Source of the DNA: Aquiluna sp. KACHI24
GTDB lineage: Bacteria; Actinomycetota; Actinomycetes; Actinomycetales; Microbacteriaceae
DNA length: 64,000 nt
Assembly (NCBI RefSeq): GCF_025997915.1
Contig: NZ_AP026677.1
Location: 124,001-188,000 of the forward strand
Direction of reading: 5' to 3'
The notes under the pieces are model-generated. The model saw only the letters and a program-made list of their open reading frames with translations, did no database searches and was not told the origin of the DNA. This document shows, piece by piece, positions 1 to 64,000 of the stretch (position 1 is the stretch's first letter; each line of letters opens with the position of its first letter). Both the position numbers and the translations under genes were made by a program.

Positions 1-1
1 C

Positions 2-1492
2 CAGGGAGCCTCTTTATTCATGCCAGTCTGCGCATCCGAGAGCCAGACCCCATGCTTTGAAAAGCTCAGCATCCGAGATGGAGGTTCATGGTCCGATGCT
101 GTCTTTGTGGGCTATGGAAACGATCGAAAGATAGAGCCCGTTTCCTCAAGTTCGTTGCCACTGGCTACCACGCCATCGCTATTCTCGGCAACGATTGGCG
201 GTGAAACTCTTACCCTGGTCGTTCGTTACAACCTCACCTATTTCAAAGCAAATGGGAACTGGTCTGCTAATGAAATGACTCTGGATGTGTCTCCTTACGA
301 GACTGCGTTCGATCCTAGGTTCACTCAAGGTAGGGCCTACACATTCGTAAACGCGGAGGGAAAGCGCTACTTTGCCGGCGGAAGTGGGACCCAACACATC
401 GAGAGCGCTGCACAGTGCCTATGGTCCGATGAGGGAAAGTGCGGCCTTCGTGCAGATTTTCCCTCCGGAATTGCAATCAGGGCTGAAGTACGTGCCCCAC
501 TTGAAATCAACGGCTGGTTTGAGGGTCGAATGAAGGACCCCAGAGTTCAAGTATCAAAATCGGCTACATTCCAGCGCATATCCGTGGAGGCCGAGCCAGT
601 TGAGGTAAATCGAATCAGCTATCGAACGGCATTGGGAAATGTTGATGTGGCTGGCTATCGAGCCTTGAATATCGGCTATAGCGGTCTTCTCGAGGGGCCG
701 CTGACGCTGTGGTCTGATGCGTGGGGCCAAACGGGGTTCGAGTTCGTAAAGCGTCTTCGAGACCCGATGGGGGATAAATCGAGCGGAAAGAACAACCTTT
801 GGTCAGTCAAGACAATCATGAACGCAGTGCCGCAACAATGCCTCACGGATTCTGAATCAATCGCTGGATTCGTGGTTACCAACGCCTCTGTTTACTCAGG
901 CAGTGTGCCCGAATTCAAGGACGGATATCTCAGTTATCAAGTTGCTGGTATGCACTATGAAGCCGATGGTAAGACGCTGAACCTAGGCACCTACGACATG
1001 GTTATGAGATCTGACGTAGCTCGCTGTCTCTACGGTTTTTCCAAGGCACCGATTTCAGCGACTGTTCAAGTAGTGGGGACCGCCGGCGAAGAGAAGGTGG
1101 CCACAACCATTGTGAACGAGCGGGACGGGTGGCTAAAGCTTGCCGCCTATGGGTTCACCTTTTCGGAGAAGGAAGTTCGCGTCACTCTGACTCAGGCCCC
1201 TCAGCCTAAGAAGGTGAGCGCAAACCTATCGAAGTTCACTGGTAAGGCAACCAAGCTAAACGCGTCGCAACGTGCTGCCATCGAATCAATAATTTCTCAG
1301 ACCGAGGCCAACTCGATCGCATCTTGCACCGCATACTTCGTCAAGGCAGCCGACAAGCAGCTCGCCGAGGCTAGAGCAAAGGCGGCGTGTGCATATGCAC
1401 AGGGTCTGAACCCAAAACTGAAGTTCACCTCCACCGCGAAGCAGACCAGGACGAAGGGTCTTGATGGACGAGTCACCGTGGTTTCAAATTGA
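2..1492 (+). CDS. Secreted tandem-paralogue protein 1, 5'-truncated by window edge
   Basis: The frame is open from the window edge, so the ATG at 20 is probably internal and the true start lies outside. The two paralogues downstream are longer and begin with signal peptides, which this copy lacks here. The C-terminal half carries a block present in all three (VAGMHYEADG, SDVARCLYGFS, RDGWLKLAAYGFTFSEKEVRV). A last ~75 residues follows with two cysteines and the pattern LAEARAKAACAYAQGLNPKL, which recalls the RA-rich helix of OmpA-like domains; I regard that resemblance as tentative. The stop overlaps the TTG start of the next gene (TTGA), so the genes are probably co-translated. The function is unknown; a secreted or cell-surface location is inferred from the paralogues. 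Confidence 0.8.
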   Translation, partial: QGASLFMPVCASESQTPCFEKLSIRDGGSWSDAVFVGYGNDRKIEPVSSSSLPLATTPSLFSATIGGETLTLVVRYNLTYFKANGNWSANEMTLDVSPYETAFDPRFTQGRAYTFVNAEGKRYFAGGSGTQHIESAAQCLWSDEGKCGLRADFPSGIAIRAEVRAPLEINGWFEGRMKDPRVQVSKSATFQRISVEAEPVEVNRISYRTALGNVDVAGYRALNIGYSGLLEGPLTLWSDAWGQTGFEFVKRLRDPMGDKSSGKNNLWSVKTIMNAVPQQCLTDSESIAGFVVTNASVYSGSVPEFKDGYLSYQVAGMHYEADGKTLNLGTYDMVMRSDVARCLYGFSKAPISATVQVVGTAGEEKVATTIVNERDGWLKLAAYGFTFSEKEVRVTLTQAPQPKKVSANLSKFTGKATKLNASQRAAIESIISQTEANSIASCTAYFVKAADKQLAEARAKAACAYAQGLNPKLKFTSTAKQTRTKGLDGRVTVVSN

Positions 1493-3330
1493 AGAAACTA
1501 GTTCCCTGGCTCCTCGGGCTAACTCTTGCTCTCAGCTCTGTGCCTGCTATTGCCGAAGATGAGCAATGGCCGCTCCCCAACGAATTTGAGCTAGGGCACC
1601 ATTCGATAGTGATTGAAGACACGGTTGATTTCGGTCAGCTCTTCTCTTCACTCACGGTGTTTGACGAGTCCACATCGAAGCAGCTGAGTTGCGAGTCCTT
1701 GGATGACTTGAATTGCTCAGGTGCGAAGATGATGAGGTTCAATGCGAACTTTGCTAACTGTGAGCGTGCTAATCAGTTCGACTGCGTTGAACAGCTTTCT
1801 ATCAAAACCAACTCAGGTTCTGCCGTTGCAGAATTTGACCGCTACGTCTACTCAGAGCACCCAAACGCTTTCAAGGGAGACGAGAGGCTCCTGCCGGTTG
1901 AAATTGGACAACCATCGGTTTGGCGAATCCCTGGGGCACCCCATGCCGCGGGCGATCTCTATCTGCTCGTTGGTGGTAAACAGGGTTACATCCGATCTGG
2001 TCAGCTAATTGACGTCAAGATAAACGTTCAGCTGATCCCAGTCTCAGAACTCGAAGGCATTTGGGACGGCGTCATCGATGTCAATGGTTTCGGGGTCATA
2101 TCACAATGTGTCGAGAAAAAGTTGGACAACGGTAAGACCGAGATTGTGGGTTGTGGCGGAGGAGCTCAAGACTTCGGCCGATTCAGGTGCGCGATTTGGG
2201 AACAAGATGGCACTTGTTTGCTTAAGAAAGCGCATCGTCTCGACGGCGAAATCTCCGTATCACTCAGGCTGGCAAATGAGCCGACAGGATGGCTCCATGG
2301 ACGCATCGAAGATCCGATTGTCAAAACACAGGAGGCCGCTGGGATCAGCACAATTACCGTGACGGCTAAACCGGTTAAAGTTCCGACTCTCTATCACGGC
2401 GGCTATTTTGGGCAGCTCCCTGCAGACCTCCAGGAATACTGGGATGACTGCATGGAAAAGCGCGATTGCAACATCTCAACGAGAATCGCAAACTCTGCAC
2501 CTGAGAGTCAGTCTGGTGCCAATCGAAACGTTCAGTCTTACCTGTACCCTTTTGGAAGCAGGGCGCTCAAGGCCGTAACTACCTTTGCCAAGCACGTCGC
2601 AGATACCCCGGTTGCAGCTCCAACCTCGTGGGGCTTCAGAACCCTAGATTTGGTCAAGAATTCAGCTCTGGCCCCCTGTGTCTCCAAGTTCAACGGAACT
2701 CTTGGCGTCGTGACAACAAACGCAACCGCTTACTCTGAGGGCCCACCAGAGCTGAGAAACGGATCACTTCGCTATTCGGTTGCTGGATTGCATCACGGGA
2801 CGGATGGCAAGTCTCTGAACCTGGGCACGTACGACCTTTTGATGCGCTCTGACTTCGCTCGCTGCGTTTACGGATTCAGCAGTGCTCCTCTGCAAGCGTC
2901 TGTCTCAGTGCTAACCGTTGCAGGCGAGAGTGTCGTGGCAACGACTCAAGTATCGGAGCGTGATGGCTGGCTAAAGCTTGCCGCCTACGGCTTCACCTTC
3001 TCTGAAAAAGAAGTCCGCGTTACTTTGACCCAGGCCCCACAGCCCAAGAAGGTGAGCGCAAACCTAGCTAAGTTCAGTGGCAAGCTTACAAAGCTCAGCT
3101 CATCGCAACGTTCAGCCATCGAATCACTCATGTCACAAACCGAGGCAAACTCTGTTGCCAACTGCACCGCCTACTTCGTCAAGGCAGCTGACAGGAAGCT
3201 TGCCGAAGCTAGAGCAAAGGCGGCGTGTGCTTATGCTCAGGGTTTGAACCCCAAGCTGACCTTCACCTCAAGCGCCAAGCAGACGAAAACTGCTAGCTTG
3301 AATGGCAGGGTTGTAGTCAGTTCCAACTGA
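1489..3330 (+). CDS. Secreted tandem-paralogue protein 2
   Basis: This 613-residue protein starts at TTG and overlaps the previous stop by 4 bp. The N-terminus (KKLVPWLLGLTLALSSVPAIA) is a clear signal peptide with an A-x-A-like cleavage site. The middle is diverged from its neighbours. The C-terminal ~230 residues align with protein 1 almost without change: the stretch from RDGWLKLAAYGFTFSEK to KKVSANL is identical, although the codons differ at third positions. The tail is the Cys-containing OmpA-like region ending in VVVSSN. It is most likely secreted and wall-associated. I do not recognise a catalytic motif and no function can be assigned. Confidence 0.85.
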   Translation: MKKLVPWLLGLTLALSSVPAIAEDEQWPLPNEFELGHHSIVIEDTVDFGQLFSSLTVFDESTSKQLSCESLDDLNCSGAKMMRFNANFANCERANQFDCVEQLSIKTNSGSAVAEFDRYVYSEHPNAFKGDERLLPVEIGQPSVWRIPGAPHAAGDLYLLVGGKQGYIRSGQLIDVKINVQLIPVSELEGIWDGVIDVNGFGVISQCVEKKLDNGKTEIVGCGGGAQDFGRFRCAIWEQDGTCLLKKAHRLDGEISVSLRLANEPTGWLHGRIEDPIVKTQEAAGISTITVTAKPVKVPTLYHGGYFGQLPADLQEYWDDCMEKRDCNISTRIANSAPESQSGANRNVQSYLYPFGSRALKAVTTFAKHVADTPVAAPTSWGFRTLDLVKNSALAPCVSKFNGTLGVVTTNATAYSEGPPELRNGSLRYSVAGLHHGTDGKSLNLGTYDLLMRSDFARCVYGFSSAPLQASVSVLTVAGESVVATTQVSERDGWLKLAAYGFTFSEKEVRVTLTQAPQPKKVSANLAKFSGKLTKLSSSQRSAIESLMSQTEANSVANCTAYFVKAADRKLAEARAKAACAYAQGLNPKLTFTSSAKQTKTASLNGRVVVSSN

Positions 3331-3347
3331 ATCACTTGGGGGAGTCG

Positions 3348-5042
3348 TTGAGGAAGCACTTTTGTGCCATAGGGGCCGTACTAATGGCTTTCACCTCATT
3401 GACGCCCGCATCGGCTGGGTATATTCCAGAAGACATCGATCCGATGCAGCTCAACAGTGGTCAGTACATCTCTTTGGCCGATGCCTCATTCGGTCCATGG
3501 AGTTCAAGGGTCACATCGCGGGCAAGTGCTCGTGACGAGGTGCTCTGCAGCGGCTTTGCCGATTTATGCGATTTGGCAGCTGACAATACTCGTCAGATAT
3601 CTGCCAACCTGACTTTCACCACTTGCAATTCACCTACTGAATTCGACTGCGCGAGGCTACTGACAATAAGCGGTGAGAGCTACTCGCTTACTGAACTCGT
3701 CGGAGATACGGTTTCAGGATTGCCAGACAAATTTCTACCTCATGGCTCTGGCCCATTGCTCGCTAGCGGGCCAAATGGTGATTTCATCCTCTCGATCCGA
3801 GGTGAGTATCAGTTTGATTCTGCCAAGGGCTATTTTCTTACTCGAGCTCTGGATGTAGAACTTCTTCCAGTCACCGCACTCCAAGGAAACTTTGAAAGAA
3901 TCCGGATGGTCCAACGTCAAAGCGATGATGCGAAAACCGTTGGTGAACAAGGGGCAGCCGCAAAGTGCTATTTCAATACCGAGTCCGTCTGTTACCAATC
4001 TGACCAGACTCGGTTAGCCAACTTGGATGTGCAACTTGAGTTGCAGCTTTCCAGCAAGTGGAGTGGCTTTTTCAAGGGGAGACTAACCGAACCGGTGCTG
4101 GCGGTTAGGAAGAGCAAAGGCGTGCAGATTGTCTCCTTGACTGCCCAAGCCGCCAGAACGCACAGAGTCTTCTTCAAGGTGAACTGGGACGCTTATGGCA
4201 AGGCGCAGGAGGATGCAATGTGTGCCGGCACTTCCTGGTGCGAGGCCATGAAGGTGGGTTCTACTGGGCTCCGTACCCACCTGTCCTCGGCTCCTGGGGC
4301 GATGGCGATCGTTCAAGCGTTCGGCAAGCACCATTTGGATACGGCTGCCGAAGATGTCTTCGAGTGGTCTTTCGGCATTGGTCGCTCTATCGGTGAAGAT
4401 TGCCTGGGTCCCAACAGAGGTTTGCTTGGCATGGTCACCTCCAATGCGCCGGTCTTCCAAGCTGGACCGCCAAATTTCCAGTCCGGCTACCTCACCTATG
4501 ACATTGCTGGCCTTCACTATGCGAAAGATGGACAGACGCTAAATCTTGGCGAGTACAACCTTCAAATTCGCTCCGATGTTGCCAGATGCCTCTATGGGTT
4601 CAGCAATGCTCCGGTGTCCGCGACGGTTCAAGTAACAAACGAGTCGGGTAAGCAAGTTGTGGCTACAAAGGTGGTCTCAGAGACCGACGGCTGGCTCAGG
4701 CTAAACGCAAATGGCTTCACCTTCTCGAAGAAGCGCGTAAAGGTGAAAATCTCCCAGGGTGTTCAGGCAACCCTTTTGCCTTTTGCCCCGGGGGGCATGA
4801 AGCTCTCGGCCTCACAGAACACATTTTTGAAACAGGCACTGGCTTCAAAGATTTCTGGGACCGAGCTCACCTGTACCGGTATTTATTCGTCACAAGCCAA
4901 AGCATCGTTGGCCAAGAAACAAGCTGAGGCTACTTGTGCAGCTGCAAAGAAGCTAAGGCCCAGTCTCAAGACAATTTCATATGTGACATCCGCTTCCAGC
5001 ACAGGAGCAAAGGTCGGATCAGTTCTTCTCAGATCCAATTAG
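3348..5042 (+). CDS. Secreted tandem-paralogue protein 3
   Basis: Third member of the tandem family. The frame has an in-frame TTG at 3336, but TTG at 3348 gives a typical signal peptide (MRKHFCAIGAVLMAFTSLTPASA) and sits just after the purine-rich GGGGGAG at 3338-3344, so I prefer 3348 (564 residues). The shared block is present (DIAGLHYAKDG, SDVARCLYGFS, TDGWLRLNANGFTFSKK). This copy is the most diverged: the Q-A-P-Q-P linker is replaced and the tail is shorter. The Cys pair and the Ala/Lys-rich helix of the terminal domain are kept. Probably exported; the role is unknown. Confidence 0.83.
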   Translation: MRKHFCAIGAVLMAFTSLTPASAGYIPEDIDPMQLNSGQYISLADASFGPWSSRVTSRASARDEVLCSGFADLCDLAADNTRQISANLTFTTCNSPTEFDCARLLTISGESYSLTELVGDTVSGLPDKFLPHGSGPLLASGPNGDFILSIRGEYQFDSAKGYFLTRALDVELLPVTALQGNFERIRMVQRQSDDAKTVGEQGAAAKCYFNTESVCYQSDQTRLANLDVQLELQLSSKWSGFFKGRLTEPVLAVRKSKGVQIVSLTAQAARTHRVFFKVNWDAYGKAQEDAMCAGTSWCEAMKVGSTGLRTHLSSAPGAMAIVQAFGKHHLDTAAEDVFEWSFGIGRSIGEDCLGPNRGLLGMVTSNAPVFQAGPPNFQSGYLTYDIAGLHYAKDGQTLNLGEYNLQIRSDVARCLYGFSNAPVSATVQVTNESGKQVVATKVVSETDGWLRLNANGFTFSKKRVKVKISQGVQATLLPFAPGGMKLSASQNTFLKQALASKISGTELTCTGIYSSQAKASLAKKQAEATCAAAKKLRPSLKTISYVTSASSTGAKVGSVLLRSN

Positions 5043-5076
5043 GAATTGCCACGACCTAAGTAATGCTTAACTCATC

Positions 5077-5220
5077 GTGCGCGGAGTAAAAAAAGAAAAC
5101 CTGCCGCAGAAGAACTGCGAGCGTTGCGGCAGACCCATGGTCTGGCGCAAGGCGTGGGAGAAAAACTGGGATCAGGTGAAGTACTGCTCCGAGAAATGCA
5201 AGAGAACTAAATCTCTTTAG
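5077..5220 (+). CDS. DUF2256 family small zinc-finger-like protein
   Basis: A 47-codon GTG-started frame in the gap after the paralogue cluster. It has the complete signature of the DUF2256 family as I know it: an N-terminal basic stretch, NLPQKNCERCGRP, a W-R-K-x-W-E-K-N-W-D core and KYCSEKCKR. The two Cys-x-x-Cys / Cys-x(3)-Cys pairs are likely zinc ligands. The stop at 5218-5220 lies inside the convergent galU gene, a tail-to-tail overlap of 14 bp. The family is small and widespread but, to my knowledge, of unknown function. There is no good ribosome-binding site; TAATGCT-like sequence shortly upstream could serve as a -10 for a leaderless transcript. Confidence 0.85.
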   Translation: MRGVKKENLPQKNCERCGRPMVWRKAWEKNWDQVKYCSEKCKRTKSL

Positions 5221-6106
5221 CGAAGTCCTTTAGCCAGCTTCTGAGATCGCTGCCGATGTCTTCTCGGTCGATACCGATTCTCAAGGTTGCCTTGATGAAG
5301 TCGAGCTTGTCTCCAGTGTCATAGCGACGTCCGCGGAACACGACTCCTCGCACACCACCTGCAATCTCTGGGTGCTCAACCGCATACTCCAGGGCATCGG
5401 TGAGCTGGATCTCTCCACCGCGACCTGGATCAGTCTTCTCCAAGATGTCGAACATTTCGTGACGAAGCACGTAGCGGCCGATCACTGCAAGGTTTGAGGG
5501 TGCCTCTTCGCGGGCGGGCTTCTCAACCAAGCCAGTTACCTGCACCACATCGTCCTCGGAGGTCTCATTGATGCTTGCGCAACCATAGAGGTGGATCTGA
5601 TCTTCTGGGACTTCCATGAGTGCGATCACGTTGTCGCCGGTTTGCTCGTGAACCTCGAGCATGCGGGGGAGAATCTGGTCCCTAAAGTCGATTACGTCAT
5701 CGCCAAGCAGCACGGCAAAGGAGTGATTGCCGACATGGCTCTTTGCTCTGAGGACCGCGTGACCAAGACCGCGCGGGTCTCCTTGGCGGGTGTAGTGAAT
5801 GTCGGCTAGTTGAGAAGACTCTTGAACTTTGAACAACTTCTTGGCATCGCCCTTATCGGCCAATACCTGCTCCAGCTCCGCCACTCGGTCGAAGTGGTTC
5901 TCCAGGGCATTTTTGTTTCTGCCGGTGATCATCAGTAGGTCATCAAGACCTGCCTCGACGGCTTCCTCAACAACGTATTGAATTACTGGCTTATCAACCA
6001 GCGGCAACATTTCTTTTGGCATCGCCTTGGTGGCTGGCAAGAATCTAGTTCCAAGTCCAGCAACTGGGATAACGGCCTTTTTGACACGATAGTGCGCCTG
6101 AGTCAT
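5207..6106 (-). CDS. galU: UTP--glucose-1-phosphate uridylyltransferase
   Basis: Makes UDP-glucose from UTP and glucose-1-phosphate. The 299-residue length is normal for bacterial GalU. The N-terminal nucleotide-binding motif is KAVIPVAGLGTRFLPATKAMPKEMLPLVDKPVIQ, with the catalytic region GDD (LLGDDVI) and the sugar-binding VEKPAREEAPSNLAVIGRYVL further on. UDP-glucose is the substrate of the UDP-glucose dehydrogenase at 11772-13088, so this gene feeds the polysaccharide genes downstream. A TAGGCT box ends 6 nt before the ATG, suggesting a leaderless mRNA. It is divergent from the subtilase gene and overlaps the DUF2256 gene at its 3' end. Confidence 0.96.
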   Translation of the reverse strand: MTQAHYRVKKAVIPVAGLGTRFLPATKAMPKEMLPLVDKPVIQYVVEEAVEAGLDDLLMITGRNKNALENHFDRVAELEQVLADKGDAKKLFKVQESSQLADIHYTRQGDPRGLGHAVLRAKSHVGNHSFAVLLGDDVIDFRDQILPRMLEVHEQTGDNVIALMEVPEDQIHLYGCASINETSEDDVVQVTGLVEKPAREEAPSNLAVIGRYVLRHEMFDILEKTDPGRGGEIQLTDALEYAVEHPEIAGGVRGVVFRGRRYDTGDKLDFIKATLRIGIDREDIGSDLRSWLKDFAKEI

Positions 6107-6112
6107 GGCTAA

Positions 6113-6118
6113 AGCCTA
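6113..6118 (-). promoter_or_regulatory. Leaderless -10 box of galU
   Basis: TAGGCT on the minus strand ends 6 nt before the galU ATG, so transcription would start at or next to the start codon. There is no Shine-Dalgarno sequence between them. Confidence 0.6.
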
Positions 6119-6185
6119 GACTCAACTCTCAGGAAATGCTGACTTCTCAGATTTACACTTTCGGGCAGTTGGATAGGAGTTACAA

Positions 6186-7520
6186 ATGGCTAAGCGAATA
6201 CTTGGGTTGCTATCGGCAGCCCTGTTGGTAGTCATTGGGCTCAGCACTCCAGCCCAAGCTGCCCCAATCGAGAAGGCCTATGAGGCCATCAACATCAACG
6301 CCGCCTGGAGTAAGAACATCCTCGGTCAAGGCGTGACCATTGCCATGATTGACCAGGGTGTGAACCTGCAGCACGAGTACTTTGATGGTCAGGTCGTTGA
6401 CGGCATCTGTGTTTACCAAACCAACAACACCGCAACCTGTCCAAACGGCACCAAGTTTCAAACCGGTCTCGCTGCCGCCAGCCAGCGTCGTGATCTTAGA
6501 GGTGCCCTGATTGCTGAGGAAACCCACGGCAACATGGTCGCTGGCATCGTCGCCGGTAAGCCAAACTCGGTGGCACCAGGTGGCGTTGCTCCCCAAGCCA
6601 AGATCGTGATGGCTAACACCGATATGCAACCTAAGAGTGTGGTTGCAGCGCTTGAGTATTTCTACCAAAACCGCGAGAAGTACAACATCGTCGCCGTCTC
6701 GATGTCCTTTGGAATTCTGGGTCTGACATCTCGTCAGGACCTGCTCAACTGCAACACCAACCCGGTCTACACCGAGGTGCGAGCTTCGCTGAAAAAGCTT
6801 CGTGAGGTTGGGGTTATCCCATTTGCCGCAGCCGGCAATGGCTTCTACCTAGACTCGGTGGAGTCCTGGGCACCAACTTGTTTGGATGAGGCAGTGTCCA
6901 TTGGTTCGGTTGATGAGAATGGCCAAATCTCGATCTACAACACCATGAGCACCAAGGTTGAGTTACTGGCCCCCGATTACGCAATCTCGGCAGCCACCTA
7001 CGGTTACATGCAGGCCAGCGGCACATCTGCCGCTGCACCGACCGCAGCTGCCAGCTATGCCCTGTTGAGGCAGCAGTTCCCGCTGCACTCCGCTCAGACA
7101 GTTCTGGAAGCGATGAAGGTCTCGGGCAAGAAGATCGACGATGTGGTACGCAAGCAGATTCCAATGGTTGACATCGCTGCAGCCCAAAAGGTCTTGGAGT
7201 CAACCCCGGTTGGTGGCACTCCAGTTGATCCAAACCCAACCCCGGTCACTACCAAAAAGGTGACCGTCGGATCCTTCAATGGCTACATCGCCATCTACGT
7301 GCAAGGTTATGAGGGCAGCCAGTTCATCTCTCGAATCGCGGGTAAGTGGATTAGCGTCTCGTCGCTGAAGAACGTGACCGGTAAGCCATACGCCCTGATC
7401 AAGCGCAACACCGGTGCCGGCTATGACGTCAAGGTCGAGGTTTGGATTGATGGCGTGAAGCAAACCCTGAATACTTCGGGACAGCCCGCTTCGCAGGTTT
7501 TGGTGCTCAGAACTCGCTAG
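6186..7520 (+). CDS. Secreted subtilisin-like serine protease (S8)
   Basis: A 444-residue exported peptidase. Residues 1-25 form a signal peptide ending in PAQA. The S8 triad is complete: Asp56 (IAMIDQGVNL), His114 (EETHGNMVAGIVAG) and Ser281 (SGTSAAAP), with the oxyanion Asn in AAAGNG near 218. A Pro/Thr linker (about 342-357) leads to an ~85-residue C-terminal domain (VTVGSFNGYIAIYV, GKWISVSSLKN, YDVKVEVWIDGVKQ) that matches the C-terminal domain of the two large surface proteins at 14785 and 18169. The AGGAG at 6175-6179 is well spaced for the ATG, and TACACT at 6154-6159 is a plausible -10. Probably a cell-envelope protease; its substrate is unknown. Confidence 0.93.
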   Translation: MAKRILGLLSAALLVVIGLSTPAQAAPIEKAYEAININAAWSKNILGQGVTIAMIDQGVNLQHEYFDGQVVDGICVYQTNNTATCPNGTKFQTGLAAASQRRDLRGALIAEETHGNMVAGIVAGKPNSVAPGGVAPQAKIVMANTDMQPKSVVAALEYFYQNREKYNIVAVSMSFGILGLTSRQDLLNCNTNPVYTEVRASLKKLREVGVIPFAAAGNGFYLDSVESWAPTCLDEAVSIGSVDENGQISIYNTMSTKVELLAPDYAISAATYGYMQASGTSAAAPTAAASYALLRQQFPLHSAQTVLEAMKVSGKKIDDVVRKQIPMVDIAAAQKVLESTPVGGTPVDPNPTPVTTKKVTVGSFNGYIAIYVQGYEGSQFISRIAGKWISVSSLKNVTGKPYALIKRNTGAGYDVKVEVWIDGVKQTLNTSGQPASQVLVLRTR

Positions 7521-8290
7521 CGACCAAATACAAAGAGCAAGAATTTCAATGGGCCACCAAGCTCCTTGATGCGCCTTAGCCCAAAGCCAAACCTAACCAT
7601 TGCGGCCTTGGATCCGAAGACTCGATCAAACACGGATGCTCTAGCCATGCGATCTTTTTTGCTTCCCCAGCGCGACCCAGATGATTCAAACGGATGGGTC
7701 GCCAAAGTGATTGGCATAAACACTGCCTTGGCTCCGGCGCTTAGTAAGTCAACGATGAATATGTATTCATCGCCAAGGTAGTTCTTAGCCCCAGCACCGA
7801 AACGTTCATCAAACCAAACCCCAAGTTGCCGCACCGCTTCAACCCTGATCACCATCTCGTAGGTTGCGGCCCTTGCGGAGTTGTATTTGGTGAGCTCCTC
7901 ACGACCCTTTGGATACTGCTTGCGCAGTTTGCCAGCCGGGTCTACAGCTTGGCCGAGCAGCAGCGAATACTCCGGGTTTTCATCGAGGAAGCGAACTGCC
8001 TCTTCGAGGCCCGCTTCATTGAACTCGATGTCGTCATCGGAGAAGATCAGGTATTCACCCTTGCAGTGCCAAATCGCCTGATTGCGACTTTTGGCAACGC
8101 CTAGGTTGGTGAGCTCGTGGATCTCAAGGTCGGTTCTTGTGAAGAGCTCGGCAAGGCCTTCGCCGCGCCAAGCCATGTTCTCGGGATTTTGAATGATAAC
8201 CGTGACCCGCCAGTCCAAACGCTCCGGGGGTGGCTTGATGTTACCCACTCGATCTGCGAGGGTCGAATAGCCGAGGGTCAGCTTGATCAT
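7517..8290 (-). CDS. Family 2 glycosyltransferase
   Basis: A 257-residue GT-A fold enzyme. It shows the expected N-terminal strand (WRVTVIIQNPENM), the region NLGVAKSRNQAIWHCKGEYLIFSDDDIEF with the DDD metal/nucleotide-sugar motif, and the later GDEYIFIVDLLSAGAKAVFM segment. The ATG overlaps the TAA of the upstream membrane protein gene by one base (TAATG), so translation is coupled. It belongs to a minus-strand polysaccharide block. Acceptor and donor cannot be read from the sequence. Confidence 0.85.
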   Translation of the reverse strand: MIKLTLGYSTLADRVGNIKPPPERLDWRVTVIIQNPENMAWRGEGLAELFTRTDLEIHELTNLGVAKSRNQAIWHCKGEYLIFSDDDIEFNEAGLEEAVRFLDENPEYSLLLGQAVDPAGKLRKQYPKGREELTKYNSARAATYEMVIRVEAVRQLGVWFDERFGAGAKNYLGDEYIFIVDLLSAGAKAVFMPITLATHPFESSGSRWGSKKDRMARASVFDRVFGSKAAMVRFGFGLRRIKELGGPLKFLLFVFGR

Positions 8291-9060
8291 TAGAAGCTGT
8301 TCGCCTTAGCTCGGGCAAATCTCATCAAGGAGCTGCTAACCGATGAGAATGTGGTGTTTTGAAGTCTTAGACCTAGGAATAACACGATGGTGTTGGAGAG
8401 TGTGACCAGACCATCAAGCGAGAACCAAATCAATACCCCAAGCAGCACCACTACACCGAAGCTTGCCAGCAGCGTGCCGAACTCGGCCTGCTGAATTCGA
8501 GATCCCAGGCGCTCTGCTGGAGTGACCTCTTTCTTGGCGCGTTTTTTCTCAACAAAGCCGCGTTGCTTCTTTAGCTGACGCTTGAAAAGCACTCCCATTA
8601 CCTGAAGCACGATCAGCACCAGCAGCATGTTTAGCCCTGCAAACAGCGGGCTGAGTGCAAATAAGAAGAACGCAATTACAAATAGCTGAGTCAAAAAGCT
8701 AAGTACGTTGACTAGCTCAAGACCCATAGCCCACTCCCAAGACTCCTTGGTCTTGGACTTTTCTCTGGTGTCCGCTCCGAATGCCTTGTCAAAGAACTTC
8801 ACCCGATAGGTCTTCTGCAGATAGTTGGCAGTTCTTGTGGAGATAAAAAGCACTGCAAACACAACACCGGCAACGATGATCTCGGCCAGCGGCTTGTCAG
8901 CCCCATCGACAACCAGATCGGTAAAGAGCTTGGCAACCAGCAGTTCAATAACCGGAATCGAGGCTGCAATCAGAACTAGCAATACCAGCTGCGTGCGGTA
9001 CTTGCCCTTCGGGACTAGGAGTTTGGAAGAGCTAAATAGTTCTTGAAAGATTTTGCGCAA
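8290..9060 (-). CDS. ABC-exporter-like membrane domain protein without ATPase domain
   Basis: A 256-residue integral membrane protein with about five to six hydrophobic segments (LVLLVLIAASIPVIELLVA, IIVAGVVFAVLFIS, LFVIAFFLFALSPLFAGLNMLLVLIVL, FGTLLASFGVVVLLGVLIW). The layout recalls the transmembrane half of an ABC exporter, and there is no Walker motif anywhere in it or in its neighbours. It lies between glycosyltransferase genes, 3 bp after the fusion gene stop. It could be a degenerate ABC transporter half or a scaffold for the polysaccharide machinery. The ABC relationship is my reading of topology and is moderate in strength. Confidence 0.6.
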   Translation of the reverse strand: MRKIFQELFSSSKLLVPKGKYRTQLVLLVLIAASIPVIELLVAKLFTDLVVDGADKPLAEIIVAGVVFAVLFISTRTANYLQKTYRVKFFDKAFGADTREKSKTKESWEWAMGLELVNVLSFLTQLFVIAFFLFALSPLFAGLNMLLVLIVLQVMGVLFKRQLKKQRGFVEKKRAKKEVTPAERLGSRIQQAEFGTLLASFGVVVLLGVLIWFSLDGLVTLSNTIVLFLGLRLQNTTFSSVSSSLMRFARAKANSF

Positions 9061-9063
9061 TAG

Positions 9064-10821
9064 CTACTTCTTTCGAACCTTTGCAATGCCTGCCTTGATG
9101 TGCTCGATGACTTCGTCCTTCTTGGCCTCAGAGACCTTGATGTCTCGAATTAAGTTGTCGAGGTTTGCCTTGCGAAGATCTAGTGGCACAACCTGCGGGT
9201 TCATTACCTCAACTCCGGCACCCTGGGCGTAGTCACCGTACTTGATTCCTGAGCCGTGAACGTTCTCCTCATAACCTTCAAAGGTCACCAGTCCACATGG
9301 AATTCCATAGGACTGGCAGGTGATCATCACGTGCATGGCCGAGGTAATCACTGCGTCATACTGAGCCAGCTTGCCCACAAACTCTGCAATGTCAGTTGGG
9401 CGAGACATCAAAACCGAGAGCTCTTCGACATTCTCGGGTAGTTGCATCGGAGCTGAGGTGTGGGAGAAGTGACGAATAAATGCAATCTTGCCGTTGGTTG
9501 CTCCGCGAGTCACCGGGATGACGCGGCTCAGCGCGAGACCTGGGTCACCAAAGGCCTCGATGGCGGGACCGCCAGATTGCTTCAGCACTCTGGCGGTGAT
9601 TGGACCACGAACCGAGACATACTGCGCCTTGCGATTTAGTTCGATGTCATCGGTTGAGATACCGGTACCGATCACAACCGAGTTGGACTTGATGAAACGA
9701 CCAATCGAACCAAGGGAAATCAGGTGGGGCTTAGCGGCTGGCTTCACCGGTGACTGCAGCACAATCCGAGCATCGGTGTAGTGCGAGATCATCAGTGGGC
9801 TTAGCCAGTCCCCAAAGTTGCCCGGGAATGGCTTTGACCACCAGGCCAAACGAATCTTGTCCTCAGACTCCTTGGCGGAGTATGAGAGAAATGCCTCTGC
9901 AGCCTCAATGATTGATGCCTCACCGAAGCTCGCGATGTATTTGTTCTCGAACTCAGCTTTGGCCTTGATAAACAGGGCACCATCGCCCTTGATGCCACCG
10001 CCGAGCATTTCACCAACCATACGGCTGCGCTCAGGGTCAATGCTCTTGGCCTTGCCTGCAGTCAGCACACCGGTAATGCCGGCAGAGTCTGCAATTCGAC
10101 GCAGTGGCTTCTTGATTGAGTCCGGCAATGCCTTTTCAATTTTCTTCGCCTGCTTGAGAAGCTTCTTTCTTGGGCTGGACTTCTTGCCAGCACCGTGCTG
10201 CACAACCTTGTCCTTGAACTCTGCAACATTGCCCGAGGAACCGAATACGAAGAATGCCTCACGAGCACCAGGCTCAGCGAGCTTGCGGTCCTTGACGATG
10301 CAGGTTGAGGGGATGAGCTGGAAAGTTAGCTTCTTGGCATTTGCTCGCCAAGCCTCTTCCAAGAAATAGTCATCGGTTGCCTTGATATCAGCACGCTGCT
10401 CCAGGTCATAGGCATCTTCAACTAGCTTGCGGCCCTGCTCGGTGGCGTTTACGCCCCAGAAGCTTGGCTCCCAGAAGCGGGTGCGGTTGTGATAGCCGAT
10501 CTGAAGCGGGCTACCAAAGCTGCGCTGGAAACCAATTAGGTCAGCGGTGGTGTTAGAGATGAAATCGGGTAGGTGAGTGATGCGGCAGTCAACGTCAATC
10601 CAGAACACCATCTTGGTTGGGTGCTTGTGACAGATCTCGCGGATAAAGCCAATCTTGCGTCTGGTGACATCGGCCCAGTCTTCGCCGGGACGCTTTTGGA
10701 TTTCCAAAAGCTCGTGCGCGATGCCCAGCGAGTCAAGCTGCTCGCGAAGCTCTTTGGCGTGGCCGCCATAGTAGGCGTCAGGGGTGTAAAAACTGCAGAT
10801 GACTACGTCTCGGTTACTCAC
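9064..10821 (-). CDS. Fusion: nucleotide-sugar-transferase-like domain plus polysaccharide pyruvyl transferase domain
   Basis: A 585-residue two-domain protein. The N-terminal ~210 residues look like a GT-A-type transferase: start VVICSFYTP, the metal-binding-like WIDVDCR (Asp76-x-Asp78), and DYFLEEAW. A basic linker (KKSSPRKKLLKQAKKIEKA) follows. From about residue 323 the sequence is a polysaccharide pyruvyl transferase-like domain (WcaK/CsaB type): IRLAWWSKPFPGNFGDWLSP, SLGSIGRF, VIGTGIS, YVSVRGPITARVL, AFGDPGLAL, and the late VITSAMHVMITCQSYGIPCG. Known family members add ketal-pyruvate to surface glycans. The fusion would let one polypeptide add a sugar and pyruvylate it. The pyruvyl part is the firmer assignment. 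Confidence 0.8.
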   Translation of the reverse strand: MSNRDVVICSFYTPDAYYGGHAKELREQLDSLGIAHELLEIQKRPGEDWADVTRRKIGFIREICHKHPTKMVFWIDVDCRITHLPDFISNTTADLIGFQRSFGSPLQIGYHNRTRFWEPSFWGVNATEQGRKLVEDAYDLEQRADIKATDDYFLEEAWRANAKKLTFQLIPSTCIVKDRKLAEPGAREAFFVFGSSGNVAEFKDKVVQHGAGKKSSPRKKLLKQAKKIEKALPDSIKKPLRRIADSAGITGVLTAGKAKSIDPERSRMVGEMLGGGIKGDGALFIKAKAEFENKYIASFGEASIIEAAEAFLSYSAKESEDKIRLAWWSKPFPGNFGDWLSPLMISHYTDARIVLQSPVKPAAKPHLISLGSIGRFIKSNSVVIGTGISTDDIELNRKAQYVSVRGPITARVLKQSGGPAIEAFGDPGLALSRVIPVTRGATNGKIAFIRHFSHTSAPMQLPENVEELSVLMSRPTDIAEFVGKLAQYDAVITSAMHVMITCQSYGIPCGLVTFEGYEENVHGSGIKYGDYAQGAGVEVMNPQVVPLDLRKANLDNLIRDIKVSEAKKDEVIEHIKAGIAKVRKK

Positions 10822-10837
10822 GGGTAAAAACTACCAG

Positions 10838-11779
10838 CTACCCCCGCGATACCCCTCTAAATAAGCCCCACCAAAAACCCAAGCCCCAGGCAAAGTGCAT
10901 GGTTGGTAGCACCAGCATCAACCAGGCCTTCACGTTATTGCTTGGTCCACTGCGGGTAAACACATAGATTCCGATTGCGAGTAGGTATAGCCCAAGCGGG
11001 AATCCCCAAACCAGTGACAGCACCAGAATGGGTGGAATCCAGTAGCGAACCGAGGAGTCCGCGGGATTGTTTCTAGTTAGCGCACCACGCCACCTACCGG
11101 TTTTGAAAAACTGCCGTGCCAACTCTTCCCAACTCGATCTGGGGTAGTAGCCAACCTGCAGCCGTGGATCAAACCAAACTTGGTAATCGGCTTTGCGAAT
11201 TCGCTGGTTTAGCTCCCAGTCTTGACCTCTAACCCAAAACGGATCAAAACCACCGAGCTCATCTAAAACTGACTTTCTAAAGACACCTAGATAAACAGTC
11301 TCCTTGGGCCCAGCCTCGCCACCAACGTGAAATGCCCCACCGCCAAGCCCGATGCGGTCGTTATAGCCATAGGCAACCGCTGATTGAAAATCACTCTTGC
11401 CTTTGGCCACCATCATGCCGCCCACATTCGCAGCACCGGTTTGATTCAAAATCTCGACGGCAAGAGCGGCATAGCCATCGCTTAGGTCGGAGTGGGCATC
11501 TACTCTGAGCACAACCTCGTAACGAGCCTTGGCAATCGCAAGGTTTAGCGCAATCGGGGTAATGCCCTCAGGGTTTTCGACAATCTGCAGCTTTTCACCA
11601 AACTCGGTTGCCAACTGCATGGCAATCTCCATGGTCTGATCTTTGCTGGGGGCAATGGCCAGGATCAGTTCCATTTCGCCGGGCACCTGCTGGGCGAAGA
11701 CCGACTCAACAGCTGTCCTGAGGTATTTCTCTTCATCCCGAACGGGCATCACAAATGAGATGTTCTTGAGATCAGCCAT
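10838..11779 (-). CDS. Family 2 glycosyltransferase, ExoA-like
   Basis: About 313 residues when started at the ATG at 11779 (MADLKNISFVMPVRDEE). The longer frame from 11803 adds residues unlike the family and lies deeper inside the ugd gene. Motifs are the GT2 N-terminus VMPVRDEEKYLRTAVESVFAQ, DAHSDL for the metal-binding region, and FDPFWVRGQDWELNQRIRKA. C-terminal hydrophobic segments (ILVLSLVWGFPLGLYLLAIGIYV; LMLVLPTMHFAWGLGFWW) suggest membrane anchoring, as in succinoglycan ExoA-type enzymes. The start overlaps the ugd stop by 8 bp (ATGGCTGA). Confidence 0.88.
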   Translation of the reverse strand: MADLKNISFVMPVRDEEKYLRTAVESVFAQQVPGEMELILAIAPSKDQTMEIAMQLATEFGEKLQIVENPEGITPIALNLAIAKARYEVVLRVDAHSDLSDGYAALAVEILNQTGAANVGGMMVAKGKSDFQSAVAYGYNDRIGLGGGAFHVGGEAGPKETVYLGVFRKSVLDELGGFDPFWVRGQDWELNQRIRKADYQVWFDPRLQVGYYPRSSWEELARQFFKTGRWRGALTRNNPADSSVRYWIPPILVLSLVWGFPLGLYLLAIGIYVFTRSGPSNNVKAWLMLVLPTMHFAWGLGFWWGLFRGVSRG

Positions 11780-13088
11780 TTTGAATACTGCGACCCAGCG
11801 CAATCACTTTCCAGCCAGCTGATTGCCAGGCTGCAACATCAAGCACATTGCGGCCATCGATGACTGTCTTGTTCGCAACCACCGCGCCAAGAGCGTGAGG
11901 GTCAGCGTCTTTGTATTGCTTCCACTCGGTTCCCAAAATCACCAGGTCCGCCTCACGAACGGCCTCTACTAGATCAGCCTCACGACCAAGGGCCGGTTCC
12001 TTTTCGGCAAGTGCAGAGAGTGATACTGGGTCATGAACCGTCACCTCGGCACCTTCGCGACTTAGTCGCTGAGCAATCTCAAGTGCGGGGGAGTCGCGAA
12101 GGTCATCACTGTCTGGCTTGAACGAAATACCCAACATGGTTACGCGCTTGCCCCGAACATCCCCAAGCTCACTCTTGGCAAGCGCGACCACCTTGTCGCG
12201 TCTTCGGAGATTGATGGCATCAACGTCTTTTAGGAACTCGACTGCCGAGCCAACACCGAGCTCTTCAGCTCTTGCCATAAAGCCGCGGATGTCCTTGGGT
12301 AGGCAACCGCCACCAAAACCGATGCCGGTTCTAAGGAACTTGTTTCCAATACGTTCGTCATAACCAATTGCTTTGGCGAGCGAAACAGCATCAGCGCCTG
12401 ATACTTCTGCCACCTCAGCCATGGCATTTATGAAGCTGATCTTGGTTGCCAAGAATGCGTTGGCTGCCACCTTAACCAACTCAGCGGTCGGCACATCCAA
12501 AACCAAGAACGGCGTACCTAGGTTCAAGATCGGAGCGTAAGCGGCCTTGATCACTTCAACCGAGTGCTCGTTCCATGCGCCCACCACAATTCGGTCTGGT
12601 CGCAAGGAGTCTTCTAGCGCGGTTCCCTCGCGCAGAAACTCTGGGTTCCAAGCCAGGTTCACATCAAACCCAGTAATCTCAGTCATTACCTTCTGCAATT
12701 CGGTCGCGGTCCCAACCGGGACGGTTGATTTACCAGCAACAACAGCATCTGGTCTGAGGTGAGGAGCAAGCGCCTTGGCAGCGGCCATTACATAGGAGGT
12801 ATCAGCTGCATCGCTGCCAGAGCGCTGAGGTGTGCCAACACAGATGAAGTGGAGGTCGGCGCTCGCTGAATGGTGATTGTGCTCGGCCTGAAAGGTGATT
12901 TTGCCTGTTTTCAATACGCGAGACAGAGCCTCATCGAGACCAGGTTCGTGGAATGGAAGGACTCCCGCTTTTAGAGCCTCGAGCTTCTTGGGGTCAGGTT
13001 CAAGACCTACAACCTCATGACCAAGCTCCGCCATAGCGACTGCGTGTGTGGCCCCCAAATATCCAAGGCCGATGACCGATACCTTCAC
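11772..13088 (-). CDS. ugd: UDP-glucose 6-dehydrogenase
   Basis: Oxidises UDP-glucose to UDP-glucuronate with two NAD+. The 438 residues contain the N-terminal NAD motif VSVIGLGYLGATHAVAMAELG, the middle-domain signature WNPEFLREGTALED, and the catalytic cysteine Cys262 in FGGGCLPKDIRGF. The C-terminal domain has GISFKPDSDDLRDSPAL. It starts with GTG; a TAGACT box lies 8 nt upstream and there is no ribosome-binding site, consistent with leaderless expression. It heads the minus-strand polysaccharide block; its product is also the substrate of the UDP-xylose synthase at 30616. Confidence 0.96.
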   Translation of the reverse strand: MKVSVIGLGYLGATHAVAMAELGHEVVGLEPDPKKLEALKAGVLPFHEPGLDEALSRVLKTGKITFQAEHNHHSASADLHFICVGTPQRSGSDAADTSYVMAAAKALAPHLRPDAVVAGKSTVPVGTATELQKVMTEITGFDVNLAWNPEFLREGTALEDSLRPDRIVVGAWNEHSVEVIKAAYAPILNLGTPFLVLDVPTAELVKVAANAFLATKISFINAMAEVAEVSGADAVSLAKAIGYDERIGNKFLRTGIGFGGGCLPKDIRGFMARAEELGVGSAVEFLKDVDAINLRRRDKVVALAKSELGDVRGKRVTMLGISFKPDSDDLRDSPALEIAQRLSREGAEVTVHDPVSLSALAEKEPALGREADLVEAVREADLVILGTEWKQYKDADPHALGAVVANKTVIDGRNVLDVAAWQSAGWKVIALGRSIQNG

Positions 13089-13096
13089 AAGCAGGG

Positions 13097-13102
13097 AGTC
13101 TA
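13097..13102 (-). promoter_or_regulatory. Leaderless -10 box of ugd
   Basis: TAGACT on the minus strand, 8 nt before the GTG start, with no Shine-Dalgarno between. Confidence 0.55.
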
Positions 13103-13153
13103 CCTAGCAAACGGCAAATAACCCCTGACCGTAACGGGTATTGACTACGGGCG

Positions 13154-13159
13154 TATAGT
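13154..13159 (+). promoter_or_regulatory. -10 box of the tethered sigma-like gene
   Basis: TATAGT, 9 nt before the ATG at 13169. There is no ribosome-binding site, so the mRNA is probably leaderless or nearly so. A TTGACT at 13141-13146 is too close (7 bp) to act as its -35. Confidence 0.55.
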
Positions 13160-13168
13160 GATTTTTGT

Positions 13169-14611
13169 ATGGCAAACATTGAAGACCCAAAGACTTTTGG
13201 GGAAGACCCCTTAGAGCAGCTCCTAGATGAGGAGTCCGACGAGGAGTTTGGCCTACCTGAATTTCGAGAGCACTTTGCCGATTCACTGACTCCAGCCGTT
13301 CTAAAGGACTGGACTGCCAAAGACTTTGCGAGCATCTACGTTCGCTTTCGCCCACACCTAGAGCGTCATGCTCGTCGCTACCTCCAGAACCCATCACAGG
13401 TTGAGGAAGTAGTTCAAGACGCATTCCTATATTTAATGACCTCACTTCCAGAGCTCGACTCCGAGCTTGGAGTTTTGAAGTTCTTGAAGTGGAAGACCAG
13501 GCTGCTTGCTCTTGATGTAATTCGCTCCAACAGCCGCGCAACCATGGCTCCAATTGATGACCAGCCAGAGTTTGCATCGAGTGACCCAGAGATCAGCCAG
13601 GACCTTGAGCGTGCCGAAGACGCTGCGATTGTCTCCATGGCGCTGGCCAAGCTCCAACCTCGTCACCGCGAGGCGCTGATTGCGACCCTGTATGAGGAGA
13701 AGCCTCAAGAGGTCGTGGCTGCCCAGATGGGTCTCAGTGACAACGCATTCCGTCAACTTCTGTTCCGCGCCCGCGCCGCATTCAAGAAGGCGCTTATTGG
13801 CGAGGCAGAGACCGCAGGACTATCGATGTCTCAGATCCTCTCGATCGCTGCTCGCAAGGCAGCTGCCGAGAGCGGCAAGTATGTCTCTGCTGCAGGTGCT
13901 TTCTTGCTGGTTCTAGCAATCTCCATCGGTGTGCTGCCAAACCTCTCACCATCGGTGTCTGAGCAGGAGATCTCAGCTCCAGAGCCGACCATCACCTCTC
14001 CTTCAGAGCCGACTGAGGTTGAGGTTGCAGAAGAAACCCCAGCTTCACCATCAGATCTTGCCCCGGTTGCAGATTCAGTTATCGAAGCTGAGACAGTTGT
14101 AATGACCGCAACGGTCAACACCACTACCCAGGCAACACCAGAGCCCAAGGGCGACTTGCTTACCGAGCAGGAGCTAATGGTTGCAACTTTGAAGCCGATT
14201 CTGGGAGCGCGGACTCTCGAATCGCTCTCCTCAGAGACTGAGGGCCGAATTGTTTCCGCTTCCACGGGTGAGGTAAGCGTATTGAACTCAGCTGGCCTAA
14301 AGGCCAACGTGGTTTACGACCTAAACACCGAAAACGGCATCCAGTCAGCTTGGTTTGAATTCAAGGTCGGAGACGCAATGTTCTATGCACTTCCGAAAAC
14401 TTGGATCGCATCAAAAACTACTGATTCTCAAGGCCGCACGGTTTTGATGCTCGGTGCCACGGATCTTGTAGTCGGAAATGCCGATGGCAAGCTCGGTAAC
14501 GTGGTTATCGAGAACTCTGTTTTGGGCAATGGCAAGATCCGCCTCGAGATCGTTCTCGACGATGCAGCATCGCCAATTACTTCTTCTTTGACTATCAAGT
14601 CCAACTACTAA
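13169..14611 (+). CDS. Sigma-70/ECF-like protein with transmembrane segment and extracellular C-terminal domain
   Basis: A 480-residue protein with an unusual layout. An acidic N-terminal extension (about 1-45) precedes a sigma region 2-like segment (about 48-115: FRPHLERHARRYLQNPSQVEEVVQDAFLYLM) and a sigma region 4-like helix-turn-helix (about 155-205: LQPRHREALIATLYEEKPQEVVAAQMGLSDNAFRQLLFRARAAFKKAL). One transmembrane helix follows at 228-249 (AAGAFLLVLAISIGVL), then a Pro/Thr/Glu-rich linker (about 250-325) and a ~150-residue outer domain. The DNA-binding half would be cytoplasmic and the tail outside. It lies directly upstream of two large surface proteins, so it may control them or sense the envelope; that is inference. 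No separate anti-sigma gene is visible beside it. Confidence 0.85.
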   Translation: MANIEDPKTFGEDPLEQLLDEESDEEFGLPEFREHFADSLTPAVLKDWTAKDFASIYVRFRPHLERHARRYLQNPSQVEEVVQDAFLYLMTSLPELDSELGVLKFLKWKTRLLALDVIRSNSRATMAPIDDQPEFASSDPEISQDLERAEDAAIVSMALAKLQPRHREALIATLYEEKPQEVVAAQMGLSDNAFRQLLFRARAAFKKALIGEAETAGLSMSQILSIAARKAAAESGKYVSAAGAFLLVLAISIGVLPNLSPSVSEQEISAPEPTITSPSEPTEVEVAEETPASPSDLAPVADSVIEAETVVMTATVNTTTQATPEPKGDLLTEQELMVATLKPILGARTLESLSSETEGRIVSASTGEVSVLNSAGLKANVVYDLNTENGIQSAWFEFKVGDAMFYALPKTWIASKTTDSQGRTVLMLGATDLVVGNADGKLGNVVIENSVLGNGKIRLEIVLDDAASPITSSLTIKSNY

Positions 14612-14617
14612 ATAGCG

Positions 14618-14644
14618 GCCTTGGAAAAAGGCTCAAACTTTTTT
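14618..14644 (+). terminator. Probable rho-independent terminator after the sigma-like gene
   Basis: GCCTT (14618-14622) and AAGGC (14628-14632) form a short stem. A run of six T lies at 14639-14644, slightly distant from the stem. It separates the sigma-like gene from the surface protein gene. Confidence 0.55.
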
Positions 14645-14658
14645 GTATCCAAATCGTA

Positions 14659-14670
14659 ATGTCTGGACAT
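14659..14670. promoter_or_regulatory. Operator-like site A upstream of surface protein 1
   Basis: ATGTCTGGACAT is a near-perfect palindrome and continues into TATGTCC, which makes a second arrangement GGACA-TTA-TGTCC at 14665-14677. It matches sites at 17941 and 17990 at 11 or more of 12 positions (allowing orientation). Candidate binding site for the LuxR-type regulator encoded at 17230-17904. Confidence 0.55.
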
Positions 14671-14704
14671 TATGTCCGTTATCTTGGACTAGAGGGTGTG
14701 TGAG

Positions 14705-14784
14705 CTCCTGCTTGGTTGGTGCTTGCTCGCTCTCAAACCAATCGGCCCCAAGGCCGATTGGAAACCAAGAAAGAAAGAGAACGA
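14705..14784 (+). promoter_or_regulatory. Conserved structured 5' leader of surface protein 1
   Basis: Shares 17 identical bases (CTCCTGCTTGGTTGGTG), then TCGCTCT, then AAACCAAGAAAGAAAGA with the leader at 18090, all at the same offsets (0, 22 and 57). CTTGGTT (14711-14717) can pair with AACCAAG (14764-14770). The interior holds a perfect 10-bp hairpin (14738-14747 with 14752-14761, loop CCAA). The purine-rich AAGAAAGAAAGAGAA just before ATG is the only ribosome-binding candidate. Confidence 0.65.
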
Positions 14785-17166
14785 ATGTTCAAGAACACGA
14801 CTCGTAGGGGTCTTGCGATTGCTTCCGCTCTATCACTAGCGTTCGCAGGTCTGGTCTCCGCACCAGCATCAGCAAACGTAGCGTTTGAGCTAAAGCCATC
14901 TGCAGGTACCGGCTACAACACGCTCGTGACTGAGACCTTCACCCTAGAGACCGTTTTGGGTTCAGCTAACCCATCCGGCGGCGCTCAGCTGAAGTATGCA
15001 GTTTCGAAGGCGACCGGGTTCGACGTTGATGCTGTTTCCAGCACCAGCGCAACCGCTGCGCTTGTTGACAAGGAGATCCTCACCGGATCCACCTCTGAGG
15101 TAGTTCCAGCCGCTGGCGCAACCCAGACCTCCCGTAATTACTTCCGTCTAGCAATTGACGGCGCAACCACCGCTTCAGCATCTGTAACCGTTACCGTCAC
15201 CGCGTTCATCGACGTTGACAACGACGGTGTTGTAGATGCAGCAGAGCCACAGTCAGCCCAGACCATTTCTTTCAAGAAGTACTCTGACGTTGCATCTGTA
15301 GTTGCACTAACCCAGCCAATCCAGGGCGACACTTCTCTAAAGGGAACCGCCTCCTTGACTGACATCAACGCTGACCAGGTTCAGAGCTCCGTTACCTTCG
15401 TTGCATCCATCGGTGGCACCGCTACCGGTTCCGCAACATTGGCTAGCGGCGTTTACTCAACCGCTGTATCAGCGCTTGCTGCTAACGCAACTGTTTCTGC
15501 AGTTGTAAAGGTTGGAACCACTCAGATTGGCGCAGCTTCTTCGACCCTAACCGTGACCGCAGCTTCAGCTGTTGTTGTTACTGCTTCTGCAGTAACCAGC
15601 GACAACGCTAAGGGCACCTTGGTTCGCAAGAACTCCGCATTCGCAGTGACCGGTAAGGTCCTAAACGGCAACACTTCAACCGCTTCTGGCGTTGCAGGTG
15701 TCGCAGTTACCGCACTTGTCACCACCAGCGCGACCCTGGGATCAAGCACCACCATCACCGTGAACGGTGTGACCTACACTGACAGCGCGAAGCTACCAAC
15801 CGCTCTTGCTCTAACTACTGACGCAAGCGGAAACGTAACCCTGAACGTGACCAGCGCGGGCCTCGCTGCAGATGCAACCATCGGCTTCCGCTTCACTTCA
15901 CAGAACGTAGTTTCTGACCTGTTCACCACCACTCAGAAGGACGCACAGTACACCGCGACCGCTGCTGGCACTGGTTACCTAACCGTTGCACCTTCGGGCG
16001 CATTCTCGGTTGACTACACCGTTGCTGACCAGTGGGGCGTTGCAGCTCCTGCAGGCCACCGTGTTGCAGTTGCCTACAACGGCACCACCAAGTACGTGAA
16101 CCTATCCGCAGGCGCAGCAAAGGTTGACTTCACTGCAACCAGCTCTGCAGCGACCCTGAACGTAGAGAACATCGCACTTGAGTCACAGAACACCAGCACC
16201 CTTAACTGGTCAACTGTCTCAACCGCAGTCACCGCATCTGTAGTTGTTGTAAAGGCAACCTCAGTAGCAGCTTCGTTCACCACTGCTCCAACTCACTCAA
16301 CCGCTGTTGATGTTGCTCGCGCAACCACCAGCAACACCGCTGGTTTCACCAACAAGGTTGAGATCACTGGAAAGGTAAACCACGCAGGTCAGTCTGTAAC
16401 CGTAACCTCGACCGGTGCAAAGTTCTCCAACGCTTCTCAGGGCGTGGCTGCTGTAGCTAACACCTACACCACCACCGCTGATGGCAACGGAAACTTCACC
16501 ATCTCGGCATACGTGCACGTTGCTGGCACCGCGACCTTCAACTATGTTGCTGGCACCGCGACTGCTTCAACCACCATCAAGGTGAACACCCCTAACGGCA
16601 CCAACGGCTCAGCGCTAGACGTAACCTCTAACGCTGCAGGTAACACCATCGAGCCAGGCAAGACCATCGTTGCAAAGATCTCTCTAAAGGATGAGTTCGG
16701 CAACGTAATCGCTGCTGACGATGCTGCTACCGAGTCCTTCGGTGTAACCGTGACTGGCCTTGGCTTCGTTGGCGCACTACCAACCAAGCTAAACAGCTCC
16801 GGTGAGGCAACCGTAACCGTTCTGCTAGGTTCCGCTGATGAGGGCAACGTCGTCATCACCGCTACCTACTCGAAGGACGGCACCACCGCTAACGCCATCA
16901 CCAAGGTGCTAACCATCGCTGTTGCGAAGGCTGCTGCTCCTGAGGTAAACGCAGTTATCGGTACCTACAACGGCCGCTGGGCAGTTCGCGTTGAGAACGC
17001 AAAGGGCTCAGTAGTTTCCGTCAAGGTTGGCGGCAACTGGTTCAAGTACACCTCTCTAAACGAGAACTACCTATTCAGCCGCAAGTCGGTTAAGGGTCGT
17101 ACCCTCGCAGTTGCTGTTTATGTAAACGGCCAGCTAGAGAACGTTGCAACCATCGTTGTGAAGTAG
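14785..17166 (+). CDS. Large secreted surface-layer-like protein 1
   Basis: 793 residues from the ATG at 14785; the longer frame from 14716 runs through the conserved leader and is rejected. Signal peptide MFKNTTRRGLAIASALSLAF to APASA (residues 1-30). The mature protein is very rich in Ala, Thr, Val and Ser, with alternating beta-strand-like stretches, Ig-like by appearance, and almost no Cys. The last ~75 residues (EVNAVIGTYNGRWAVRVENA, GGNWFKYTSLNENYLFSRKS, VAVYVNGQLENVATI) are nearly identical to those of the protein at 18169 and related to the subtilase tail. Codon choice (CTA Leu, GTT, AAG) resembles that of the ribosomal genes, so high expression is likely. Probable S-layer or major wall protein; no enzymatic motif seen. 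Confidence 0.85.
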   Translation: MFKNTTRRGLAIASALSLAFAGLVSAPASANVAFELKPSAGTGYNTLVTETFTLETVLGSANPSGGAQLKYAVSKATGFDVDAVSSTSATAALVDKEILTGSTSEVVPAAGATQTSRNYFRLAIDGATTASASVTVTVTAFIDVDNDGVVDAAEPQSAQTISFKKYSDVASVVALTQPIQGDTSLKGTASLTDINADQVQSSVTFVASIGGTATGSATLASGVYSTAVSALAANATVSAVVKVGTTQIGAASSTLTVTAASAVVVTASAVTSDNAKGTLVRKNSAFAVTGKVLNGNTSTASGVAGVAVTALVTTSATLGSSTTITVNGVTYTDSAKLPTALALTTDASGNVTLNVTSAGLAADATIGFRFTSQNVVSDLFTTTQKDAQYTATAAGTGYLTVAPSGAFSVDYTVADQWGVAAPAGHRVAVAYNGTTKYVNLSAGAAKVDFTATSSAATLNVENIALESQNTSTLNWSTVSTAVTASVVVVKATSVAASFTTAPTHSTAVDVARATTSNTAGFTNKVEITGKVNHAGQSVTVTSTGAKFSNASQGVAAVANTYTTTADGNGNFTISAYVHVAGTATFNYVAGTATASTTIKVNTPNGTNGSALDVTSNAAGNTIEPGKTIVAKISLKDEFGNVIAADDAATESFGVTVTGLGFVGALPTKLNSSGEATVTVLLGSADEGNVVITATYSKDGTTANAITKVLTIAVAKAAAPEVNAVIGTYNGRWAVRVENAKGSVVSVKVGGNWFKYTSLNENYLFSRKSVKGRTLAVAVYVNGQLENVATIVVK

Positions 17167-17188
17167 TTTCAACACTCTCCAAAAAACC

Positions 17189-17218
17189 GATAGCCCCCCT
17201 GGAAACAGGGGGGCTATC
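17189..17218. terminator. Bidirectional terminator
   Basis: A 13-bp perfect stem (GATAGCCCCCCTG / CAGGGGGGCTATC) with a GAAA loop. Six A lie on the left (T on the minus strand) and a T-rich stretch on the right. It separates the surface protein gene from the convergent LuxR-type gene and suits both. Confidence 0.85.
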
Positions 17219-17229
17219 CATTTAACTGT

Positions 17230-17904
17230 TTAGCTTGCCAGTGACTGTTTTGGTATCAACCCGAGGGCCTTACCCTTTTTGGAAGCCTCAGTTCTACTGT
17301 TGACACCTAGCGCTCGATATATCCGGACTGTCTCTTGGCGAATGGTTGACTCCGAAAGCAACATAACTCTGGCAATTTCTGCATTGGTTTGGCCCAGCGC
17401 CATGTAACTGAGCACCTGTCGCTGACGATCGGTCAACTCCTCAGGGTTTCCCTCTGTTCGAACAGCACCTTGCTTGATGTTGAGTCCGTTGGTGTCCAGG
17501 TAGAACGCACCGAGCTGAGCCAAGACGTTCTTCGCTGAGTCCTCTAGCTTCGCCACCTTCTTTCCTGAAACGACTACTAGGCCACCAACTGGTGCCATCG
17601 ACTTATAAAAAGGGAACACCGTAATGAACGCGTTCTCCCAAGCGAAGGATGCAACTTCCTTAGAACCCAGTGCCTTGGAGATCGGGTTGTCATCCCAGAG
17701 AGATAGCCCTTCAGGAATCGGATATGAGTTTCCGTAAGAGGCAATTACCCGCAGGCTGCCTTTCTGATCTATTGCAACCAATTGAGAACCCGATGCCCCC
17801 GCACCCAAAAAATCTCCATGGACAACGTTCCTGCATAATTCGTAGCTGTCTGATGATGAGGTAATCACCCCGGTCGCGTTCTCTAAGAACTCGAGTGCAA
17901 GCAT
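17230..17904 (-). CDS. LuxR-family transcriptional regulator with GAF-like sensor domain
   Basis: 224 residues from the ATG at 17904, which has AGGGGG (17911-17916) at good spacing. The longer frame from 17937 has no ribosome-binding site and would abut an operator-like site. The N-terminal ~150 residues look like a small sensory fold (GAF-like: SGSQLVAIDQKGSLRVIASYG, FPFYKSMAPVGGLVVVSG). The C-terminus is a LuxR helix-turn-helix (ELTDRQRQVLSYMALGQTNAEIARVMLLSESTIRQ). It sits between the two surface protein genes and is divergent from the second. Operator-like repeats lie in front of it and of both surface genes, so it probably regulates all three. Confidence 0.88.
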   Translation of the reverse strand: MLALEFLENATGVITSSSDSYELCRNVVHGDFLGAGASGSQLVAIDQKGSLRVIASYGNSYPIPEGLSLWDDNPISKALGSKEVASFAWENAFITVFPFYKSMAPVGGLVVVSGKKVAKLEDSAKNVLAQLGAFYLDTNGLNIKQGAVRTEGNPEELTDRQRQVLSYMALGQTNAEIARVMLLSESTIRQETVRIYRALGVNSRTEASKKGKALGLIPKQSLAS

Positions 17905-17940
17905 TCGAAACCCCCTAATTAGTTCCTGTACATACATTCA

Positions 17941-17952
17941 AAGTCCAGACAT
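17941..17952. promoter_or_regulatory. Operator-like site B, upstream of the LuxR-type gene
   Basis: AAGTCCAGACAT differs from site C (17990-18001) at one position and from the reverse complement of site A at one position. It lies 37 bp before the preferred LuxR start, so it could mediate autoregulation. Confidence 0.55.
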
Positions 17953-17989
17953 TTGAAAATGCGAGAGCGTTTCGTCCCCCATCTTGGTC

Positions 17990-18001
17990 AAGTCCGGACA
18001 T
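17990..18001. promoter_or_regulatory. Operator-like site C in the divergent LuxR/surface protein 2 region
   Basis: AAGTCCGGACAT is followed by GACATGTC (18008-18015), an extra palindromic half. TAGACT at 18020-18025 is a possible -10 for surface protein 2, which would put this site just upstream of, or overlapping, the -35 region. Confidence 0.55.
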
Positions 18002-18089
18002 TACTCAGACATGTCCAAATAGACTCCCCTACCCCTTAGTAACAGGGAGGGACCGCCTCTGGTTACCTAAGCCTGTAAGAGTGGGATAT

Positions 18090-18168
18090 CTCCTGCTTGG
18101 TTGGTGGTAGTTCGCTCTTACAGCCATTTCCCCCATGGGTTTTGGTAAACCAAGAAAGAAAGAAAACT
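18090..18168 (+). promoter_or_regulatory. Conserved structured 5' leader of surface protein 2
   Basis: Same architecture and spacing as the leader at 14705. CTTGGTT (18096-18102) pairs with AACCAAG (18148-18154). The interior hairpin is kept in position (CCA/TGG and CCC/GGG, loop CCAT) but with three U-U mismatches in place of the paired bases of copy 1. AAGAAAGAAAGAAAA precedes the ATG. Confidence 0.65.
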
Positions 18169-20712
18169 ATGCAAAAGAACTCAAACCGCAGAGGTTTGGC
18201 TCTTGGCGCGATCTTCGCCCTGGTTGCATCACTGTTCGTCTCCGCTCCGGCGCAGGCAGCAACTGATGGTGCAAACATTGGTGTTTACCCGGTCGCCGAG
18301 AACGGAACCACATCATCTGCATTTGTAGGTACTTTGGTGGATGACTTCCCGATCTACGTTCAGGCGAAGCCTGGAAATACGTCGCTTGCGAACACCACTG
18401 TCATCTTCAAGGTCGAGAAGACTGCCGGAACCAACATGGATGTCGTGGTCAGCGCTAGCGCGACCGCTACTGACATGTCCGCAATCACATCCACCTCACC
18501 TTCAGCCCCGACTGCTACTCAGGGTTACATGCAGGCTGGAAGCACCTCCATCACCGTTGCGGCAGTAGTAAACGCTTCCGGTGTCGCTCACCTTAACTTC
18601 AAGGCCAGCTCCGCATCAGGACTGGCATCTTGGAGTGCAGTGACTCTGAAGGTCACCGCCTTCCAGGACATCCAAGGTGGCGTCTCCAATGACACCATCA
18701 ACTCCGACGAGTGGTTTACCACCCAGAGCGTGACCTTGCTTCACCCAACTGCACTCACCGCTGTTCTCAGTAACTCTGCGCTGGGCGTGGGCACCAATGG
18801 GGTAACTGTAAGTGCCACTGTCACTGGAGTGAACCTTGCAAACATTAGTGGTCAGTTCAGGCTGGCTTACTCAACCTCTGCCTCTACTTCGTTCGTTGGC
18901 AACAACGTCACCGCAGCTCAGGCATTCGCTAGAGGTGGAATTGTTTCACAATCTGCCGGTCTAACCACTATTGCTGGAAACGAAAAGTACGAGTTCTCCC
19001 TTCGTTACCACTCTGCCGCTCTAAGCGCGGTGACTGATGGTTCTCGTGTCGGAAGCCTTGTGACTGTAACTGCGTCTCGTGCAACCGCGACCGCGCTTGT
19101 GGTTCTGGTAGAGGCTGGTGACGATGCAGTTTCTGCAAGCGGCACCACTACTTCTGGAGTGACCTACAACGTCCGTCCAAACAAGACATACAAGGTGACC
19201 GTGACTGCCATGAGCAACTCAGCAACTGTGTCTGGCGAGGCTTTGAAGGTTGCAATCACTGGTGAAAGCTTGAGTGTTGATGCTGGCAAGACCATCTCTA
19301 TCGATGGTGGCGCCGCTACTACCTCATACCCAACCGCAATGTCGCTTACCACTGGAACAGATGGCAAGGCTAGCTTCACTCTAGCCTCCGCAGGTATCAC
19401 TGACGCTCACGCTAACTTCGTGATCACGGTAACTAGCGAGGTATCAAACCTTACCAAGGCTGCAACTTTGAACCCAGACCTTCCTGGTTTTGTGGTAGTG
19501 AACGAGTATGACCTGTACTCAACCACTCCTGGAACCGCAGTGAAGCTGAACTTCGATGTTGAGGACCAGTGGGGTGTTGCCTCTGACCGCACGAATCAGC
19601 GAATCAAGCTGACCGCAGGTGGCGACTCTGGATTCCAGGGAAACCCGACCGTGTCATATGCAACTGTAACTGCAGGTAAGGCATCATTTGACTTCACTGC
19701 AAACCCAGTTACCAAGACTGGTTCGGCAACCATCGTGCCCGTTGTCCAGACCCTAAACCCAGACACCAACACTTGGGTGGACGGAACCACGGGAACAACC
19801 ATCACCATTAAGGTCACTACGATTGCGAATGCCTTCACTGGCTCAGCTTTAGCTACCGCTTCTGCGAGCATTTCTTATGCAGCTGCGAGCGGTAAGTACA
19901 GCTGGTCCGCAACTTCCATTGCAATCAAGGCTGTAAATCCTGGTTCAGATGTAGTGGTTTCCGCTCCGGGCTTGTTCATTCAGGACCTGGCCGATTCCAA
20001 GACATACTCCGCTACAGCGACTCTAAGAACTGACTCCTCTGGAGATCTTTCTTTGAAGTTCGCAAGCACCAAGGCCGGAACCCACACCGTTAGCTTCACT
20101 GTGGGAACCGTTACCACCACCTCACAGATCGTAGTAACTGCCGCACAGGTGCAGAGCGCAAAGAACATCACAATTGCATCTGCCACCATGTTGCCTGGTC
20201 AGACAAACGTAATCTCTGGTACTCTCACCGACGCTAATGGCAACCCAGTTGCTACAACAGCGGACAAGAAGGTATCGGTGGAGTGGACTGGTAAGGGCCT
20301 CCCATTCAACGTCGGTTCAATTGCTACTGACGAAGATGGAAAGTTCTCCTTCCAGGTGCTAGTGCTTGCTGGCGAGACCGGAACCGGTACCGTAAAGGCA
20401 ACTTTCAAGCCAACCGCCGTTGCCGCTGACGACATCACCGTTACGAAGACCATTGCGATCGATGCCCCAGCAGTTGCTCCAGCTCCTGAGGTCAACGCAG
20501 TGATCGGCACCTTCAACGGCCGCTGGGCAGTTCGCGTTGAGAACGCGAAGGGCGCAGTTGTTGCAGTCAAGGTTGGTGGCAACTGGTACAAGTACACCTC
20601 TCTAAACGAGAACTACCTATTCAGCCGCAAGTCAGCTGTAGGTCGCTCCGTTGCGGTAGCTGTTTATGTAAACGGCACTCTAGAGAACGTGGCGACTATC
20701 ACCATCAAGTAG
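18169..20712 (+). CDS. Large secreted surface-layer-like protein 2
   Basis: 847 residues from the ATG at 18169. Signal peptide MQKNSNRRGLALGAIFALVA to APAQA (residues 1-30) keeps the NRRGLA motif of paralogue 1. The mature chain is again Thr/Ser/Ala/Val-rich and built of beta-like repeats. Segments such as FDVEDQWGVAS and DANGNPVATTADKKVSVEW align with VDYTVADQWGVAA and LKDEFGNVIAADDAATESF of protein 1. The C-terminal domain (EVNAVIGTFNGRWAVRVENA, LNENYLFSRKSAVGRS) is almost the same as in protein 1. The body is much more diverged than the signal and tail, so those ends are under stronger constraint. Likely a second S-layer-like or alternative coat protein. Confidence 0.85.
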   Translation: MQKNSNRRGLALGAIFALVASLFVSAPAQAATDGANIGVYPVAENGTTSSAFVGTLVDDFPIYVQAKPGNTSLANTTVIFKVEKTAGTNMDVVVSASATATDMSAITSTSPSAPTATQGYMQAGSTSITVAAVVNASGVAHLNFKASSASGLASWSAVTLKVTAFQDIQGGVSNDTINSDEWFTTQSVTLLHPTALTAVLSNSALGVGTNGVTVSATVTGVNLANISGQFRLAYSTSASTSFVGNNVTAAQAFARGGIVSQSAGLTTIAGNEKYEFSLRYHSAALSAVTDGSRVGSLVTVTASRATATALVVLVEAGDDAVSASGTTTSGVTYNVRPNKTYKVTVTAMSNSATVSGEALKVAITGESLSVDAGKTISIDGGAATTSYPTAMSLTTGTDGKASFTLASAGITDAHANFVITVTSEVSNLTKAATLNPDLPGFVVVNEYDLYSTTPGTAVKLNFDVEDQWGVASDRTNQRIKLTAGGDSGFQGNPTVSYATVTAGKASFDFTANPVTKTGSATIVPVVQTLNPDTNTWVDGTTGTTITIKVTTIANAFTGSALATASASISYAAASGKYSWSATSIAIKAVNPGSDVVVSAPGLFIQDLADSKTYSATATLRTDSSGDLSLKFASTKAGTHTVSFTVGTVTTTSQIVVTAAQVQSAKNITIASATMLPGQTNVISGTLTDANGNPVATTADKKVSVEWTGKGLPFNVGSIATDEDGKFSFQVLVLAGETGTGTVKATFKPTAVAADDITVTKTIAIDAPAVAPAPEVNAVIGTFNGRWAVRVENAKGAVVAVKVGGNWYKYTSLNENYLFSRKSAVGRSVAVAVYVNGTLENVATITIK

Positions 20713-20733
20713 TTTCAAAAACTAACTAACCGG

Positions 20734-20761
20734 ATCGGGTGGACCTTAGGGTCCACCCGAT
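20734..20761 (+). terminator. Hairpin terminator after surface protein 2
   Basis: A 12-bp perfect stem ATCGGGTGGACC / GGTCCACCCGAT with a TTAG loop; the following TTCCCATTTC is only weakly T-rich. Confidence 0.65.
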
Positions 20762-20784
20762 TCCCATTTCATCGGCTGAGTCTG

Positions 20785-20790
20785 TAGTCT
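20785..20790 (+). promoter_or_regulatory. Leaderless -10 box of the EamA transporter gene
   Basis: TAGTCT ends 6 nt before the GTG start at 20797 and no ribosome-binding site is present, so the transcript is probably leaderless. Confidence 0.55.
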
Positions 20791-20796
20791 TGCCAG

Positions 20797-21663
20797 GTGT
20801 CTAAAAAGGGTCTGATTCTTTTCCTTCTAGCTGGGCTCTTTTGGGGTCTTCCTTATTTCTTTATTGTTTGGGCACTTGAGTCTTTTTCGACATCAACAAT
20901 CGTCTTTGCCCGAACCTTACTTGGTGCGGTCGTCCTGATCCCATATGCGATCAAGGTAGGTGGCATCAGACCTGCTCTCCAAGCATGGCCATATGTCGTG
21001 CTTTTTGCAGTTTTGGAAATGGTTGTGCCGTGGTTCCTGATAACAGAGGCGGGCAAACACATACCTTCGGGACTATCTGGACTTCTTGTATCGACCGTCC
21101 CATTCTTTGCTGTCGCGATTATGGCTCTTGTGTTCAAAGACAGAACTGCCCTCAAGCCGGTTCCGTTGTTGGGCATGTTGATCGGATTCACCGGAGTCGT
21201 CGCTCTCGTGGGCATCGACTCTCTATTGGGGCACATCGATCCGATTTGGGTGAGTGCGGTCGTATTGGCCGCACTTGGTTATGCGATTGCCCCAATCATG
21301 GCGAATGTAAAGATGAGAGAGGTTCCCACATCGGGCGTCATTGGATTGAGCATGGCTCTTGTGGCACTAGTGTATTCACCGTCCGCTCTTTCCGAGCTAC
21401 CGCGCGAGCTGGTTGCTGAACCAACAGCTCATGCCTGGATCGCTCTAGTAGTTTTGGGTCTTGTTTGCTCAGCTCTCGCGTTTGTCATTTTCTTCGAGCT
21501 GCTCAAGGAAGTTGGCCCAGTAAAGGCAAGCTTGATCACCTATGTGAACACAGCCGTCGCGCTGCTCCTTGGGACACTTTTCCTGAGCGAGCCTGTCACG
21601 CCAGGCTTGTTGCTGGGAATCCCGTTGATTTCGATAGGTCTATATCTCAGTGCGAAGAAGTGA
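20797..21663 (+). CDS. EamA/DMT-family transporter
   Basis: 288 residues with about ten hydrophobic helices in two similar halves, as in the drug/metabolite transporter superfamily. The N-terminal half has GLFWGLPYFFIVWALESFSTSTIVFARTLLG; the second half has VVLAALGYAIAPIMANVKM and LVCSALAFVIFFELLKEVGPVKASLITYVNTAVALLLGTLFLSEPVT, a typical C-terminal EamA signature. Starts with GTG. Probably exports a small metabolite; the substrate cannot be read. The next gene follows after 12 bp, so they may be co-transcribed. Confidence 0.9.
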   Translation: MSKKGLILFLLAGLFWGLPYFFIVWALESFSTSTIVFARTLLGAVVLIPYAIKVGGIRPALQAWPYVVLFAVLEMVVPWFLITEAGKHIPSGLSGLLVSTVPFFAVAIMALVFKDRTALKPVPLLGMLIGFTGVVALVGIDSLLGHIDPIWVSAVVLAALGYAIAPIMANVKMREVPTSGVIGLSMALVALVYSPSALSELPRELVAEPTAHAWIALVVLGLVCSALAFVIFFELLKEVGPVKASLITYVNTAVALLLGTLFLSEPVTPGLLLGIPLISIGLYLSAKK

Positions 21664-21675
21664 GTTGGGAAGTCA

Positions 21676-22299
21676 ATGGAGCGAAGTGGAGTTGGTTATA
21701 GCGTGAGTGATTCAATTTCAAAGCCTGCAGAAACTATCGTCCCCATTTCAGATTTGATCGCCAACAGGTGGAGCCCAAGGGTATTCGACACAAGTCACGA
21801 ACTAAGCCATGGCGATGTCCTGGCCTTGGCTGAAGCTGCCAGATGGGCACCGAGCTCGAACAACGCTCAACCTTGGAAGCTCGCAATTCTTACTCGTGAA
21901 ACTCCAGAGTTCCAAGCTATTTCTCACTCAGGCTTGACCGGATTCAATCAAACCTGGGCACCTAAGGCATCGGCGTTTGTAGTAGTCATGGCAGATCAGG
22001 TTCGACCTGACGGAAATCCCTGGGATAAGGCAATCGCCTTCTACAACGCAGGTCTGATGTCTGCTCAGGTTGTTTTTGAGGCCGAAGCGATGGGTCTCAA
22101 GGCTCACTACATGGGCGGCATCGTCCATGATCACATTGAGGCCATCCTCGAAGTCTCTGGAGTTTGGGTAGTGAATGTGATTGCCATTGGCAAGCAGGGC
22201 GATGTCTCTGGTGTTCCTGCAGAGCTGCAAGAGCGCGAGTCCGCTCCCAGAACTCGCAAGTCCCTGGAAGAGATAATCCTTCACGGCCTTACGCGCTAA
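21676..22299 (+). CDS. Nitroreductase-family FMN oxidoreductase
   Basis: 207 residues with the nitroreductase fold signature: NRWSPRVFD, LALAEAARWAPSSNNAQPWKLAIL (FMN phosphate and ring contacts), a middle ALMSAQ-type helix (AGLMSAQVVFEAEAMGLKAHYMGG), and the C-terminal RKSLEEIILHG. Reduces an unknown substrate with NAD(P)H. Purine-rich GGGAAG precedes the ATG; GTG at 21703 is an alternative start and would remove nine residues. Confidence 0.88.
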   Translation: MERSGVGYSVSDSISKPAETIVPISDLIANRWSPRVFDTSHELSHGDVLALAEAARWAPSSNNAQPWKLAILTRETPEFQAISHSGLTGFNQTWAPKASAFVVVMADQVRPDGNPWDKAIAFYNAGLMSAQVVFEAEAMGLKAHYMGGIVHDHIEAILEVSGVWVVNVIAIGKQGDVSGVPAELQERESAPRTRKSLEEIILHGLTR

Positions 22300-22310
22300 T
22301 TGGCAGAAGT

Positions 22311-22316
22311 TAGACT
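22311..22316 (+). promoter_or_regulatory. Leaderless -10 box of the DedA gene
   Basis: TAGACT followed by 7 nt and GTG at 22324. It decides the start over the upstream in-frame TTG at 22300. Confidence 0.6.
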
Positions 22317-22323
22317 TCTACCC

Positions 22324-22959
22324 GTGCCAACAACTTTTCGGATGTCAGTAACTAGTGACATCGTCGGTTGGTTTGATCAAATCGGCCCAATTCTCTTCTA
22401 CGCGGCCGTCTTTGGGCTTGTTTTCGCTGGCACAGGTTTATTCATCGGTGCCTTCATCCCGTTTATAACCGGTGACTCACTCGTATTCGCTGCAGGCTTG
22501 GTTTCAGCAGCCCATCAAGACTCCATAAACATCCTGGTTATGGTCATAGGTGTTGGAATAGCGGCTTTCTTGGGGGACCAAGTTGGTTACACCCTTGGTC
22601 GCCACTACGGACGCCCTTACTTGGACAAACGCAAGGGTCAGTGGATTAAGCGCGGCATCGAGCGTTCAGAGCAGTTCTATGATCGCTACGGCTGGTGGTC
22701 GATCGTAGTTGCAAGATTTATCCCATGGGCAAGGGTTATCATTCCGGCCCTAGCCGGCATCGGGCGCATGAATTACTACAAGTTCTTCTCTGCCAACTTG
22801 GTCGGTGCCCTGCTGTGGGGCAGCGGCCTCACTTTGGCTGGTTACTTCGCCTATTCAATTCCATGGGTTCGTTCAACCGTTTATGCGATTGCAGCTGTTG
22901 TTATTGGCCTGAGTATCATTGCCGGCTTTAGGACCTGGAAAGCCAACCGGTCAAACTAG
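22324..22959 (+). CDS. DedA/SNARE-associated family membrane protein
   Basis: About 211 residues from GTG at 22324 (the open frame begins with TTG at 22300, before the -10 box). Family motifs: the hydrophobic start, FIPFITGDSLVFAAGLVSA, LGDQVGYTLGRHYGRPYLDKRKG, and FYDRYGWWSIVVARFIPWARVIIPALAGIGRMNYYKFFSANLVGALLWGSGLTLAGYF. DedA proteins are membrane proteins, several of them linked to lipid-carrier (undecaprenyl phosphate or phospholipid) scrambling. The 3' end overlaps the convergent kinase-like gene by 4 bp. Confidence 0.92.
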   Translation: MPTTFRMSVTSDIVGWFDQIGPILFYAAVFGLVFAGTGLFIGAFIPFITGDSLVFAAGLVSAAHQDSINILVMVIGVGIAAFLGDQVGYTLGRHYGRPYLDKRKGQWIKRGIERSEQFYDRYGWWSIVVARFIPWARVIIPALAGIGRMNYYKFFSANLVGALLWGSGLTLAGYFAYSIPWVRSTVYAIAAVVIGLSIIAGFRTWKANRSN

Positions 22960-23549
22960 TTTTTTAAGGTGAAGTCAGCTAAAGACTCGCTACCTTCTTC
23001 TGCAAAGAACTCATCTTCCTGGGCCGCCCAGATGCTCCAATTTTGATCAAAGGCCCCAGCATCTCGATCGTGAAACCTTGATTTTCGAGTCGAGAGATCA
23101 GCGTCCATCCATACTCGCACTTGCGCTTGGCTGGCGGTCAGTCGGGAGATAGAGCCGCAGCCCTCGACTATCAAGATGTTTCCGCCAGCGAACTCTCTCC
23201 AACCATTGCCAGGTTCTTCAGCATTGCCCCTGGTATTTCGACCCCAATCCCAGACCTGCCAGATCGCTTTCTTCCCGCTGGCAAGGGGACCCAGTATCCG
23301 CTCTTCCAGATATTTGGAGCCTTCTCGTAGGCCCTCCCAGCCCGGATATAGATCATCCATTGAAACTACGGTCGGGGCTGGCTCACCGGCCTTGAAGATC
23401 TCATCTCTAAGCAGCTGGGCGAATGTGCTTTTTCCAGATCCAGCTCGACCATCAATCAGCAATATCGGAGTCGGAATTTGATCCGCGAGTTCCAAGGTCA
23501 GCTTGGTTATGACCTCTAATCCCTCGCGGAAATCTAGCGTTCGTGGCAC
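22956..23549 (-). CDS. P-loop kinase-like protein (uridine kinase-like)
   Basis: 197 residues with a Walker A motif, LLIDGRAGSGKSTFAQLL, a substrate/Mg region VVSMDDLYPGWEGL that resembles uridine kinase/phosphoribulokinase folds, and a Walker-B-like GNILIVEGCGSIS. It lacks enough landmarks to name a substrate. The GTG start is preceded by TAGACT at 6 nt (leaderless); the TAG of that box is also the stop codon of the upstream regulator gene. Confidence 0.8.
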   Translation of the reverse strand: MPRTLDFREGLEVITKLTLELADQIPTPILLIDGRAGSGKSTFAQLLRDEIFKAGEPAPTVVSMDDLYPGWEGLREGSKYLEERILGPLASGKKAIWQVWDWGRNTRGNAEEPGNGWREFAGGNILIVEGCGSISRLTASQAQVRVWMDADLSTRKSRFHDRDAGAFDQNWSIWAAQEDEFFAEEGSESLADFTLKN

Positions 23550-23555
23550 CGGTGA

Positions 23556-23561
23556 AGTCTA
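23556..23561 (-). promoter_or_regulatory. Leaderless -10 box of the P-loop kinase-like gene
   Basis: TAGACT on the minus strand, 6 nt before the GTG. Its first three bases are the stop codon of the winged-helix regulator. Confidence 0.5.
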
Positions 23562-24155
23562 AAGCTCCTCGATCAATACGTCAGGGTGCTTATCAAAGCG
23601 GTACCCCTGGCCACGGACAGTTCTAACAATGTCCTCGTAGCCTGCGATCTTTGAACGCAAGCGACGAACGTGAACATCGATGGTTCGCGCGTTCGGGGTA
23701 GGTTCACCGCAGCGATCTGCGATAGCAGCGATTTCACTTCTGGAAACTGTGTTACCAGAGTTTTCAATCAGGAATGCGAGTAGTTCGAACTCTTTGCAGG
23801 TAAGCAGGGCATTTCTTCCGTCTACGAACAAGCGCCTGCGAGTTAGATCAACAACGATTCCCCTGGCAGCCTTGTCTTCCTCCTGGACGGGTTGAACCTT
23901 CTGCTTGGTAGCTCGTGGCTCCTGAAGGGCCAGCCTAGTGATGTCAAGGTTTCTCCCGGGTGCATCAGCTGGTGCGATAGCGACAGTTGCGTAGGTCTCT
24001 GAAGCCTTGTTTGGAACTAGATCTGCGATTTTTTGCTTTAGTGCCGCGGCAATCTCTTGAAGTGATACTCCGGCGGCTGCGGCGTCAGATTCAGAAATAC
24101 CAACGTACAGCGCGAAGCCCTTGATTTCGGTCTTGGTCTTTAGGTTTAGTGACAT
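23559..24155 (-). CDS. Winged-helix (OmpR/PhoB-type) transcriptional regulator without receiver domain
   Basis: 198 residues from the ATG at 24155 (MSLNLKTKTEIKGFALYVGI), which has AAAGGA a little upstream; the longer frame from 24197 is less likely. The C-terminal ~95 residues are a trans_reg_C winged helix: GIVVDLTRRRLFVDG, LTCKEFELLAFLIENSGNTVSRSEIAAI, ARTIDVHVRRLRSKI and TVRGQGYRF. The N-terminal half lacks the Asp/Lys residues of a phosphoreceiver, so it is an orphan regulator of unknown signal. It is divergent from the GDP-sugar genes, with inverted repeats between them. Confidence 0.88.
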   Translation of the reverse strand: MSLNLKTKTEIKGFALYVGISESDAAAAGVSLQEIAAALKQKIADLVPNKASETYATVAIAPADAPGRNLDITRLALQEPRATKQKVQPVQEEDKAARGIVVDLTRRRLFVDGRNALLTCKEFELLAFLIENSGNTVSRSEIAAIADRCGEPTPNARTIDVHVRRLRSKIAGYEDIVRTVRGQGYRFDKHPDVLIEEL

Positions 24156-24197
24156 TTGGCTCAGATCCTTTTGTGTAGTGTGCGGTTTTTGATGCAC

Positions 24198-24457
24198 GAA
24201 TCACGTGCGTTTGTCGGGGTGCTGGTGCCATTGGGCTAATTCGTGAGCAGTTGAATTAGCGGCACATACACATGCACATACACATCGAGCAGGGCATCAT
24301 GGCACCCTGAGGTGCTCCGTCTAGCTGTGCTCGAGTAGTCATTGCCAAATAGTTTGCGGAAGATTGCAAACTATGTCAAATCATTACGAATTGTTTCGAA
24401 TGGTCAAAGGGTAGGCTTGTGGGGTCAGTTGGGGGCACCCAATCAGTTGGAGTGAAG
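24198..24457. promoter_or_regulatory. Divergent intergenic region with several inverted repeats
   Basis: About 260 bp without a gene. It holds a 5-bp hairpin GCACG/CGTGC (24194-24208), an 8-bp repeat GCTAATTC/GAATTAGC (24235-24260), a two-copy 12-mer CACATACACATG/C (24263-24286), and a 9-bp repeat ATAGTTTGC/GCAAACTAT (24349-24374). TAGGCT at 24412-24417 is a good -10 for the gmd operon. The last repeat lies ~40 bp upstream of it, where an operator would fit. Confidence 0.55.
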
Positions 24458-25471
24458 TTGAAAAAAGCACTGATTATTGGAATTACTGGTCAAGATGGCT
24501 CATATCTAGCGGAGCTTCTTCTTGAAAAAGGGTACGAGGTTCACGGATTGATCCGTCGAGCATCGAGCTTTAATACCTCTCGTATCAATCACCTATACCA
24601 AGATCGCCATGACGGTCAGGCTCGGATGATTCTTCACTACGGAGATCTTTCTGATGGCTCTCGCCTGGTTTCCCTAATCGCAGAATTGCAACCTGAAGAG
24701 ATTTACAACCTAGGCGCTCAGTCGCACGTTCGCGTGAGTTTTGACGAACCCGAATACACCGGAGACATAACAGGCGTGGGCACAACTCGAGTCCTCGAGG
24801 CTGTCCGGCTCGTTTCTCCTCAAAGTCGTTTTTACCAGGCATCCTCCTCAGAAATGTTTGGTGCCACACCTCCACCTCAGAATGAGGAGACACCTTTCTA
24901 TCCAAGGTCGCCATACGGTGCTGCGAAGGTCTACTCGTATTGGATGACCAAGAACTACCGCGAGGCCTACGGCCTGTTCGCCGTGAATGGCATTTTGTTC
25001 AACCATGAATCGCCCCGACGCGGTGAAACTTTTGTCACCCGCAAGATCACTCGTGCAGCAGCCCGAATAAAGGCTGGTGTTCAGAAAAAGCTTTACCTCG
25101 GCAACCTAGACGCGGTCCGTGACTGGGGTTACACCCCTGAGTATGTCGAGGGCATGTGGCGGATGCTTCAGCATGATAAGCCGATGGATTATGTGCTGGC
25201 GACCGGATATGCAGCAACGATTCGTGACTTCCTGGACTACACCTTCCAGCACCTTGAATTGGACTGGAAGGACTTTGTTGAGTTTGACTCCCGCTACCTT
25301 CGTCCAACCGAGGTGGATGCCCTTATCGGTGACGCCTCGCTTGCTGAGCGCGAGCTTGGATGGAAGGCCAAGACCATGACCCCAGACTTGGCCAGAATCA
25401 TGGTCGAGGCAGATGTTGAAGCCTTGAAGCACGATGGTTCTGACTGGATCGACAAGCCAAAGTTCCTATGA
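24458..25471 (+). CDS. gmd: GDP-mannose 4,6-dehydratase
   Basis: Converts GDP-mannose to GDP-4-keto-6-deoxymannose, the first step to GDP-fucose. From TTG at 24458 it has 337 residues ([24 protein letters not shown]), with GGAG at 24449-24452 five bases upstream; GTG at 24419 is the longest frame but lies at the expected transcription start. Landmarks are the NADP motif [29 protein letters not shown], the catalytic Y-x-x-x-K ([10 protein letters not shown]), and [19 protein letters not shown]. It overlaps the next gene by 4 bp (ATGA). Confidence 0.95.
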
Positions 25472-26415
25472 CCTCGAAGTTTCCGCTCGACAAGACCTCT
25501 AAGTTCTATGTTGCTGGACACAGAGGGATGGTTGGCTCTGCCATTTGGCGAGAGTTGCAAAAGCGCGGTTTCACGAACCTAGTTGGCAAGTCTTCGAGTG
25601 ATCTAGATCTAACTGACCGCGATGCAGTGTTTGAGTTTTTTGCTTCTGAAAAGCCAAGGTATGTGGTTTTGGCTGCTGCGAAGGTTGGCGGAATTCTGGC
25701 CAACAACACCTACCCTGCTGACTTTCTAAGCGTCAATCTGCAGATTCAAGTCAATGTCATGGATGCCGCGCTCAAATACGGCGTTGAGCGATTGTTGTTT
25801 ATGGGGTCAAGCTGCATTTATCCAAAGTTTGCTCCACAACCAATCAAAGAGGATTCGCTTCTGACCGGACATTTGGAGCCGACCAACGATGCTTACGCGA
25901 TCGCAAAGATTGCCGGAATCACTCAGGTTAAGTCCGTCAGGCGCCAACATCACAAGCAGTGGATTTCGGCCATGCCAACAAACCTCTATGGTCCGGGAGA
26001 TAACTACTCCGAGCAAGGGTCTCACGTGTTACCTGCGCTGATTAGACGATACGAGACTGCTCGAATTGAGGGTGCTCCTTCAGTTACAAACTGGGGAACT
26101 GGCTCACCTTTGCGTGAATTCCTATATGTCGACGACTTAGCCGAGGCGAGCCTTTTTCTTCTTGAAAACTACGACGACGCCCAGCAGGTGAATGTGGGTG
26201 TGGGCGAAGACATCACTATCAAGGAGCTAGCTCAAATCGTCGCCGAGGAGGTCGGCTACCAAGGCGAGACCCGTTGGGACACCTCTAAACCGGACGGGAC
26301 TCCAAGGAAGCTGCTGGATGTTTCTTTGCTATCCGAGATGGGCTGGAAGGCAAAGGCCCGGCTGCGTGAGGGTATCAGGATGGCGATAGCCGACTACCGC
26401 GCCAACCACTCCTAG
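25468..26415 (+). CDS. fcl: GDP-L-fucose synthase
   Basis: 315 residues, epimerase/reductase that finishes GDP-L-fucose. It has the NADP motif [17 protein letters not shown], the signature [19 protein letters not shown], the catalytic YAIAK (with Ser of GSS), and [10 protein letters not shown]. Immediately downstream of gmd, translationally coupled. No fucosyltransferase is fused or adjacent, but several glycosyltransferases lie in the window. It ends tail-to-tail with upp, overlapping by 4 bp. Confidence 0.95.
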
Positions 26416-27059
26416 TCAGCGACTCCGTAGAGGCGATCTCCTGCGTCGCCAAGGCCTGGGACGATATAACCAATTTCATTTAGTTTCTCGTCGAGCGATC
26501 CCAGCACCACGTGCACTGACTTATTGGGCCATTTCTGAGCTAGGTGTGCTCTTACGTTCTCAACACCCTCGGGTGCACCAAGAAGGCAAACGCAAGTTGC
26601 ATCCCTAGCCCCTCGCTCAAAGACGTAATCAATCGAATCGTTCAAGGTCCCACCGGTGGCAAGCATCGGGTCGACAATGAATACCTGGCGATCTGAGAGG
26701 TCTTCGGGCAGTCGATTGGCGTAGGTGTAAGGCTCTAGGGTTTCTTCGTTGCGCTTGATGCCAAGGAATCCAACCTCAGCCGTAGGGAGGAGCTTGGTCA
26801 TTCCCTCCAACATGCCAAGGCCAGCTCTCAGAACCGGAATGATTATTGGCCTCGGTCGGGACAACTTCAGCCCCCGAGTTTTTACCAACGGAGTTTCGAC
26901 CTCAACCTCGGTCACATTTACCTCTCTCGTGGCTTCATATGCCAGAAGCGTCACAAGCTCCTCAACCAATAAACGAAAAATTGGTGAAGGTGTCTGTTTG
27001 TCTCTCAGAATCGTGATTTTGTGGGTAATAAGGGGATGATTCGCTACCGTCAGTCGCAT
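26412..27059 (-). CDS. upp: Uracil phosphoribosyltransferase
   Basis: 215 residues from the ATG at 27059 ([20 protein letters not shown]); upstream in-frame ATGs lie beyond the -10 box. Salvages uracil to UMP. Motifs: [23 protein letters not shown], and the PRPP loop [18 protein letters not shown], with the C-terminal [15 protein letters not shown]. The transcript is probably leaderless and shares a compact divergent promoter with tadA. Confidence 0.96.
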
Positions 27060-27074
27060 AAGCTCAAGCCTATG
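27057..27074. promoter_or_regulatory. Overlapping divergent leaderless promoters of upp and tadA
   Basis: The 18-mer CATAAGCTCAAGCCTATG has a start codon at each end: CAT is the upp ATG on the minus strand and ATG starts tadA. The plus-strand -10 TAAGCT (27059-27064) lies 7 nt before the tadA ATG. The minus-strand -10 TAGGCT (27067-27072) lies 7 nt before the upp ATG. Each -10 shares a base with the other gene's start codon. Confidence 0.65.
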
Positions 27075-27518
27075 GACTTTGGGCATTTCATGCACATCGC
27101 TTTAGAGGAAGCTAAAGCTGCAGGAGAAGAAGTTCCCGTCGGCGCTGTCCTGGTTTCCGATGCAGGTGAAGTCTTGGCCAGCGCTCACAATCAACGAGAG
27201 TCAAAAAGCGACCCGACATCCCATGCGGAGATCGAGGTTATTCGCCACGCTGGGGACGCCGCGAAAGACTGGAGGCTTGAAAATTCCACTCTTTTTGTGA
27301 CTCTAGAACCTTGCGTAATGTGTGCAGGGGCTATTGTTGCCGCTCGCATCCCGCGTGTGGTATTCGGTGCCTGGGACGAACGCGTAGGTGCAGCTGGATC
27401 GGTTTATGACATTCTCAGAGATCCTCGATTAGGTAAACCCGTTGAGGTAGTGGCGGGAATCTTAGAATCCGAGTGCACTGCCGTGCTCAAAGAGTTTTTT
27501 GCCTCAAGGCGAGCTTGA
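27072..27518 (+). CDS. tadA: tRNA-adenosine(34) deaminase
   Basis: 148 residues from the ATG at 27072 ([20 protein letters not shown]); the longer frame from 27021 would include the upp promoter. Zinc-dependent deaminase that makes inosine at position 34 of tRNA-Arg. The catalytic motif is SHAEIEVI (His ligand plus Glu proton shuttle) and PCVMC supplies the two Cys ligands, after the typical [10 protein letters not shown] tRNA-Ser gene follows 15 bp downstream. Confidence 0.94.
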
Positions 27519-27533
27519 GCTAAGCTTTCACAC

Positions 27534-27623
27534 GGTGACGTGTCCGAGCGGCCGAAGGTGCAACTCTCGAAAAGTTGTGTGGGTGAAAGTCCACCGTGGG
27601 TTCAAATCCCACCGTCACCGCCA
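27534..27623 (+). tRNA. tRNA-Ser (anticodon CGA), CCA encoded
   Basis: Acceptor GGTGACG (27534-27540) pairs with CGTCACC (27613-27619), followed by G and an encoded CCA. The anticodon stem CAACT/AGTTG encloses the loop CTCGAAA, giving anticodon CGA, which reads UCG. A long variable arm (TGTGGGTGAAAGTCCACC) is typical of tRNA-Ser. The T arm is GTGGG-TTCAAAT-CCCAC. Confidence 0.95.
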
Positions 27624-27652
27624 CTGGCGTGGGGCTCGCTTCACACCAATTT

Positions 27653-28087
27653 TCATTTGGGAAAAACCCAAATTCTGTTCGCCACAAACCTAAATACCAA
27701 GGCTAATCCTGTTCCAACTATGTTGGCGCTGATGTTGTCAGCGAGCAGCGAGTCGAAGCCGAGAAGGTATCTGGAGATGGCAAGTGGAAGTAATGTCAGC
27801 CCGAGGCCGGCAGCATTTACTGCGCCGTAGAGCAGAATCCTCTTGATGCCTTCGGGGCGACCTTTTCTTCTTCTAAATGTCCACCTGCTGTTTGCTAGGT
27901 ATGTGAAAGTAATAGCAACAATTGCCGAAATCGTCTTGTTAACCACGGGGCTTGCCGCTCCCGCGCCAAAGTCAACAAATATGGAGAAATAGTTGAAGAG
28001 CGAGGTGTCGATCACAAACCCAGCAGCACCTACAAACAGGTACTTGATAGCTTCCCTAGATAGCTCGGCCTTAAAAAGTTTCACCAT
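27653..28087 (-). CDS. GtrA-like flippase-type membrane protein
   Basis: 144 residues, four hydrophobic segments (YLFVGAAGFVIDTSLFNYF, ISAIVAITFTYLANSRWTF, LLYGAVNAAGLGLTLLPLAI, NIVGTGLALVFRFVANRIWVF), exactly the GtrA layout including the KYLFVG start and R-F-x-x-N-R-x-W end. GtrA proteins are thought to flip lipid-linked sugars. It is divergent from a dolichyl-phosphate-mannose-synthase-like GT2, its usual partner. TACGCT lies 3 nt before the ATG and 6 nt before the next GTG codon, so the GTG at 28084 may be the real start. Confidence 0.9.
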   Translation of the reverse strand: MVKLFKAELSREAIKYLFVGAAGFVIDTSLFNYFSIFVDFGAGAASPVVNKTISAIVAITFTYLANSRWTFRRRKGRPEGIKRILLYGAVNAAGLGLTLLPLAISRYLLGFDSLLADNISANIVGTGLALVFRFVANRIWVFPK

Positions 28088-28133
28088 TAGAGCGTAGTAA
28101 GGTTTGAGGGTAGATGTGGCTTTTGGGGGCAGT

Positions 28134-28832
28134 TTGAAACTTAGCGTAGTTATCCCTTGTTACAACGAGGTCCGCACACTCGAAATCCTGCTAGACGCGG
28201 TAATCGCCTCGCCTTATAAAGACAAAGAAATTATCGTCGTTGATGACTTTTCTACTGATGGCACTCGTGATCTACTTCTTGGCAAGCTGAAAGACAAAGT
28301 AGATGTAGTCAAGTTCCACGAAAAGAACATGGGTAAAGGTGCGGCGTTGCGCACTGGAATTCAGGCAGCGACCGGTGATTTCGTAATCATCCAGGACGCC
28401 GATCTGGAGTACGACCCCAACGAATATCCAAAGCTTTTGAAGCCACTCCTTGATGGCAAGGCGGACGTGGTCTACGGCAGTCGATTTATGGGTGGCGAAC
28501 CGCATCGCGTCCTCTACTACTGGCACTCAGTTGGAAATGCGTTTTTGACGATGCTCTCTAATTTCTTCACCAACATAAACCTCACCGACATGGAGACCTG
28601 TTACAAGGTCTTTCGCCGTGAGGTAATTCAGTCCATCACCATCGAAGAAAATCGTTTTGGCTTCGAGCCCGAGATCACTGCCAAAATCGCTAAGAAACAT
28701 CTGCGTATTTATGAGGTGGGCATCTCTTACTCTGGCCGGACATACGGTGAGGGCAAAAAGATTGGCTGGAAAGATGGCGTCAGAGCGATCTACTGCATCA
28801 TCAAATACAACCTCTTTTCGAAGCAGGCCTAA
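28134..28832 (+). CDS. Family 2 glycosyltransferase, polyprenyl-phosphate sugar transferase-like
   Basis: 232 residues from TTG at 28134 ([18 protein letters not shown]), preceded by GGGGG; the frame reaches back to 28104 but that part is unlike the family. Motifs: [55 protein letters not shown] (catalytic DAD) and YGSRFMGG. This pattern fits dolichol-phosphate mannose/glucose synthase-like enzymes that load a lipid carrier. With GtrA and the GT-C protein nearby it would form a lipid-carrier glycosylation route. Confidence 0.9.
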
Positions 28833-29225
28833 ATGAGCCCAAGAGTTCTTGCTGCGCTCAGCCTTCTCTTGGTAATTGGATTGACTCCTGCGGCGGGCAA
28901 CTTCTCTCCATTTGTGTTTCTAGATAAGACCTTGTCTCGACTTCAGGTTCCTGTCACCGAACAAGAGCAGGGGGAATTGAACTTCCTGGCGTGCGTGAAT
29001 CAAGCTGCGTCCGTAATCCCGGACCGAGTCGATGTCCTGATTGACGGTAATTCTGATTCTTACCTCAGGCAAAGAGTCCAGGACCTCATTTACCCACGAG
29101 TTCGTTTGGTGAACGAGGGTGCAGACTTCACAGTCCACATTGGTAACGAGCCAGCTCCAGAGGGCGAGAAGGTAAACGAAGTGGATTGTGGCGGAGTCAT
29201 CTTTACGGTGGTGAAGAATGGCTGA
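28833..29225 (+). CDS. Hypothetical exported or membrane-anchored protein
   Basis: 130 residues; the ATG follows the stop of the GT2 gene directly. One N-terminal hydrophobic segment (VLAALSLLLVIGLTPAAG) could be a signal peptide or anchor. The rest is soluble with two cysteines (FLACVNQ, EVDCGGV). I do not recognise it. It lies between a carrier-loading GT2 and a GT-C-like gene, overlapping the latter by 8 bp (ATGGCTGA), so it probably works in the same membrane glycosylation step. Confidence 0.75.
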   Translation: MSPRVLAALSLLLVIGLTPAAGNFSPFVFLDKTLSRLQVPVTEQEQGELNFLACVNQAASVIPDRVDVLIDGNSDSYLRQRVQDLIYPRVRLVNEGADFTVHIGNEPAPEGEKVNEVDCGGVIFTVVKNG

Positions 29226-30615
29226 TTTACTTGTAATCTTTCCAATCTTGTTGGCATTTCTCCCGCTCGCGGCGCTTCTTGCTAACGGCATAAACGCCTA
29301 CATTGTGAGCCCAGTGCTTGCAACTGCTGCCGCACTCGCCGCTGGCTTCACGCACATCTTGTTTGATGTCCCAATTTGGAGCGTCTGGCTGATAATCGTG
29401 GGGTTGCAGCTGATTCTGTTTTTCTTGAAGCCCGTTCGAGAGCGGGTCGTTGCCAATCTCAAAGTCGCCCAATCCGATTTGTATTCGGTTGGAGTTTTGG
29501 GGCTTGCTGCGCTGATGAGCGCTATGGCATCGATTTCGACGCCAGCGCCCCTTGCTTGGGATGCGAGAAGCATTTGGTTTCACCACGCTAAATGGCTCAA
29601 CGGCCCAGCGGAGTATTTCCTCGAAGCTCAGTTCTTGCCTGCCGGAAACTGGCCTGATTATCCATTCACTGGACCAGCTCTCATGACATTGAGCTGGCAG
29701 CTGACTGGCGGGTCAGAGAACCTTTGGCTAGCTAGCAGAATCAGTGGCGTTCTTGTCATCCTGGTTGGTTTGCTGACTGCAGTGGTGCTAGCAAACACTT
29801 TTGCACCCAAGGCCCACTTCGTGTTGAAGCTTGGCATTGCGTTTATCTTCGTAGCATCACTTACCCTCCTGGCCGATGGTTACTACAACGCTGGCTACCA
29901 AGACACTCTTCAAGCCGCGTTAGTCGGATTGTTATTCGCATTAGTTCTGTCACTGAAGAGCTCAAAATGGCAGGACTTGATGCTGCCAGCCCTAGTGTTC
30001 TTGCTTGCATCAAACATCAAGCAAGAAGGATTCTGGTTTGCAACAGGTGTTTTGGTTTTGGCGCTTTCGGTCCAGGCCATTCAGAAGAACTATTTAGCGC
30101 TTGCGCTACTCGCTGCCCCTGCAATTGTTCGAGTTAGCTGGTCTTGGTTCCAGGATCATGTCGGCATGCCAGACAATGGCCACACAGCTGAAGTTATCGA
30201 GCGCTTTCCGCTTCTGTTTAGTGGCGATTTGGAGGTCGCTAACAATCTTCAGCTGGTCTTCACAAACGGCATTCAACCCAGGTCTATGAATTACGTTCTA
30301 CTCGCGCTGCTGAGCGCAATTTTGATAGCGATGCTGGGCAAGGGAGAAAGCTTTGTCGCCAGACTGCCAATCTCGATAGCCTCAATTACGGCCCCCCTGG
30401 GCGTCTTGGGCGTTGCTGTGGTCACCTATGTTCTTGGTCAGTCCGGTGGCTTGGAATGGTGGCTGGGAACGAGCTACACCAGGATCACCGCTACCTTTGA
30501 ACTTTTAGCTCTAATTGCAATGCTGATCGCATCTCTAAATCTGTTGCCAGATTCAAAGCCCAAGCTGGTTGTTGCTCAGAAGCCCGTTTCCAAGAAAGCC
30601 AAAAAGCGCAGATAG
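29218..30615 (+). CDS. GT-C-like polytopic membrane glycosyltransferase candidate
   Basis: 465 residues, about ten to twelve hydrophobic helices and a basic C-terminus (PVSKKAKKRR). The first large loop has APLAWDARSIWFHHAKWLNG, an acidic motif in the place where GT-C enzymes carry their catalytic Asp/Glu. Such enzymes use lipid-phosphate sugars, matching the upstream GT2. The assignment rests on topology and this loop; no close family is recognised. Confidence 0.7.
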   Translation: MADLLVIFPILLAFLPLAALLANGINAYIVSPVLATAAALAAGFTHILFDVPIWSVWLIIVGLQLILFFLKPVRERVVANLKVAQSDLYSVGVLGLAALMSAMASISTPAPLAWDARSIWFHHAKWLNGPAEYFLEAQFLPAGNWPDYPFTGPALMTLSWQLTGGSENLWLASRISGVLVILVGLLTAVVLANTFAPKAHFVLKLGIAFIFVASLTLLADGYYNAGYQDTLQAALVGLLFALVLSLKSSKWQDLMLPALVFLLASNIKQEGFWFATGVLVLALSVQAIQKNYLALALLAAPAIVRVSWSWFQDHVGMPDNGHTAEVIERFPLLFSGDLEVANNLQLVFTNGIQPRSMNYVLLALLSAILIAMLGKGESFVARLPISIASITAPLGVLGVAVVTYVLGQSGGLEWWLGTSYTRITATFELLALIAMLIASLNLLPDSKPKLVVAQKPVSKKAKKRR

Positions 30616-31545
30616 CTAGACGACTGTACTGAAGTAATTGATGGTCTTTTCAAGACCCTTTCGCAGGTCTACTTTTGGTTCCCAGCCCAGCTCAGCCTTT
30701 GCCTTTGTGATGTCGGGCTGACGTTGCTTTGGATCATCCTGGGGCAGCGGCATGAACTTTAGCTGAGACTTCGATCCGGTGATCTCGATAACCTGCTGAG
30801 CCAGCTCCAGCATGGTGAACTCGCCCGGGTTGCCGAGGTTAATTGGACCGAGTAGCGGCTTATCGCTTTCCATCATTTTCATAAAGCCAGCGACCAGGTC
30901 ATCTACGTAGCAGAACGATCTCGTCTGGGAACCATCGCCATAGATGGTTATGTCTTCGCCCCTCAGGGCTTGAACAATGAAGTTACTCACAACCCGGCCA
31001 TCGTCTGCAGCCATGCGCGGTCCGTAGGTGTTGAAGATTCGTGCGACCCGGATCTTGACGCCATGTTGGCGCTGGTAATCGAAGAACAGGGTTTCCGCTG
31101 CTCGCTTACCTTCGTCGTAGCAGGCTCGCGGACCAATGGTGTTCACACGACCCCAGTAGCTCTCAGGCTGTGGGTGAACCTCCGGGTCTCCATAAACCTC
31201 TGATGTGCTGGCCTGGAAGATCGGTACTTTCAGGCGTTTAGCTAGTCCGAGCATGTTTACAGCGCCGATGACGTTGGTCTTGATGGTTTGAACCGGATCC
31301 CGTTGATAGTGAACAGGTGAGGCTGGGGATGCCAAGTTATAAATGGCATCAACTTCGATAAATAGTGGGAATGTCACATCGTGACGAATAAGTTCAAATC
31401 GAGGGTTGCCAATCAGGTGCTCAACGTTTCTTTTCGAGCCAGTGAAGAAGTTATCGACGACGATGACTTCGTTGCCTTTTTCAATCAGCCTGTCGGCTAG
31501 GTGGGAACCGAGAAATCCAGCACCCCCAGTAATCAGAATTCTCAT
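30616..31545 (-). CDS. UDP-glucuronate decarboxylase (UDP-xylose synthase)
   Basis: 309 residues of the extended SDR family. NAD motif [31 protein letters not shown]. The UXS-type sequence [31 protein letters not shown], then [40 protein letters not shown] (catalytic Tyr and Lys) and [10 protein letters not shown], is characteristic of UDP-xylose synthase rather than a plain 4-epimerase. It would use the UDP-glucuronate made by ugd. TAACTT lies 6 nt before the ATG, so it is probably leaderless. Confidence 0.92.
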
Positions 31546-31551
31546 GTCTAC

Positions 31552-31557
31552 AAGTTA
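31552..31557 (-). promoter_or_regulatory. Leaderless -10 box of the UDP-xylose synthase gene
   Basis: TAACTT on the minus strand, six bases before the ATG and with no ribosome-binding site. Confidence 0.5.
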
Positions 31558-31600
31558 CCAGCGGGGAAGTGTCGCAGAGGGATTTGGGTTCAACTCCTCC

Positions 31601-31984
31601 ATGAGTGATAAGCGCCTAATCGGTGTCTACAAAGCCAACCGCGGAATCGTAGGCGAGATTGCCTATGTTCTGGGTCACCTGGTCGGCGCTCGCGAATGCA
31701 ACCTTTGTGACATAACTCACTCGCCGATAAAGAAGAAGTCTGAATTCAAGAAGCTTGAAAAGCAGCTTCTTACTGAGTTCGGTATTGAGTTTCGTCTGGT
31801 TCACATGAACGAGCGCACCGATAAAGAACTTGCCGCTTCGGCAGGGCGCGAGCCTTGCGTGCTTTTGGAGCATGAGGATGGATCGCTATCGATGTTTTTG
31901 GACTATTTGGAGCTCAAAGCCTGCGATGGTCGAGTCTCTAGCTTTGAGAACTTGGTCAGGTCGAGACTGGACTTTTTTGTTTGA
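31601..31984 (+). CDS. Conserved-looking hypothetical protein with CxxC
   Basis: 127 residues from the ATG at 31601. The frame is open from 31406, but that part lies over the divergent epimerase gene and is not like a protein. No family recognised. Visible traits: a compact alpha/beta pattern (RLIGVYKANRGIVGEIAYVLGHLVG), a Cys-x-x-Cys (ECNLCDITHSP), and a basic middle (KKKSEFKKLEKQL). CxxC followed by a Cys near residue 81 (REPCVLLEHEDG) could bind metal or be redox-active; this is a guess. Confidence 0.75.
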   Translation: MSDKRLIGVYKANRGIVGEIAYVLGHLVGARECNLCDITHSPIKKKSEFKKLEKQLLTEFGIEFRLVHMNERTDKELAASAGREPCVLLEHEDGSLSMFLDYLELKACDGRVSSFENLVRSRLDFFV

Positions 31985-32183
31985 GTTTTGTCACAAAAAA
32001 GTAAAAATCGAGCGAAAAAAGTAGTTGCGTAGCATAATTCGCACCCTTTAGGATTGAGGTTTGCTTCCCTAACCTTTGCCCATCGTCATATTGCGGTCGA
32101 TTGGCGCGTAGCAAATAGCGGTTACGTGGTTTGGATAGCGAATTTCCCGCCTACTTATCAACGATTCCCTAGGGGTATTCACT
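31985..32183 (+). promoter_or_regulatory. rpoB promoter and leader region
   Basis: About 200 bp without a gene. CATAAT at 32033-32038 is the best -10, without a clear -35; an A-rich stretch (CGAAAAAAG) lies where an UP-like or spacer region would be. TTTTGTCACAAAA at 31986-31998 is a small inverted repeat. AGGGG at 32171-32175 is the ribosome-binding site for the TTG start of rpoB. The leader would be ~140 nt. Confidence 0.5.
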
Positions 32184-35100
32184 TTGGCTGCTGCGAAAAA
32201 CGCTAAGTCCGTAAAGTCCGCAAAGAACTCTCGCTCCGCAATGAGACCAACATTCGCGAAGCACCCAGACCCAATCGAGATCCCAGATTTACTCTCACTT
32301 CAGACCGAGAGCTTTGACTGGTTGGTCGGTGCACCTGCATGGCGTGAAATCGCCGGTGCAGAGGCAAAGACCGGTCTTGATGAGGTCTTCGAGGAGATCA
32401 GCCCAATCGAGGACAGCGCTAACGCTGCCCAGGATGCAAAGATGGGCCTTTCCTTCTCAGAGCCAATGCTCTTCGACCCTCCCTACACCCCTGAGGAGTG
32501 CAAGGAGAAGGGTAAGAGCTACACCCAGCCGCTATACATCAAGGCTGAGTTCACCAACTACCTAACCGGTGAGATCAAGAGCCAGACAGTGTTCATGGGT
32601 GACTTCCCAGTCATGACCGGCAAGGGCACCTTCATCATCAACGGCACCGAGCGTGTTGTTGTATCTCAGCTGGTTCGCTCACCTGGTGTCTACTTCTCGG
32701 TATCGACCAACACCACCGGTAACCTCGACGTTCGCAACAACAAGGCTCAGATCATTCCAAGCCGCGGTTCCTACCTCGAGTTCCTAACCGAGTGGGTAAA
32801 GGACGAGCGTAAGCCTGCTGCCAGATTTGGTCTGCCAATCCTGCAGGTGCAGGTTGACCGCAAGACCAAGGTCTCCGCAACGATCTTCCTGAAGGCCCTT
32901 GGTATGACCAAGGACGAGATCCGTGCTGAGTTTGCAGACATCAAGGGTGCCGTTGAGGGCAACCCGCTAGCTCTGAAGTTCGACGAGGACATCATCGAGC
33001 GCACGCTTGAGTATGACGAGTCCAAGGTATTCGCTTCGCCAATCCTGTCCAAGGAAGACGCTCTTCGTGAGGTTTACCGCAAGGTCCGCGGCGAGGCTGC
33101 CGGTGCCGAGGTTGCCGAGGCATGGCTAAGAAGCACCTACTTCGAGTCAAAGCGCTACAACCTTGCTCGCGTAGGTCGTCACAAGCTAAACCGCAAGCTC
33201 CAGATCGAGCAGGCATCAGATGTCACCACCCTGACCCTGAGCGACATCGTTGCAACCTTGAAGTACCTGCTTTTGTTTGACCAGACTCTGGCAAACAACA
33301 TTCCTGCTGCCAGCACCAATGTTGAGTTCAACACCAAGATGAATGGCAAGAAGGTTTCGCTTCTAGTTCGCCCAGACGACATCGACGACTTCTCTAACCG
33401 TCGTATTCGCTCGGTTGGTGAGCTAATCCAGAACCAGGTTCGTATTGGTCTAAGCCGTATGGAGCGTGTGGTTCGCGAGCGCATGTCCACCCAGGACATC
33501 GAGGCGATCACTCCTCAGACTCTTATCAACCTGCGCCCAGTTGTATCTGCGATCAAGGAGTTCTTCGGAGCTAGCCAGCTATCGCAGTTCATGGACCAGA
33601 ACAACCCACTGGCAGGCCTCGCTCACAAGCGTCGTCTGTCTGCCCTGGGTCCTGGTGGTATCGCTCGTGAGCGTGCCCAGATGGAGGTTCGTGACGTTCA
33701 CCCATCTCACTACGGTCGTATGTGTCCGGTTGAGACTCCTGAAGGTCCAAACATTGGTCTAATCGGTTCGCTAACCGCATTCAGCCGCATCAACACCTTC
33801 GGTTTCATTGAGACCCCTTACCGCGAGGTAAAGAACGGCAAGGTAACCGCAAAGGTTGTTTACCTTGACGCAGCCTCTGAGGATGGCAAGGTCATCGCAG
33901 CTGCTGAGACTCCTGTGAAGGAAGACGGCACTCTGATTGGGCCACGTGCATTTGCTCGTTTCCGTGGTGACATGGTTGAGGTTGCTGCCGAGGACGTTGA
34001 CTACATCGACGTTTCCCCTCGCCAGCTCGCATCTGTCTCCACCTCGCTAATCCCGTTCCTTGAGCACGATGACTCATCACGTGCTCTGATGGGTGCAAAC
34101 ATGCAGCGTCAGGCAGTGCCACTGCTTCGCGCCGAGAGCCCATACGTGGGTACCGGTATGGAGCGCATTGCTGCTATCGACTCGGGAGCAGTTGTGACCG
34201 CAGATGCTGCCGGTGTTGTCGAGGAGATCGATGCTGACGCGATCACCATCATGAACGACGATGGTTCTCGCTCTAACTACTCACTCCGCAAGTTCGAGCG
34301 CTCCAACCAGGGCACTGCAATCAACCAGCGCGCAATCGTTGAGGTTGGTCAGCGCGTTGAGCTTGGTGAAGTTCTAGCCGATGGTCCATCCACCGAGAAC
34401 GGTGAATTGGCACTGGGTAAGAACCTGCTCGTGGCATTCATGCCATGGGAGGGTTACAACTTTGAAGACGCGATCATCCTGTCTCAGGAGATCGTCAAGC
34501 ACGATGCGCTCTCCTCAATCCACATCGAGGAGTACGAGGTTGATGCTCGTGACACCAAGCTGGGCCCAGAGGAGATCACCTCAGACCTACCAAACATTTC
34601 CGTTGAGGCACTTGCTCAGCTAGATGAGCAGGGCATCATCCGCATCGGTGCCGAGGTTCGCCCAGGCGACATCTTGGTTGGAAAGGTAACCCCTAAGGGT
34701 GAGACCGAGCTTTCCGCTGAGGAGCGACTACTCCGCGCAATCTTCAACGAGAAGAGCCGCGAGGTTCGCGACACCTCTTTGAAGGTGCCACACGGTGAGC
34801 AGGGAACTGTTATCGGTGTCAAGGTCTTCGACGCAGAGCAGGGTGACGAGCTAGGTGCTGGTGTAAACAAGCGCGTAGTTGTCTACATCGCTCAGAAGCG
34901 CAAGATCACCGAGGGTGACAAGCTTGCTGGTCGCCACGGTAACAAGGGTGTTATTGCCAAGATCCTGCCAGTCGAGGACATGCCGTTCATGGAGGATGGC
35001 ACCCCGGTTGACATCGTGCTGAACCCATTGGGTATCCCAGGTCGTATGAACTTTGGTCAGGTGCTTGAGTCTCACCTAGGTTGGGCTTGCCGCCAGGGTT

Positions 35101-35807
35101 GGGATGTCAAGGGCGTTGCCAAGTGGGCTGACGACATGGCCAAGGAGCTCTACTCCGCAGAGCCAGGCACCAAGGTTGCAACCCCAGTATTCGACGGTGC
35201 TACCAAGAACCAGGTTGCAGGTCTTTTGGACCACACCATCCCTGGTGAGAGTGGCAAGCGTCTAATCGACGGTACCGGTAAGGCACGTCTATTCGATGGC
35301 CGCTCCGGTGAGCCATTCCCAGAGCCGATCGCAGTTGGTGTGAAGTACATGCTGAAGCTGCACCACCTTGTTGATGACAAGATCCACGCTCGTTCCACCG
35401 GTCCTTACTCCATGATTACCCAGCAGCCACTGGGTGGTAAGGCACAGTTCGGTGGTCAGCGCTTTGGTGAGATGGAGGTGTGGGCACTACAGGCATACGG
35501 TGCTGCACACACCCTGCAAGAGCTGCTAACCATCAAGTCTGATGACATCGCTGGTCGTGTTCGCACCTACGAGGCAATCGTGAAGGGTGACAACATCCAG
35601 GCTCCAGGTATTCCAGAGTCCTTCCGCGTTCTCGCCAAGGAAATGCAGTCCCTTGGTCTAAACGTTGAGGTGCTTGACGAGGATGGCCGCGTAGTAGTTC
35701 TCAAGGACGAAGAGTTTGAGACCGACCGAGCAGCAGAAGAGCTCGGCATCAACCTCTCTCGCAACGAGAACCTCTCGGCCGAGACCGACTTCAACACCTA
35801 CCAGTAA
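32184..35807 (+). CDS. rpoB: RNA polymerase beta subunit
   Basis: 1207 residues, TTG start with AGGGG eight bases upstream. The Lys/Ser/Ala-rich N-terminal extension ([18 protein letters not shown]) is typical of actinobacteria. Conserved regions: [25 protein letters not shown], the rifampicin pocket [40 protein letters not shown], and [13 protein letters not shown]. Two pocket positions read Ala where many bacteria have Ser or Thr. Catalyses transcription with rpoC, which follows after 36 bp. Confidence 0.99.
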
Positions 35808-35843
35808 CCCGAAACGAAATTTTCAAAAGGAAATAGAAGAAAT

Positions 35844-38800
35844 ATGTCTGTCAAAGTAGAAAACTTCAGTGCCCTTCGGGTTGGTCTTGCAACCAGCGAG
35901 GACATTCGTTCCTGGTCATCCGGTGAGGTTAAGAAGCCAGAGACCATCAACTACCGAACCCTCAAGCCAGAGAAGGACGGTCTGTTCTGCGAGAAGATAT
36001 TCGGTCCTACCAAGGACTGGGAGTGCTCCTGTGGTAAGTACAAGCGTGTCCGATTCAAGGGCATCGTTTGTGAGCGCTGTGGCGTAGAGGTCACCAAGTC
36101 CTCAGTTCGTCGTGAGCGCATGGGCCACATCGAGCTTGCAGCTCCAGTAACCCACATCTGGTACTTCAAGGGTGTTCCATCCCGCCTGGGCTACCTACTC
36201 AACATGGCACCGAAGGATCTCGAGAAGATCATTTACTTCGCTGCCTACCGAGTCATGGACATCGACCACGAGCTAAAGCTCGGGGAGTACGACCTAGTCC
36301 GCGAGGAGTACGTATCTCGTATTCGTGCCCTGGTTGACTCTCGCGATGAGGAGTTCGAGGCTGCAGCATCTGCCGAGATCGCCGAGCTTCGTGAGCTTGG
36401 TTTGGAGCTACAGATCTCCAACAAGTTCTGGGAGGCACCTCGCTGGGTTGAGAAGCAGTTCGTCAAGAGTGTCGAGCAGCTAATCATGGCCGAGGAGAAG
36501 GATGCTGACGCATTCTGGTCTGCTCGTGCCCTGGCTGCGGAGACCGATGAGGAGCAGGACGATGTTGTTGTCCGCACCGCTGACGAGACCAAGAAGATCA
36601 AGAAGCTGCTGTCTGACTTCAAGAAGAAGACCGACAAGATCGTTCGTGAGTACGCCCGTCTAGAGCGTCCATCCAACCTCCACAAGGAGCAGTTGGCTTG
36701 GAGGATGTTCCTAACCGCAGAGGTTGGACAGCTACTTCCAAACGACGTTGTCTTTGACCACTTCGACTACTACTTCTCTGACTACATCATCACCGCTATC
36801 GGTGCTGAGGCTGTTACGCAGGTTCTTGCTGCGTTCGATCTAGAGGCTGCTGCAGCTGAACTGCGCGCTGAGATTGCAACCACCAAGGGCTCAAAGCAGA
36901 CCCAGGCCATCAAGCGTCTGAAGGTTGTAAACAGCTTCGTGCAGTCTGGCACCCCACCAACCTCAATGGTGCTTTCGGTGCTGCCAGTACTACCACCAGA
37001 GATTCGCCCAATGGTTCAGCTAGACGGTGGCCGCTTTGCGACCTCCGACCTCAACGACCTCTACCGCAGGGTGATCAACCGTAACAACCGTCTAAAGCGA
37101 TTCATCGACCTAGGTGCTGTTCCAAAGACCATTCTGAACAACGAGAAGCGCATGCTTCAGGAGGCTGTAGACGCACTGTTTGACAACGGTCGTCGTGGTC
37201 GTGCAGTTACCGGTACCGGAAACCGTGCACTGAAGTCACTCTCTGACCTACTCAAGGGTAAGCAGGGTCGTTTCCGTCAGAACCTACTTGGAAAGCGCGT
37301 TGACTACTCCGGTCGTTCCGTAATCGTGGTTGGTCCTCAGCTGAAGCTGCACCAGTGTGGTCTTCCCAAGCTGATGGCACTTGAGCTATTCAAGCCATTC
37401 GTGATGAAGCGTCTAGTTGATCTGGGTCTTGCTCAGAACATCAAGAGCGCAAAGCGCATGGTTGAGCGTTCCCGCCCACAGGTTTGGGGAGTCCTCGAAG
37501 AGGTAATCCGCGAACGTCCAGTACTACTAAACCGTGCACCGACTCTGCACCGTCTGGGTATCCAGGCGTTTGAGCCAGTGCTGGTTGAAGGTAAGGCGAT
37601 TCAGCTGCACCCACTCGTATGTACCGCGTTCAACGCTGACTTCGATGGTGACCAGATGGCAGTCCACCTACCGCTATCGGTAGAGGCTCAGGCCGAGGCT
37701 CGCATCTTGATGCTTGCTTCGAACAACATCTTGAAGCCATCCGATGGTCGTCCGGTTGCAACTCCAACTCAGGACATGATCATTGGCCTATTCCACCTAA
37801 CCGCCGAAGAGGCCGGAGCCAAGGGTGAGGGTCGTGCCTTCACCTCGATGGCTGAGGCTCAGATGGCCTATGACCTAGGTGAACTAGCGCTTGGTGCCAA
37901 GATCCGTATTCGCATCGAGGGTGAGCTCAAGGAGACCACCTTCGGTCGTGCACTGTTCAACGAGGCACTACCTGAGAAGTACCCATACGTAGAGCAGCAG
38001 GTTGGTAAGAAGCAGATCGGCCAGATCGTTTCTGACCTAGTTGAGATGTTCTCCCGCACTGAGGTTGCTCAGGCGCTAGACAAGCTCAAGGATGCTGGTT
38101 TCTACTGGGCAACTCGCTCTGGTGTATCGATGTCCATCTCCGATGCAAACTTCGACCCTAAGGGCGAGTTTGACAAGGAGCGTGCAAGCCGCATCCTCAA
38201 GGCTGAGAAGCAGCACACCAAGATTCAGGAAGCGTTCGACAACGGTCTGAAGTCCGACCTCGAGCGTCGCGATGAGCTAGGTGAGCTTTGGTTCAAGGAG
38301 ACCAACGAGATCCAGAAGCTACTGCAGGAGTCCATCCCGCACGACAACGCCATCTACAAGATGGTTACCTCTGGTGCTCGTGGTAACTGGCTACAGATCC
38401 GCTCCATCATGGGTATGCGTGGTCCGGTTGCCACCTCCTCTGGTGACTTTGCTCCGATGCCGGTAAAGGGTAACTACCTACTGGGTCTAACCCCACACGA
38501 GTACTTCATCAACGCCACCGGTGCCCGTAAGGGTAACGCTGACACCGCGATGAAGACCGCTGCCGCTGGTTACCTAACCCGTCGTCTAGTTGACGTCGCT
38601 CAGGACGTAATCATCCAGATCGAAGACTGTGGCACTACCCGCGGTCTAGAGAAGGACCTACTGAGCGAGAACGAGGTTGAGCTATCCATCGTCGGTCGTT
38701 CATCACTGGTTGATGTCAAGGCTGGCAAGGATGTCCTAGTCAAGGCTGGCGAGAACATCGACCACGGTACCGTTCGTCGCCTGAAGGAAGCCGGCATCGA

Positions 38801-40022
38801 GACCATCATGGTCCGCTCGGTTCTAACCTGTGAGGCCGAGGCCGGTATCTGTGCTCAGTGCTACGGCGTATCGCTAGCCACCAACCAGCAGGTAACTGTT
38901 GGTGAGGCCATCGGTATCATCGCTGCTCAGTCAATTGGTGAGCCTGGAACTCAGCTAACCATGCGTACCTTCCACACCGGTGGTGCCGCATCTGAGGCTA
39001 AGAAGCAGACCATTTTGAAGTCCATCGGTGGTCAGAAGGTTCGTGTTGAGCGTCTGATCTCCTATGACATCACTCAGGGTCTAAACGGTGTTACCGACCT
39101 ACTTGAGGCCCGTGTTGGTTGGCGTCAGGCTGGCAAGGTTGCCGTTATGGCCTTCTGGAACGGAAAGGTCGACATCGTAGAGAAGGTTTCCGCTAACGGA
39201 ACCAAGAGCTACGACGTCTACGTCCGCCCACAGGGTGAGGCAGCCGAGAAGGAAGCCGAGCAGCTAGCGCTGCAGTACTCCTTCAGCCGTACTGCTTCCA
39301 AGACCTTCAAGAAGCTAAGCCCATACCTACCAATCACCACCGTCTCCTCAACAGATGACCTGTTGTTCGAGAAGGGTGACATGGTTGAGGCTGGAGAGTT
39401 CATCGTTGATGGAACTCCAATTCCTCACGAGGTATTGATGATCAAGGGTGCCCGTGAGGCAGCTGCCGAGATCATCCGTGGTGTCCAGGCGATCTATGGT
39501 TCCCAGGGTGTTCCGCTACACGACAAGCACCTTGAGGTGATTGTTCGTCAGATGCTGAACAAGGTAACCGTTATCGACTCCGGTGACACCGACATGCTCC
39601 CAGGTGAGATCATCGACCGTCAGCGCTTTGCGGCCAAGAACCGCGAGGCTGTATCGAAGGGTCTAAAGCCAGCGTCTGCTCGTCAGGAAGTTATGGGTAT
39701 GACCCGCGCTTCGCTAGCCGCTCAGTCATGGTTGTCCGCAGCATCGTTCCAGGAGACCACCCGAGTTCTAACTCAGGCAGCTCTGGACCGTCGCGAGGAC
39801 AGACTTGTCGGTCTAAAGGAAAACGTGATCATTGGAAAGCTAATTCCAGCCGGTACTGGTCTTGCTGCCTACCGCAACTTCGAGGTCGATGGCACCGAAG
39901 AGGCAAAGGCAGAGCGCTACCCGAACCGTATCTGGTCAGACGCTTCCTACGACTCGGCAGACCTGGACTCTCAGGAGCTCAGCCTGTCAATCGCAGATCC
40001 GTTCTCACTGGACGAGCAGTAA
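35844..40022 (+). CDS. rpoC: RNA polymerase beta' subunit
   Basis: 1392 residues. The N-terminal zinc site ([23 protein letters not shown]) and the catalytic motif [12 protein letters not shown] (three Asp binding Mg2+) are intact. [13 protein letters not shown] and [16 protein letters not shown] follow, then the second Cys cluster [32 protein letters not shown] precedes the ATG. The length and domain order are normal for actinobacteria. Confidence 0.99.
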
Positions 40023-40040
40023 TCCACAACTAAAAACTAT

Positions 40041-40070
40041 TTGACCGACCTCTGCGGCTACGAGTATGCT
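40041..40070 (+). promoter_or_regulatory. Promoter of the rpsL-rpsG-fusA operon
   Basis: -35 TTGACC (40041-40046), 18-bp spacer, -10 TATGCT (40065-40070). It is close to the actinobacterial consensus and starts just after the rpoC stop. Confidence 0.75.
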
Positions 40071-40078
40071 TGGCAAGG

Positions 40079-40171
40079 TTCGTGTGAAGACACGAATTGG
40101 GCCCAGATCCTCTAGTCGCTGAGGCGGGGTCAAGAAATCTTCGGTTTATGCGTTTTTTGACGCGCCGAAGA
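40079..40171 (+). promoter_or_regulatory. Structured rpsL leader
   Basis: Right after the expected transcription start there is a hairpin TTCGTGT-GAAG-ACACGAA (40079-40096). A CCTC/GAGG stem follows, then TCTTCGG/CCGAAGA (40138-40144 with 40165-40171) enclosing GCG/CGC. GGAG of the ribosome-binding site follows at once. Likely a ribosomal-protein feedback or anti-termination leader; the ligand is unknown. Confidence 0.5.
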
Positions 40172-40191
40172 AAGCCGAATAAGGAGAAATA

Positions 40192-40563
40192 GTGCCAACA
40201 ATTCAGCAGTTGGTTCGCAAGGGTCGTAGCCCAAAGGTCTCAAAGACCAAGGCACCGGCACTGAAGGCAAACCCACAGCAGCGTGGCGTGTGCACCCGTG
40301 TGTACACCACCACCCCTAAGAAGCCAAACTCTGCGCTTCGCAAGGTTGCTCGTGTCAAGCTTTCAAACGGTACCGAGGTGACCGCTTACATTCCAGGTGA
40401 GGGCCACAACCTCCAGGAGCACTCAATGGTGCTAGTCCGTGGTGGTCGTGTGAAGGACCTACCTGGTGTTCGCTACAAGATCATTCGCGGTGCACTAGAC
40501 ACTCAAGCTGTTAAGAACCGCCAGCAGGCTCGCAGCCGCTACGGCGCAAAGAAGGGTAAGTAA
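40192..40563 (+). CDS. rpsL: 30S ribosomal protein S12
   Basis: 123 residues, GTG start with AAGGAG upstream. Decoding-centre protein. The universally conserved [20 protein letters not shown] and [29 protein letters not shown] are unchanged, so no streptomycin-resistance substitution is visible at the usual Lys positions. Its TAA overlaps the rpsG ATG (TAATG). Confidence 0.99.
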
Positions 40564-41033
40564 TGCCACGTAAAGGCCCAGTAGCCAAGCGCCCAGTCGT
40601 ATCCGACCCGGTATACGGCTCACCAGTTGTTTCCCAGCTGATCAACAAGATCCTGCTGCACGGCAAGAAGTCTCTTGCTGAGGCCATCGTCTACGGTGCT
40701 CTTGAGGGCACCAACCGCAAGACCGGTGACGACCCGGTAGCAATCTTGAAGAAGGCACTGGACAACATTCGTCCAACCGTTGAGGTCCGCTCCCGCCGTG
40801 TTGGTGGTTCGACCTACCAGGTACCAGTCGAGGTAAAGAGCCACCGTGCGAACACCTTGGCTATGCGTTGGTTGGTTATGTATGCCAAGCAGCGTCGCGA
40901 GAAGACCATGACCGAGCGCCTGCAGAACGAGCTGCTAGACGCTTCCAACGGTCTAGGTGCAGCTGTGAAGCGCCGTGAGGACACCCACAAGATGGCAGAG
41001 TCCAACAAGGCCTTCGCTCACTACCGCTGGTAA
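40563..41033 (+). CDS. rpsG: 30S ribosomal protein S7
   Basis: 156 residues, normal length. Primary 16S-binding assembly protein of the small subunit head. [23 protein letters not shown] and the conserved [13 protein letters not shown] and [15 protein letters not shown] are present. Coupled to rpsL by a one-base overlap. Confidence 0.99.
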
Positions 41034-41040
41034 TTTTCCA

Positions 41041-41081
41041 CACATCCGCCTTTTGCCCTCAGGGGCGAAGTGGCGGATGTG
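41041..41081 (+). promoter_or_regulatory. Large intercistronic hairpin between rpsG and fusA
   Basis: CACATCCGCC (41041-41050) pairs perfectly with GGCGGATGTG (41072-41081), with an inner GCCC-TCAG-GGGC stem. No T-tract follows, so it is more likely a processing or regulatory structure, or an attenuator, than a simple terminator. Confidence 0.65.
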
Positions 41082-41129
41082 CTACTTAAACCCCAAATCC
41101 AAAAGCAAAAACAAACTTCGGAGGCAACC

Positions 41130-43232
<2,103 letters not shown>

Positions 43233-43253
43233 ACCTACTACTCGACTTTTGAC

Positions 43254-43259
43254 TAAGAT
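43254..43259 (+). promoter_or_regulatory. Possible tuf promoter
   Basis: TAAGAT could be a -10, with TAGACC 18 bp upstream as a poor -35. TTGACT at 43249 followed by GTAAAC is an alternative with short spacing. The tuf gene is probably also read from rpsL. Confidence 0.35.
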
Positions 43260-43335
43260 AGAAAGTCTGTAAACCCCAAATCAGAGTCGGCCTGCCGGTC
43301 GATGATTTACTACGGATCCATCAGGAGGACCCACA

Positions 43336-44526
43336 ATGGCTAAGGCGAAATTCGAGCGCACCAAGCCGCACGTCAACATCGGAACCATTGGTCACGTCGA
43401 CCACGGTAAGACCACTCTGACTGCGGCAATCACCAAGGTACTTCACGACAAGTACCCAACCCTGAACGCTTCTTACGCGTTCGACCAGATTGACAACTCC
43501 CCAGAGGAGAAGCAGCGCGGTATTACCATCAACATCTCCCACGTTGAGTACCAGACCGAGAAGCGCCACTACGCACACGTAGACGCTCCAGGTCACGCTG
43601 ACTACATCAAGAACATGATCACCGGTGCTGCACAGATGGATGGTGCCATCCTCGTAGTAGCAGCAACCGACGGCCCAATGCCTCAGACCAAGGAGCACGT
43701 GCTTCTTGCTCGCCAGGTTGGTGTTCCTTACATCGTTGTAGCTCTAAACAAGTCCGACATGGTCGACGACGAGGAGATCCTAGAGCTCGTTGAGGTTGAG
43801 GTCCGCGACCTTCTAAACCAGTACGAGTTCCCAGGTGACGACGCTCCTGTTGTTCGCGTTTCCGGTCTAAAGGCACTTGAGGGTGACGCTAAGTGGGGCG
43901 AGTCAGTACTAGCTCTCATGGACGCAGTTGACGCTAACGTTCCAGAGCCAGTTCGTGACACCGACAAGCCATTCCTAATGCCAGTTGAGGACGTCTTCAC
44001 CATCACCGGTCGTGGAACTGTTATCACCGGCAAGATCGAGCGTGGCCAGATTAAGGTCAACGAAGAGGTCGAGATCGTTGGTATCCGCGACAAGCAGAAG
44101 ACCACCGTTACCGGTATCGAGATGTTCCGCAAGCTACTTGACTACGCAGAGGCCGGAGAGAACGTAGGTCTACTACTTCGCGGTACCAAGCGTGAGGAAG
44201 TTGAGCGCGGTCAGGTTGTTGTGAAGCCAGGTTCAGTAACCCCTCACACCAACTTCGACGCCAACGTCTACATCCTTTCCAAGGATGAGGGTGGCCGTCA
44301 CAACCCGTTCTACGCGAACTACCGTCCACAGTTCTACATCCGTACCACTGACGTAACTGGTGTTATCACCCTGCCAGCTGGTACCGAGATGGTTATGCCT
44401 GGTGACACCACCAACATGACCGTTGAGCTAATCCAGCCGATTGCTCTAGAAGAGGGACAGCGCTTCGCGATCCGTGAGGGTGGCCGCACCGTAGGTGCAG
44501 GTACCGTCACCAAGATCAACAAGTAA
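43336..44526 (+). CDS. tuf: Elongation factor Tu
   Basis: 396 residues, with AGGAGG (43323-43328) before the ATG. GTPase that delivers aminoacyl-tRNA. Motifs: [42 protein letters not shown] and NKSDMVDD. Very strong codon bias, with many CTA and CTT Leu codons and almost only AAC, GAG and AAG, indicating very high expression. Confidence 0.99.
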
Positions 44527-44541
44527 GTTCGGTCTAAGTTC

Positions 44542-44571
44542 AAAACCCCCTCGGGAAACCGAGGGGGTTTT
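44542..44571 (+). terminator. Rho-independent terminator of tuf
   Basis: A 13-bp stem AAAACCCCCTCGG / CCGAGGGGGTTTT with GAAA tetraloop. It also fits as terminator for the convergent hipA gene. Confidence 0.9.
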
Positions 44572-44579
44572 ACTCTTAA

Positions 44580-45782
44580 CTAACGACTCAGCGCCTTGGC
44601 CCGTGATCTCAAAAGCTTCGATACGTCGTAGTTTTGATGCCTCGGGAAGGGCAATGCACCCGAATCGATTTCCTCGGTGAAAGTGCCGAGCCTGGCGAGC
44701 ATGACATCGATGAGCGAGTGGACCACGTCAGCCGGAACTTGCAAGGATTCACCAAACTCAACGAGATCGCTGCGCTTCCAACCAGTTTTCTTGCCCCCAA
44801 GAGAGGGTGCCATATCTCGGTCTTCGTAATAGGCGGTGCAGAGTAGATCGTACGCAGGGGAGATCCGCCACTCTCTTGAAGGTAGTTTCAAAATCGCAAA
44901 GTTCTTGGCGTGAGCATCTCCGTTACCAATCAGGTAGTTGAAAACCAACTGCTTGAGAAGGGTCAGAGCGGCAAACTTTTTGGCGTGGGTGTGGAACAGA
45001 AGATTATTCGCGACCGCCTCGAACCCAATCTCGTATTTCTGCGCCGGGTAGAAATCCATCACCTGACAGGCGTCCTCCATCGCCAGCCGGATCTGCTGCC
45101 CATCGGCAATCACTCTGTCAAACCGAAGTAGCTGGAGGGCATGCTCACCATCGCGGTCTTCAAGTAACTCAAATTCAGCGGTCTCTAGGCCGACCCTCTT
45201 GGCAAGTTTCAAAAAGAAGAACTCGTTTTCTACTGCATGTGGAGCTTCGATGGGGTTTAGCTTGATGATGTATTCAAGCCCCTGCTTCTTCGCCGGTGCA
45301 TTCAGCATCTTGCTCGAGATCTTGTCTTGGAATCCCGGAAGCCCCGCAGCCCGAGAATCGAAGTGTTTCTCCCTCAGCTCCTGAAAGCTAAGGTTCGACA
45401 AGTCTCTCGGAAGCTCTATAGCTGTGCTGGGAGCAATCGGCTCATCAGGGTCCACCACCTGAACATCACCAATTGCGTCGCCGCCCAGTTCCAGTAGGAG
45501 GCCAAGATCATCACTGGCTGAAGTCTTTAGTCGCTTGGCAATAGCGTTGAGCCTTCGTCCTTCGGGAAGTAACCCTGCAAAGTAGGCGGGGGTCGCTCCG
45601 GCAGAGTAGGTCTTCTTGATTTCACTTTTGGGAAGCGTGGTTGCGATAGCGGGTGCGTTTGCGTCCAGATACTCGGGCAAGTACTCGAAGGTCACATCAG
45701 ACCCATTCTGAGTGAGAGTTGCTGCGGGTAACCCTTGCTTTAGGACCAGCGCCGTCTTATCACTCAAGGTTTGCAACTCCAA
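44580..45782 (-). CDS. hipA: HipA-family serine/threonine kinase toxin
   Basis: 400 residues, similar to HipA kinases. An N-terminal HipA_N-like part (LVLKQGLPAATLTQNGSDVTFEYLPEYL, AYFAGLLPEGRRLNAIA) is followed by the kinase core: YIIKLNPIEAPHAVENEFFFLKLAKRVGLETAEFEL, LQLLRFDRV, the catalytic NYLIGNGDAHAKNFAIL and the metal-site SPAYDLLCTAYY. HipA phosphorylates targets such as glutamyl-tRNA synthetase and causes persistence in other bacteria. The start overlaps hipB by 23 bp; TTG at 45776, with AAGG 6 nt upstream, is an equally good start. Confidence 0.9.
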   Translation of the reverse strand: MELQTLSDKTALVLKQGLPAATLTQNGSDVTFEYLPEYLDANAPAIATTLPKSEIKKTYSAGATPAYFAGLLPEGRRLNAIAKRLKTSASDDLGLLLELGGDAIGDVQVVDPDEPIAPSTAIELPRDLSNLSFQELREKHFDSRAAGLPGFQDKISSKMLNAPAKKQGLEYIIKLNPIEAPHAVENEFFFLKLAKRVGLETAEFELLEDRDGEHALQLLRFDRVIADGQQIRLAMEDACQVMDFYPAQKYEIGFEAVANNLLFHTHAKKFAALTLLKQLVFNYLIGNGDAHAKNFAILKLPSREWRISPAYDLLCTAYYEDRDMAPSLGGKKTGWKRSDLVEFGESLQVPADVVHSLIDVMLARLGTFTEEIDSGALPFPRHQNYDVSKLLRSRAKALSR

Positions 45783-45960
45783 CCTTCATCTCAAGACCTA
45801 GCGCATCCAAAAGTAGATTCAATCGGTCCATGGCTATTGTTTTCTTGCCGTTTTCCACATCAAAGACAAATCGCGGAGAGACGCCGGCCAACTGCGCCGC
45901 TTCAGCCTGGGTGAGCCCTAAGTCCTTCCGACGAGATCGGATGAGTTCAGCGATGTCCAT
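45760..45960 (-). CDS. hipB: HipB-like antitoxin, Xre-type HTH
   Basis: 66 residues, single helix-turn-helix: IRSRRKDLGLTQAEAAQLAGVSPRFVFDVENGKKTIAMDRLNLLLDALGLEM. Binds DNA and neutralises HipA in known systems. The stop lies inside hipA, so the two are coupled. Three 20-bp operator-like repeats lie upstream. Confidence 0.92.
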   Translation of the reverse strand: MDIAELIRSRRKDLGLTQAEAAQLAGVSPRFVFDVENGKKTIAMDRLNLLLDALGLEMKVGVANLE

Positions 45961-45969
45961 GTGTTCCTT

Positions 45970-46111
45970 TTTTGCGCGTACATGCGAATTTCTTTGATTC
46001 TAGGCCTGCGGTCGGACATTTTGCAAGTGTTTTCGCGCGTTCAAGCGAAAAACAGCCAAATCCCAATCAAGAGGACGTCCTTTGACCCTGTTTTTGTGCG
46101 TTCGTGCGAAA
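45970..46111. repeat. Three HipB operator-like repeats spaced exactly 61 bp
   Basis: TTTTGCGCGTACATGCGAAT (45970-45989), TTTCGCGCGTTCAAGCGAAA (46031-46050) and TTTTGTGCGTTCGTGCGAAA (46092-46111) share the consensus TTTYGYGCGTWCRWGCGAAW. Each contains inverted TTCGC/GCGAA-type ends. Start-to-start spacing is 61 bp both times, close to six helical turns. The first lies 9 bp before hipB and the third 23 bp before the pirin -10 box. Confidence 0.75.
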
Positions 46112-46134
46112 ATTACCATCCCAGTGCCCGGGTT

Positions 46135-46140
46135 TAGGCT
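46135..46140 (+). promoter_or_regulatory. Leaderless -10 box of the pirin gene
   Basis: TAGGCT followed by TAGAAC and ATG (6 nt spacing); no ribosome-binding site. Confidence 0.6.
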
Positions 46141-46146
46141 TAGAAC

Positions 46147-47022
46147 ATGTTGATCCAGTCGCGGCCAATCAAACTCACCACCCGCACTGGAGTGAGTGTG
46201 AATCGCACTATCCCGCACGGTCGGCTGCGCATGATCGGCGCTTGGTGTTTTGCAGATCACTTTGGCCCCACCACCCAAACCGACGGCATGGTCGTAGCCT
46301 CCCACCCTCACACTGGTTTGCAAACCGTCACCTGGCTATTCGAGGGCCAGATTGAACATCGAGACAGCATTGGCTCAGTTCAAATCATCGAACCTGGTCA
46401 GCTAAATCTGATGACCGCCGGCCACGGCATCTCACACTCGGAGCTTTCAAACCCAACGACCGAGAGGTTGCACGCCATTCAGCTATGGGTCGCGCTGCCA
46501 AAGCATGCCATCGAGATTGCTCCTGCCTTCGAGCATCAGTCACAGCTGCCAACACTCTCTATCCCGGGTGGTGCAGCAACGGTTTTGGCGGGGGAGTTCA
46601 TGGGAGTTATCTCCCCAACCACTACGTTCTCGCCACTTCTTGGCGTCGAGCTTCAACTAGAGCCAGGTGTTCACCAGATTCCTCTAGACCCAGCCTTTGA
46701 GCATGGGTTTGTGCTCGCTTCTGGTTCCGCGCGAGTCGGCGAGGACCAACTGAATACGTCTGACCTTGCCTTTATCGAAGCCGGTGCGAAGAGCGCTGAG
46801 ATTAGCGTTGGCGAACCATCGATTTTGATGTTTATTGGTGGCGAACCCTTTGGCGAGAAGATCCTGATGTGGTGGAACTTTATTGGCCGAACGCATGAGG
46901 AGATTGTTCAAGCTCGTGAAGAGTGGAACAGTCGGGGTGAGCGCTTTGGCGAATTCGAAGATCGAATCGGTGGGTGGATTCCAGCACCTGAATTACCTAA
47001 TCTTCGTCTTCAAGCTAGGTAG
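46147..47022 (+). CDS. Pirin-family cupin protein
   Basis: 291 residues. The N-terminal cupin has the metal motif DHFGPTTQTDGMVVASHPHTGLQTVTWLFEGQIEHRDSIGS (His residues) followed by NLMTAGHGISHSE, the pirin signature. A C-terminal cupin-like half contains GGEPFGEKILMWWNFIGRTHEEI. Pirins bind Fe and some have quercetinase or redox-sensing roles; the substrate here is unknown. A hip-type operator repeat lies just upstream of its promoter, so HipB may regulate it. Confidence 0.92.
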   Translation: MLIQSRPIKLTTRTGVSVNRTIPHGRLRMIGAWCFADHFGPTTQTDGMVVASHPHTGLQTVTWLFEGQIEHRDSIGSVQIIEPGQLNLMTAGHGISHSELSNPTTERLHAIQLWVALPKHAIEIAPAFEHQSQLPTLSIPGGAATVLAGEFMGVISPTTTFSPLLGVELQLEPGVHQIPLDPAFEHGFVLASGSARVGEDQLNTSDLAFIEAGAKSAEISVGEPSILMFIGGEPFGEKILMWWNFIGRTHEEIVQAREEWNSRGERFGEFEDRIGGWIPAPELPNLRLQAR

Positions 47023-47395
47023 TCCGAAAGAGTTGGAAAATTGGGCAAAATTGCCCCTGATTTAACTTGCAATGGCTCTTAGGGCTGTGGCAGACTTTAC
47101 AAGTTCGTGAGTAGCGGGCCGTCTTGGCTCGCCCACTGCAGGCAGTGTGCACAGGTAACTGGGCCGGCCGCAGCTAAGGACCAAAAACTTATCCGAGATC
47201 TTTTCCTGGGTGATTGCGAGTGAAAATCTTGCGACACGCCCGAGTCAAGGTGTCGGAGCGAGCCCTAGAAATAGGGCGTTGACAGCAGAACAGTGCATCA
47301 GCAACACGGCAGTCAATAAAATTCGCAGCCTGCGAATCGAGTTGACTCCAAAACTGTGTGATCGAGAGATCACCTAGAAACGGAAGCGAGTCATT
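47023..47395 (+). promoter_or_regulatory. S10 operon promoter and long structured leader
   Basis: No gene in these ~370 bp. Promoter: -35 TTGCAA (47067-47072), 18 bp, -10 CAGACT (47091-47096). The ~290-nt leader then holds serial hairpins: CGACAC/GTGTCG (47232-47255), GCCCTA-GAAA-TAGGGC (47262-47277), ATTCGCA-GCC-TGCGAAT (47321-47337) and GTGATC-GAGA-GATCAC (47358-47373). Two loops are GNRA tetraloops. Probably an autoregulatory ribosomal-protein leader. Confidence 0.65.
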
Positions 47396-47704
47396 ATGGC
47401 GGCTAACAAGATCCGCATTCGACTGAAGTCGTATGACCACGAGATCATCGACACCTCGGCGAGCAAAATCGTCGACACAGTCACCCGCGCCGGTGCAAAG
47501 GTAGTAGGCCCAGTGCCACTACCCACCGAGAAGAACGTTGTGACGGTCATCCGCTCGCCACACAAGTACAAGGACAGCCGTGAACACTTTGAGATGCGTA
47601 CCCACAAGCGTCTCATCGACATCATCGACCCAACCCCTAAGGCCGTCGATTCGCTGATGCGCCTGGACCTTCCAGCAGACGTCAACATCGAGATCAAGCT
47701 CTAA
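47396..47704 (+). CDS. rpsJ: 30S ribosomal protein S10 (NusE)
   Basis: 102 residues. [72 protein letters not shown] is textbook S10. Also acts in transcription anti-termination with NusB. First gene of the S10 operon, after a long structured leader. Confidence 0.99.
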
Positions 47705-47715
47705 GGATTACGAGA

Positions 47716-48369
47716 ATGACTGCAGAGACTAAGACCGTTAAGGGTCTGCTGGGCAAGAAGCTCGGCATGACTCAGGGCTGGGACGAGAACAACAAGCTCG
47801 TTCCTATCACCGTTATTGAGGCTGGCGAGAACGTCATCACTCAGATCAAGAACATCGACGCCGATGGATACAAGGCAATTCAGGTTGCCTACGGTGCCAT
47901 CGACCCACGCAAGACCGACAAGCCAACCGCTGGTCACTTCGCCAAGGCTGGCGTGACCCCACGTCGCTTCGTAGCAGAGATCCGCACCGCAGACGCTGAC
48001 ACCTACTCGGTTGGTCAGGCACTGGGTGTAGACATCTTCGAAGTTGGCACCAAGGTTGACGTTGTTGGAACCTCAAAGGGTAAGGGCTTCGCCGGTGGCA
48101 TGAAGCGCCACGGCTTCGCCGGTGTTTCTGCCTCTCACGGTGCACACCGTAACCACCGTAAGCCTGGTTCCATCGGAGCCGGTACCACCCCAGCAAAGGT
48201 CATCAAGGGCAAGAAGATGCCCGGCCGCATGGGTGCTGACCGCGTAACCATGTTGAACCTAACCCTGCACGGCGTTGACCTCGAGCGAGGCCTACTGCTA
48301 GTGAAGGGCGCCGTACCTGGCCCTAAGGGCCAGCTGGTGTTCGTTCGTAACGCTGTGAAGGAGAACTAA
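47716..48369 (+). CDS. rplC: 50S ribosomal protein L3
   Basis: 217 residues, normal length. [27 protein letters not shown], then the peptidyl-transferase-reaching loop [33 protein letters not shown], including the Gln/His-type methylation neighbourhood. TAATG overlap with rplD. Confidence 0.99.
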
Positions 48370-49013
48370 TGCCTACCGTTGACCTAATTGACGTAAAGGG
48401 CAAGAAGTCCGGTGCGATCGACCTGCCTGAGGGCCTGTTCGACGTTCAGACCAATGTTCCGCTAATCCACCAGGTTGTTGTAGCTCAGCTAGCTGCTGCT
48501 CGTCAGGGAACCCAGTCCACTCTTCGCCGCGGCGAGGTTTCTGGTTCTGGTAAGAAGCCTTTCAAGCAGAAGGGAACCGGTCGTGCCCGTCAGGGTTCGG
48601 TTCGTATGCCTCAGCACCGCGGTGGTGGAATCATCCACGGCCCAAAGCCTCGTTCATACGACCAGCGCACCCCTAAGAAGATGATTGCTGCTGCACTTCG
48701 CGGCGCACTATCTGACCGTGCTCGCGCTGGCCGCATTCACGTTATCGACCAGTTCGCAATTGGTTCGGCACCTTCTACCAAGGCAGCTGCAAGCTTCTTG
48801 GCTCAGGTTGCTCAGAGCAAGAACATCCTGGTTGTGCTGGACCGCTCTGACGAGCTGTCTTACAAGTCGCTACGCAACCTGCAGACCGTGCACGTTCTTC
48901 CAGTTGACCAGCTCAACGCGTATGACGTGCTACACGCAGATGACGTTGTGTTCACCGCAGCCGCTCTGACCTCGTTTGTCGAGTCGGCAGTCAAGTCAGA
49001 GGAGCGAGCATGA
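48369..49013 (+). CDS. rplD: 50S ribosomal protein L4
   Basis: 214 residues. Conserved exit-tunnel loop: [48 protein letters not shown]. In E. coli L4 controls its operon by binding the leader, so it is a candidate ligand for the leader at 47097-47395. It overlaps rplW by 4 bp (ATGA). Confidence 0.99.
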
Positions 49014-49306
49014 GCCTGAAGAAGGACCCACGCGACGTAATCATCAAGCCGATCATCTCGGAGAAGAGCTACTCCTTGATCGACGAGGGTAAGTACACCT
49101 TTGAGGTGGACCCACGTTCGAACAAGACCGAGATCAAGCAGGCTGTGGAGTCAATCTTCAACGTGAAGGTAGACACCATCAACACCCTGAACCGTCAGGG
49201 CAAGACCCGCCGTACCCGCTTTGGTCTAGGTAAGCGCAAGGACACCAAGCGCGCCATCGTGACCCTAAAGTCCGGCTCCATCGACATCTTTACCTACATC
49301 GGCTAG
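49010..49306 (+). CDS. rplW: 50S ribosomal protein L23
   Basis: 98 residues. [42 protein letters not shown] is the L23 core at the tunnel exit, docking site of trigger factor and SRP. Confidence 0.99.
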
Positions 49307-49320
49307 AGGGATAGAAGCTA

Positions 49321-50154
49321 ATGGGAATTCGTAAATTCAAGCCAACGACTCCAGGTCGCCGCGGTTCCTCGGTTGCAGATTTTGCCGAGATCACTCGCTC
49401 AACCCCTGAGAAGTCGCTACTAAAGCCACTGCCGAAGACCGGTGGTCGCAACGCAGCTGGTCGCGTGACCACTCGCCACATCGGTGGCGGTCACAAGCGC
49501 CAGTACCGCGTCATCGACTTCCGTCGCAATGACAAGGACGGCGTACCGGCAAAGGTTGCTCACATCGAGTACGACCCAAACCGTACCGCTCGTATTGCGC
49601 TGTTGCACTACATCGATGGCACCAAGCGTTACATCTTGGCTCCAAACAAGCTGAAGCAGGGCGATGCAATCGAGCAGGGTCCACAGGCTGACATCAAGCC
49701 AGGTAACAACCTGCCACTGCGCAACATCCCAGTGGGTACCGTTGTGCACGCAATCGAGCTAAAGCCAGGCGGTGGAGCAAAGCTTGCCCGCTCCGCAGGT
49801 GCTTCGGTTCGTCTTGTTGCTAAGGACGGCCCTAACGCGCAGCTTCGTCTGCCATCGGGTGAAATCCGCAACGTGGACGCAAACTGCCGCGCCACCATCG
49901 GTGAGGTTGGAAATGCTGAGCAGTCCAACATCAACTGGGGTAAGGCTGGCCGTATGCGTTGGAAGGGCGTTCGCCCAACCGTTCGTGGTGTCGCTATGAA
50001 CCCTGTTGACCACCCACACGGTGGTGGTGAGGGTAAGACCTCTGGTGGTCGTAACCCTGTTACCCCATGGGGTCAGAAGGAAGGCCGCACTCGTAAGCCA
50101 AACCTTCCATCCGACAAGCAAATCGTTCGTCGTCGTTACGTCGGCAAGAAGTAG
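49321..50154 (+). CDS. rplB: 50S ribosomal protein L2
   Basis: 277 residues. Peptidyl-transferase-centre protein. N-terminal [24 protein letters not shown] and the conserved C-terminal [29 protein letters not shown], which contains the functionally critical histidine region. Confidence 0.99.
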
Positions 50155-50165
50155 GAGATCTCTAG

Positions 50166-50447
50166 ATGCCACGCAGTTTGAAGAAGGGCCCCTTCGTCGA
50201 CGAGCACCTAATGAAGAAGGTGCGCGCGCAGAACGAGGCCAACACCAAGAACGTGATCAAGACCTGGTCCCGCCGCTCGATGATCGTTCCAGCCATGCTG
50301 GGTCACACCATCGCAGTGCACGACGGTCGCAAGCACATTCCTGTATTCGTCACCGAGACCATGGTTGGTCACAAGCTTGGCGAATTCGCACCAACCCGCA
50401 CCTTCCGTGGACACGTGAAGGACGACAAGAAGGGACGCCGCGGCTAG
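50166..50447 (+). CDS. rpsS: 30S ribosomal protein S19
   Basis: 93 residues. [68 protein letters not shown] is invariant S19 sequence of the small subunit head. Confidence 0.99.
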
Positions 50448-50480
50448 TCCGGGGCGTACAGAGAGTAGAAGGATAAAACG

Positions 50481-50855
50481 ATGGAAGCTATCGCCAAGGT
50501 GCGTAACATCCGCGTGACCCCGCAGAAGGCTCGCCGTGTCGTCAACCTGATCCGCGGCAAGCAGGCCACTGAGGCCCTGGGTATCTTGAAGTTTGCTCCA
50601 CAGGCAGCATCCGAGCCGATTTACAAGCTCGTTGCTTCAGCTGTTGCAAACGCCAAGGTCAAGGGCGAGTCGGCCGGAGCAATTGTGGACGAGGACGACC
50701 TAGTAATTTCGCAGGCATTTGTGGACGAGGGTGTAACGCTGAAGCGTTTCCGCCCACGTGCTCAGGGCCGTGCGTTCCGTATCAACAAGCGCACCAGCCA
50801 CATCACCGTGGTTGTTGCAACCCCAGACGAGTTTGCAAAGAAGGCAGGTAAGTAA
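50481..50855 (+). CDS. rplV: 50S ribosomal protein L22
   Basis: 124 residues. [24 protein letters not shown] and the tunnel hairpin [23 protein letters not shown] are intact. TAATG overlap with rpsC. Confidence 0.99.
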
Positions 50856-51625
50856 TGGGCCAGAAAGTCAATCCCTACGGCTTCCGCCTAGGCATCACCA
50901 CCGAGCACCGCTCTCGCTGGTTCGCAGACTCCACCAAAAAGGGTCAGCGCTATGCAGACTACGTAGTTGAGGACACCAAGATCCGCCACTACCTGCAGGA
51001 GAAGCTGGACCGCGCTGGTGTATCCCGCATTGAGCTGGAGCGTACCCGTGACCGTGTTCGCATCGACATCTATGCAGCTCGTCCAGGACTAGTTATCGGC
51101 CGTCGCGGTGCAGAGGCTGAGACCCTGCGCGCAGAGCTAGAGAAGCTAACCGGCAAGCAGGTGCTACTAAACATCCTCGAGGTCAAGAACCCAGAGGCTG
51201 ATGCACAGCTAGTTGCACAGGGCATCGCTGAGCAGCTCTCCGCACGAGTGGCTTTCCGCCGCGCAATGCGTAAGGGCATCCAGGGCGCACTTCGCTCTGG
51301 CGCAAAGGGTATCCGTGTGCAGTGTGCCGGTCGTCTAGGTGGCGCTGAAATGAGCCGCAGCGAGTTCTACCGCGAGGGTCGTGTGCCACTGCACACCCTT
51401 CGCTCGAACATCGACTACGGCTTCTACGAGGCCAAGACCACCTTCGGTCGCATCGGTGTAAAGGTTTGGATCTACAAGGGCGACCTAACCGCTAAGGAGC
51501 TTGCAGCAGTGCAGGCAAACCAGCGTGGTCCCCGCATGGGTGGCGACCGTCCTCGCCGTGGCGCACCACGCCGCGACCAGGCAGCTGCCCCTGAGGCTGC
51601 GGTAGCAGCAGGAAGCGAAGGCTAA
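50855..51625 (+). CDS. rpsC: 30S ribosomal protein S3
   Basis: 256 residues. KH domain motif [18 protein letters not shown] and C-terminal domain [37 protein letters not shown] disordered tail ([22 protein letters not shown]) follows the conserved part, as often in actinobacteria. Confidence 0.99.
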
Positions 51626-51627
51626 GC

Positions 51628-52047
51628 ATGCTGATTCCACGTAAGGTAAAGCACCGCAAGCAGCACAGCCCGAAGCGCCACGGTCACGCAACCGGTGGCA
51701 CCAAGGTGAGCTTTGGTGAATACGGTATCCAGGCGCTAACCCCTGCTTACCTAACCAACCGCCAGATTGAGGCTGCACGTATTGCAATGACTCGTCACAT
51801 CAAGCGTGGTGGAAAGGTTTGGATCAACGTGTTCCCAGACCGCTCCCTCACCAAGAAGCCAGCCGAAACCCGTATGGGTTCCGGTAAGGGTTCACCGGAG
51901 TGGTGGGTAGTAAACGTCAAGCCTGGCCGCGTGCTCTTCGAGCTCAGCGGTGTCAACGAGACCATTGCCCGTGAGGCAATGATGCGTGCCATTCACAAGC
52001 TTCCGCTTAAGGCTCGCATCATCAAGCGTGAAGAAGGTGACGCATAA
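51628..52047 (+). CDS. rplP: 50S ribosomal protein L16
   Basis: 139 residues. [37 protein letters not shown] and the peptidyl-tRNA-site loop [28 protein letters not shown] are typical. TAATG overlap with rpmC. Confidence 0.99.
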
Positions 52048-52331
52048 TGATCGGTTCAAAGAACCTCACCCCTCAGGACCTCGACAAGGTTGAGGACTCC
52101 CTGCTAGTGGAGGAGCTGCGTAAGGCGAAGGAAGAGCTTTTCAACCTGCGCTTCCAGTCCGCTACCGGTCAGCTTGACAACCACGGCCGCCTAAAGGCAG
52201 TCAAGCGCGACATCGCTCGCATCTACACCGTGCTTCGTGAGCGTGAGCTCGGCATTCGTGCCGTGCCAACCGCTGCAGCACCAGCAAAGACCAAGAAGGC
52301 AGCAGCTGAGAAGCCTGCTGAGGAGGCATAA
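52047..52331 (+). CDS. rpmC: 50S ribosomal protein L29 with C-terminal extension
   Basis: 94 residues, longer than the usual 60-75. The core ([46 protein letters not shown]) is complete. The last ~25 residues ([19 protein letters not shown]) form a low-complexity Ala/Lys/Glu tail. Confidence 0.97.
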
Positions 52332-52333
52332 AG

Positions 52334-52699
52334 ATGGCTGAAGAGAAGAAGCCAGCAGCAAAGGCTGCAGCAAAGCCAGCCGCCAAGGCAGCACCTAAGG
52401 CTGCGAAGCCAAAGGCAGCGAAGGCTCCAAAGGTTGTCAAGGAAGTCGAGCGCGGTTACCGCAAGTCACGTCGTGGCTATGTAGTCTCCGACAAGATGGA
52501 CAAGACCATCGTTGTTTTGGTTGAGGACCGTAAGAAGCACCCGCTTTACGGCAAGGTTATGCGCCTATCTAAGAAGATCAAGGCACACGACGAGAACAAC
52601 ACCGCAGGCATCGGCGACCTCGTGCTAATCAGTGAGACCCGTCCACTATCTGCAACCAAGAACTGGCGTCTAGTCGAGATTCTCGAAAAGGCGAAGTAA
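52334..52699 (+). CDS. rpsQ: 30S ribosomal protein S17 with Lys/Ala/Pro-rich N-terminal tail
   Basis: 121 residues; the family is usually 80-95. The S17 core starts near residue 36 ([51 protein letters not shown]). The added N-terminus begins [20 protein letters not shown], almost the same as the N-terminus of L15 in the next operon part. The tail looks like an H1-type disordered basic tail. Confidence 0.97.
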
Positions 52700-52706
52700 C
52701 CCCTAG

Positions 52707-52731
52707 GAATAACGGTCGGAAATCGTTATTC
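52707..52731 (+). promoter_or_regulatory. Hairpin between rpsQ and rplN
   Basis: GAATAACG/CGTTATTC (8 bp) with a 9-nt loop; ACAAGGAGAAATAA follows before the GTG of rplN. Possible processing or translational control site at the S10/spc operon boundary. Confidence 0.5.
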
Positions 52732-52750
52732 ACAAAACAAGGAGAAATAA

Positions 52751-53119
52751 GTGCTACAGCAAGAGTCCAGGCTCAAGGTTGCCGATAACACCGGTGCCAA
52801 GGAGCTGTTGACGATTCGTGTACTAGGCGGTTCAACCCGTCGCTACGCGGGTCTGGGCGACATCATCGTCGCAACCGTAAAGGACGCCATCCCTGGCGGA
52901 AACGTAAAGAAGGGTGACGTAGTCAAGGCGGTAGTGGTTCGCACTGCCAAGGAGACTCGTCGTCCAGACGGTTCATACATCAAGTTTGACGAGAACGCAG
53001 CGGTCATCATCAAGAATGATGGTGAGCCTCGCGGAACTCGTATCTTTGGCCCAATCGGCCGCGAGCTTCGTGAGAAGAAGTTCATGAAGATCATTTCATT
53101 GGCTCCGGAGGTTCTATAA
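52751..53119 (+). CDS. rplN: 50S ribosomal protein L14
   Basis: 122 residues, GTG start. [65 protein letters not shown] is standard. First gene of the spc operon. Confidence 0.99.
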
Positions 53120-53473
53120 ATGGCGAAGATCAAGAAGGGTGACCTGGTTCAGGTCATTACCGGTGCCAAGCAGGACCGTGGCGGTGACCGTGGTAAGCAG
53201 GGTCACGTGCTGGCAGTTCTAGTAGAGCAGAACCGCGTAATCGTTGAGGGTGTAAACCTAGTAACCAAGCACACCAAGGTCGGCCAGTCTGACCGCGGTT
53301 CCAAGACCGGTGGCATCGTTACTCAGGAAGCCCCAATCCACATTTCAAATGTCGCTCTGGTAGACCCAAGCACCAAGAAGCCAACCAAGGTTGGTTTCAA
53401 GGTTGAGAAGGATGCCAAGACCGGCGAGAGCAAGAAGGTGCGTGTTGCACGCAAGAGCGGGAAGGAAATCTAA
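53120..53473 (+). CDS. rplX: 50S ribosomal protein L24
   Basis: 117 residues. KOW motif [48 protein letters not shown]. The ATG follows the L14 stop directly. Confidence 0.98.
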
Positions 53474-54051
53474 TGGCCGCCACTAAGAAGTCAGCGGTAG
53501 CCACCAAGGCGCTTCCTCGCCTGAAGGCTCAGTACCGCAAGGAGATCGTTCCTGCACTGCAGGACGAGTTCAAGTTTGCTAACCCAATGCAGGTTCCTGG
53601 TCTTACCAAGATCGTTGTGAACATGGGTGTTGGCCAGGCTGCCAAGGATGGCAAGTTGATCGAGGGTGCAATCCGCGATCTAACCGCTATCACCGGTCAG
53701 AAGCCAATGGTTAACGTTGCAAAGAAGTCAATTGCCCAGTTCAAGCTTCGCGAGGGCCAGCCAATTGGTGCTCACGTGACTTTGCGCGGTGACCGCATGT
53801 GGGAGTTCCTAGACCGCTTGCTATCACTTTCGCTTCCTCGTATCCGTGACTTCCGTGGTCTATCTGCAGACCAGTTCGACGGACGCGGAAACTACACCTT
53901 TGGTCTTTCGGAGCAGAGCATGTTCCACGAGATCGATCAGGACAAGATCGACCACGTCCGCGGTATGGACATCACGGTCGTGACCTCAGCCAAGACTGAC
54001 GATGAGGGTCGTGCGCTACTTCGTGCGCTCGGCTTCCCGTTCAAGTCCTAA
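53473..54051 (+). CDS. rplE: 50S ribosomal protein L5
   Basis: 192 residues. 5S rRNA binding protein. Short basic N-terminal tail, then [40 protein letters not shown] and [32 protein letters not shown]. No rpsN follows, although S14 is often at this place. Confidence 0.99.
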
Positions 54052-54121
54052 ACCCCCAATTGAGAAAGGTCCCTGAGCCTGTAAAGCGCTGGGAAACCAT
54101 CTCGAGAAAGAAGATAAACAA

Positions 54122-54520
54122 ATGACAATGACAGATCCGGTAGCAGATTTTCTGACCCGGCTGCGCAACGCAGATAAGGCTCACCACGATTCGCTGAGCC
54201 TCCCTTACTCAAAGCTCAAGGGAACCATTGCCGAGATCCTGAAGTCAGAGGGTTACATTGCTGATTTCAAGGTTGAGGACGCCAAGGTTGGTAAGACCTT
54301 GACTGTGACCCTGAAGTATGGCCCAAGCCGCGAGAGCAGCATTGCTGGCATCAAGCGCGTCTCCAAGCCAGGTCTTCGTGTTTACGCGAAGAGCACCGAG
54401 CTACCAAAGGTCCTTGGCGGCCTAGGTATTGCAATCCTGTCCACCTCGTCCGGTCTACTAACTGACCGCCAGGCTGCAAAGAAGGGAGTAGGCGGAGAAG
54501 TCCTCGCCTACATCTGGTAA
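54122..54520 (+). CDS. rpsH: 30S ribosomal protein S8
   Basis: 132 residues. [44 protein letters not shown] and C-terminal [12 protein letters not shown] are typical. In E. coli S8 represses the spc operon by binding the L5 start region. Confidence 0.99.
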
Positions 54521-54526
54521 TCACGC

Positions 54527-55063
54527 ATGTCACGTATTGGAAAGCTTCCGATCCCGCTACCAGCGGGCGTTACGGTTGCCATCGACGGCCAGATCGTCTC
54601 AGTAAAGGGTCCTAAGGGCGAGTTGTCCCTGACCATCTCTGAGCCAATTAAGGCCACCTTGGAAGACAACACCGTAATCGTTTCTCGTCCAGACGACGAG
54701 GCTAAGTCAAAGTCGCTACACGGCTTGACCCGTACCCTGATCGCTAACAACGTTCACGGTGTATCCACTGGATTCACCAAGACCTTGGAGATCATCGGAA
54801 CCGGTTACCGTGCAGCCGCAAAGGGTTCCAACATTGAGTTGGCTCTAGGTTTCTCTCACCCAGTCGTGATTGAGCCTCCACAGGGAATCACCCTGACCGT
54901 CGAGGGAAACACCAAGATCGTTATCTCCGGTGTTGACAAGCAGGCTGTCGGTGAGGTTGCCGCGAACATTCGCAAGATCCGTAAGCCTGAGCCATACAAG
55001 GGCAAGGGTATTCGCTATGAGGGTGAGCGCGTACGTCGCAAGGCCGGAAAGAGTGGTAAGTAA
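54527..55063 (+). CDS. rplF: 50S ribosomal protein L6
   Basis: 178 residues. [32 protein letters not shown] and the C-terminal [27 protein letters not shown] are typical of bacterial L6. Six bases after rpsH. Confidence 0.99.
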
Positions 55064-55065
55064 TC

Positions 55066-55437
55066 ATGGGTCTCGGTACTAGAGGTAAGTCCAAGTCAGC
55101 CGCTCGTGGCCGTCGTCACGACCGTCTGCGCAAGAAGATCGAAGGCACCGCCAGCCGTCCACGTCTGGTTGTCACTCGCTCAGCTCGCCACGTATTCGTC
55201 CAGGTAGTAGACGACAGCAAGGGTCACACCCTAGCTTCGGCTTCAACCATGGAGGTCGAGCTTCGCAAGGAGAACGGCACCAAGACCGACAAGGCAGCGA
55301 TCGTTGGCAAGCTAATTGCCGAGCGCGCCAACAAGGCAGGTGTCACCGAGGTTGTGTTTGACCGTGGTGGAAACCGTTACGCAGGCCGCGTTGCAGCTAT
55401 TGCTGACGCAGCTCGCGAGGCAGGACTGACACTGTGA
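55066..55437 (+). CDS. rplR: 50S ribosomal protein L18
   Basis: 123 residues. 5S rRNA binder: [45 protein letters not shown] and [24 protein letters not shown]. Overlaps rpsE by 4 bp (GTGA). Confidence 0.99.
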
Positions 55438-56093
55438 GCGAAGAGAAGAAGGAACAGGAAGTGGCAGAAGCTACCGTGGTCGCAGAGACCACTACCGTTG
55501 ACCCGAACGAGCGTGAGCAGCGTCGTGGCTCTCGTGAGCGCGGCCCTCGCACCGAGCGCCGTGACCGCGAGGACACCAAGAGCCCATTCTTGGAGCGTGT
55601 TGTCACCATCAACCGTGTTTCCAAGGTTGTTAAGGGTGGTCGCCGCTTCGCATTCACCGCATTGGTTGTTGTCGGTGATGGCGAGGGTCTAGTAGGCGTT
55701 GGCTACGGCAAGGCTAAGGAAGTTCCTGCAGCTATTGCCAAGGGTGTTGAGGACGCGAAGAAGAACTTCTTCCGCATCCCACGCACCGGCTCCACCATTC
55801 CACACCCAGTACAGGGTGAGGCAGCAGCCGGTGTGGTTCTGCTTCGTCCAGCCGCTGAGGGTACCGGTGTTATCGCCGGTGGTCCTGTGCGTGCAGTACT
55901 GGAGTGCGCTGGTGTTCACGACGTGCTATCGAAGTCCCTCGGATCTTCGAACACCATCAACATCGTCCACGCCACCGTTGCAGCACTGCGCCAGCTAGAG
56001 GAGCCAAGCTCCGTTGCTGCTCGTCGTGGCAAGAACCTGGCAGAGGTAGCACCAGCTCGCCTACTGCCTGCAACTGAGAAGGCAGGTGCCTAA
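55434..56093 (+). CDS. rpsE: 30S ribosomal protein S5 with N-terminal extension
   Basis: 219 residues. The S5 core begins near residue 45 ([50 protein letters not shown]). The first ~44 residues are acidic, then Arg/Glu-rich ([21 protein letters not shown]) and disordered by appearance. Starts at GTG inside the L18 stop. Confidence 0.98.
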
Positions 56094-56278
56094 TGGCTGC
56101 TCGTCTGAAAGTTACCCAGATCAAGAGTTCAAACGGTGGCAAGCAGAACCAGCGCGATTCACTTCGCACCCTGGGTCTGAAGCGCATCGGTGACATCGTC
56201 GTGAAGGAAGACAACAAGTCTGTTCGCGGCCTGGTGATGACCGTTGCCCACCTTGTAAAGGTTGAGGAGATCGACTAA
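56093..56278 (+). CDS. rpmD: 50S ribosomal protein L30
   Basis: 61 residues, the bacterial length. [55 protein letters not shown]. One-base TAATG overlaps at both ends. Confidence 0.98.
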
Positions 56279-56913
56279 TGGCAGAAGAGAAGAAGCCAGC
56301 CGCTAAGGCTGCTGCCAAGCCGGCAACCAAGGCTGCCCCAAAGGCTGCTGCGGCTAAGGCCCCTGCAAAGACTGCTGCACCAAAGGCTGCTGCCGCTGCA
56401 AAGCCAGCAGCTGAGAAGGCTGCCCCTAAGGCGAAGCCAGCAGCAAAGAAGTCAGAGGAGAAGAGCGACAAGGTTCAGATCCTCAAGCTTCACCACCTAC
56501 GCCCAGCAAAGGGTGCCAAGAAGGAGAAGACTCGTAAGGGTCTTGGTGAGGGTTCGAAGGGTAAGACTGCAGGCCGCGGTACCAAGGGTACTGGCGCTCG
56601 CACTACCACTCGCCTCGGCTTCGAGGGTGGCGGCGTGAACTTGGTAATGCGCACTCCAAAGCTGCGCGGATTCAAGAACCCGTTCCGTGTTGAGTACCAG
56701 GTGGTAAACCTCGACAAGCTATCCGAGCTATACCCTAAGGGTGGCGCTGTAACCGTAAGCGACCTAGTCGCTAAGGGTGCTGTCCGCAAGGGCGAGCCAG
56801 TCAAGGTCCTTGGCAATGGCGACGTCTCGGTTAAGCTTGAGGTCTCGGTTGACAAGGTTTCCGCGTCAGCTAAGACCAAGATCGAGGCCGCTGGCGGTAG
56901 CGTCAACGCCTAA
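56278..56913 (+). CDS. rplO: 50S ribosomal protein L15 with long Lys/Ala/Pro N-terminal tail
   Basis: 211 residues; typical L15 is 140-150. The core starts near residue 66 ([44 protein letters not shown]). The first ~65 residues are a repetitive KPAAKAA-type tail resembling histone H1, whose first 20 residues ([20 protein letters not shown]) nearly equal those of S17. The codons differ, so it is not a recent copy or an assembly artefact. Confidence 0.96.
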
Positions 56914-56938
56914 ATAGCTTCAGGGGAGTAGGTTCACC

Positions 56939-58252
56939 GTGTTTCAGGCCATTGCTCGCGCATTCCGCACTCCGGACTTGCGCAACAAGCTTGCGTTCAC
57001 CCTTGGAATGATTGCAGTCTTCCGTTTGGGCTCGTTTATCCCGAGCCCAAACGTGGACTACACCAACGTCCAGCAGTGTTTGGCGCAAAGCAATTCGACC
57101 TCTGGTCTTTATGAACTGGTGAACCTGTTCTCCGGTGGAGCACTGCTCCAGCTATCCATCTTCGCCCTGGGCATCATGCCTTACATCACGGCGTCGATCA
57201 TCACCCAGCTTCTTCGCGTGGTAATCCCACGCTTTGAGACCCTGTACAAAGAGGGTCCTCAGGGTCAGGCAAAGCTAACCCAGTACACCCGCTACCTAAC
57301 CATCGCGTTGGGTCTATTGCAGGCGACCACCTTGATTGCGGTCGCTCGTCAGGGTGCGCTGTTTGGTGCCGACTGTACGTTGCCAATCTTGGTCAACACC
57401 GACCCACTAGCCATCACCCTGATGGTCATCACCATGACTGCCGGTACCGGTTTGATCATGTGGATTGGTGAGCTAATTACCGAGCGCGGTGTCGGAAACG
57501 GTATGTCGCTTCTGATCTTCACCTCTATCGCATCCACCTTCCCAGCATCACTACTGCAGATTCTGCAGACCCGCACCATCGAGATCTTTGTGATTGTCAT
57601 GGCAGTTGGTTTCGTAGTGGTTGGTCTGGTTGTTTTGGTTGAGCAGTCCCAGCGTCGCATCCCGGTTCAGTATGCCAAGCGCATGGTTGGTCGCAAGGCG
57701 TATGGTGGTCAGTCCACCTACATCCCAGTGAAGGTAAACACCGCTGGCGTTATCCCGGTTATCTTCGCGTCCTCAATGCTTTACCTGCCTGCACTCTTGG
57801 CTCAGTTCAACCAGCCAGATGCAAATGGTCAGGTTGCTCCATGGGTTACCTGGATTTCTACCTACCTAACCCAGAGCGATAACCCGCTCTACATGGCTAT
57901 CTACCTAGCTCTGATTATTGGTTTCACCTACTTCTATGTAGCGATCACCCTCAACCCTGAGGAGATTAGCGACAACATGAAGAAGTACGGTGGCTTTATC
58001 CCAGGTATTCGTGCCGGTAAGCCAACCACCGAGTACCTCGAGTATGTAATCAGCCGCATCACCGCTCCAGGTGCCATCTACCTTGGTCTGATCGCCCTGA
58101 TTCCACTAGTTGCCTTTACCGCGATCGGAACCAACCAGAACTTCCCATTCGGTGGAACCTCGATCCTGATCATCGTTGGTGTTGGCCTTGAGACCGTCAA
58201 GCAGATCAACGCTCAGATGCAGCAGCGTAACTACGAGGGTCTACTTAAGTGA
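56939..58252 (+). CDS. secY: Preprotein translocase subunit SecY
   Basis: 437 residues, GTG start with GGGGAG upstream. Ten transmembrane helices. Conserved plug/pore region LFSGGALLQLSIFALGIMPYITASIITQLL, and cytoplasmic loops RIPVQYAKRMVGRKAYGGQSTYIPVKVNTAGVIPVIFASSML. Exports the secreted proteins noted elsewhere in the window. It overlaps adk by 4 bp (GTGA). Confidence 0.98.
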   Translation: MFQAIARAFRTPDLRNKLAFTLGMIAVFRLGSFIPSPNVDYTNVQQCLAQSNSTSGLYELVNLFSGGALLQLSIFALGIMPYITASIITQLLRVVIPRFETLYKEGPQGQAKLTQYTRYLTIALGLLQATTLIAVARQGALFGADCTLPILVNTDPLAITLMVITMTAGTGLIMWIGELITERGVGNGMSLLIFTSIASTFPASLLQILQTRTIEIFVIVMAVGFVVVGLVVLVEQSQRRIPVQYAKRMVGRKAYGGQSTYIPVKVNTAGVIPVIFASSMLYLPALLAQFNQPDANGQVAPWVTWISTYLTQSDNPLYMAIYLALIIGFTYFYVAITLNPEEISDNMKKYGGFIPGIRAGKPTTEYLEYVISRITAPGAIYLGLIALIPLVAFTAIGTNQNFPFGGTSILIIVGVGLETVKQINAQMQQRNYEGLLK

Positions 58253-58836
58253 CCCGACTTCTCATGATCGGCCCTCCTGGGGCTGGTAAGGGAACTCAGG
58301 CTGCGCTTTTGGCCCAGGCTTTTTCGATCCCTGCAATTTCAACCGGCGACATCTTCCGTTTCAACGTGAAGAACGAAACCGAGCTTGGCAAGCAGGCGAA
58401 GGCGTTTATGGACCGCGGCGAGTACGTACCAGACAGCCTCACTAACGCGCTTGTCCGTGACCGCCTCTCTCACCCAGATGCAGGTCTTGGCTTTTTGCTA
58501 GACGGCTACCCAAGAACCGTCGACCAGGTGCACGAGCTGGATGCCATCTTGAATGAGAGTTCTCGCTCGCTTGATGTTGTTGTGCAGCTAACTGCAGATA
58601 ACGAAGAGTTGATCCGTCGCCTTGCAAAGCGCGCCGAGATCGAGGGTCGCGCCGATGACACCCCAGAGGTGATTCGCAGACGACTCGAAGTCTATGACTC
58701 TCAGACCGCTCCTCTGATCGACATCTATGCCGGTCGCGGATTGGTTGCGATGATCGACGGACTCGGTGAAATCAGTGAGGTTACCGAGCGCATCATTGAA
58801 GCACTTGAGGCCCGTGGCCTAAGCCGCAATGCGTAA
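58249..58836 (+). CDS. adk: Adenylate kinase (short LID type)
   Basis: 195 residues. P-loop IGPPGAGKGTQAALLAQ, AMP site STGDIFRFNVKNETELGKQAKAFMDRGEYVPD, and GFLLDGYPRTVDQ. The LID is short (AKRAEIEGRADDTPEVIRRRLEVY) without the zinc Cys set, as usual in actinobacteria. Overlaps map by 8 bp. Confidence 0.98.
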   Translation: MTRLLMIGPPGAGKGTQAALLAQAFSIPAISTGDIFRFNVKNETELGKQAKAFMDRGEYVPDSLTNALVRDRLSHPDAGLGFLLDGYPRTVDQVHELDAILNESSRSLDVVVQLTADNEELIRRLAKRAEIEGRADDTPEVIRRRLEVYDSQTAPLIDIYAGRGLVAMIDGLGEISEVTERIIEALEARGLSRNA

Positions 58837-59653
58837 TAAGCACGAGATCAAATCAGAAGACCAGATTCGCAAGATGCGGGTCGCTGGTCTGCTGACGCAA
58901 AAGGCCCTCGAAGCGGTGCGTGCCGCTATCAAGCCAGGTGTCACAACACTTGAACTTGATCAGATTGCGGAAAAGACCATTCGCGATGGCGGTGGAATTC
59001 CAAACTTCCAACTGGTCCCCGGTTACTACCACACCATCTGTGCCAGCGTAAACTCCGAGGTCGTTCACGGTATCCCCACTAACCGAGTGCTTGAAGCGGG
59101 GGATTTGGTTTCCATCGACTGCGGTGCTGAGGTCGACGGCTGGAATGGCGACAGCGCCTTTTCGATGGTTGTTCCCGGTCGAGATGATACTCAGACCAAA
59201 GAGCGTCAGCGCCTTAGTGATGTTTGTGAAGGGTCACTTTGGGCCGGGATTGCAGCATTGTCAAAAGCCAAGCGACTAAACGAAGTTGGCATAGAGATCG
59301 AGAAGCACATCCTCGATCGCGGCAACTTTGGCATCTTGGAGCAGTATGTCGGACACGGCATCGGTCGCTCGATGCACGAGGATCCGGCGGTTTTCAACTA
59401 TCGGGTGCGAGATCTGGGTCCAAAAGTCGAGCCTGGTCTTTGTGTTGCAATCGAGCCGATGATCACCGCGGGTAACCAAAGAACTCAGGTTCAAGAGGAC
59501 GAGTGGACGGTTGCGACCAAGGATGGATCCGATGGTGCCCACTGGGAACACTCGGTCGCGGTCCATTCCAAAGGCATCTGGGTTCTCACCGCCTTGGATG
59601 GTGGCGCAGAGGGGCTGAAGCCCTTTGGTGTGACACCCGTGCCGCTGGACTGA
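58829..59653 (+). CDS. map: Methionine aminopeptidase type I
   Basis: 274 residues. Removes N-terminal Met. Metal ligands are in SIDCGAEVDGWNGDSAF (two Asp), GHGIGRSMHEDP (His), CVAIEPMIT (Glu) and GAHWEHSVAV (Glu). No N-terminal SH3-binding extension. Confidence 0.97.
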   Translation: MRNKHEIKSEDQIRKMRVAGLLTQKALEAVRAAIKPGVTTLELDQIAEKTIRDGGGIPNFQLVPGYYHTICASVNSEVVHGIPTNRVLEAGDLVSIDCGAEVDGWNGDSAFSMVVPGRDDTQTKERQRLSDVCEGSLWAGIAALSKAKRLNEVGIEIEKHILDRGNFGILEQYVGHGIGRSMHEDPAVFNYRVRDLGPKVEPGLCVAIEPMITAGNQRTQVQEDEWTVATKDGSDGAHWEHSVAVHSKGIWVLTALDGGAEGLKPFGVTPVPLD

Positions 59654-59780
59654 AAAGCTGTGCAAATTTGCCAGAGTTTTTTGATTTCTAGGACTAGCAT
59701 TCGCCCGCGATTTCCCCTAGGATTTTCCCTTGGCGTTTCTGCGTGAAATCCTTTTCAATTTTGGGTTGGTTTTTCGCGTG

Positions 59781-59796
59781 TTTGTGACGTCACAAA
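59781..59796. promoter_or_regulatory. Perfect 16-bp palindrome upstream of infA
   Basis: TTTGTGACGTCACAAA, 17 bp before the infA start. Not followed by a T-tract. Possibly an operator; the half-site spacing is not that of a Crp site. A weaker TTTTGTCACAAAA lies upstream of rpoB. Confidence 0.45.
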
Positions 59797-59813
59797 AGTA
59801 GTGAAGTGAGTGC

Positions 59814-60035
59814 ATGGCCAACAAAGACGGCGTTATCGAGATCGAGGGATCGGTCGTTGAAGCCCTACCGAACGCAATGTTTCGCGTGGAGCTGACCAAC
59901 GGACACCTAGTCCTAGCCCACATCTCGGGAAAGATGCGTCAGCACTACATCCGCATTCTCCCCGGAGACCGCGTGATTGTAGAGCTGAGCACCTACGACC
60001 TAACTCGCGGCCGCATCATCTACCGCTACAAGTAG
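59814..60035 (+). CDS. infA: Translation initiation factor IF-1
   Basis: 73 residues. [58 protein letters not shown] is a full OB fold of IF-1. AGTGAAGTGAG upstream is the likely ribosome-binding stretch. rpmJ follows after 11 bp. Confidence 0.99.
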
Positions 60036-60046
60036 AAAGTAAGAGC

Positions 60047-60160
60047 ATGAAGGTCAACCCGAGCGTCAAGAAGATCTGCGACAAGTGCAAGGTCATCCGC
60101 CGTCACGGTCGCGTGATGGTGATCTGCGAGAACCCTCGCCACAAGCAGCGCCAGGGCTAA
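60047..60160 (+). CDS. rpmJ: 50S ribosomal protein L36
   Basis: 37 residues: [20 protein letters not shown] and [15 protein letters not shown]. Zinc ligands Cys11, Cys14, Cys27 and His32 are present, so it is the zinc-binding form. Confidence 0.98.
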
Positions 60161-60189
60161 TTGCCCTAACCCATAACTGAATAGACAAG

Positions 60190-60266
60190 AGCATCCCCAA
60201 GTCCCCAGTGGACTAACCCTCGGAAGAAGGCCGGGGCTCAATCTGCCAGGTTGAGATGGAGATGCT
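60190..60266 (+). promoter_or_regulatory. Structured leader of the rpsM operon
   Basis: AGCATC (60190-60195) can pair with GATGCT (60261-60266) and close a junction of three inner stems: AGTCC/GGACT (60200-60214), CCCTCGG/CCGGGG, and CTCAA/TTGAG (60237-60255). This shape suits a ribosomal-protein binding leader. rpsM starts at 60299 after ACAGGAG. Confidence 0.55.
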
Positions 60267-60298
60267 GCAGACCTTCTACTACACAGGAGAACATCCAA

Positions 60299-60676
60299 AT
60301 GGCACGTATTGCTGGTGTAGATATTCCTCGCGACAAGCGCGTGGTTATCTCCCTAACCTACATTTACGGTATTGGTCGCACTCGCTCAAGCGAGATTCTG
60401 AAGACCACCGGAATCAACGAATCCATCCGCGTGAAGGACCTATCTGACGACCAGTTGGTTGCACTTCGCGATGAGATCGAGAAGAACTACAAGGTAGAGG
60501 GTGACCTCCGCCGCGACGTTGCAGCCGACATCCGCCGCAAGGTTGAGATCGGTTCCTACGAGGGTCTGCGTCACCGCAAGGGCCTTCCAGTGCGCGGTCA
60601 GCGCACCAAGACCAACGCTCGTACTCGCAAGGGTCCAAAGCGCACCGTGGCCGGCAAGAAGAAGGCAACCCGCTAG
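60299..60676 (+). CDS. rpsM: 30S ribosomal protein S13
   Basis: 125 residues from the ATG at 60299, set by ACAGGAG; the 16 extra codons of the longer frame lie in the structured leader. [33 protein letters not shown] and [34 protein letters not shown] are typical. Confidence 0.99.
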
Positions 60677-60704
60677 TAGCGGCTAAGGATTTAGGAGATA
60701 GAAA

Positions 60705-61109
60705 ATGGCAGCACCTAAGGCATCCGCTGCGGCTCGTAAGCCTCGCCGCAAGGACAAGAAGAACGTTCCAGCAGGTCAGGCACACATCCGCTCGACCTTC
60801 AACAACACCATCATCACCATCACCGACCCAACCGGAGCAGTTATCTCCTGGTCATCTTCAGGTGATGTTGGCTTCAAGGGTTCACGTAAGTCGACCCCAT
60901 TCGCAGCCCAGATGGCAGCTGAGTCAGCAGCTCGCAAGGCTCAGGAGCACGGTCTAAAGAAGGTTGACGTTTTCGTGAAGGGCCCAGGCTCTGGTCGCGA
61001 GACTGCAATTCGTTCACTTCAGGCAGCAGGCCTAGAGGTTGGCTCAATCTCCGATGTGACCCCACAGGCTCACAACGGTTGCCGCCCTCCAAAGCGCCGT
61101 CGCGTCTAA
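60705..61109 (+). CDS. rpsK: 30S ribosomal protein S11
   Basis: 134 residues. [82 protein letters not shown] is standard. rpsD, often found after rpsK, is not present before rpoA. Confidence 0.99.
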
Positions 61110-61218
61110 TTAGCGCACCGAGCCCAACCCACAACTAAAGATTCACGCATTCAGGTGACCCCCCTGAGTGTCAAGACGAGTATCAAATAGCGGGTACTCA
61201 GATGAAAGGAACCGAATA

Positions 61219-62208
61219 GTGCTAATTGCACAGCGCCCAACTCTGCACGAAGAAGTACTTGGTACAAACCGTTCACGTTTTGTACTTGACCCACTAGAGC
61301 CAGGCTTTGGCTACACCCTTGGAAACTCCCTCCGCCGCACCCTTCTAAGCTCCATCCCGGGTGCCGCTGTTACCAACATCCGTATCCAGGGTGTCTCTCA
61401 CGAGTTCTCGACTATCCCAGGTGTCAAGGAAGACGTTGTTGAGGTAATCCTGAACATCAAGAACCTGGTCGTCTCCTCTGAGCACGACGCTCCTGTTGTT
61501 GCACACCTCTCCAAGAACACCGCCGGTCCTGTGACCGCAGCTGACATCCAGGTGCCAGCCGGTGTTGAGGTTCACAACCCAGAGCTAGTTATCGGAACCC
61601 TGAACGCCAAGGGCAAGCTAGAGATCGAGTTCATCATTGAGCGCGGTCGCGGTTATGTTCAGGCTTCTCAGAACCGCAACCCAGATGCAGAGGCTGGCGT
61701 TATCCCAGTTGACTCCATCTACTCCCCAGTTCTAAAGGTCTCCTACCGCGTTGAGGCAACTCGTGCCGGTGAGTTCACCAACTTCGACAAGCTAATCGTC
61801 GACGTTGAGACCAAGCCATCGATTGCTCCTCGCGATGCAGTTGCATCCGCAGGTTCAACCCTGGTTGAGCTGTTCGGTCTGGCCAAGGAGCTAAACAGCG
61901 AGGCTGAGGGTATCGAGATCGGTCCAGCACCAGTAGAGGTAGCTGCATCGAACGAGCTCTCAACCCCGATTGAGGACCTTGACCTAACCGTTCGTTCCTA
62001 CAACTGCCTAAAGCGTGAGGGAATCAACACCGTTTCTGAGCTGATCGCACTGAGCGAGGACCAGCTGATGAACATCCGTAACTTCGGTTCCAAGTCTGTT
62101 GACGAGGTCCGCGAGAAGCTTGCAGGTCTAGGCCTTCGCTTCAAGGACGCAGTTCCAGGCTTCGATGGCGCCTACTTCGGTGGCGGATTCGACGACGACC
62201 AGATCTAA
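61219..62208 (+). CDS. rpoA: RNA polymerase alpha subunit
   Basis: 329 residues from GTG at 61219 (GAAAGGA upstream); the longer frame is intergenic. N-terminal assembly domain: [33 protein letters not shown]. The C-terminal domain binds DNA and activators: [53 protein letters not shown]. Confidence 0.99.
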
Positions 62209-62234
62209 ACGCTTAGAAATCCAAGGAGAAAGAA

Positions 62235-62822
62235 ATGCCTACCCCAACTAAGGGCCCACGTCTCGGAGGCGGTCCAGCCCACGAGCGCCTAATGCTAAAC
62301 AACATGGCGACCTCGCTATTCAAGCACAAGCGAATCGTCACCACCGAGACCAAGGCAAAGCGTCTACGCCCAGTTGCCGAGCGTCTAGTCACCTTCGCAA
62401 AGCGCGGAGACCTAGCTGCTCGTCGTCGCGTCATGACTCAGATCCTGGACAAGGGTGTGGTTCACGAGCTATTCACCGAGATTGCACCACTGGTTGCAGA
62501 GCGTCAGGGCGGTTACACCCGCATCACCAAGCTCGGCTACCGCAAGGGTGACAACGCTCCAATGGCAGTCATCGAGCTAGTACTCGAGGCAGTGAACCCA
62601 AAGCCAAAGACCAACAAGGCTAAGCTCGTCAACAACGTTGCAACCGCTGGTGCAGCAGCTTCCGCTGCAGCCGCCGAGGTTGAGGCAGTTGAAGAGGCAG
62701 CAGTAGAGGCAGAGGCAACCGAGGCAGCATCAGCAGAGGTCGTTGAGACCCCAGCGGCTGAGGAGGTAGCAGAGGCTCCTGCAGCCGAGGAGAGCGCTGA
62801 GGCTGAAGAGCCAAAGGCCTAA
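62235..62822 (+). CDS. rplQ: 50S ribosomal protein L17 with acidic C-terminal tail
   Basis: 195 residues. The L17 core ([63 protein letters not shown]) fills the first ~120. The last ~65 are Glu/Ala/Val-rich ([20 protein letters not shown]), strongly acidic, opposite in charge to the tails of S17 and L15. Confidence 0.98.
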
Positions 62823-62838
62823 GTCAAAAGGACTACAA

Positions 62839-63699
62839 ATGAGTGAACCCGCTGGTCTAACCGGCGGGTTTTCTCGTTTCCGGATCGATTTCGCCTATGA
62901 CGGAACTGACTTCGCAGGCTTCTCCAAACAGCCAGAACTAAGGACGGTTCAGGGTGAACTACTTAGAGCACTGAGCGTAATCTTCGGAGACGACGATGCC
63001 GATTTTGGCATGCGGGTTGCCGGTCGAACCGATGCCGGAGTGCATGCCCTTGGTCAGGTTTGCCACGTTGATATCACTTCCGAGCAGCTGAAGAGGGCTG
63101 GACGATCGGGATTCACCGCATCACGGCTGCAGAGCCTTTTGCCCAACGAGATTGTCATTCACTCGATTGAGGCTGTCTCGGGAGACTTTGATGCGAGATT
63201 CTCGGCCGTCGGTCGCTCATACCGCTATCTGATAGTTGATGACTTGTCCCCTCGCTCTGCACTTTGCTCGCGCTATGAGCTCTGGATCCCCGGGGAACTG
63301 GATGTCGAGTTGATGAGTGAGGCCGCGAAGGTCTTGGTCGGATTGCATGACTTTGGGGCTTTTTGTAAGCCGCGTGAGGGAGCAACCACCATCAGACATC
63401 TCAAGACTCTGAAAGTCACCCGCTTTGCCGACAATGTCGAGGTATACCTTGAGGCAGATGCTTTCTGTCACAACCAGGTCAGATCGATGGTCGGCGCCTT
63501 GATTGCAGTTGGCCAAAAAAAGCTCACAATCAGCGAACTAGCGCAGATTCTCAAGGCTGCAAAACGAGTTTCCAAGTTCAAAGTCGTGGCTCCGCACGGA
63601 CTTGCATTGACCGGTGTCGACTACCCAGATCCGAGCATGTGGCGCTCTCAGGCAGAAAAAGCCAGAAATTTGCGTTCCAGCGAGGAAATTTCCGTTTGA
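62839..63699 (+). CDS. truA: tRNA pseudouridine(38-40) synthase
   Basis: 286 residues. Modifies the anticodon stem-loop. Catalytic Asp in the signature AGRTDAGVHALGQV; RSYRYLIVDDLSPRSALCSRYELWI and HDFGAFCKPREGATTIRHLKTL follow, and the late FCHNQVRSMVGALIAVGQKKL. Its stop overlaps the rplM promoter -35. Confidence 0.96.
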   Translation: MSEPAGLTGGFSRFRIDFAYDGTDFAGFSKQPELRTVQGELLRALSVIFGDDDADFGMRVAGRTDAGVHALGQVCHVDITSEQLKRAGRSGFTASRLQSLLPNEIVIHSIEAVSGDFDARFSAVGRSYRYLIVDDLSPRSALCSRYELWIPGELDVELMSEAAKVLVGLHDFGAFCKPREGATTIRHLKTLKVTRFADNVEVYLEADAFCHNQVRSMVGALIAVGQKKLTISELAQILKAAKRVSKFKVVAPHGLALTGVDYPDPSMWRSQAEKARNLRSSEEISV

Positions 63700-63725
63700 C
63701 CTATTGGGTAATCCTGTCCTAAACT
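63696..63725 (+). promoter_or_regulatory. rplM promoter
   Basis: -35 TTGACC (63696-63701), 18-bp spacer, -10 TAAACT (63720-63725). The -35 begins inside the last codons of truA. Confidence 0.75.
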
Positions 63726-63735
63726 TGCACCTTGG

Positions 63736-63778
63736 TTCGGCTATGCCGAAAGGTTTGAAACCGCGTTAGATCTCGCGG
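63736..63778 (+). promoter_or_regulatory. Structured rplM leader
   Basis: Two hairpins: TTCGGC-TAT-GCCGAA (63736-63750) and CCGCG/CGCGG (63761-63778). GAGG precedes the GTG. L13 leaders are known in other bacteria; similarity to those could not be tested. Confidence 0.45.
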
Positions 63779-63811
63779 AATCACACAAAAGAAACTACGA
63801 GGTAATTTAGC

Positions 63812-64000
63812 GTGCGTACTTATTCGCCAAAGGCCAGCGAGCTGAGCCACGAGTGGTTCGTCATTGACGCCACCGATGTTGTTCTAGGTCGTCTTGCAAC
63901 CCACGCAGCTGCTCTGCTGCGCGGCAAGCACAAGCCAACCTTCGCTGCTCACATGGACAATGGTGACTTCGTCATCATCATCAACGCAGACAAGGTTGCA
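63812..64000 (+). CDS. rplM: 50S ribosomal protein L13, 3'-truncated by window end
   Basis: The first 63 codons from GTG ([62 protein letters not shown]) are clearly L13. GAGG at 63799-63802 is the ribosome-binding site. The rest lies outside the window; rpsI usually follows. Confidence 0.98.

Follow-up and report, generated by a model that had tools for sequence, protein, structure and literature searches.

Within the 64-kb window, the whole stretch of DNA analyzed here, from a small aquatic actinobacterium, four genes in the order SIGMA, COAT1, LUXR, COAT2 appear to form a two-layer module: a self-activating coat sigma factor would drive a default coat protein, and a LuxR-type toggle would swap in an alternative. 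We put the probability of this reading at roughly 0.5. It draws on a recurrent gene order, on motifs and where they lie, on a hairpin in the leader RNA and on an asymmetry in codon usage, all of which were observed in the sequence; the signals assigned to SIGMA and LUXR are presumed ones. The original prediction of a self-contained coat-regulating module is supported by the recurrent order, by a promoter element common to SIGMA and a coat gene, and by contrasting palindrome positions. Feature coordinates are given in Table 1.

In the proposed mechanism, a C-terminal helix of SIGMA itself would anchor the protein in the membrane, with a beta ectodomain outside on a long disordered stalk, and SIGMA would be released or activated, most simply by proteolytic cleavage at the membrane. 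The freed protein would bind, and direct RNA polymerase to, CGTAAY-N16-CGTWW promoters, those of its own gene (positive feedback) and of COAT1. LUXR, as a GAF-LuxR dimer answering a cytoplasmic cue, may bind TGTCCGGACA-type sites. The direction of its action is read from site position: in the COAT1 promoter spacer it would block SIGMA-polymerase, and ahead of COAT2, where another half-site follows two helical turns away, it would activate that gene. LUXR probably also regulates its own divergent gene. Both coat mRNAs would open with one type of structured leader, which most likely acts on the stability or the translation of highly abundant transcripts, and the common C-terminal domain (CTD) would dock both coats at a single site of the cell. 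The outcome would be a default coat and a LUXR-dependent replacement. We entertain, tentatively, a broader coat-identity circuit in which the SIGMA ectodomain would monitor the coat and feed back on SIGMA and the default coat, the GAF-LuxR toggle would replace the whole coat (e.g., under phage or grazer pressure), and the leader would represent a new class of structured RNA for coat mRNAs.

Table 1. Features of the coat locus, in window coordinates.
Feature	Position	Strand	Details
SIGMA promoter, putative, autoregulated, ECF-type	13129..13157	+	CCGTAAC-N16-CGTATA
SIGMA, putative membrane-tethered ECF sigma factor	13169..14611	+	Pfam, hydropathy, AlphaFold2, Foldseek
COAT1 promoter element, class A	14655..14682	+	CGTAAT-N16-CGTTAT
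Palindrome TGTCTGGACA and half-site TGTCC in COAT1 -35/-10 spacer; putative LUXR operator, repressor position	14660..14677	+	
COAT1 leader RNA	14705..14769	+	P1 14711-14717 / 14763-14769; P3 hairpin 14738-14747 / 14752-14761
COAT1, putative default coat protein	14785..17166	+	793 aa, signal peptide, Ig-like beta domains
COAT1 part of shared CTD	16930..17163	+	85% identical to COAT2 CTD
Terminator-like inverted repeat between convergent COAT1 and LUXR	17184..17223	unstranded	
LUXR, GAF-like and LuxR/GerE HTH regulator	17230..17937	-	
Weak palindrome AAAGTCCAGACATT at LUXR start; putative autoregulatory site	17940..17953	unstranded	
Palindrome AGTCCGGACA and half-site TGTCC 21 bp on (18012-18016), upstream of COAT2; putative LUXR operator, activator position	17991..18016	+	
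COAT2 promoter-like element, class B	18039..18066	+	GTAAC-N17-GGTTAC
COAT2 leader RNA	18090..18154	+	
COAT2, putative alternative coat protein	18169..20712	+	847 aa, CTD ~20476-20709

SIGMA and its putative promoter element

Pfam, hydropathy and AlphaFold2 bore out the description of SIGMA as a sigma-like protein with one transmembrane helix and an outer domain. The protein matched sigma-70 region 2 (Pfam, E = 5.2e-10) and region 4 (E = 9.8e-9). Both regions were matched in all 24 SIGMA members, giving the ECF arrangement of regions 2 and 4 without region 3. The match to TIGR02937 had an E-value of 5.1e-22, and ECF sigma factors were the top Foldseek matches of the SIGMA model. A single hydrophobic helix was found (19-aa window at aa 238-256, mean hydropathy 2.27); the AlphaFold2 model placed a helix at 220-252, C-terminal to sigma4, as in ECF factors fused to a membrane helix. 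The protein further contains a 76-aa Pro/Thr/Glu-rich stretch, a disordered stalk at ~aa 254-332 and a beta ectodomain at ~aa 333-480 (AlphaFold2).

Pfam matched no zinc finger, the mark of ZAS anti-sigma domains, in the 24 members. SIGMA of the window contains no cysteine, and the sigma4-TM linker contains none in the listed members. No carbohydrate-binding module was matched by Pfam, the ectodomain having been searched within the whole protein and not as a separate model, and the best phmmer match of the ectodomain to PDB sequences had an E-value of 0.12. Foldseek and VIA-align were run on the whole SIGMA model, such that sigma domains filled the lists and the ectodomain was hardly probed. 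Kinship of the ectodomain with the coats was rejected, as hhalign found nothing (probability 0.1).

An element missed in the original prediction, CGTAAY-N16-CGTWW, lies ahead of SIGMA and COAT1. These are its only two matches in the window (13130 and 14655; 0.10 expected). Among 32 related loci, the strict form precedes SIGMA in 24 and variants do so in six, so a putative ECF-like element is conserved in 30 of them; it is absent in two (L133, L134). In the same loci, the element precedes 12 of 23 leader-bearing genes and none of 407 others. Information content averages 1.7 and 1.3 bits per position in the elements of the SIGMA promoter, versus 0.5 in the spacer (22 distinct sequences, regex-selected). 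The extended form CCGTAAY-N16-CGTWW has a single match across the whole of genome G000, ahead of SIGMA, and 14 matches in 22 genus genomes, 11 at SIGMA and one at a coat. For CGTAAY-N16-CGYTAY, eight of the 10 matches in these genomes are at leader-bearing coats. Neither total exceeds its reversed-pattern control (14 versus 18 and 10 versus 14, respectively): the genus-wide signal is in the location of the matches, not in their number.

The class-A element stands 52-56 nt ahead of the leader core in 18 of 28 leader-bearing promoters, and six have the GTAAC-N17-GGTTAC register of COAT2 (class B). Because the COAT2 element differs from the SIGMA/COAT1 type in its N17 spacer and GGTTAC, and because the second coats of L140 and L145 lack a clear ECF element, control of COAT2 by SIGMA is doubtful.

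The near-palindromic form of the coat-promoter element (GTAAC/GTTAC) suggests another account, in which GTAAC...GTTAC is the inverted-repeat site of a dimeric regulator, the coats use a housekeeping promoter with its -10 in the TAAGAGTG/TAGAGGGT block directly before the leader, and SIGMA serves other genes. Most Aquiluna copies do have a TA-rich block 8-16 nt ahead of the leader, and SIGMA is kept by genomes that lack a leader-bearing coat. However, the right half before SIGMA is CGTATA, non-palindromic in most copies, the spacing in the strict form is 16, and the TAAGAGTG block is absent at the first coat of L140. We consider this account quite unlikely.

LUXR, its candidate operators and the two coats

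The two coat genes encode, as predicted, large secreted paralogues with a common leader and C-terminal domain. COAT1 and COAT2 are 31% identical overall (241/767) and 85% identical over the last 78 residues (66/78), their leaders are 74% identical over 90 nt, and both proteins have a signal-peptide-like N-terminus. The most likely starts are ATG 14785 and ATG 18169, not the listed upstream TTG codons; in each case the leader falls between the two. The AlphaFold2 model of COAT1 (mean pLDDT 81.5) consists of Ig-like beta domains. Foldseek matched the model to a wide range of unrelated proteins with tandem Ig-like domains, none with a TM-score above 0.24, so the assignment is to fold class only. 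No SLH or other known wall anchor, as used by S-layers, was matched by Pfam in 17 coat proteins, and a full-length search of the genome returned COAT1 and COAT2 and no further paralogue. Exchange of the coats by DNA inversion was rejected because the paralogues are direct repeats. Codon adaptation is 0.739 for COAT1, within the range of ribosomal/EF genes (0.60-0.85), 0.54 for COAT2 and 0.34 for LUXR. In all six genomes with both coats, the class-A (SIGMA-type) coat exceeds the class-B one; pooled over all 31 leader genes, the classes do not differ (p = 0.27).

The regulator between the coat genes is of the predicted LuxR type (GerE, Pfam E = 6.2e-13), and the GerE HTH was matched in all ten LUXR members. 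A GAF_2 match was weak and limited to three of the ten (best E = 3.5e-4). No receiver domain was detected in LUXR, and Pfam matched no autoinducer-binding domain of quorum-sensing regulators in the ten members, which are GAF-like instead. No LUXR match was found in phage records.

A palindromic site ahead of both coats and the regulator had also been predicted. Indeed, WGTCYGGACAWY has exactly two matches on both strands of the window, at 14660 and 17991, with 0.16 expected, and a weaker copy lies directly upstream of the LUXR start codon. Chance occurrence was rejected, two matches being reached in 2 of 100 shuffles. The COAT1 palindrome is inside the promoter spacer; that of COAT2 precedes the promoter element by ~48 bp and is followed by a half-site 21 bp on. 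Where the original prediction had the system switch or balance two coats, these contrasting positions fit switching. A balance, in which both coats are co-made and LUXR tunes their ratio or total by the same action on both promoters, would accord with the common leader and CTD and with the codon adaptation of COAT2, well over that of most ordinary window genes. We judge it rather unlikely: COAT1 carries the operator within the spacer, COAT2 carries it far upstream, and only class-B coats have LUXR as a divergent neighbor.

The switch reading was compared with the distribution of sites in relatives. The core GTCCGGAC is near-perfect (0-1 mismatch) in 11 of 21 class-A promoters and absent (3 or more mismatches) in 10; a strong LUXR match occurs in the genomes of 7 of the former versus 1 of the latter (Fisher p = 0.024, ignoring kinship). 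LUXR is the divergent upstream neighbor of 10/10 non-class-A leader genes and 0/18 class-A genes. Nine of those ten have a palindrome at -100 to -102 (0-2 mismatches) and, precisely 21 bp further, a half-site (0-1 mismatch); G003 has a second LUXR-coat pair without the -101 operator.

Some genomes fit less well. In G010 (98% complete), the COAT1 operator is exact and LUXR has no match at E 1e-10, which counts against the LUXR switch. L136 and L137, whose completeness is not given, likewise combine the operator with no LUXR match at this threshold, the core in L137 being degenerate. G017 retains only a LUXR remnant with a stop, and in G002, which has LUXR, the class-A coat lacks a palindrome of this form. 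The operators without LUXR in G010 and the L136 genome would be explained if another factor bound the palindromes and the position of LUXR were incidental. This is very unlikely, given that the class-A spacer palindrome tracks LUXR presence in the comparison above and that the interval between LUXR and its coat holds the class-B operator in nine of ten cases.

Relation to known systems

S-layers and S-layer switching systems feature an abundant secreted surface protein and alternative paralogues with a common anchoring end. COAT1 and COAT2 are likewise paralogues, predicted to be secreted, with a common end; the observation bearing on abundance is the codon adaptation of COAT1, on a par with that of ribosomal genes. 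Unlike S-layer switching by DNA inversion, the proposed switch would be transcriptional, and no SLH or known anchor was found. LUXR resembles NarL/GerE-type LuxR regulators in its C-terminal GerE HTH and palindromic sites, but its N-terminus is GAF-like (weak matches) rather than a receiver or autoinducer domain.

ECF52, ECF48 and ECF53 of Actinobacteria (SCO4117 in Streptomyces coelicolor) are sigma factors fused to a membrane segment with a long, partly Pro-rich outer extension; release by proteolysis is predicted and positive autoregulation has been proposed (PMC8999054, PMC5826349). SIGMA shares with these the membrane segment, the outer extension with its Pro-rich part, and putative proteolytic release and autoregulation. 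It differs from them in having no zinc-finger anti-sigma domain, no detected carbohydrate-binding module, and an adjacent putative coat target. Sigma-BldN of Streptomyces is an ECF sigma factor that turns on chaplins and rodlins and is held by a separate anti-sigma, RsbN (PMC4255298). SIGMA would similarly turn on surface proteins; unlike BldN/RsbN, it would unite sensor and sigma in one protein, and the coats are large and Ig-like with a putative LuxR toggle.

A search of an open-access library yielded no paper linking Aquiluna with an S-layer or surface protein, or Rhodoluna with an S-layer. Aquatic streamlined bacteria usually keep few sigma factors, 2-5 being reported for streamlined genomes (PMC6106888). 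Retention in such bacteria of a sigma factor apparently wired to a surface coat suggests that the identity of the coat is of great importance to them. If the reading is correct, the module would supply a signal path, open to testing, in which a single protein leads from the cell exterior to a promoter with no separate anti-sigma, along with a coat toggle acting on transcription and a leader RNA for study.

Spread in relatives and the leader RNA

The SIGMA-coat-LUXR-coat order recurs in five genomes: G000, G001 and G009 of the same genus, and L140 and L145, which are outside the 22-genome genus sample and have different flanks. The expected conservation of gene order in relatives thus stood in G001, G009, L140 and L145 but is not universal. 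SIGMA is present in 13/13 good genus genomes and the leader in 10/13; the other three (G013, G018, G019) keep SIGMA and its promoter with no leader copy, which weighs against the proposed module. LUXR-coat pairs occur away from SIGMA in G003, G005, G007 and G014. In the family, SIGMA was found in 11/259 genomes and 3/85 genera. That SIGMA and the LUXR-coat pair each occur without the other is what a random grouping of ordinary surface and regulatory genes would produce. We give this already disfavored explanation next to no credence: the four-gene order recurs with different flanks, and promoter, operator and leader are held in common.

An Rfam cmscan of 13000-21000 (E up to 1) found no curated model at either leader; the lone match, rnk_pseudo at 17181-17269, was below the gathering score and off the leaders. 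The exact leader pattern occurs in 8/398 family genomes, all of the same genus, and model R1 in 1/297 order genomes under stricter filters. Variant leaders do occur in L136-L150, so the true spread is wider than these searches indicate. In the genus, the leader was found at 18 places in 13/22 genomes, the same 18 from which the model was built. Viral contigs gave 0 matches.

The 28 leaders were collected by means of P1 letters, which accounts for part of the invariance of P1 among them. P3 was not so used: 258/270 of its positions are paired versus 79% by the same finder on shuffled inserts and 48% with swapped partners. For inner folding, z-scores were between -0.6 and -3.7. A few leaders accommodate P3 poorly, including that of COAT2 (6/8 by the ungapped finder), for which folding gave an interrupted hairpin. 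Nine or more pairs are formed in 24/28 leaders versus 158/2800 shuffled ones.

Architecture of the coat locus and known relatives

The genome holding the window is a single 1.46-Mb contig. The original observation of a sigma-like gene, two coat genes, a LuxR regulator, a leader RNA and palindromes is confirmed. SIGMA contains sigma regions 2 and 4 and was modelled with a single membrane helix, ~80 disordered residues and an ectodomain of beta structure (block pLDDT mostly 76-93, with one block at 54). COAT1 and COAT2 are predicted to comprise a signal peptide and a chain of Ig-like beta domains, with COAT2-type members matching Big_1. LUXR is a GerE regulator in which a GAF domain was weakly recognised.

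Features of the coat locus and of other regions noted
Feature	Position	Strand	Remark
Three large genes in succession	2-5042	+	C-terminal parts related
S8-type protease gene	6186-7520	+	secreted, subtilase-like
Whole locus	13169-20712		order SIGMA, COAT1, LUXR, COAT2
SIGMA	13169-14611	+	ECF sigma
SIGMA promoter element			CCGTAAC-N16-CGTATA, upstream of SIGMA
COAT1	14785-17166	+	coat
COAT1 promoter element			CGTAAT-N16-CGTTAT, upstream of COAT1
COAT1 C-terminal domain (CTD)	16930-17163		concerted evolution within genome, body diverging
LUXR	17230-17937	-	opposite strand
COAT2	18169-20712	+	coat
COAT2 CTD	20476-20709		as COAT1 CTD
Tandem array of G003, in L020	4956-16019		far from SIGMA

In PMC8999054 and PMC5826349, the ECF52, ECF48 and ECF53 sigma factors are fused and membrane-bound, resembling SIGMA in their working, but they carry a zinc-finger anti-sigma domain that SIGMA lacks; SIGMA was therefore not assigned to these groups. 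Its nearest functional precedent is BldN, which, according to PMC4255298, switches on Streptomyces sheath proteins under a separate anti-sigma. The accessible part of PMC12422013 contained nothing on this locus.

Promoter element and gene order across genomes

CGTAAY-N16-CGTWW occurs at two places only in the 64-kb window, before SIGMA and before COAT1 (0.10 expected). ECF sigma promoters typically comprise GTAAC and CGTWA boxes 16-17 nt apart, and SIGMA is an ECF sigma adjoining these promoters. The strict element lies upstream of SIGMA in 24 of 32 SIGMA-holding loci and variants in another 6: CATAAC with N17 (L136-L138), N17 (L144), AGTTA (L145) and CGTGT (L150). L133 and L134, in which SIGMA's surroundings differ, had no element in this search. 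Across the same loci, the strict element precedes 12/23 leader-bearing genes versus 0/407 others. In the 22 whole genus genomes, CCGTAAY-N16-CGTWW matched 14 times (11 at SIGMA, 1 at a coat, 2 elsewhere) and CGTAAY-N16-CGYTAY 10 times (8 at leader-bearing coats, 2 elsewhere). Reversed patterns gave 18 and 14 matches, respectively; thus, the signal is one of location, not of match number.

The SIGMA-coat-LUXR-coat order occurs in genus genomes (G000, the window's own, G001, G009) and beyond the 22-genome genus sample (L140, L145). SIGMA-coat without the rest occurs in G010, G011, G012, G002, L139, L141, L146, L147, L148, L150 and G006, an assembly (L093/L149) in which SIGMA, the coat and many other genes of the region are interrupted by stops, through either decay or sequencing error. 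Among 13 good genomes, G013, G018 and G019 contain SIGMA and its promoter and no leader-bearing coat anywhere in the genome. The L136-L138 loci, which carry the labels Rhodoluna limnophila or Actinomycetota, have a secreted protein of another type (310-324 aa) after SIGMA; its gene retains element, operator core and leader, so that here the regulatory parts outlast the target gene. LUXR-coat pairs lie distant from SIGMA in G003 (coat-LUXR-coat-LUXR-coat), G005, G007 and G014; the G003 array suggests that the pair spreads as a cassette.

Leader RNA and the putative LUXR operator

Each coat mRNA is predicted to begin with a ~65-nt leader, CUCCUGCUUGGUUGG ... AAACCAAG, comprising closing helix P1, a small arm and hairpin P3. 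The 9-10-bp P3 varies almost freely in sequence while retaining pairing: 258/270 positions were paired (shuffled, 79%; swapped partners, 48%), and RNAalifold found two-sided changes in 7/17 base pairs. No Rfam family matched the leader up to E 1. Because it lies directly 3' of the promoter and 10-20 nt ahead of the start codon, in genes of high codon adaptation, its placement suggests a role in mRNA stabilisation or translation control.

Class A, with the SIGMA-type element 52-56 nt ahead of the leader core, accounts for 18 of the 28 leader-bearing promoters. LUXR is the divergent upstream neighbour of all 10 remaining genes and of none of the class-A genes. GTAAC-N17-GGTTAC stands at -53 in six of these 10. 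Nine have a TGTCCGGACA-like palindrome between -100 and -102, followed exactly 21 bp later by a half-site; only the second LUXR-coat pair of G003 departs from this arrangement.

With three promoters from L136-L138, 21 class-A promoters were evaluated for the operator. Eleven have a near-perfect copy of the core GTCCGGAC, always within the spacer; the other 10 lack it. Whole-genome searches of the 11 core-bearing genomes found a strong LUXR match in seven (G000, G001, G003, G009, L138, L140, L145), a LUXR remnant carrying a stop in G017 and no match in G010, L136 and L137. Of the palindrome-less promoters, only that of G002 accompanies a strong match; the rest had weak matches or none (distant LuxR relatives in the genomes of L148 and L150). 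The association of palindrome with LUXR (Fisher p 0.024; 0.008 counting the G017 remnant) ignores kinship and includes several incomplete genomes. Site position suggests that LUXR would repress COAT1 and activate COAT2. Promoter and operator anatomy lend support to the proposed coat switch, in which binding, direction and signal are putative. In G002 (L021), repeated TAGTAATGTCTGGTCCTTTAC-like units resembling half-sites lie upstream of LUXR.

Codon adaptation and the common C-terminal domain

With 22 window genes for ribosomal proteins and elongation factors as reference (range 0.60-0.85), codon adaptation was 0.739 for COAT1, the proposed default coat, 0.54 for COAT2, the proposed alternative, 0.52 for SIGMA and 0.34 for LUXR. 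The class-A coat ranked higher in 6/6 genomes holding both classes; values pooled over genomes revealed no class difference (p 0.27).

Paired coats of one genome are 69-92% identical over their last 75 residues and 29-37% in their bodies (8/8 pairs). Between genomes, the corresponding identities were 63-91% and 28-86% (9 pairs). These values point to concerted evolution of the CTD within each genome, which would be expected if both coats have to dock at one species-specific site. The S8-type protease ends in a related CTD (28% over 71 aa, E 7e-5), and its gene is part of a block for surface polysaccharide, galU to UDP-glucose dehydrogenase, that is conserved among many genus-mates; the protease could process the coats or have an anchor in common with them. 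Relatives of the first of the three large genes opening the window adjoin a distant LuxR-type gene in G001 (L028).
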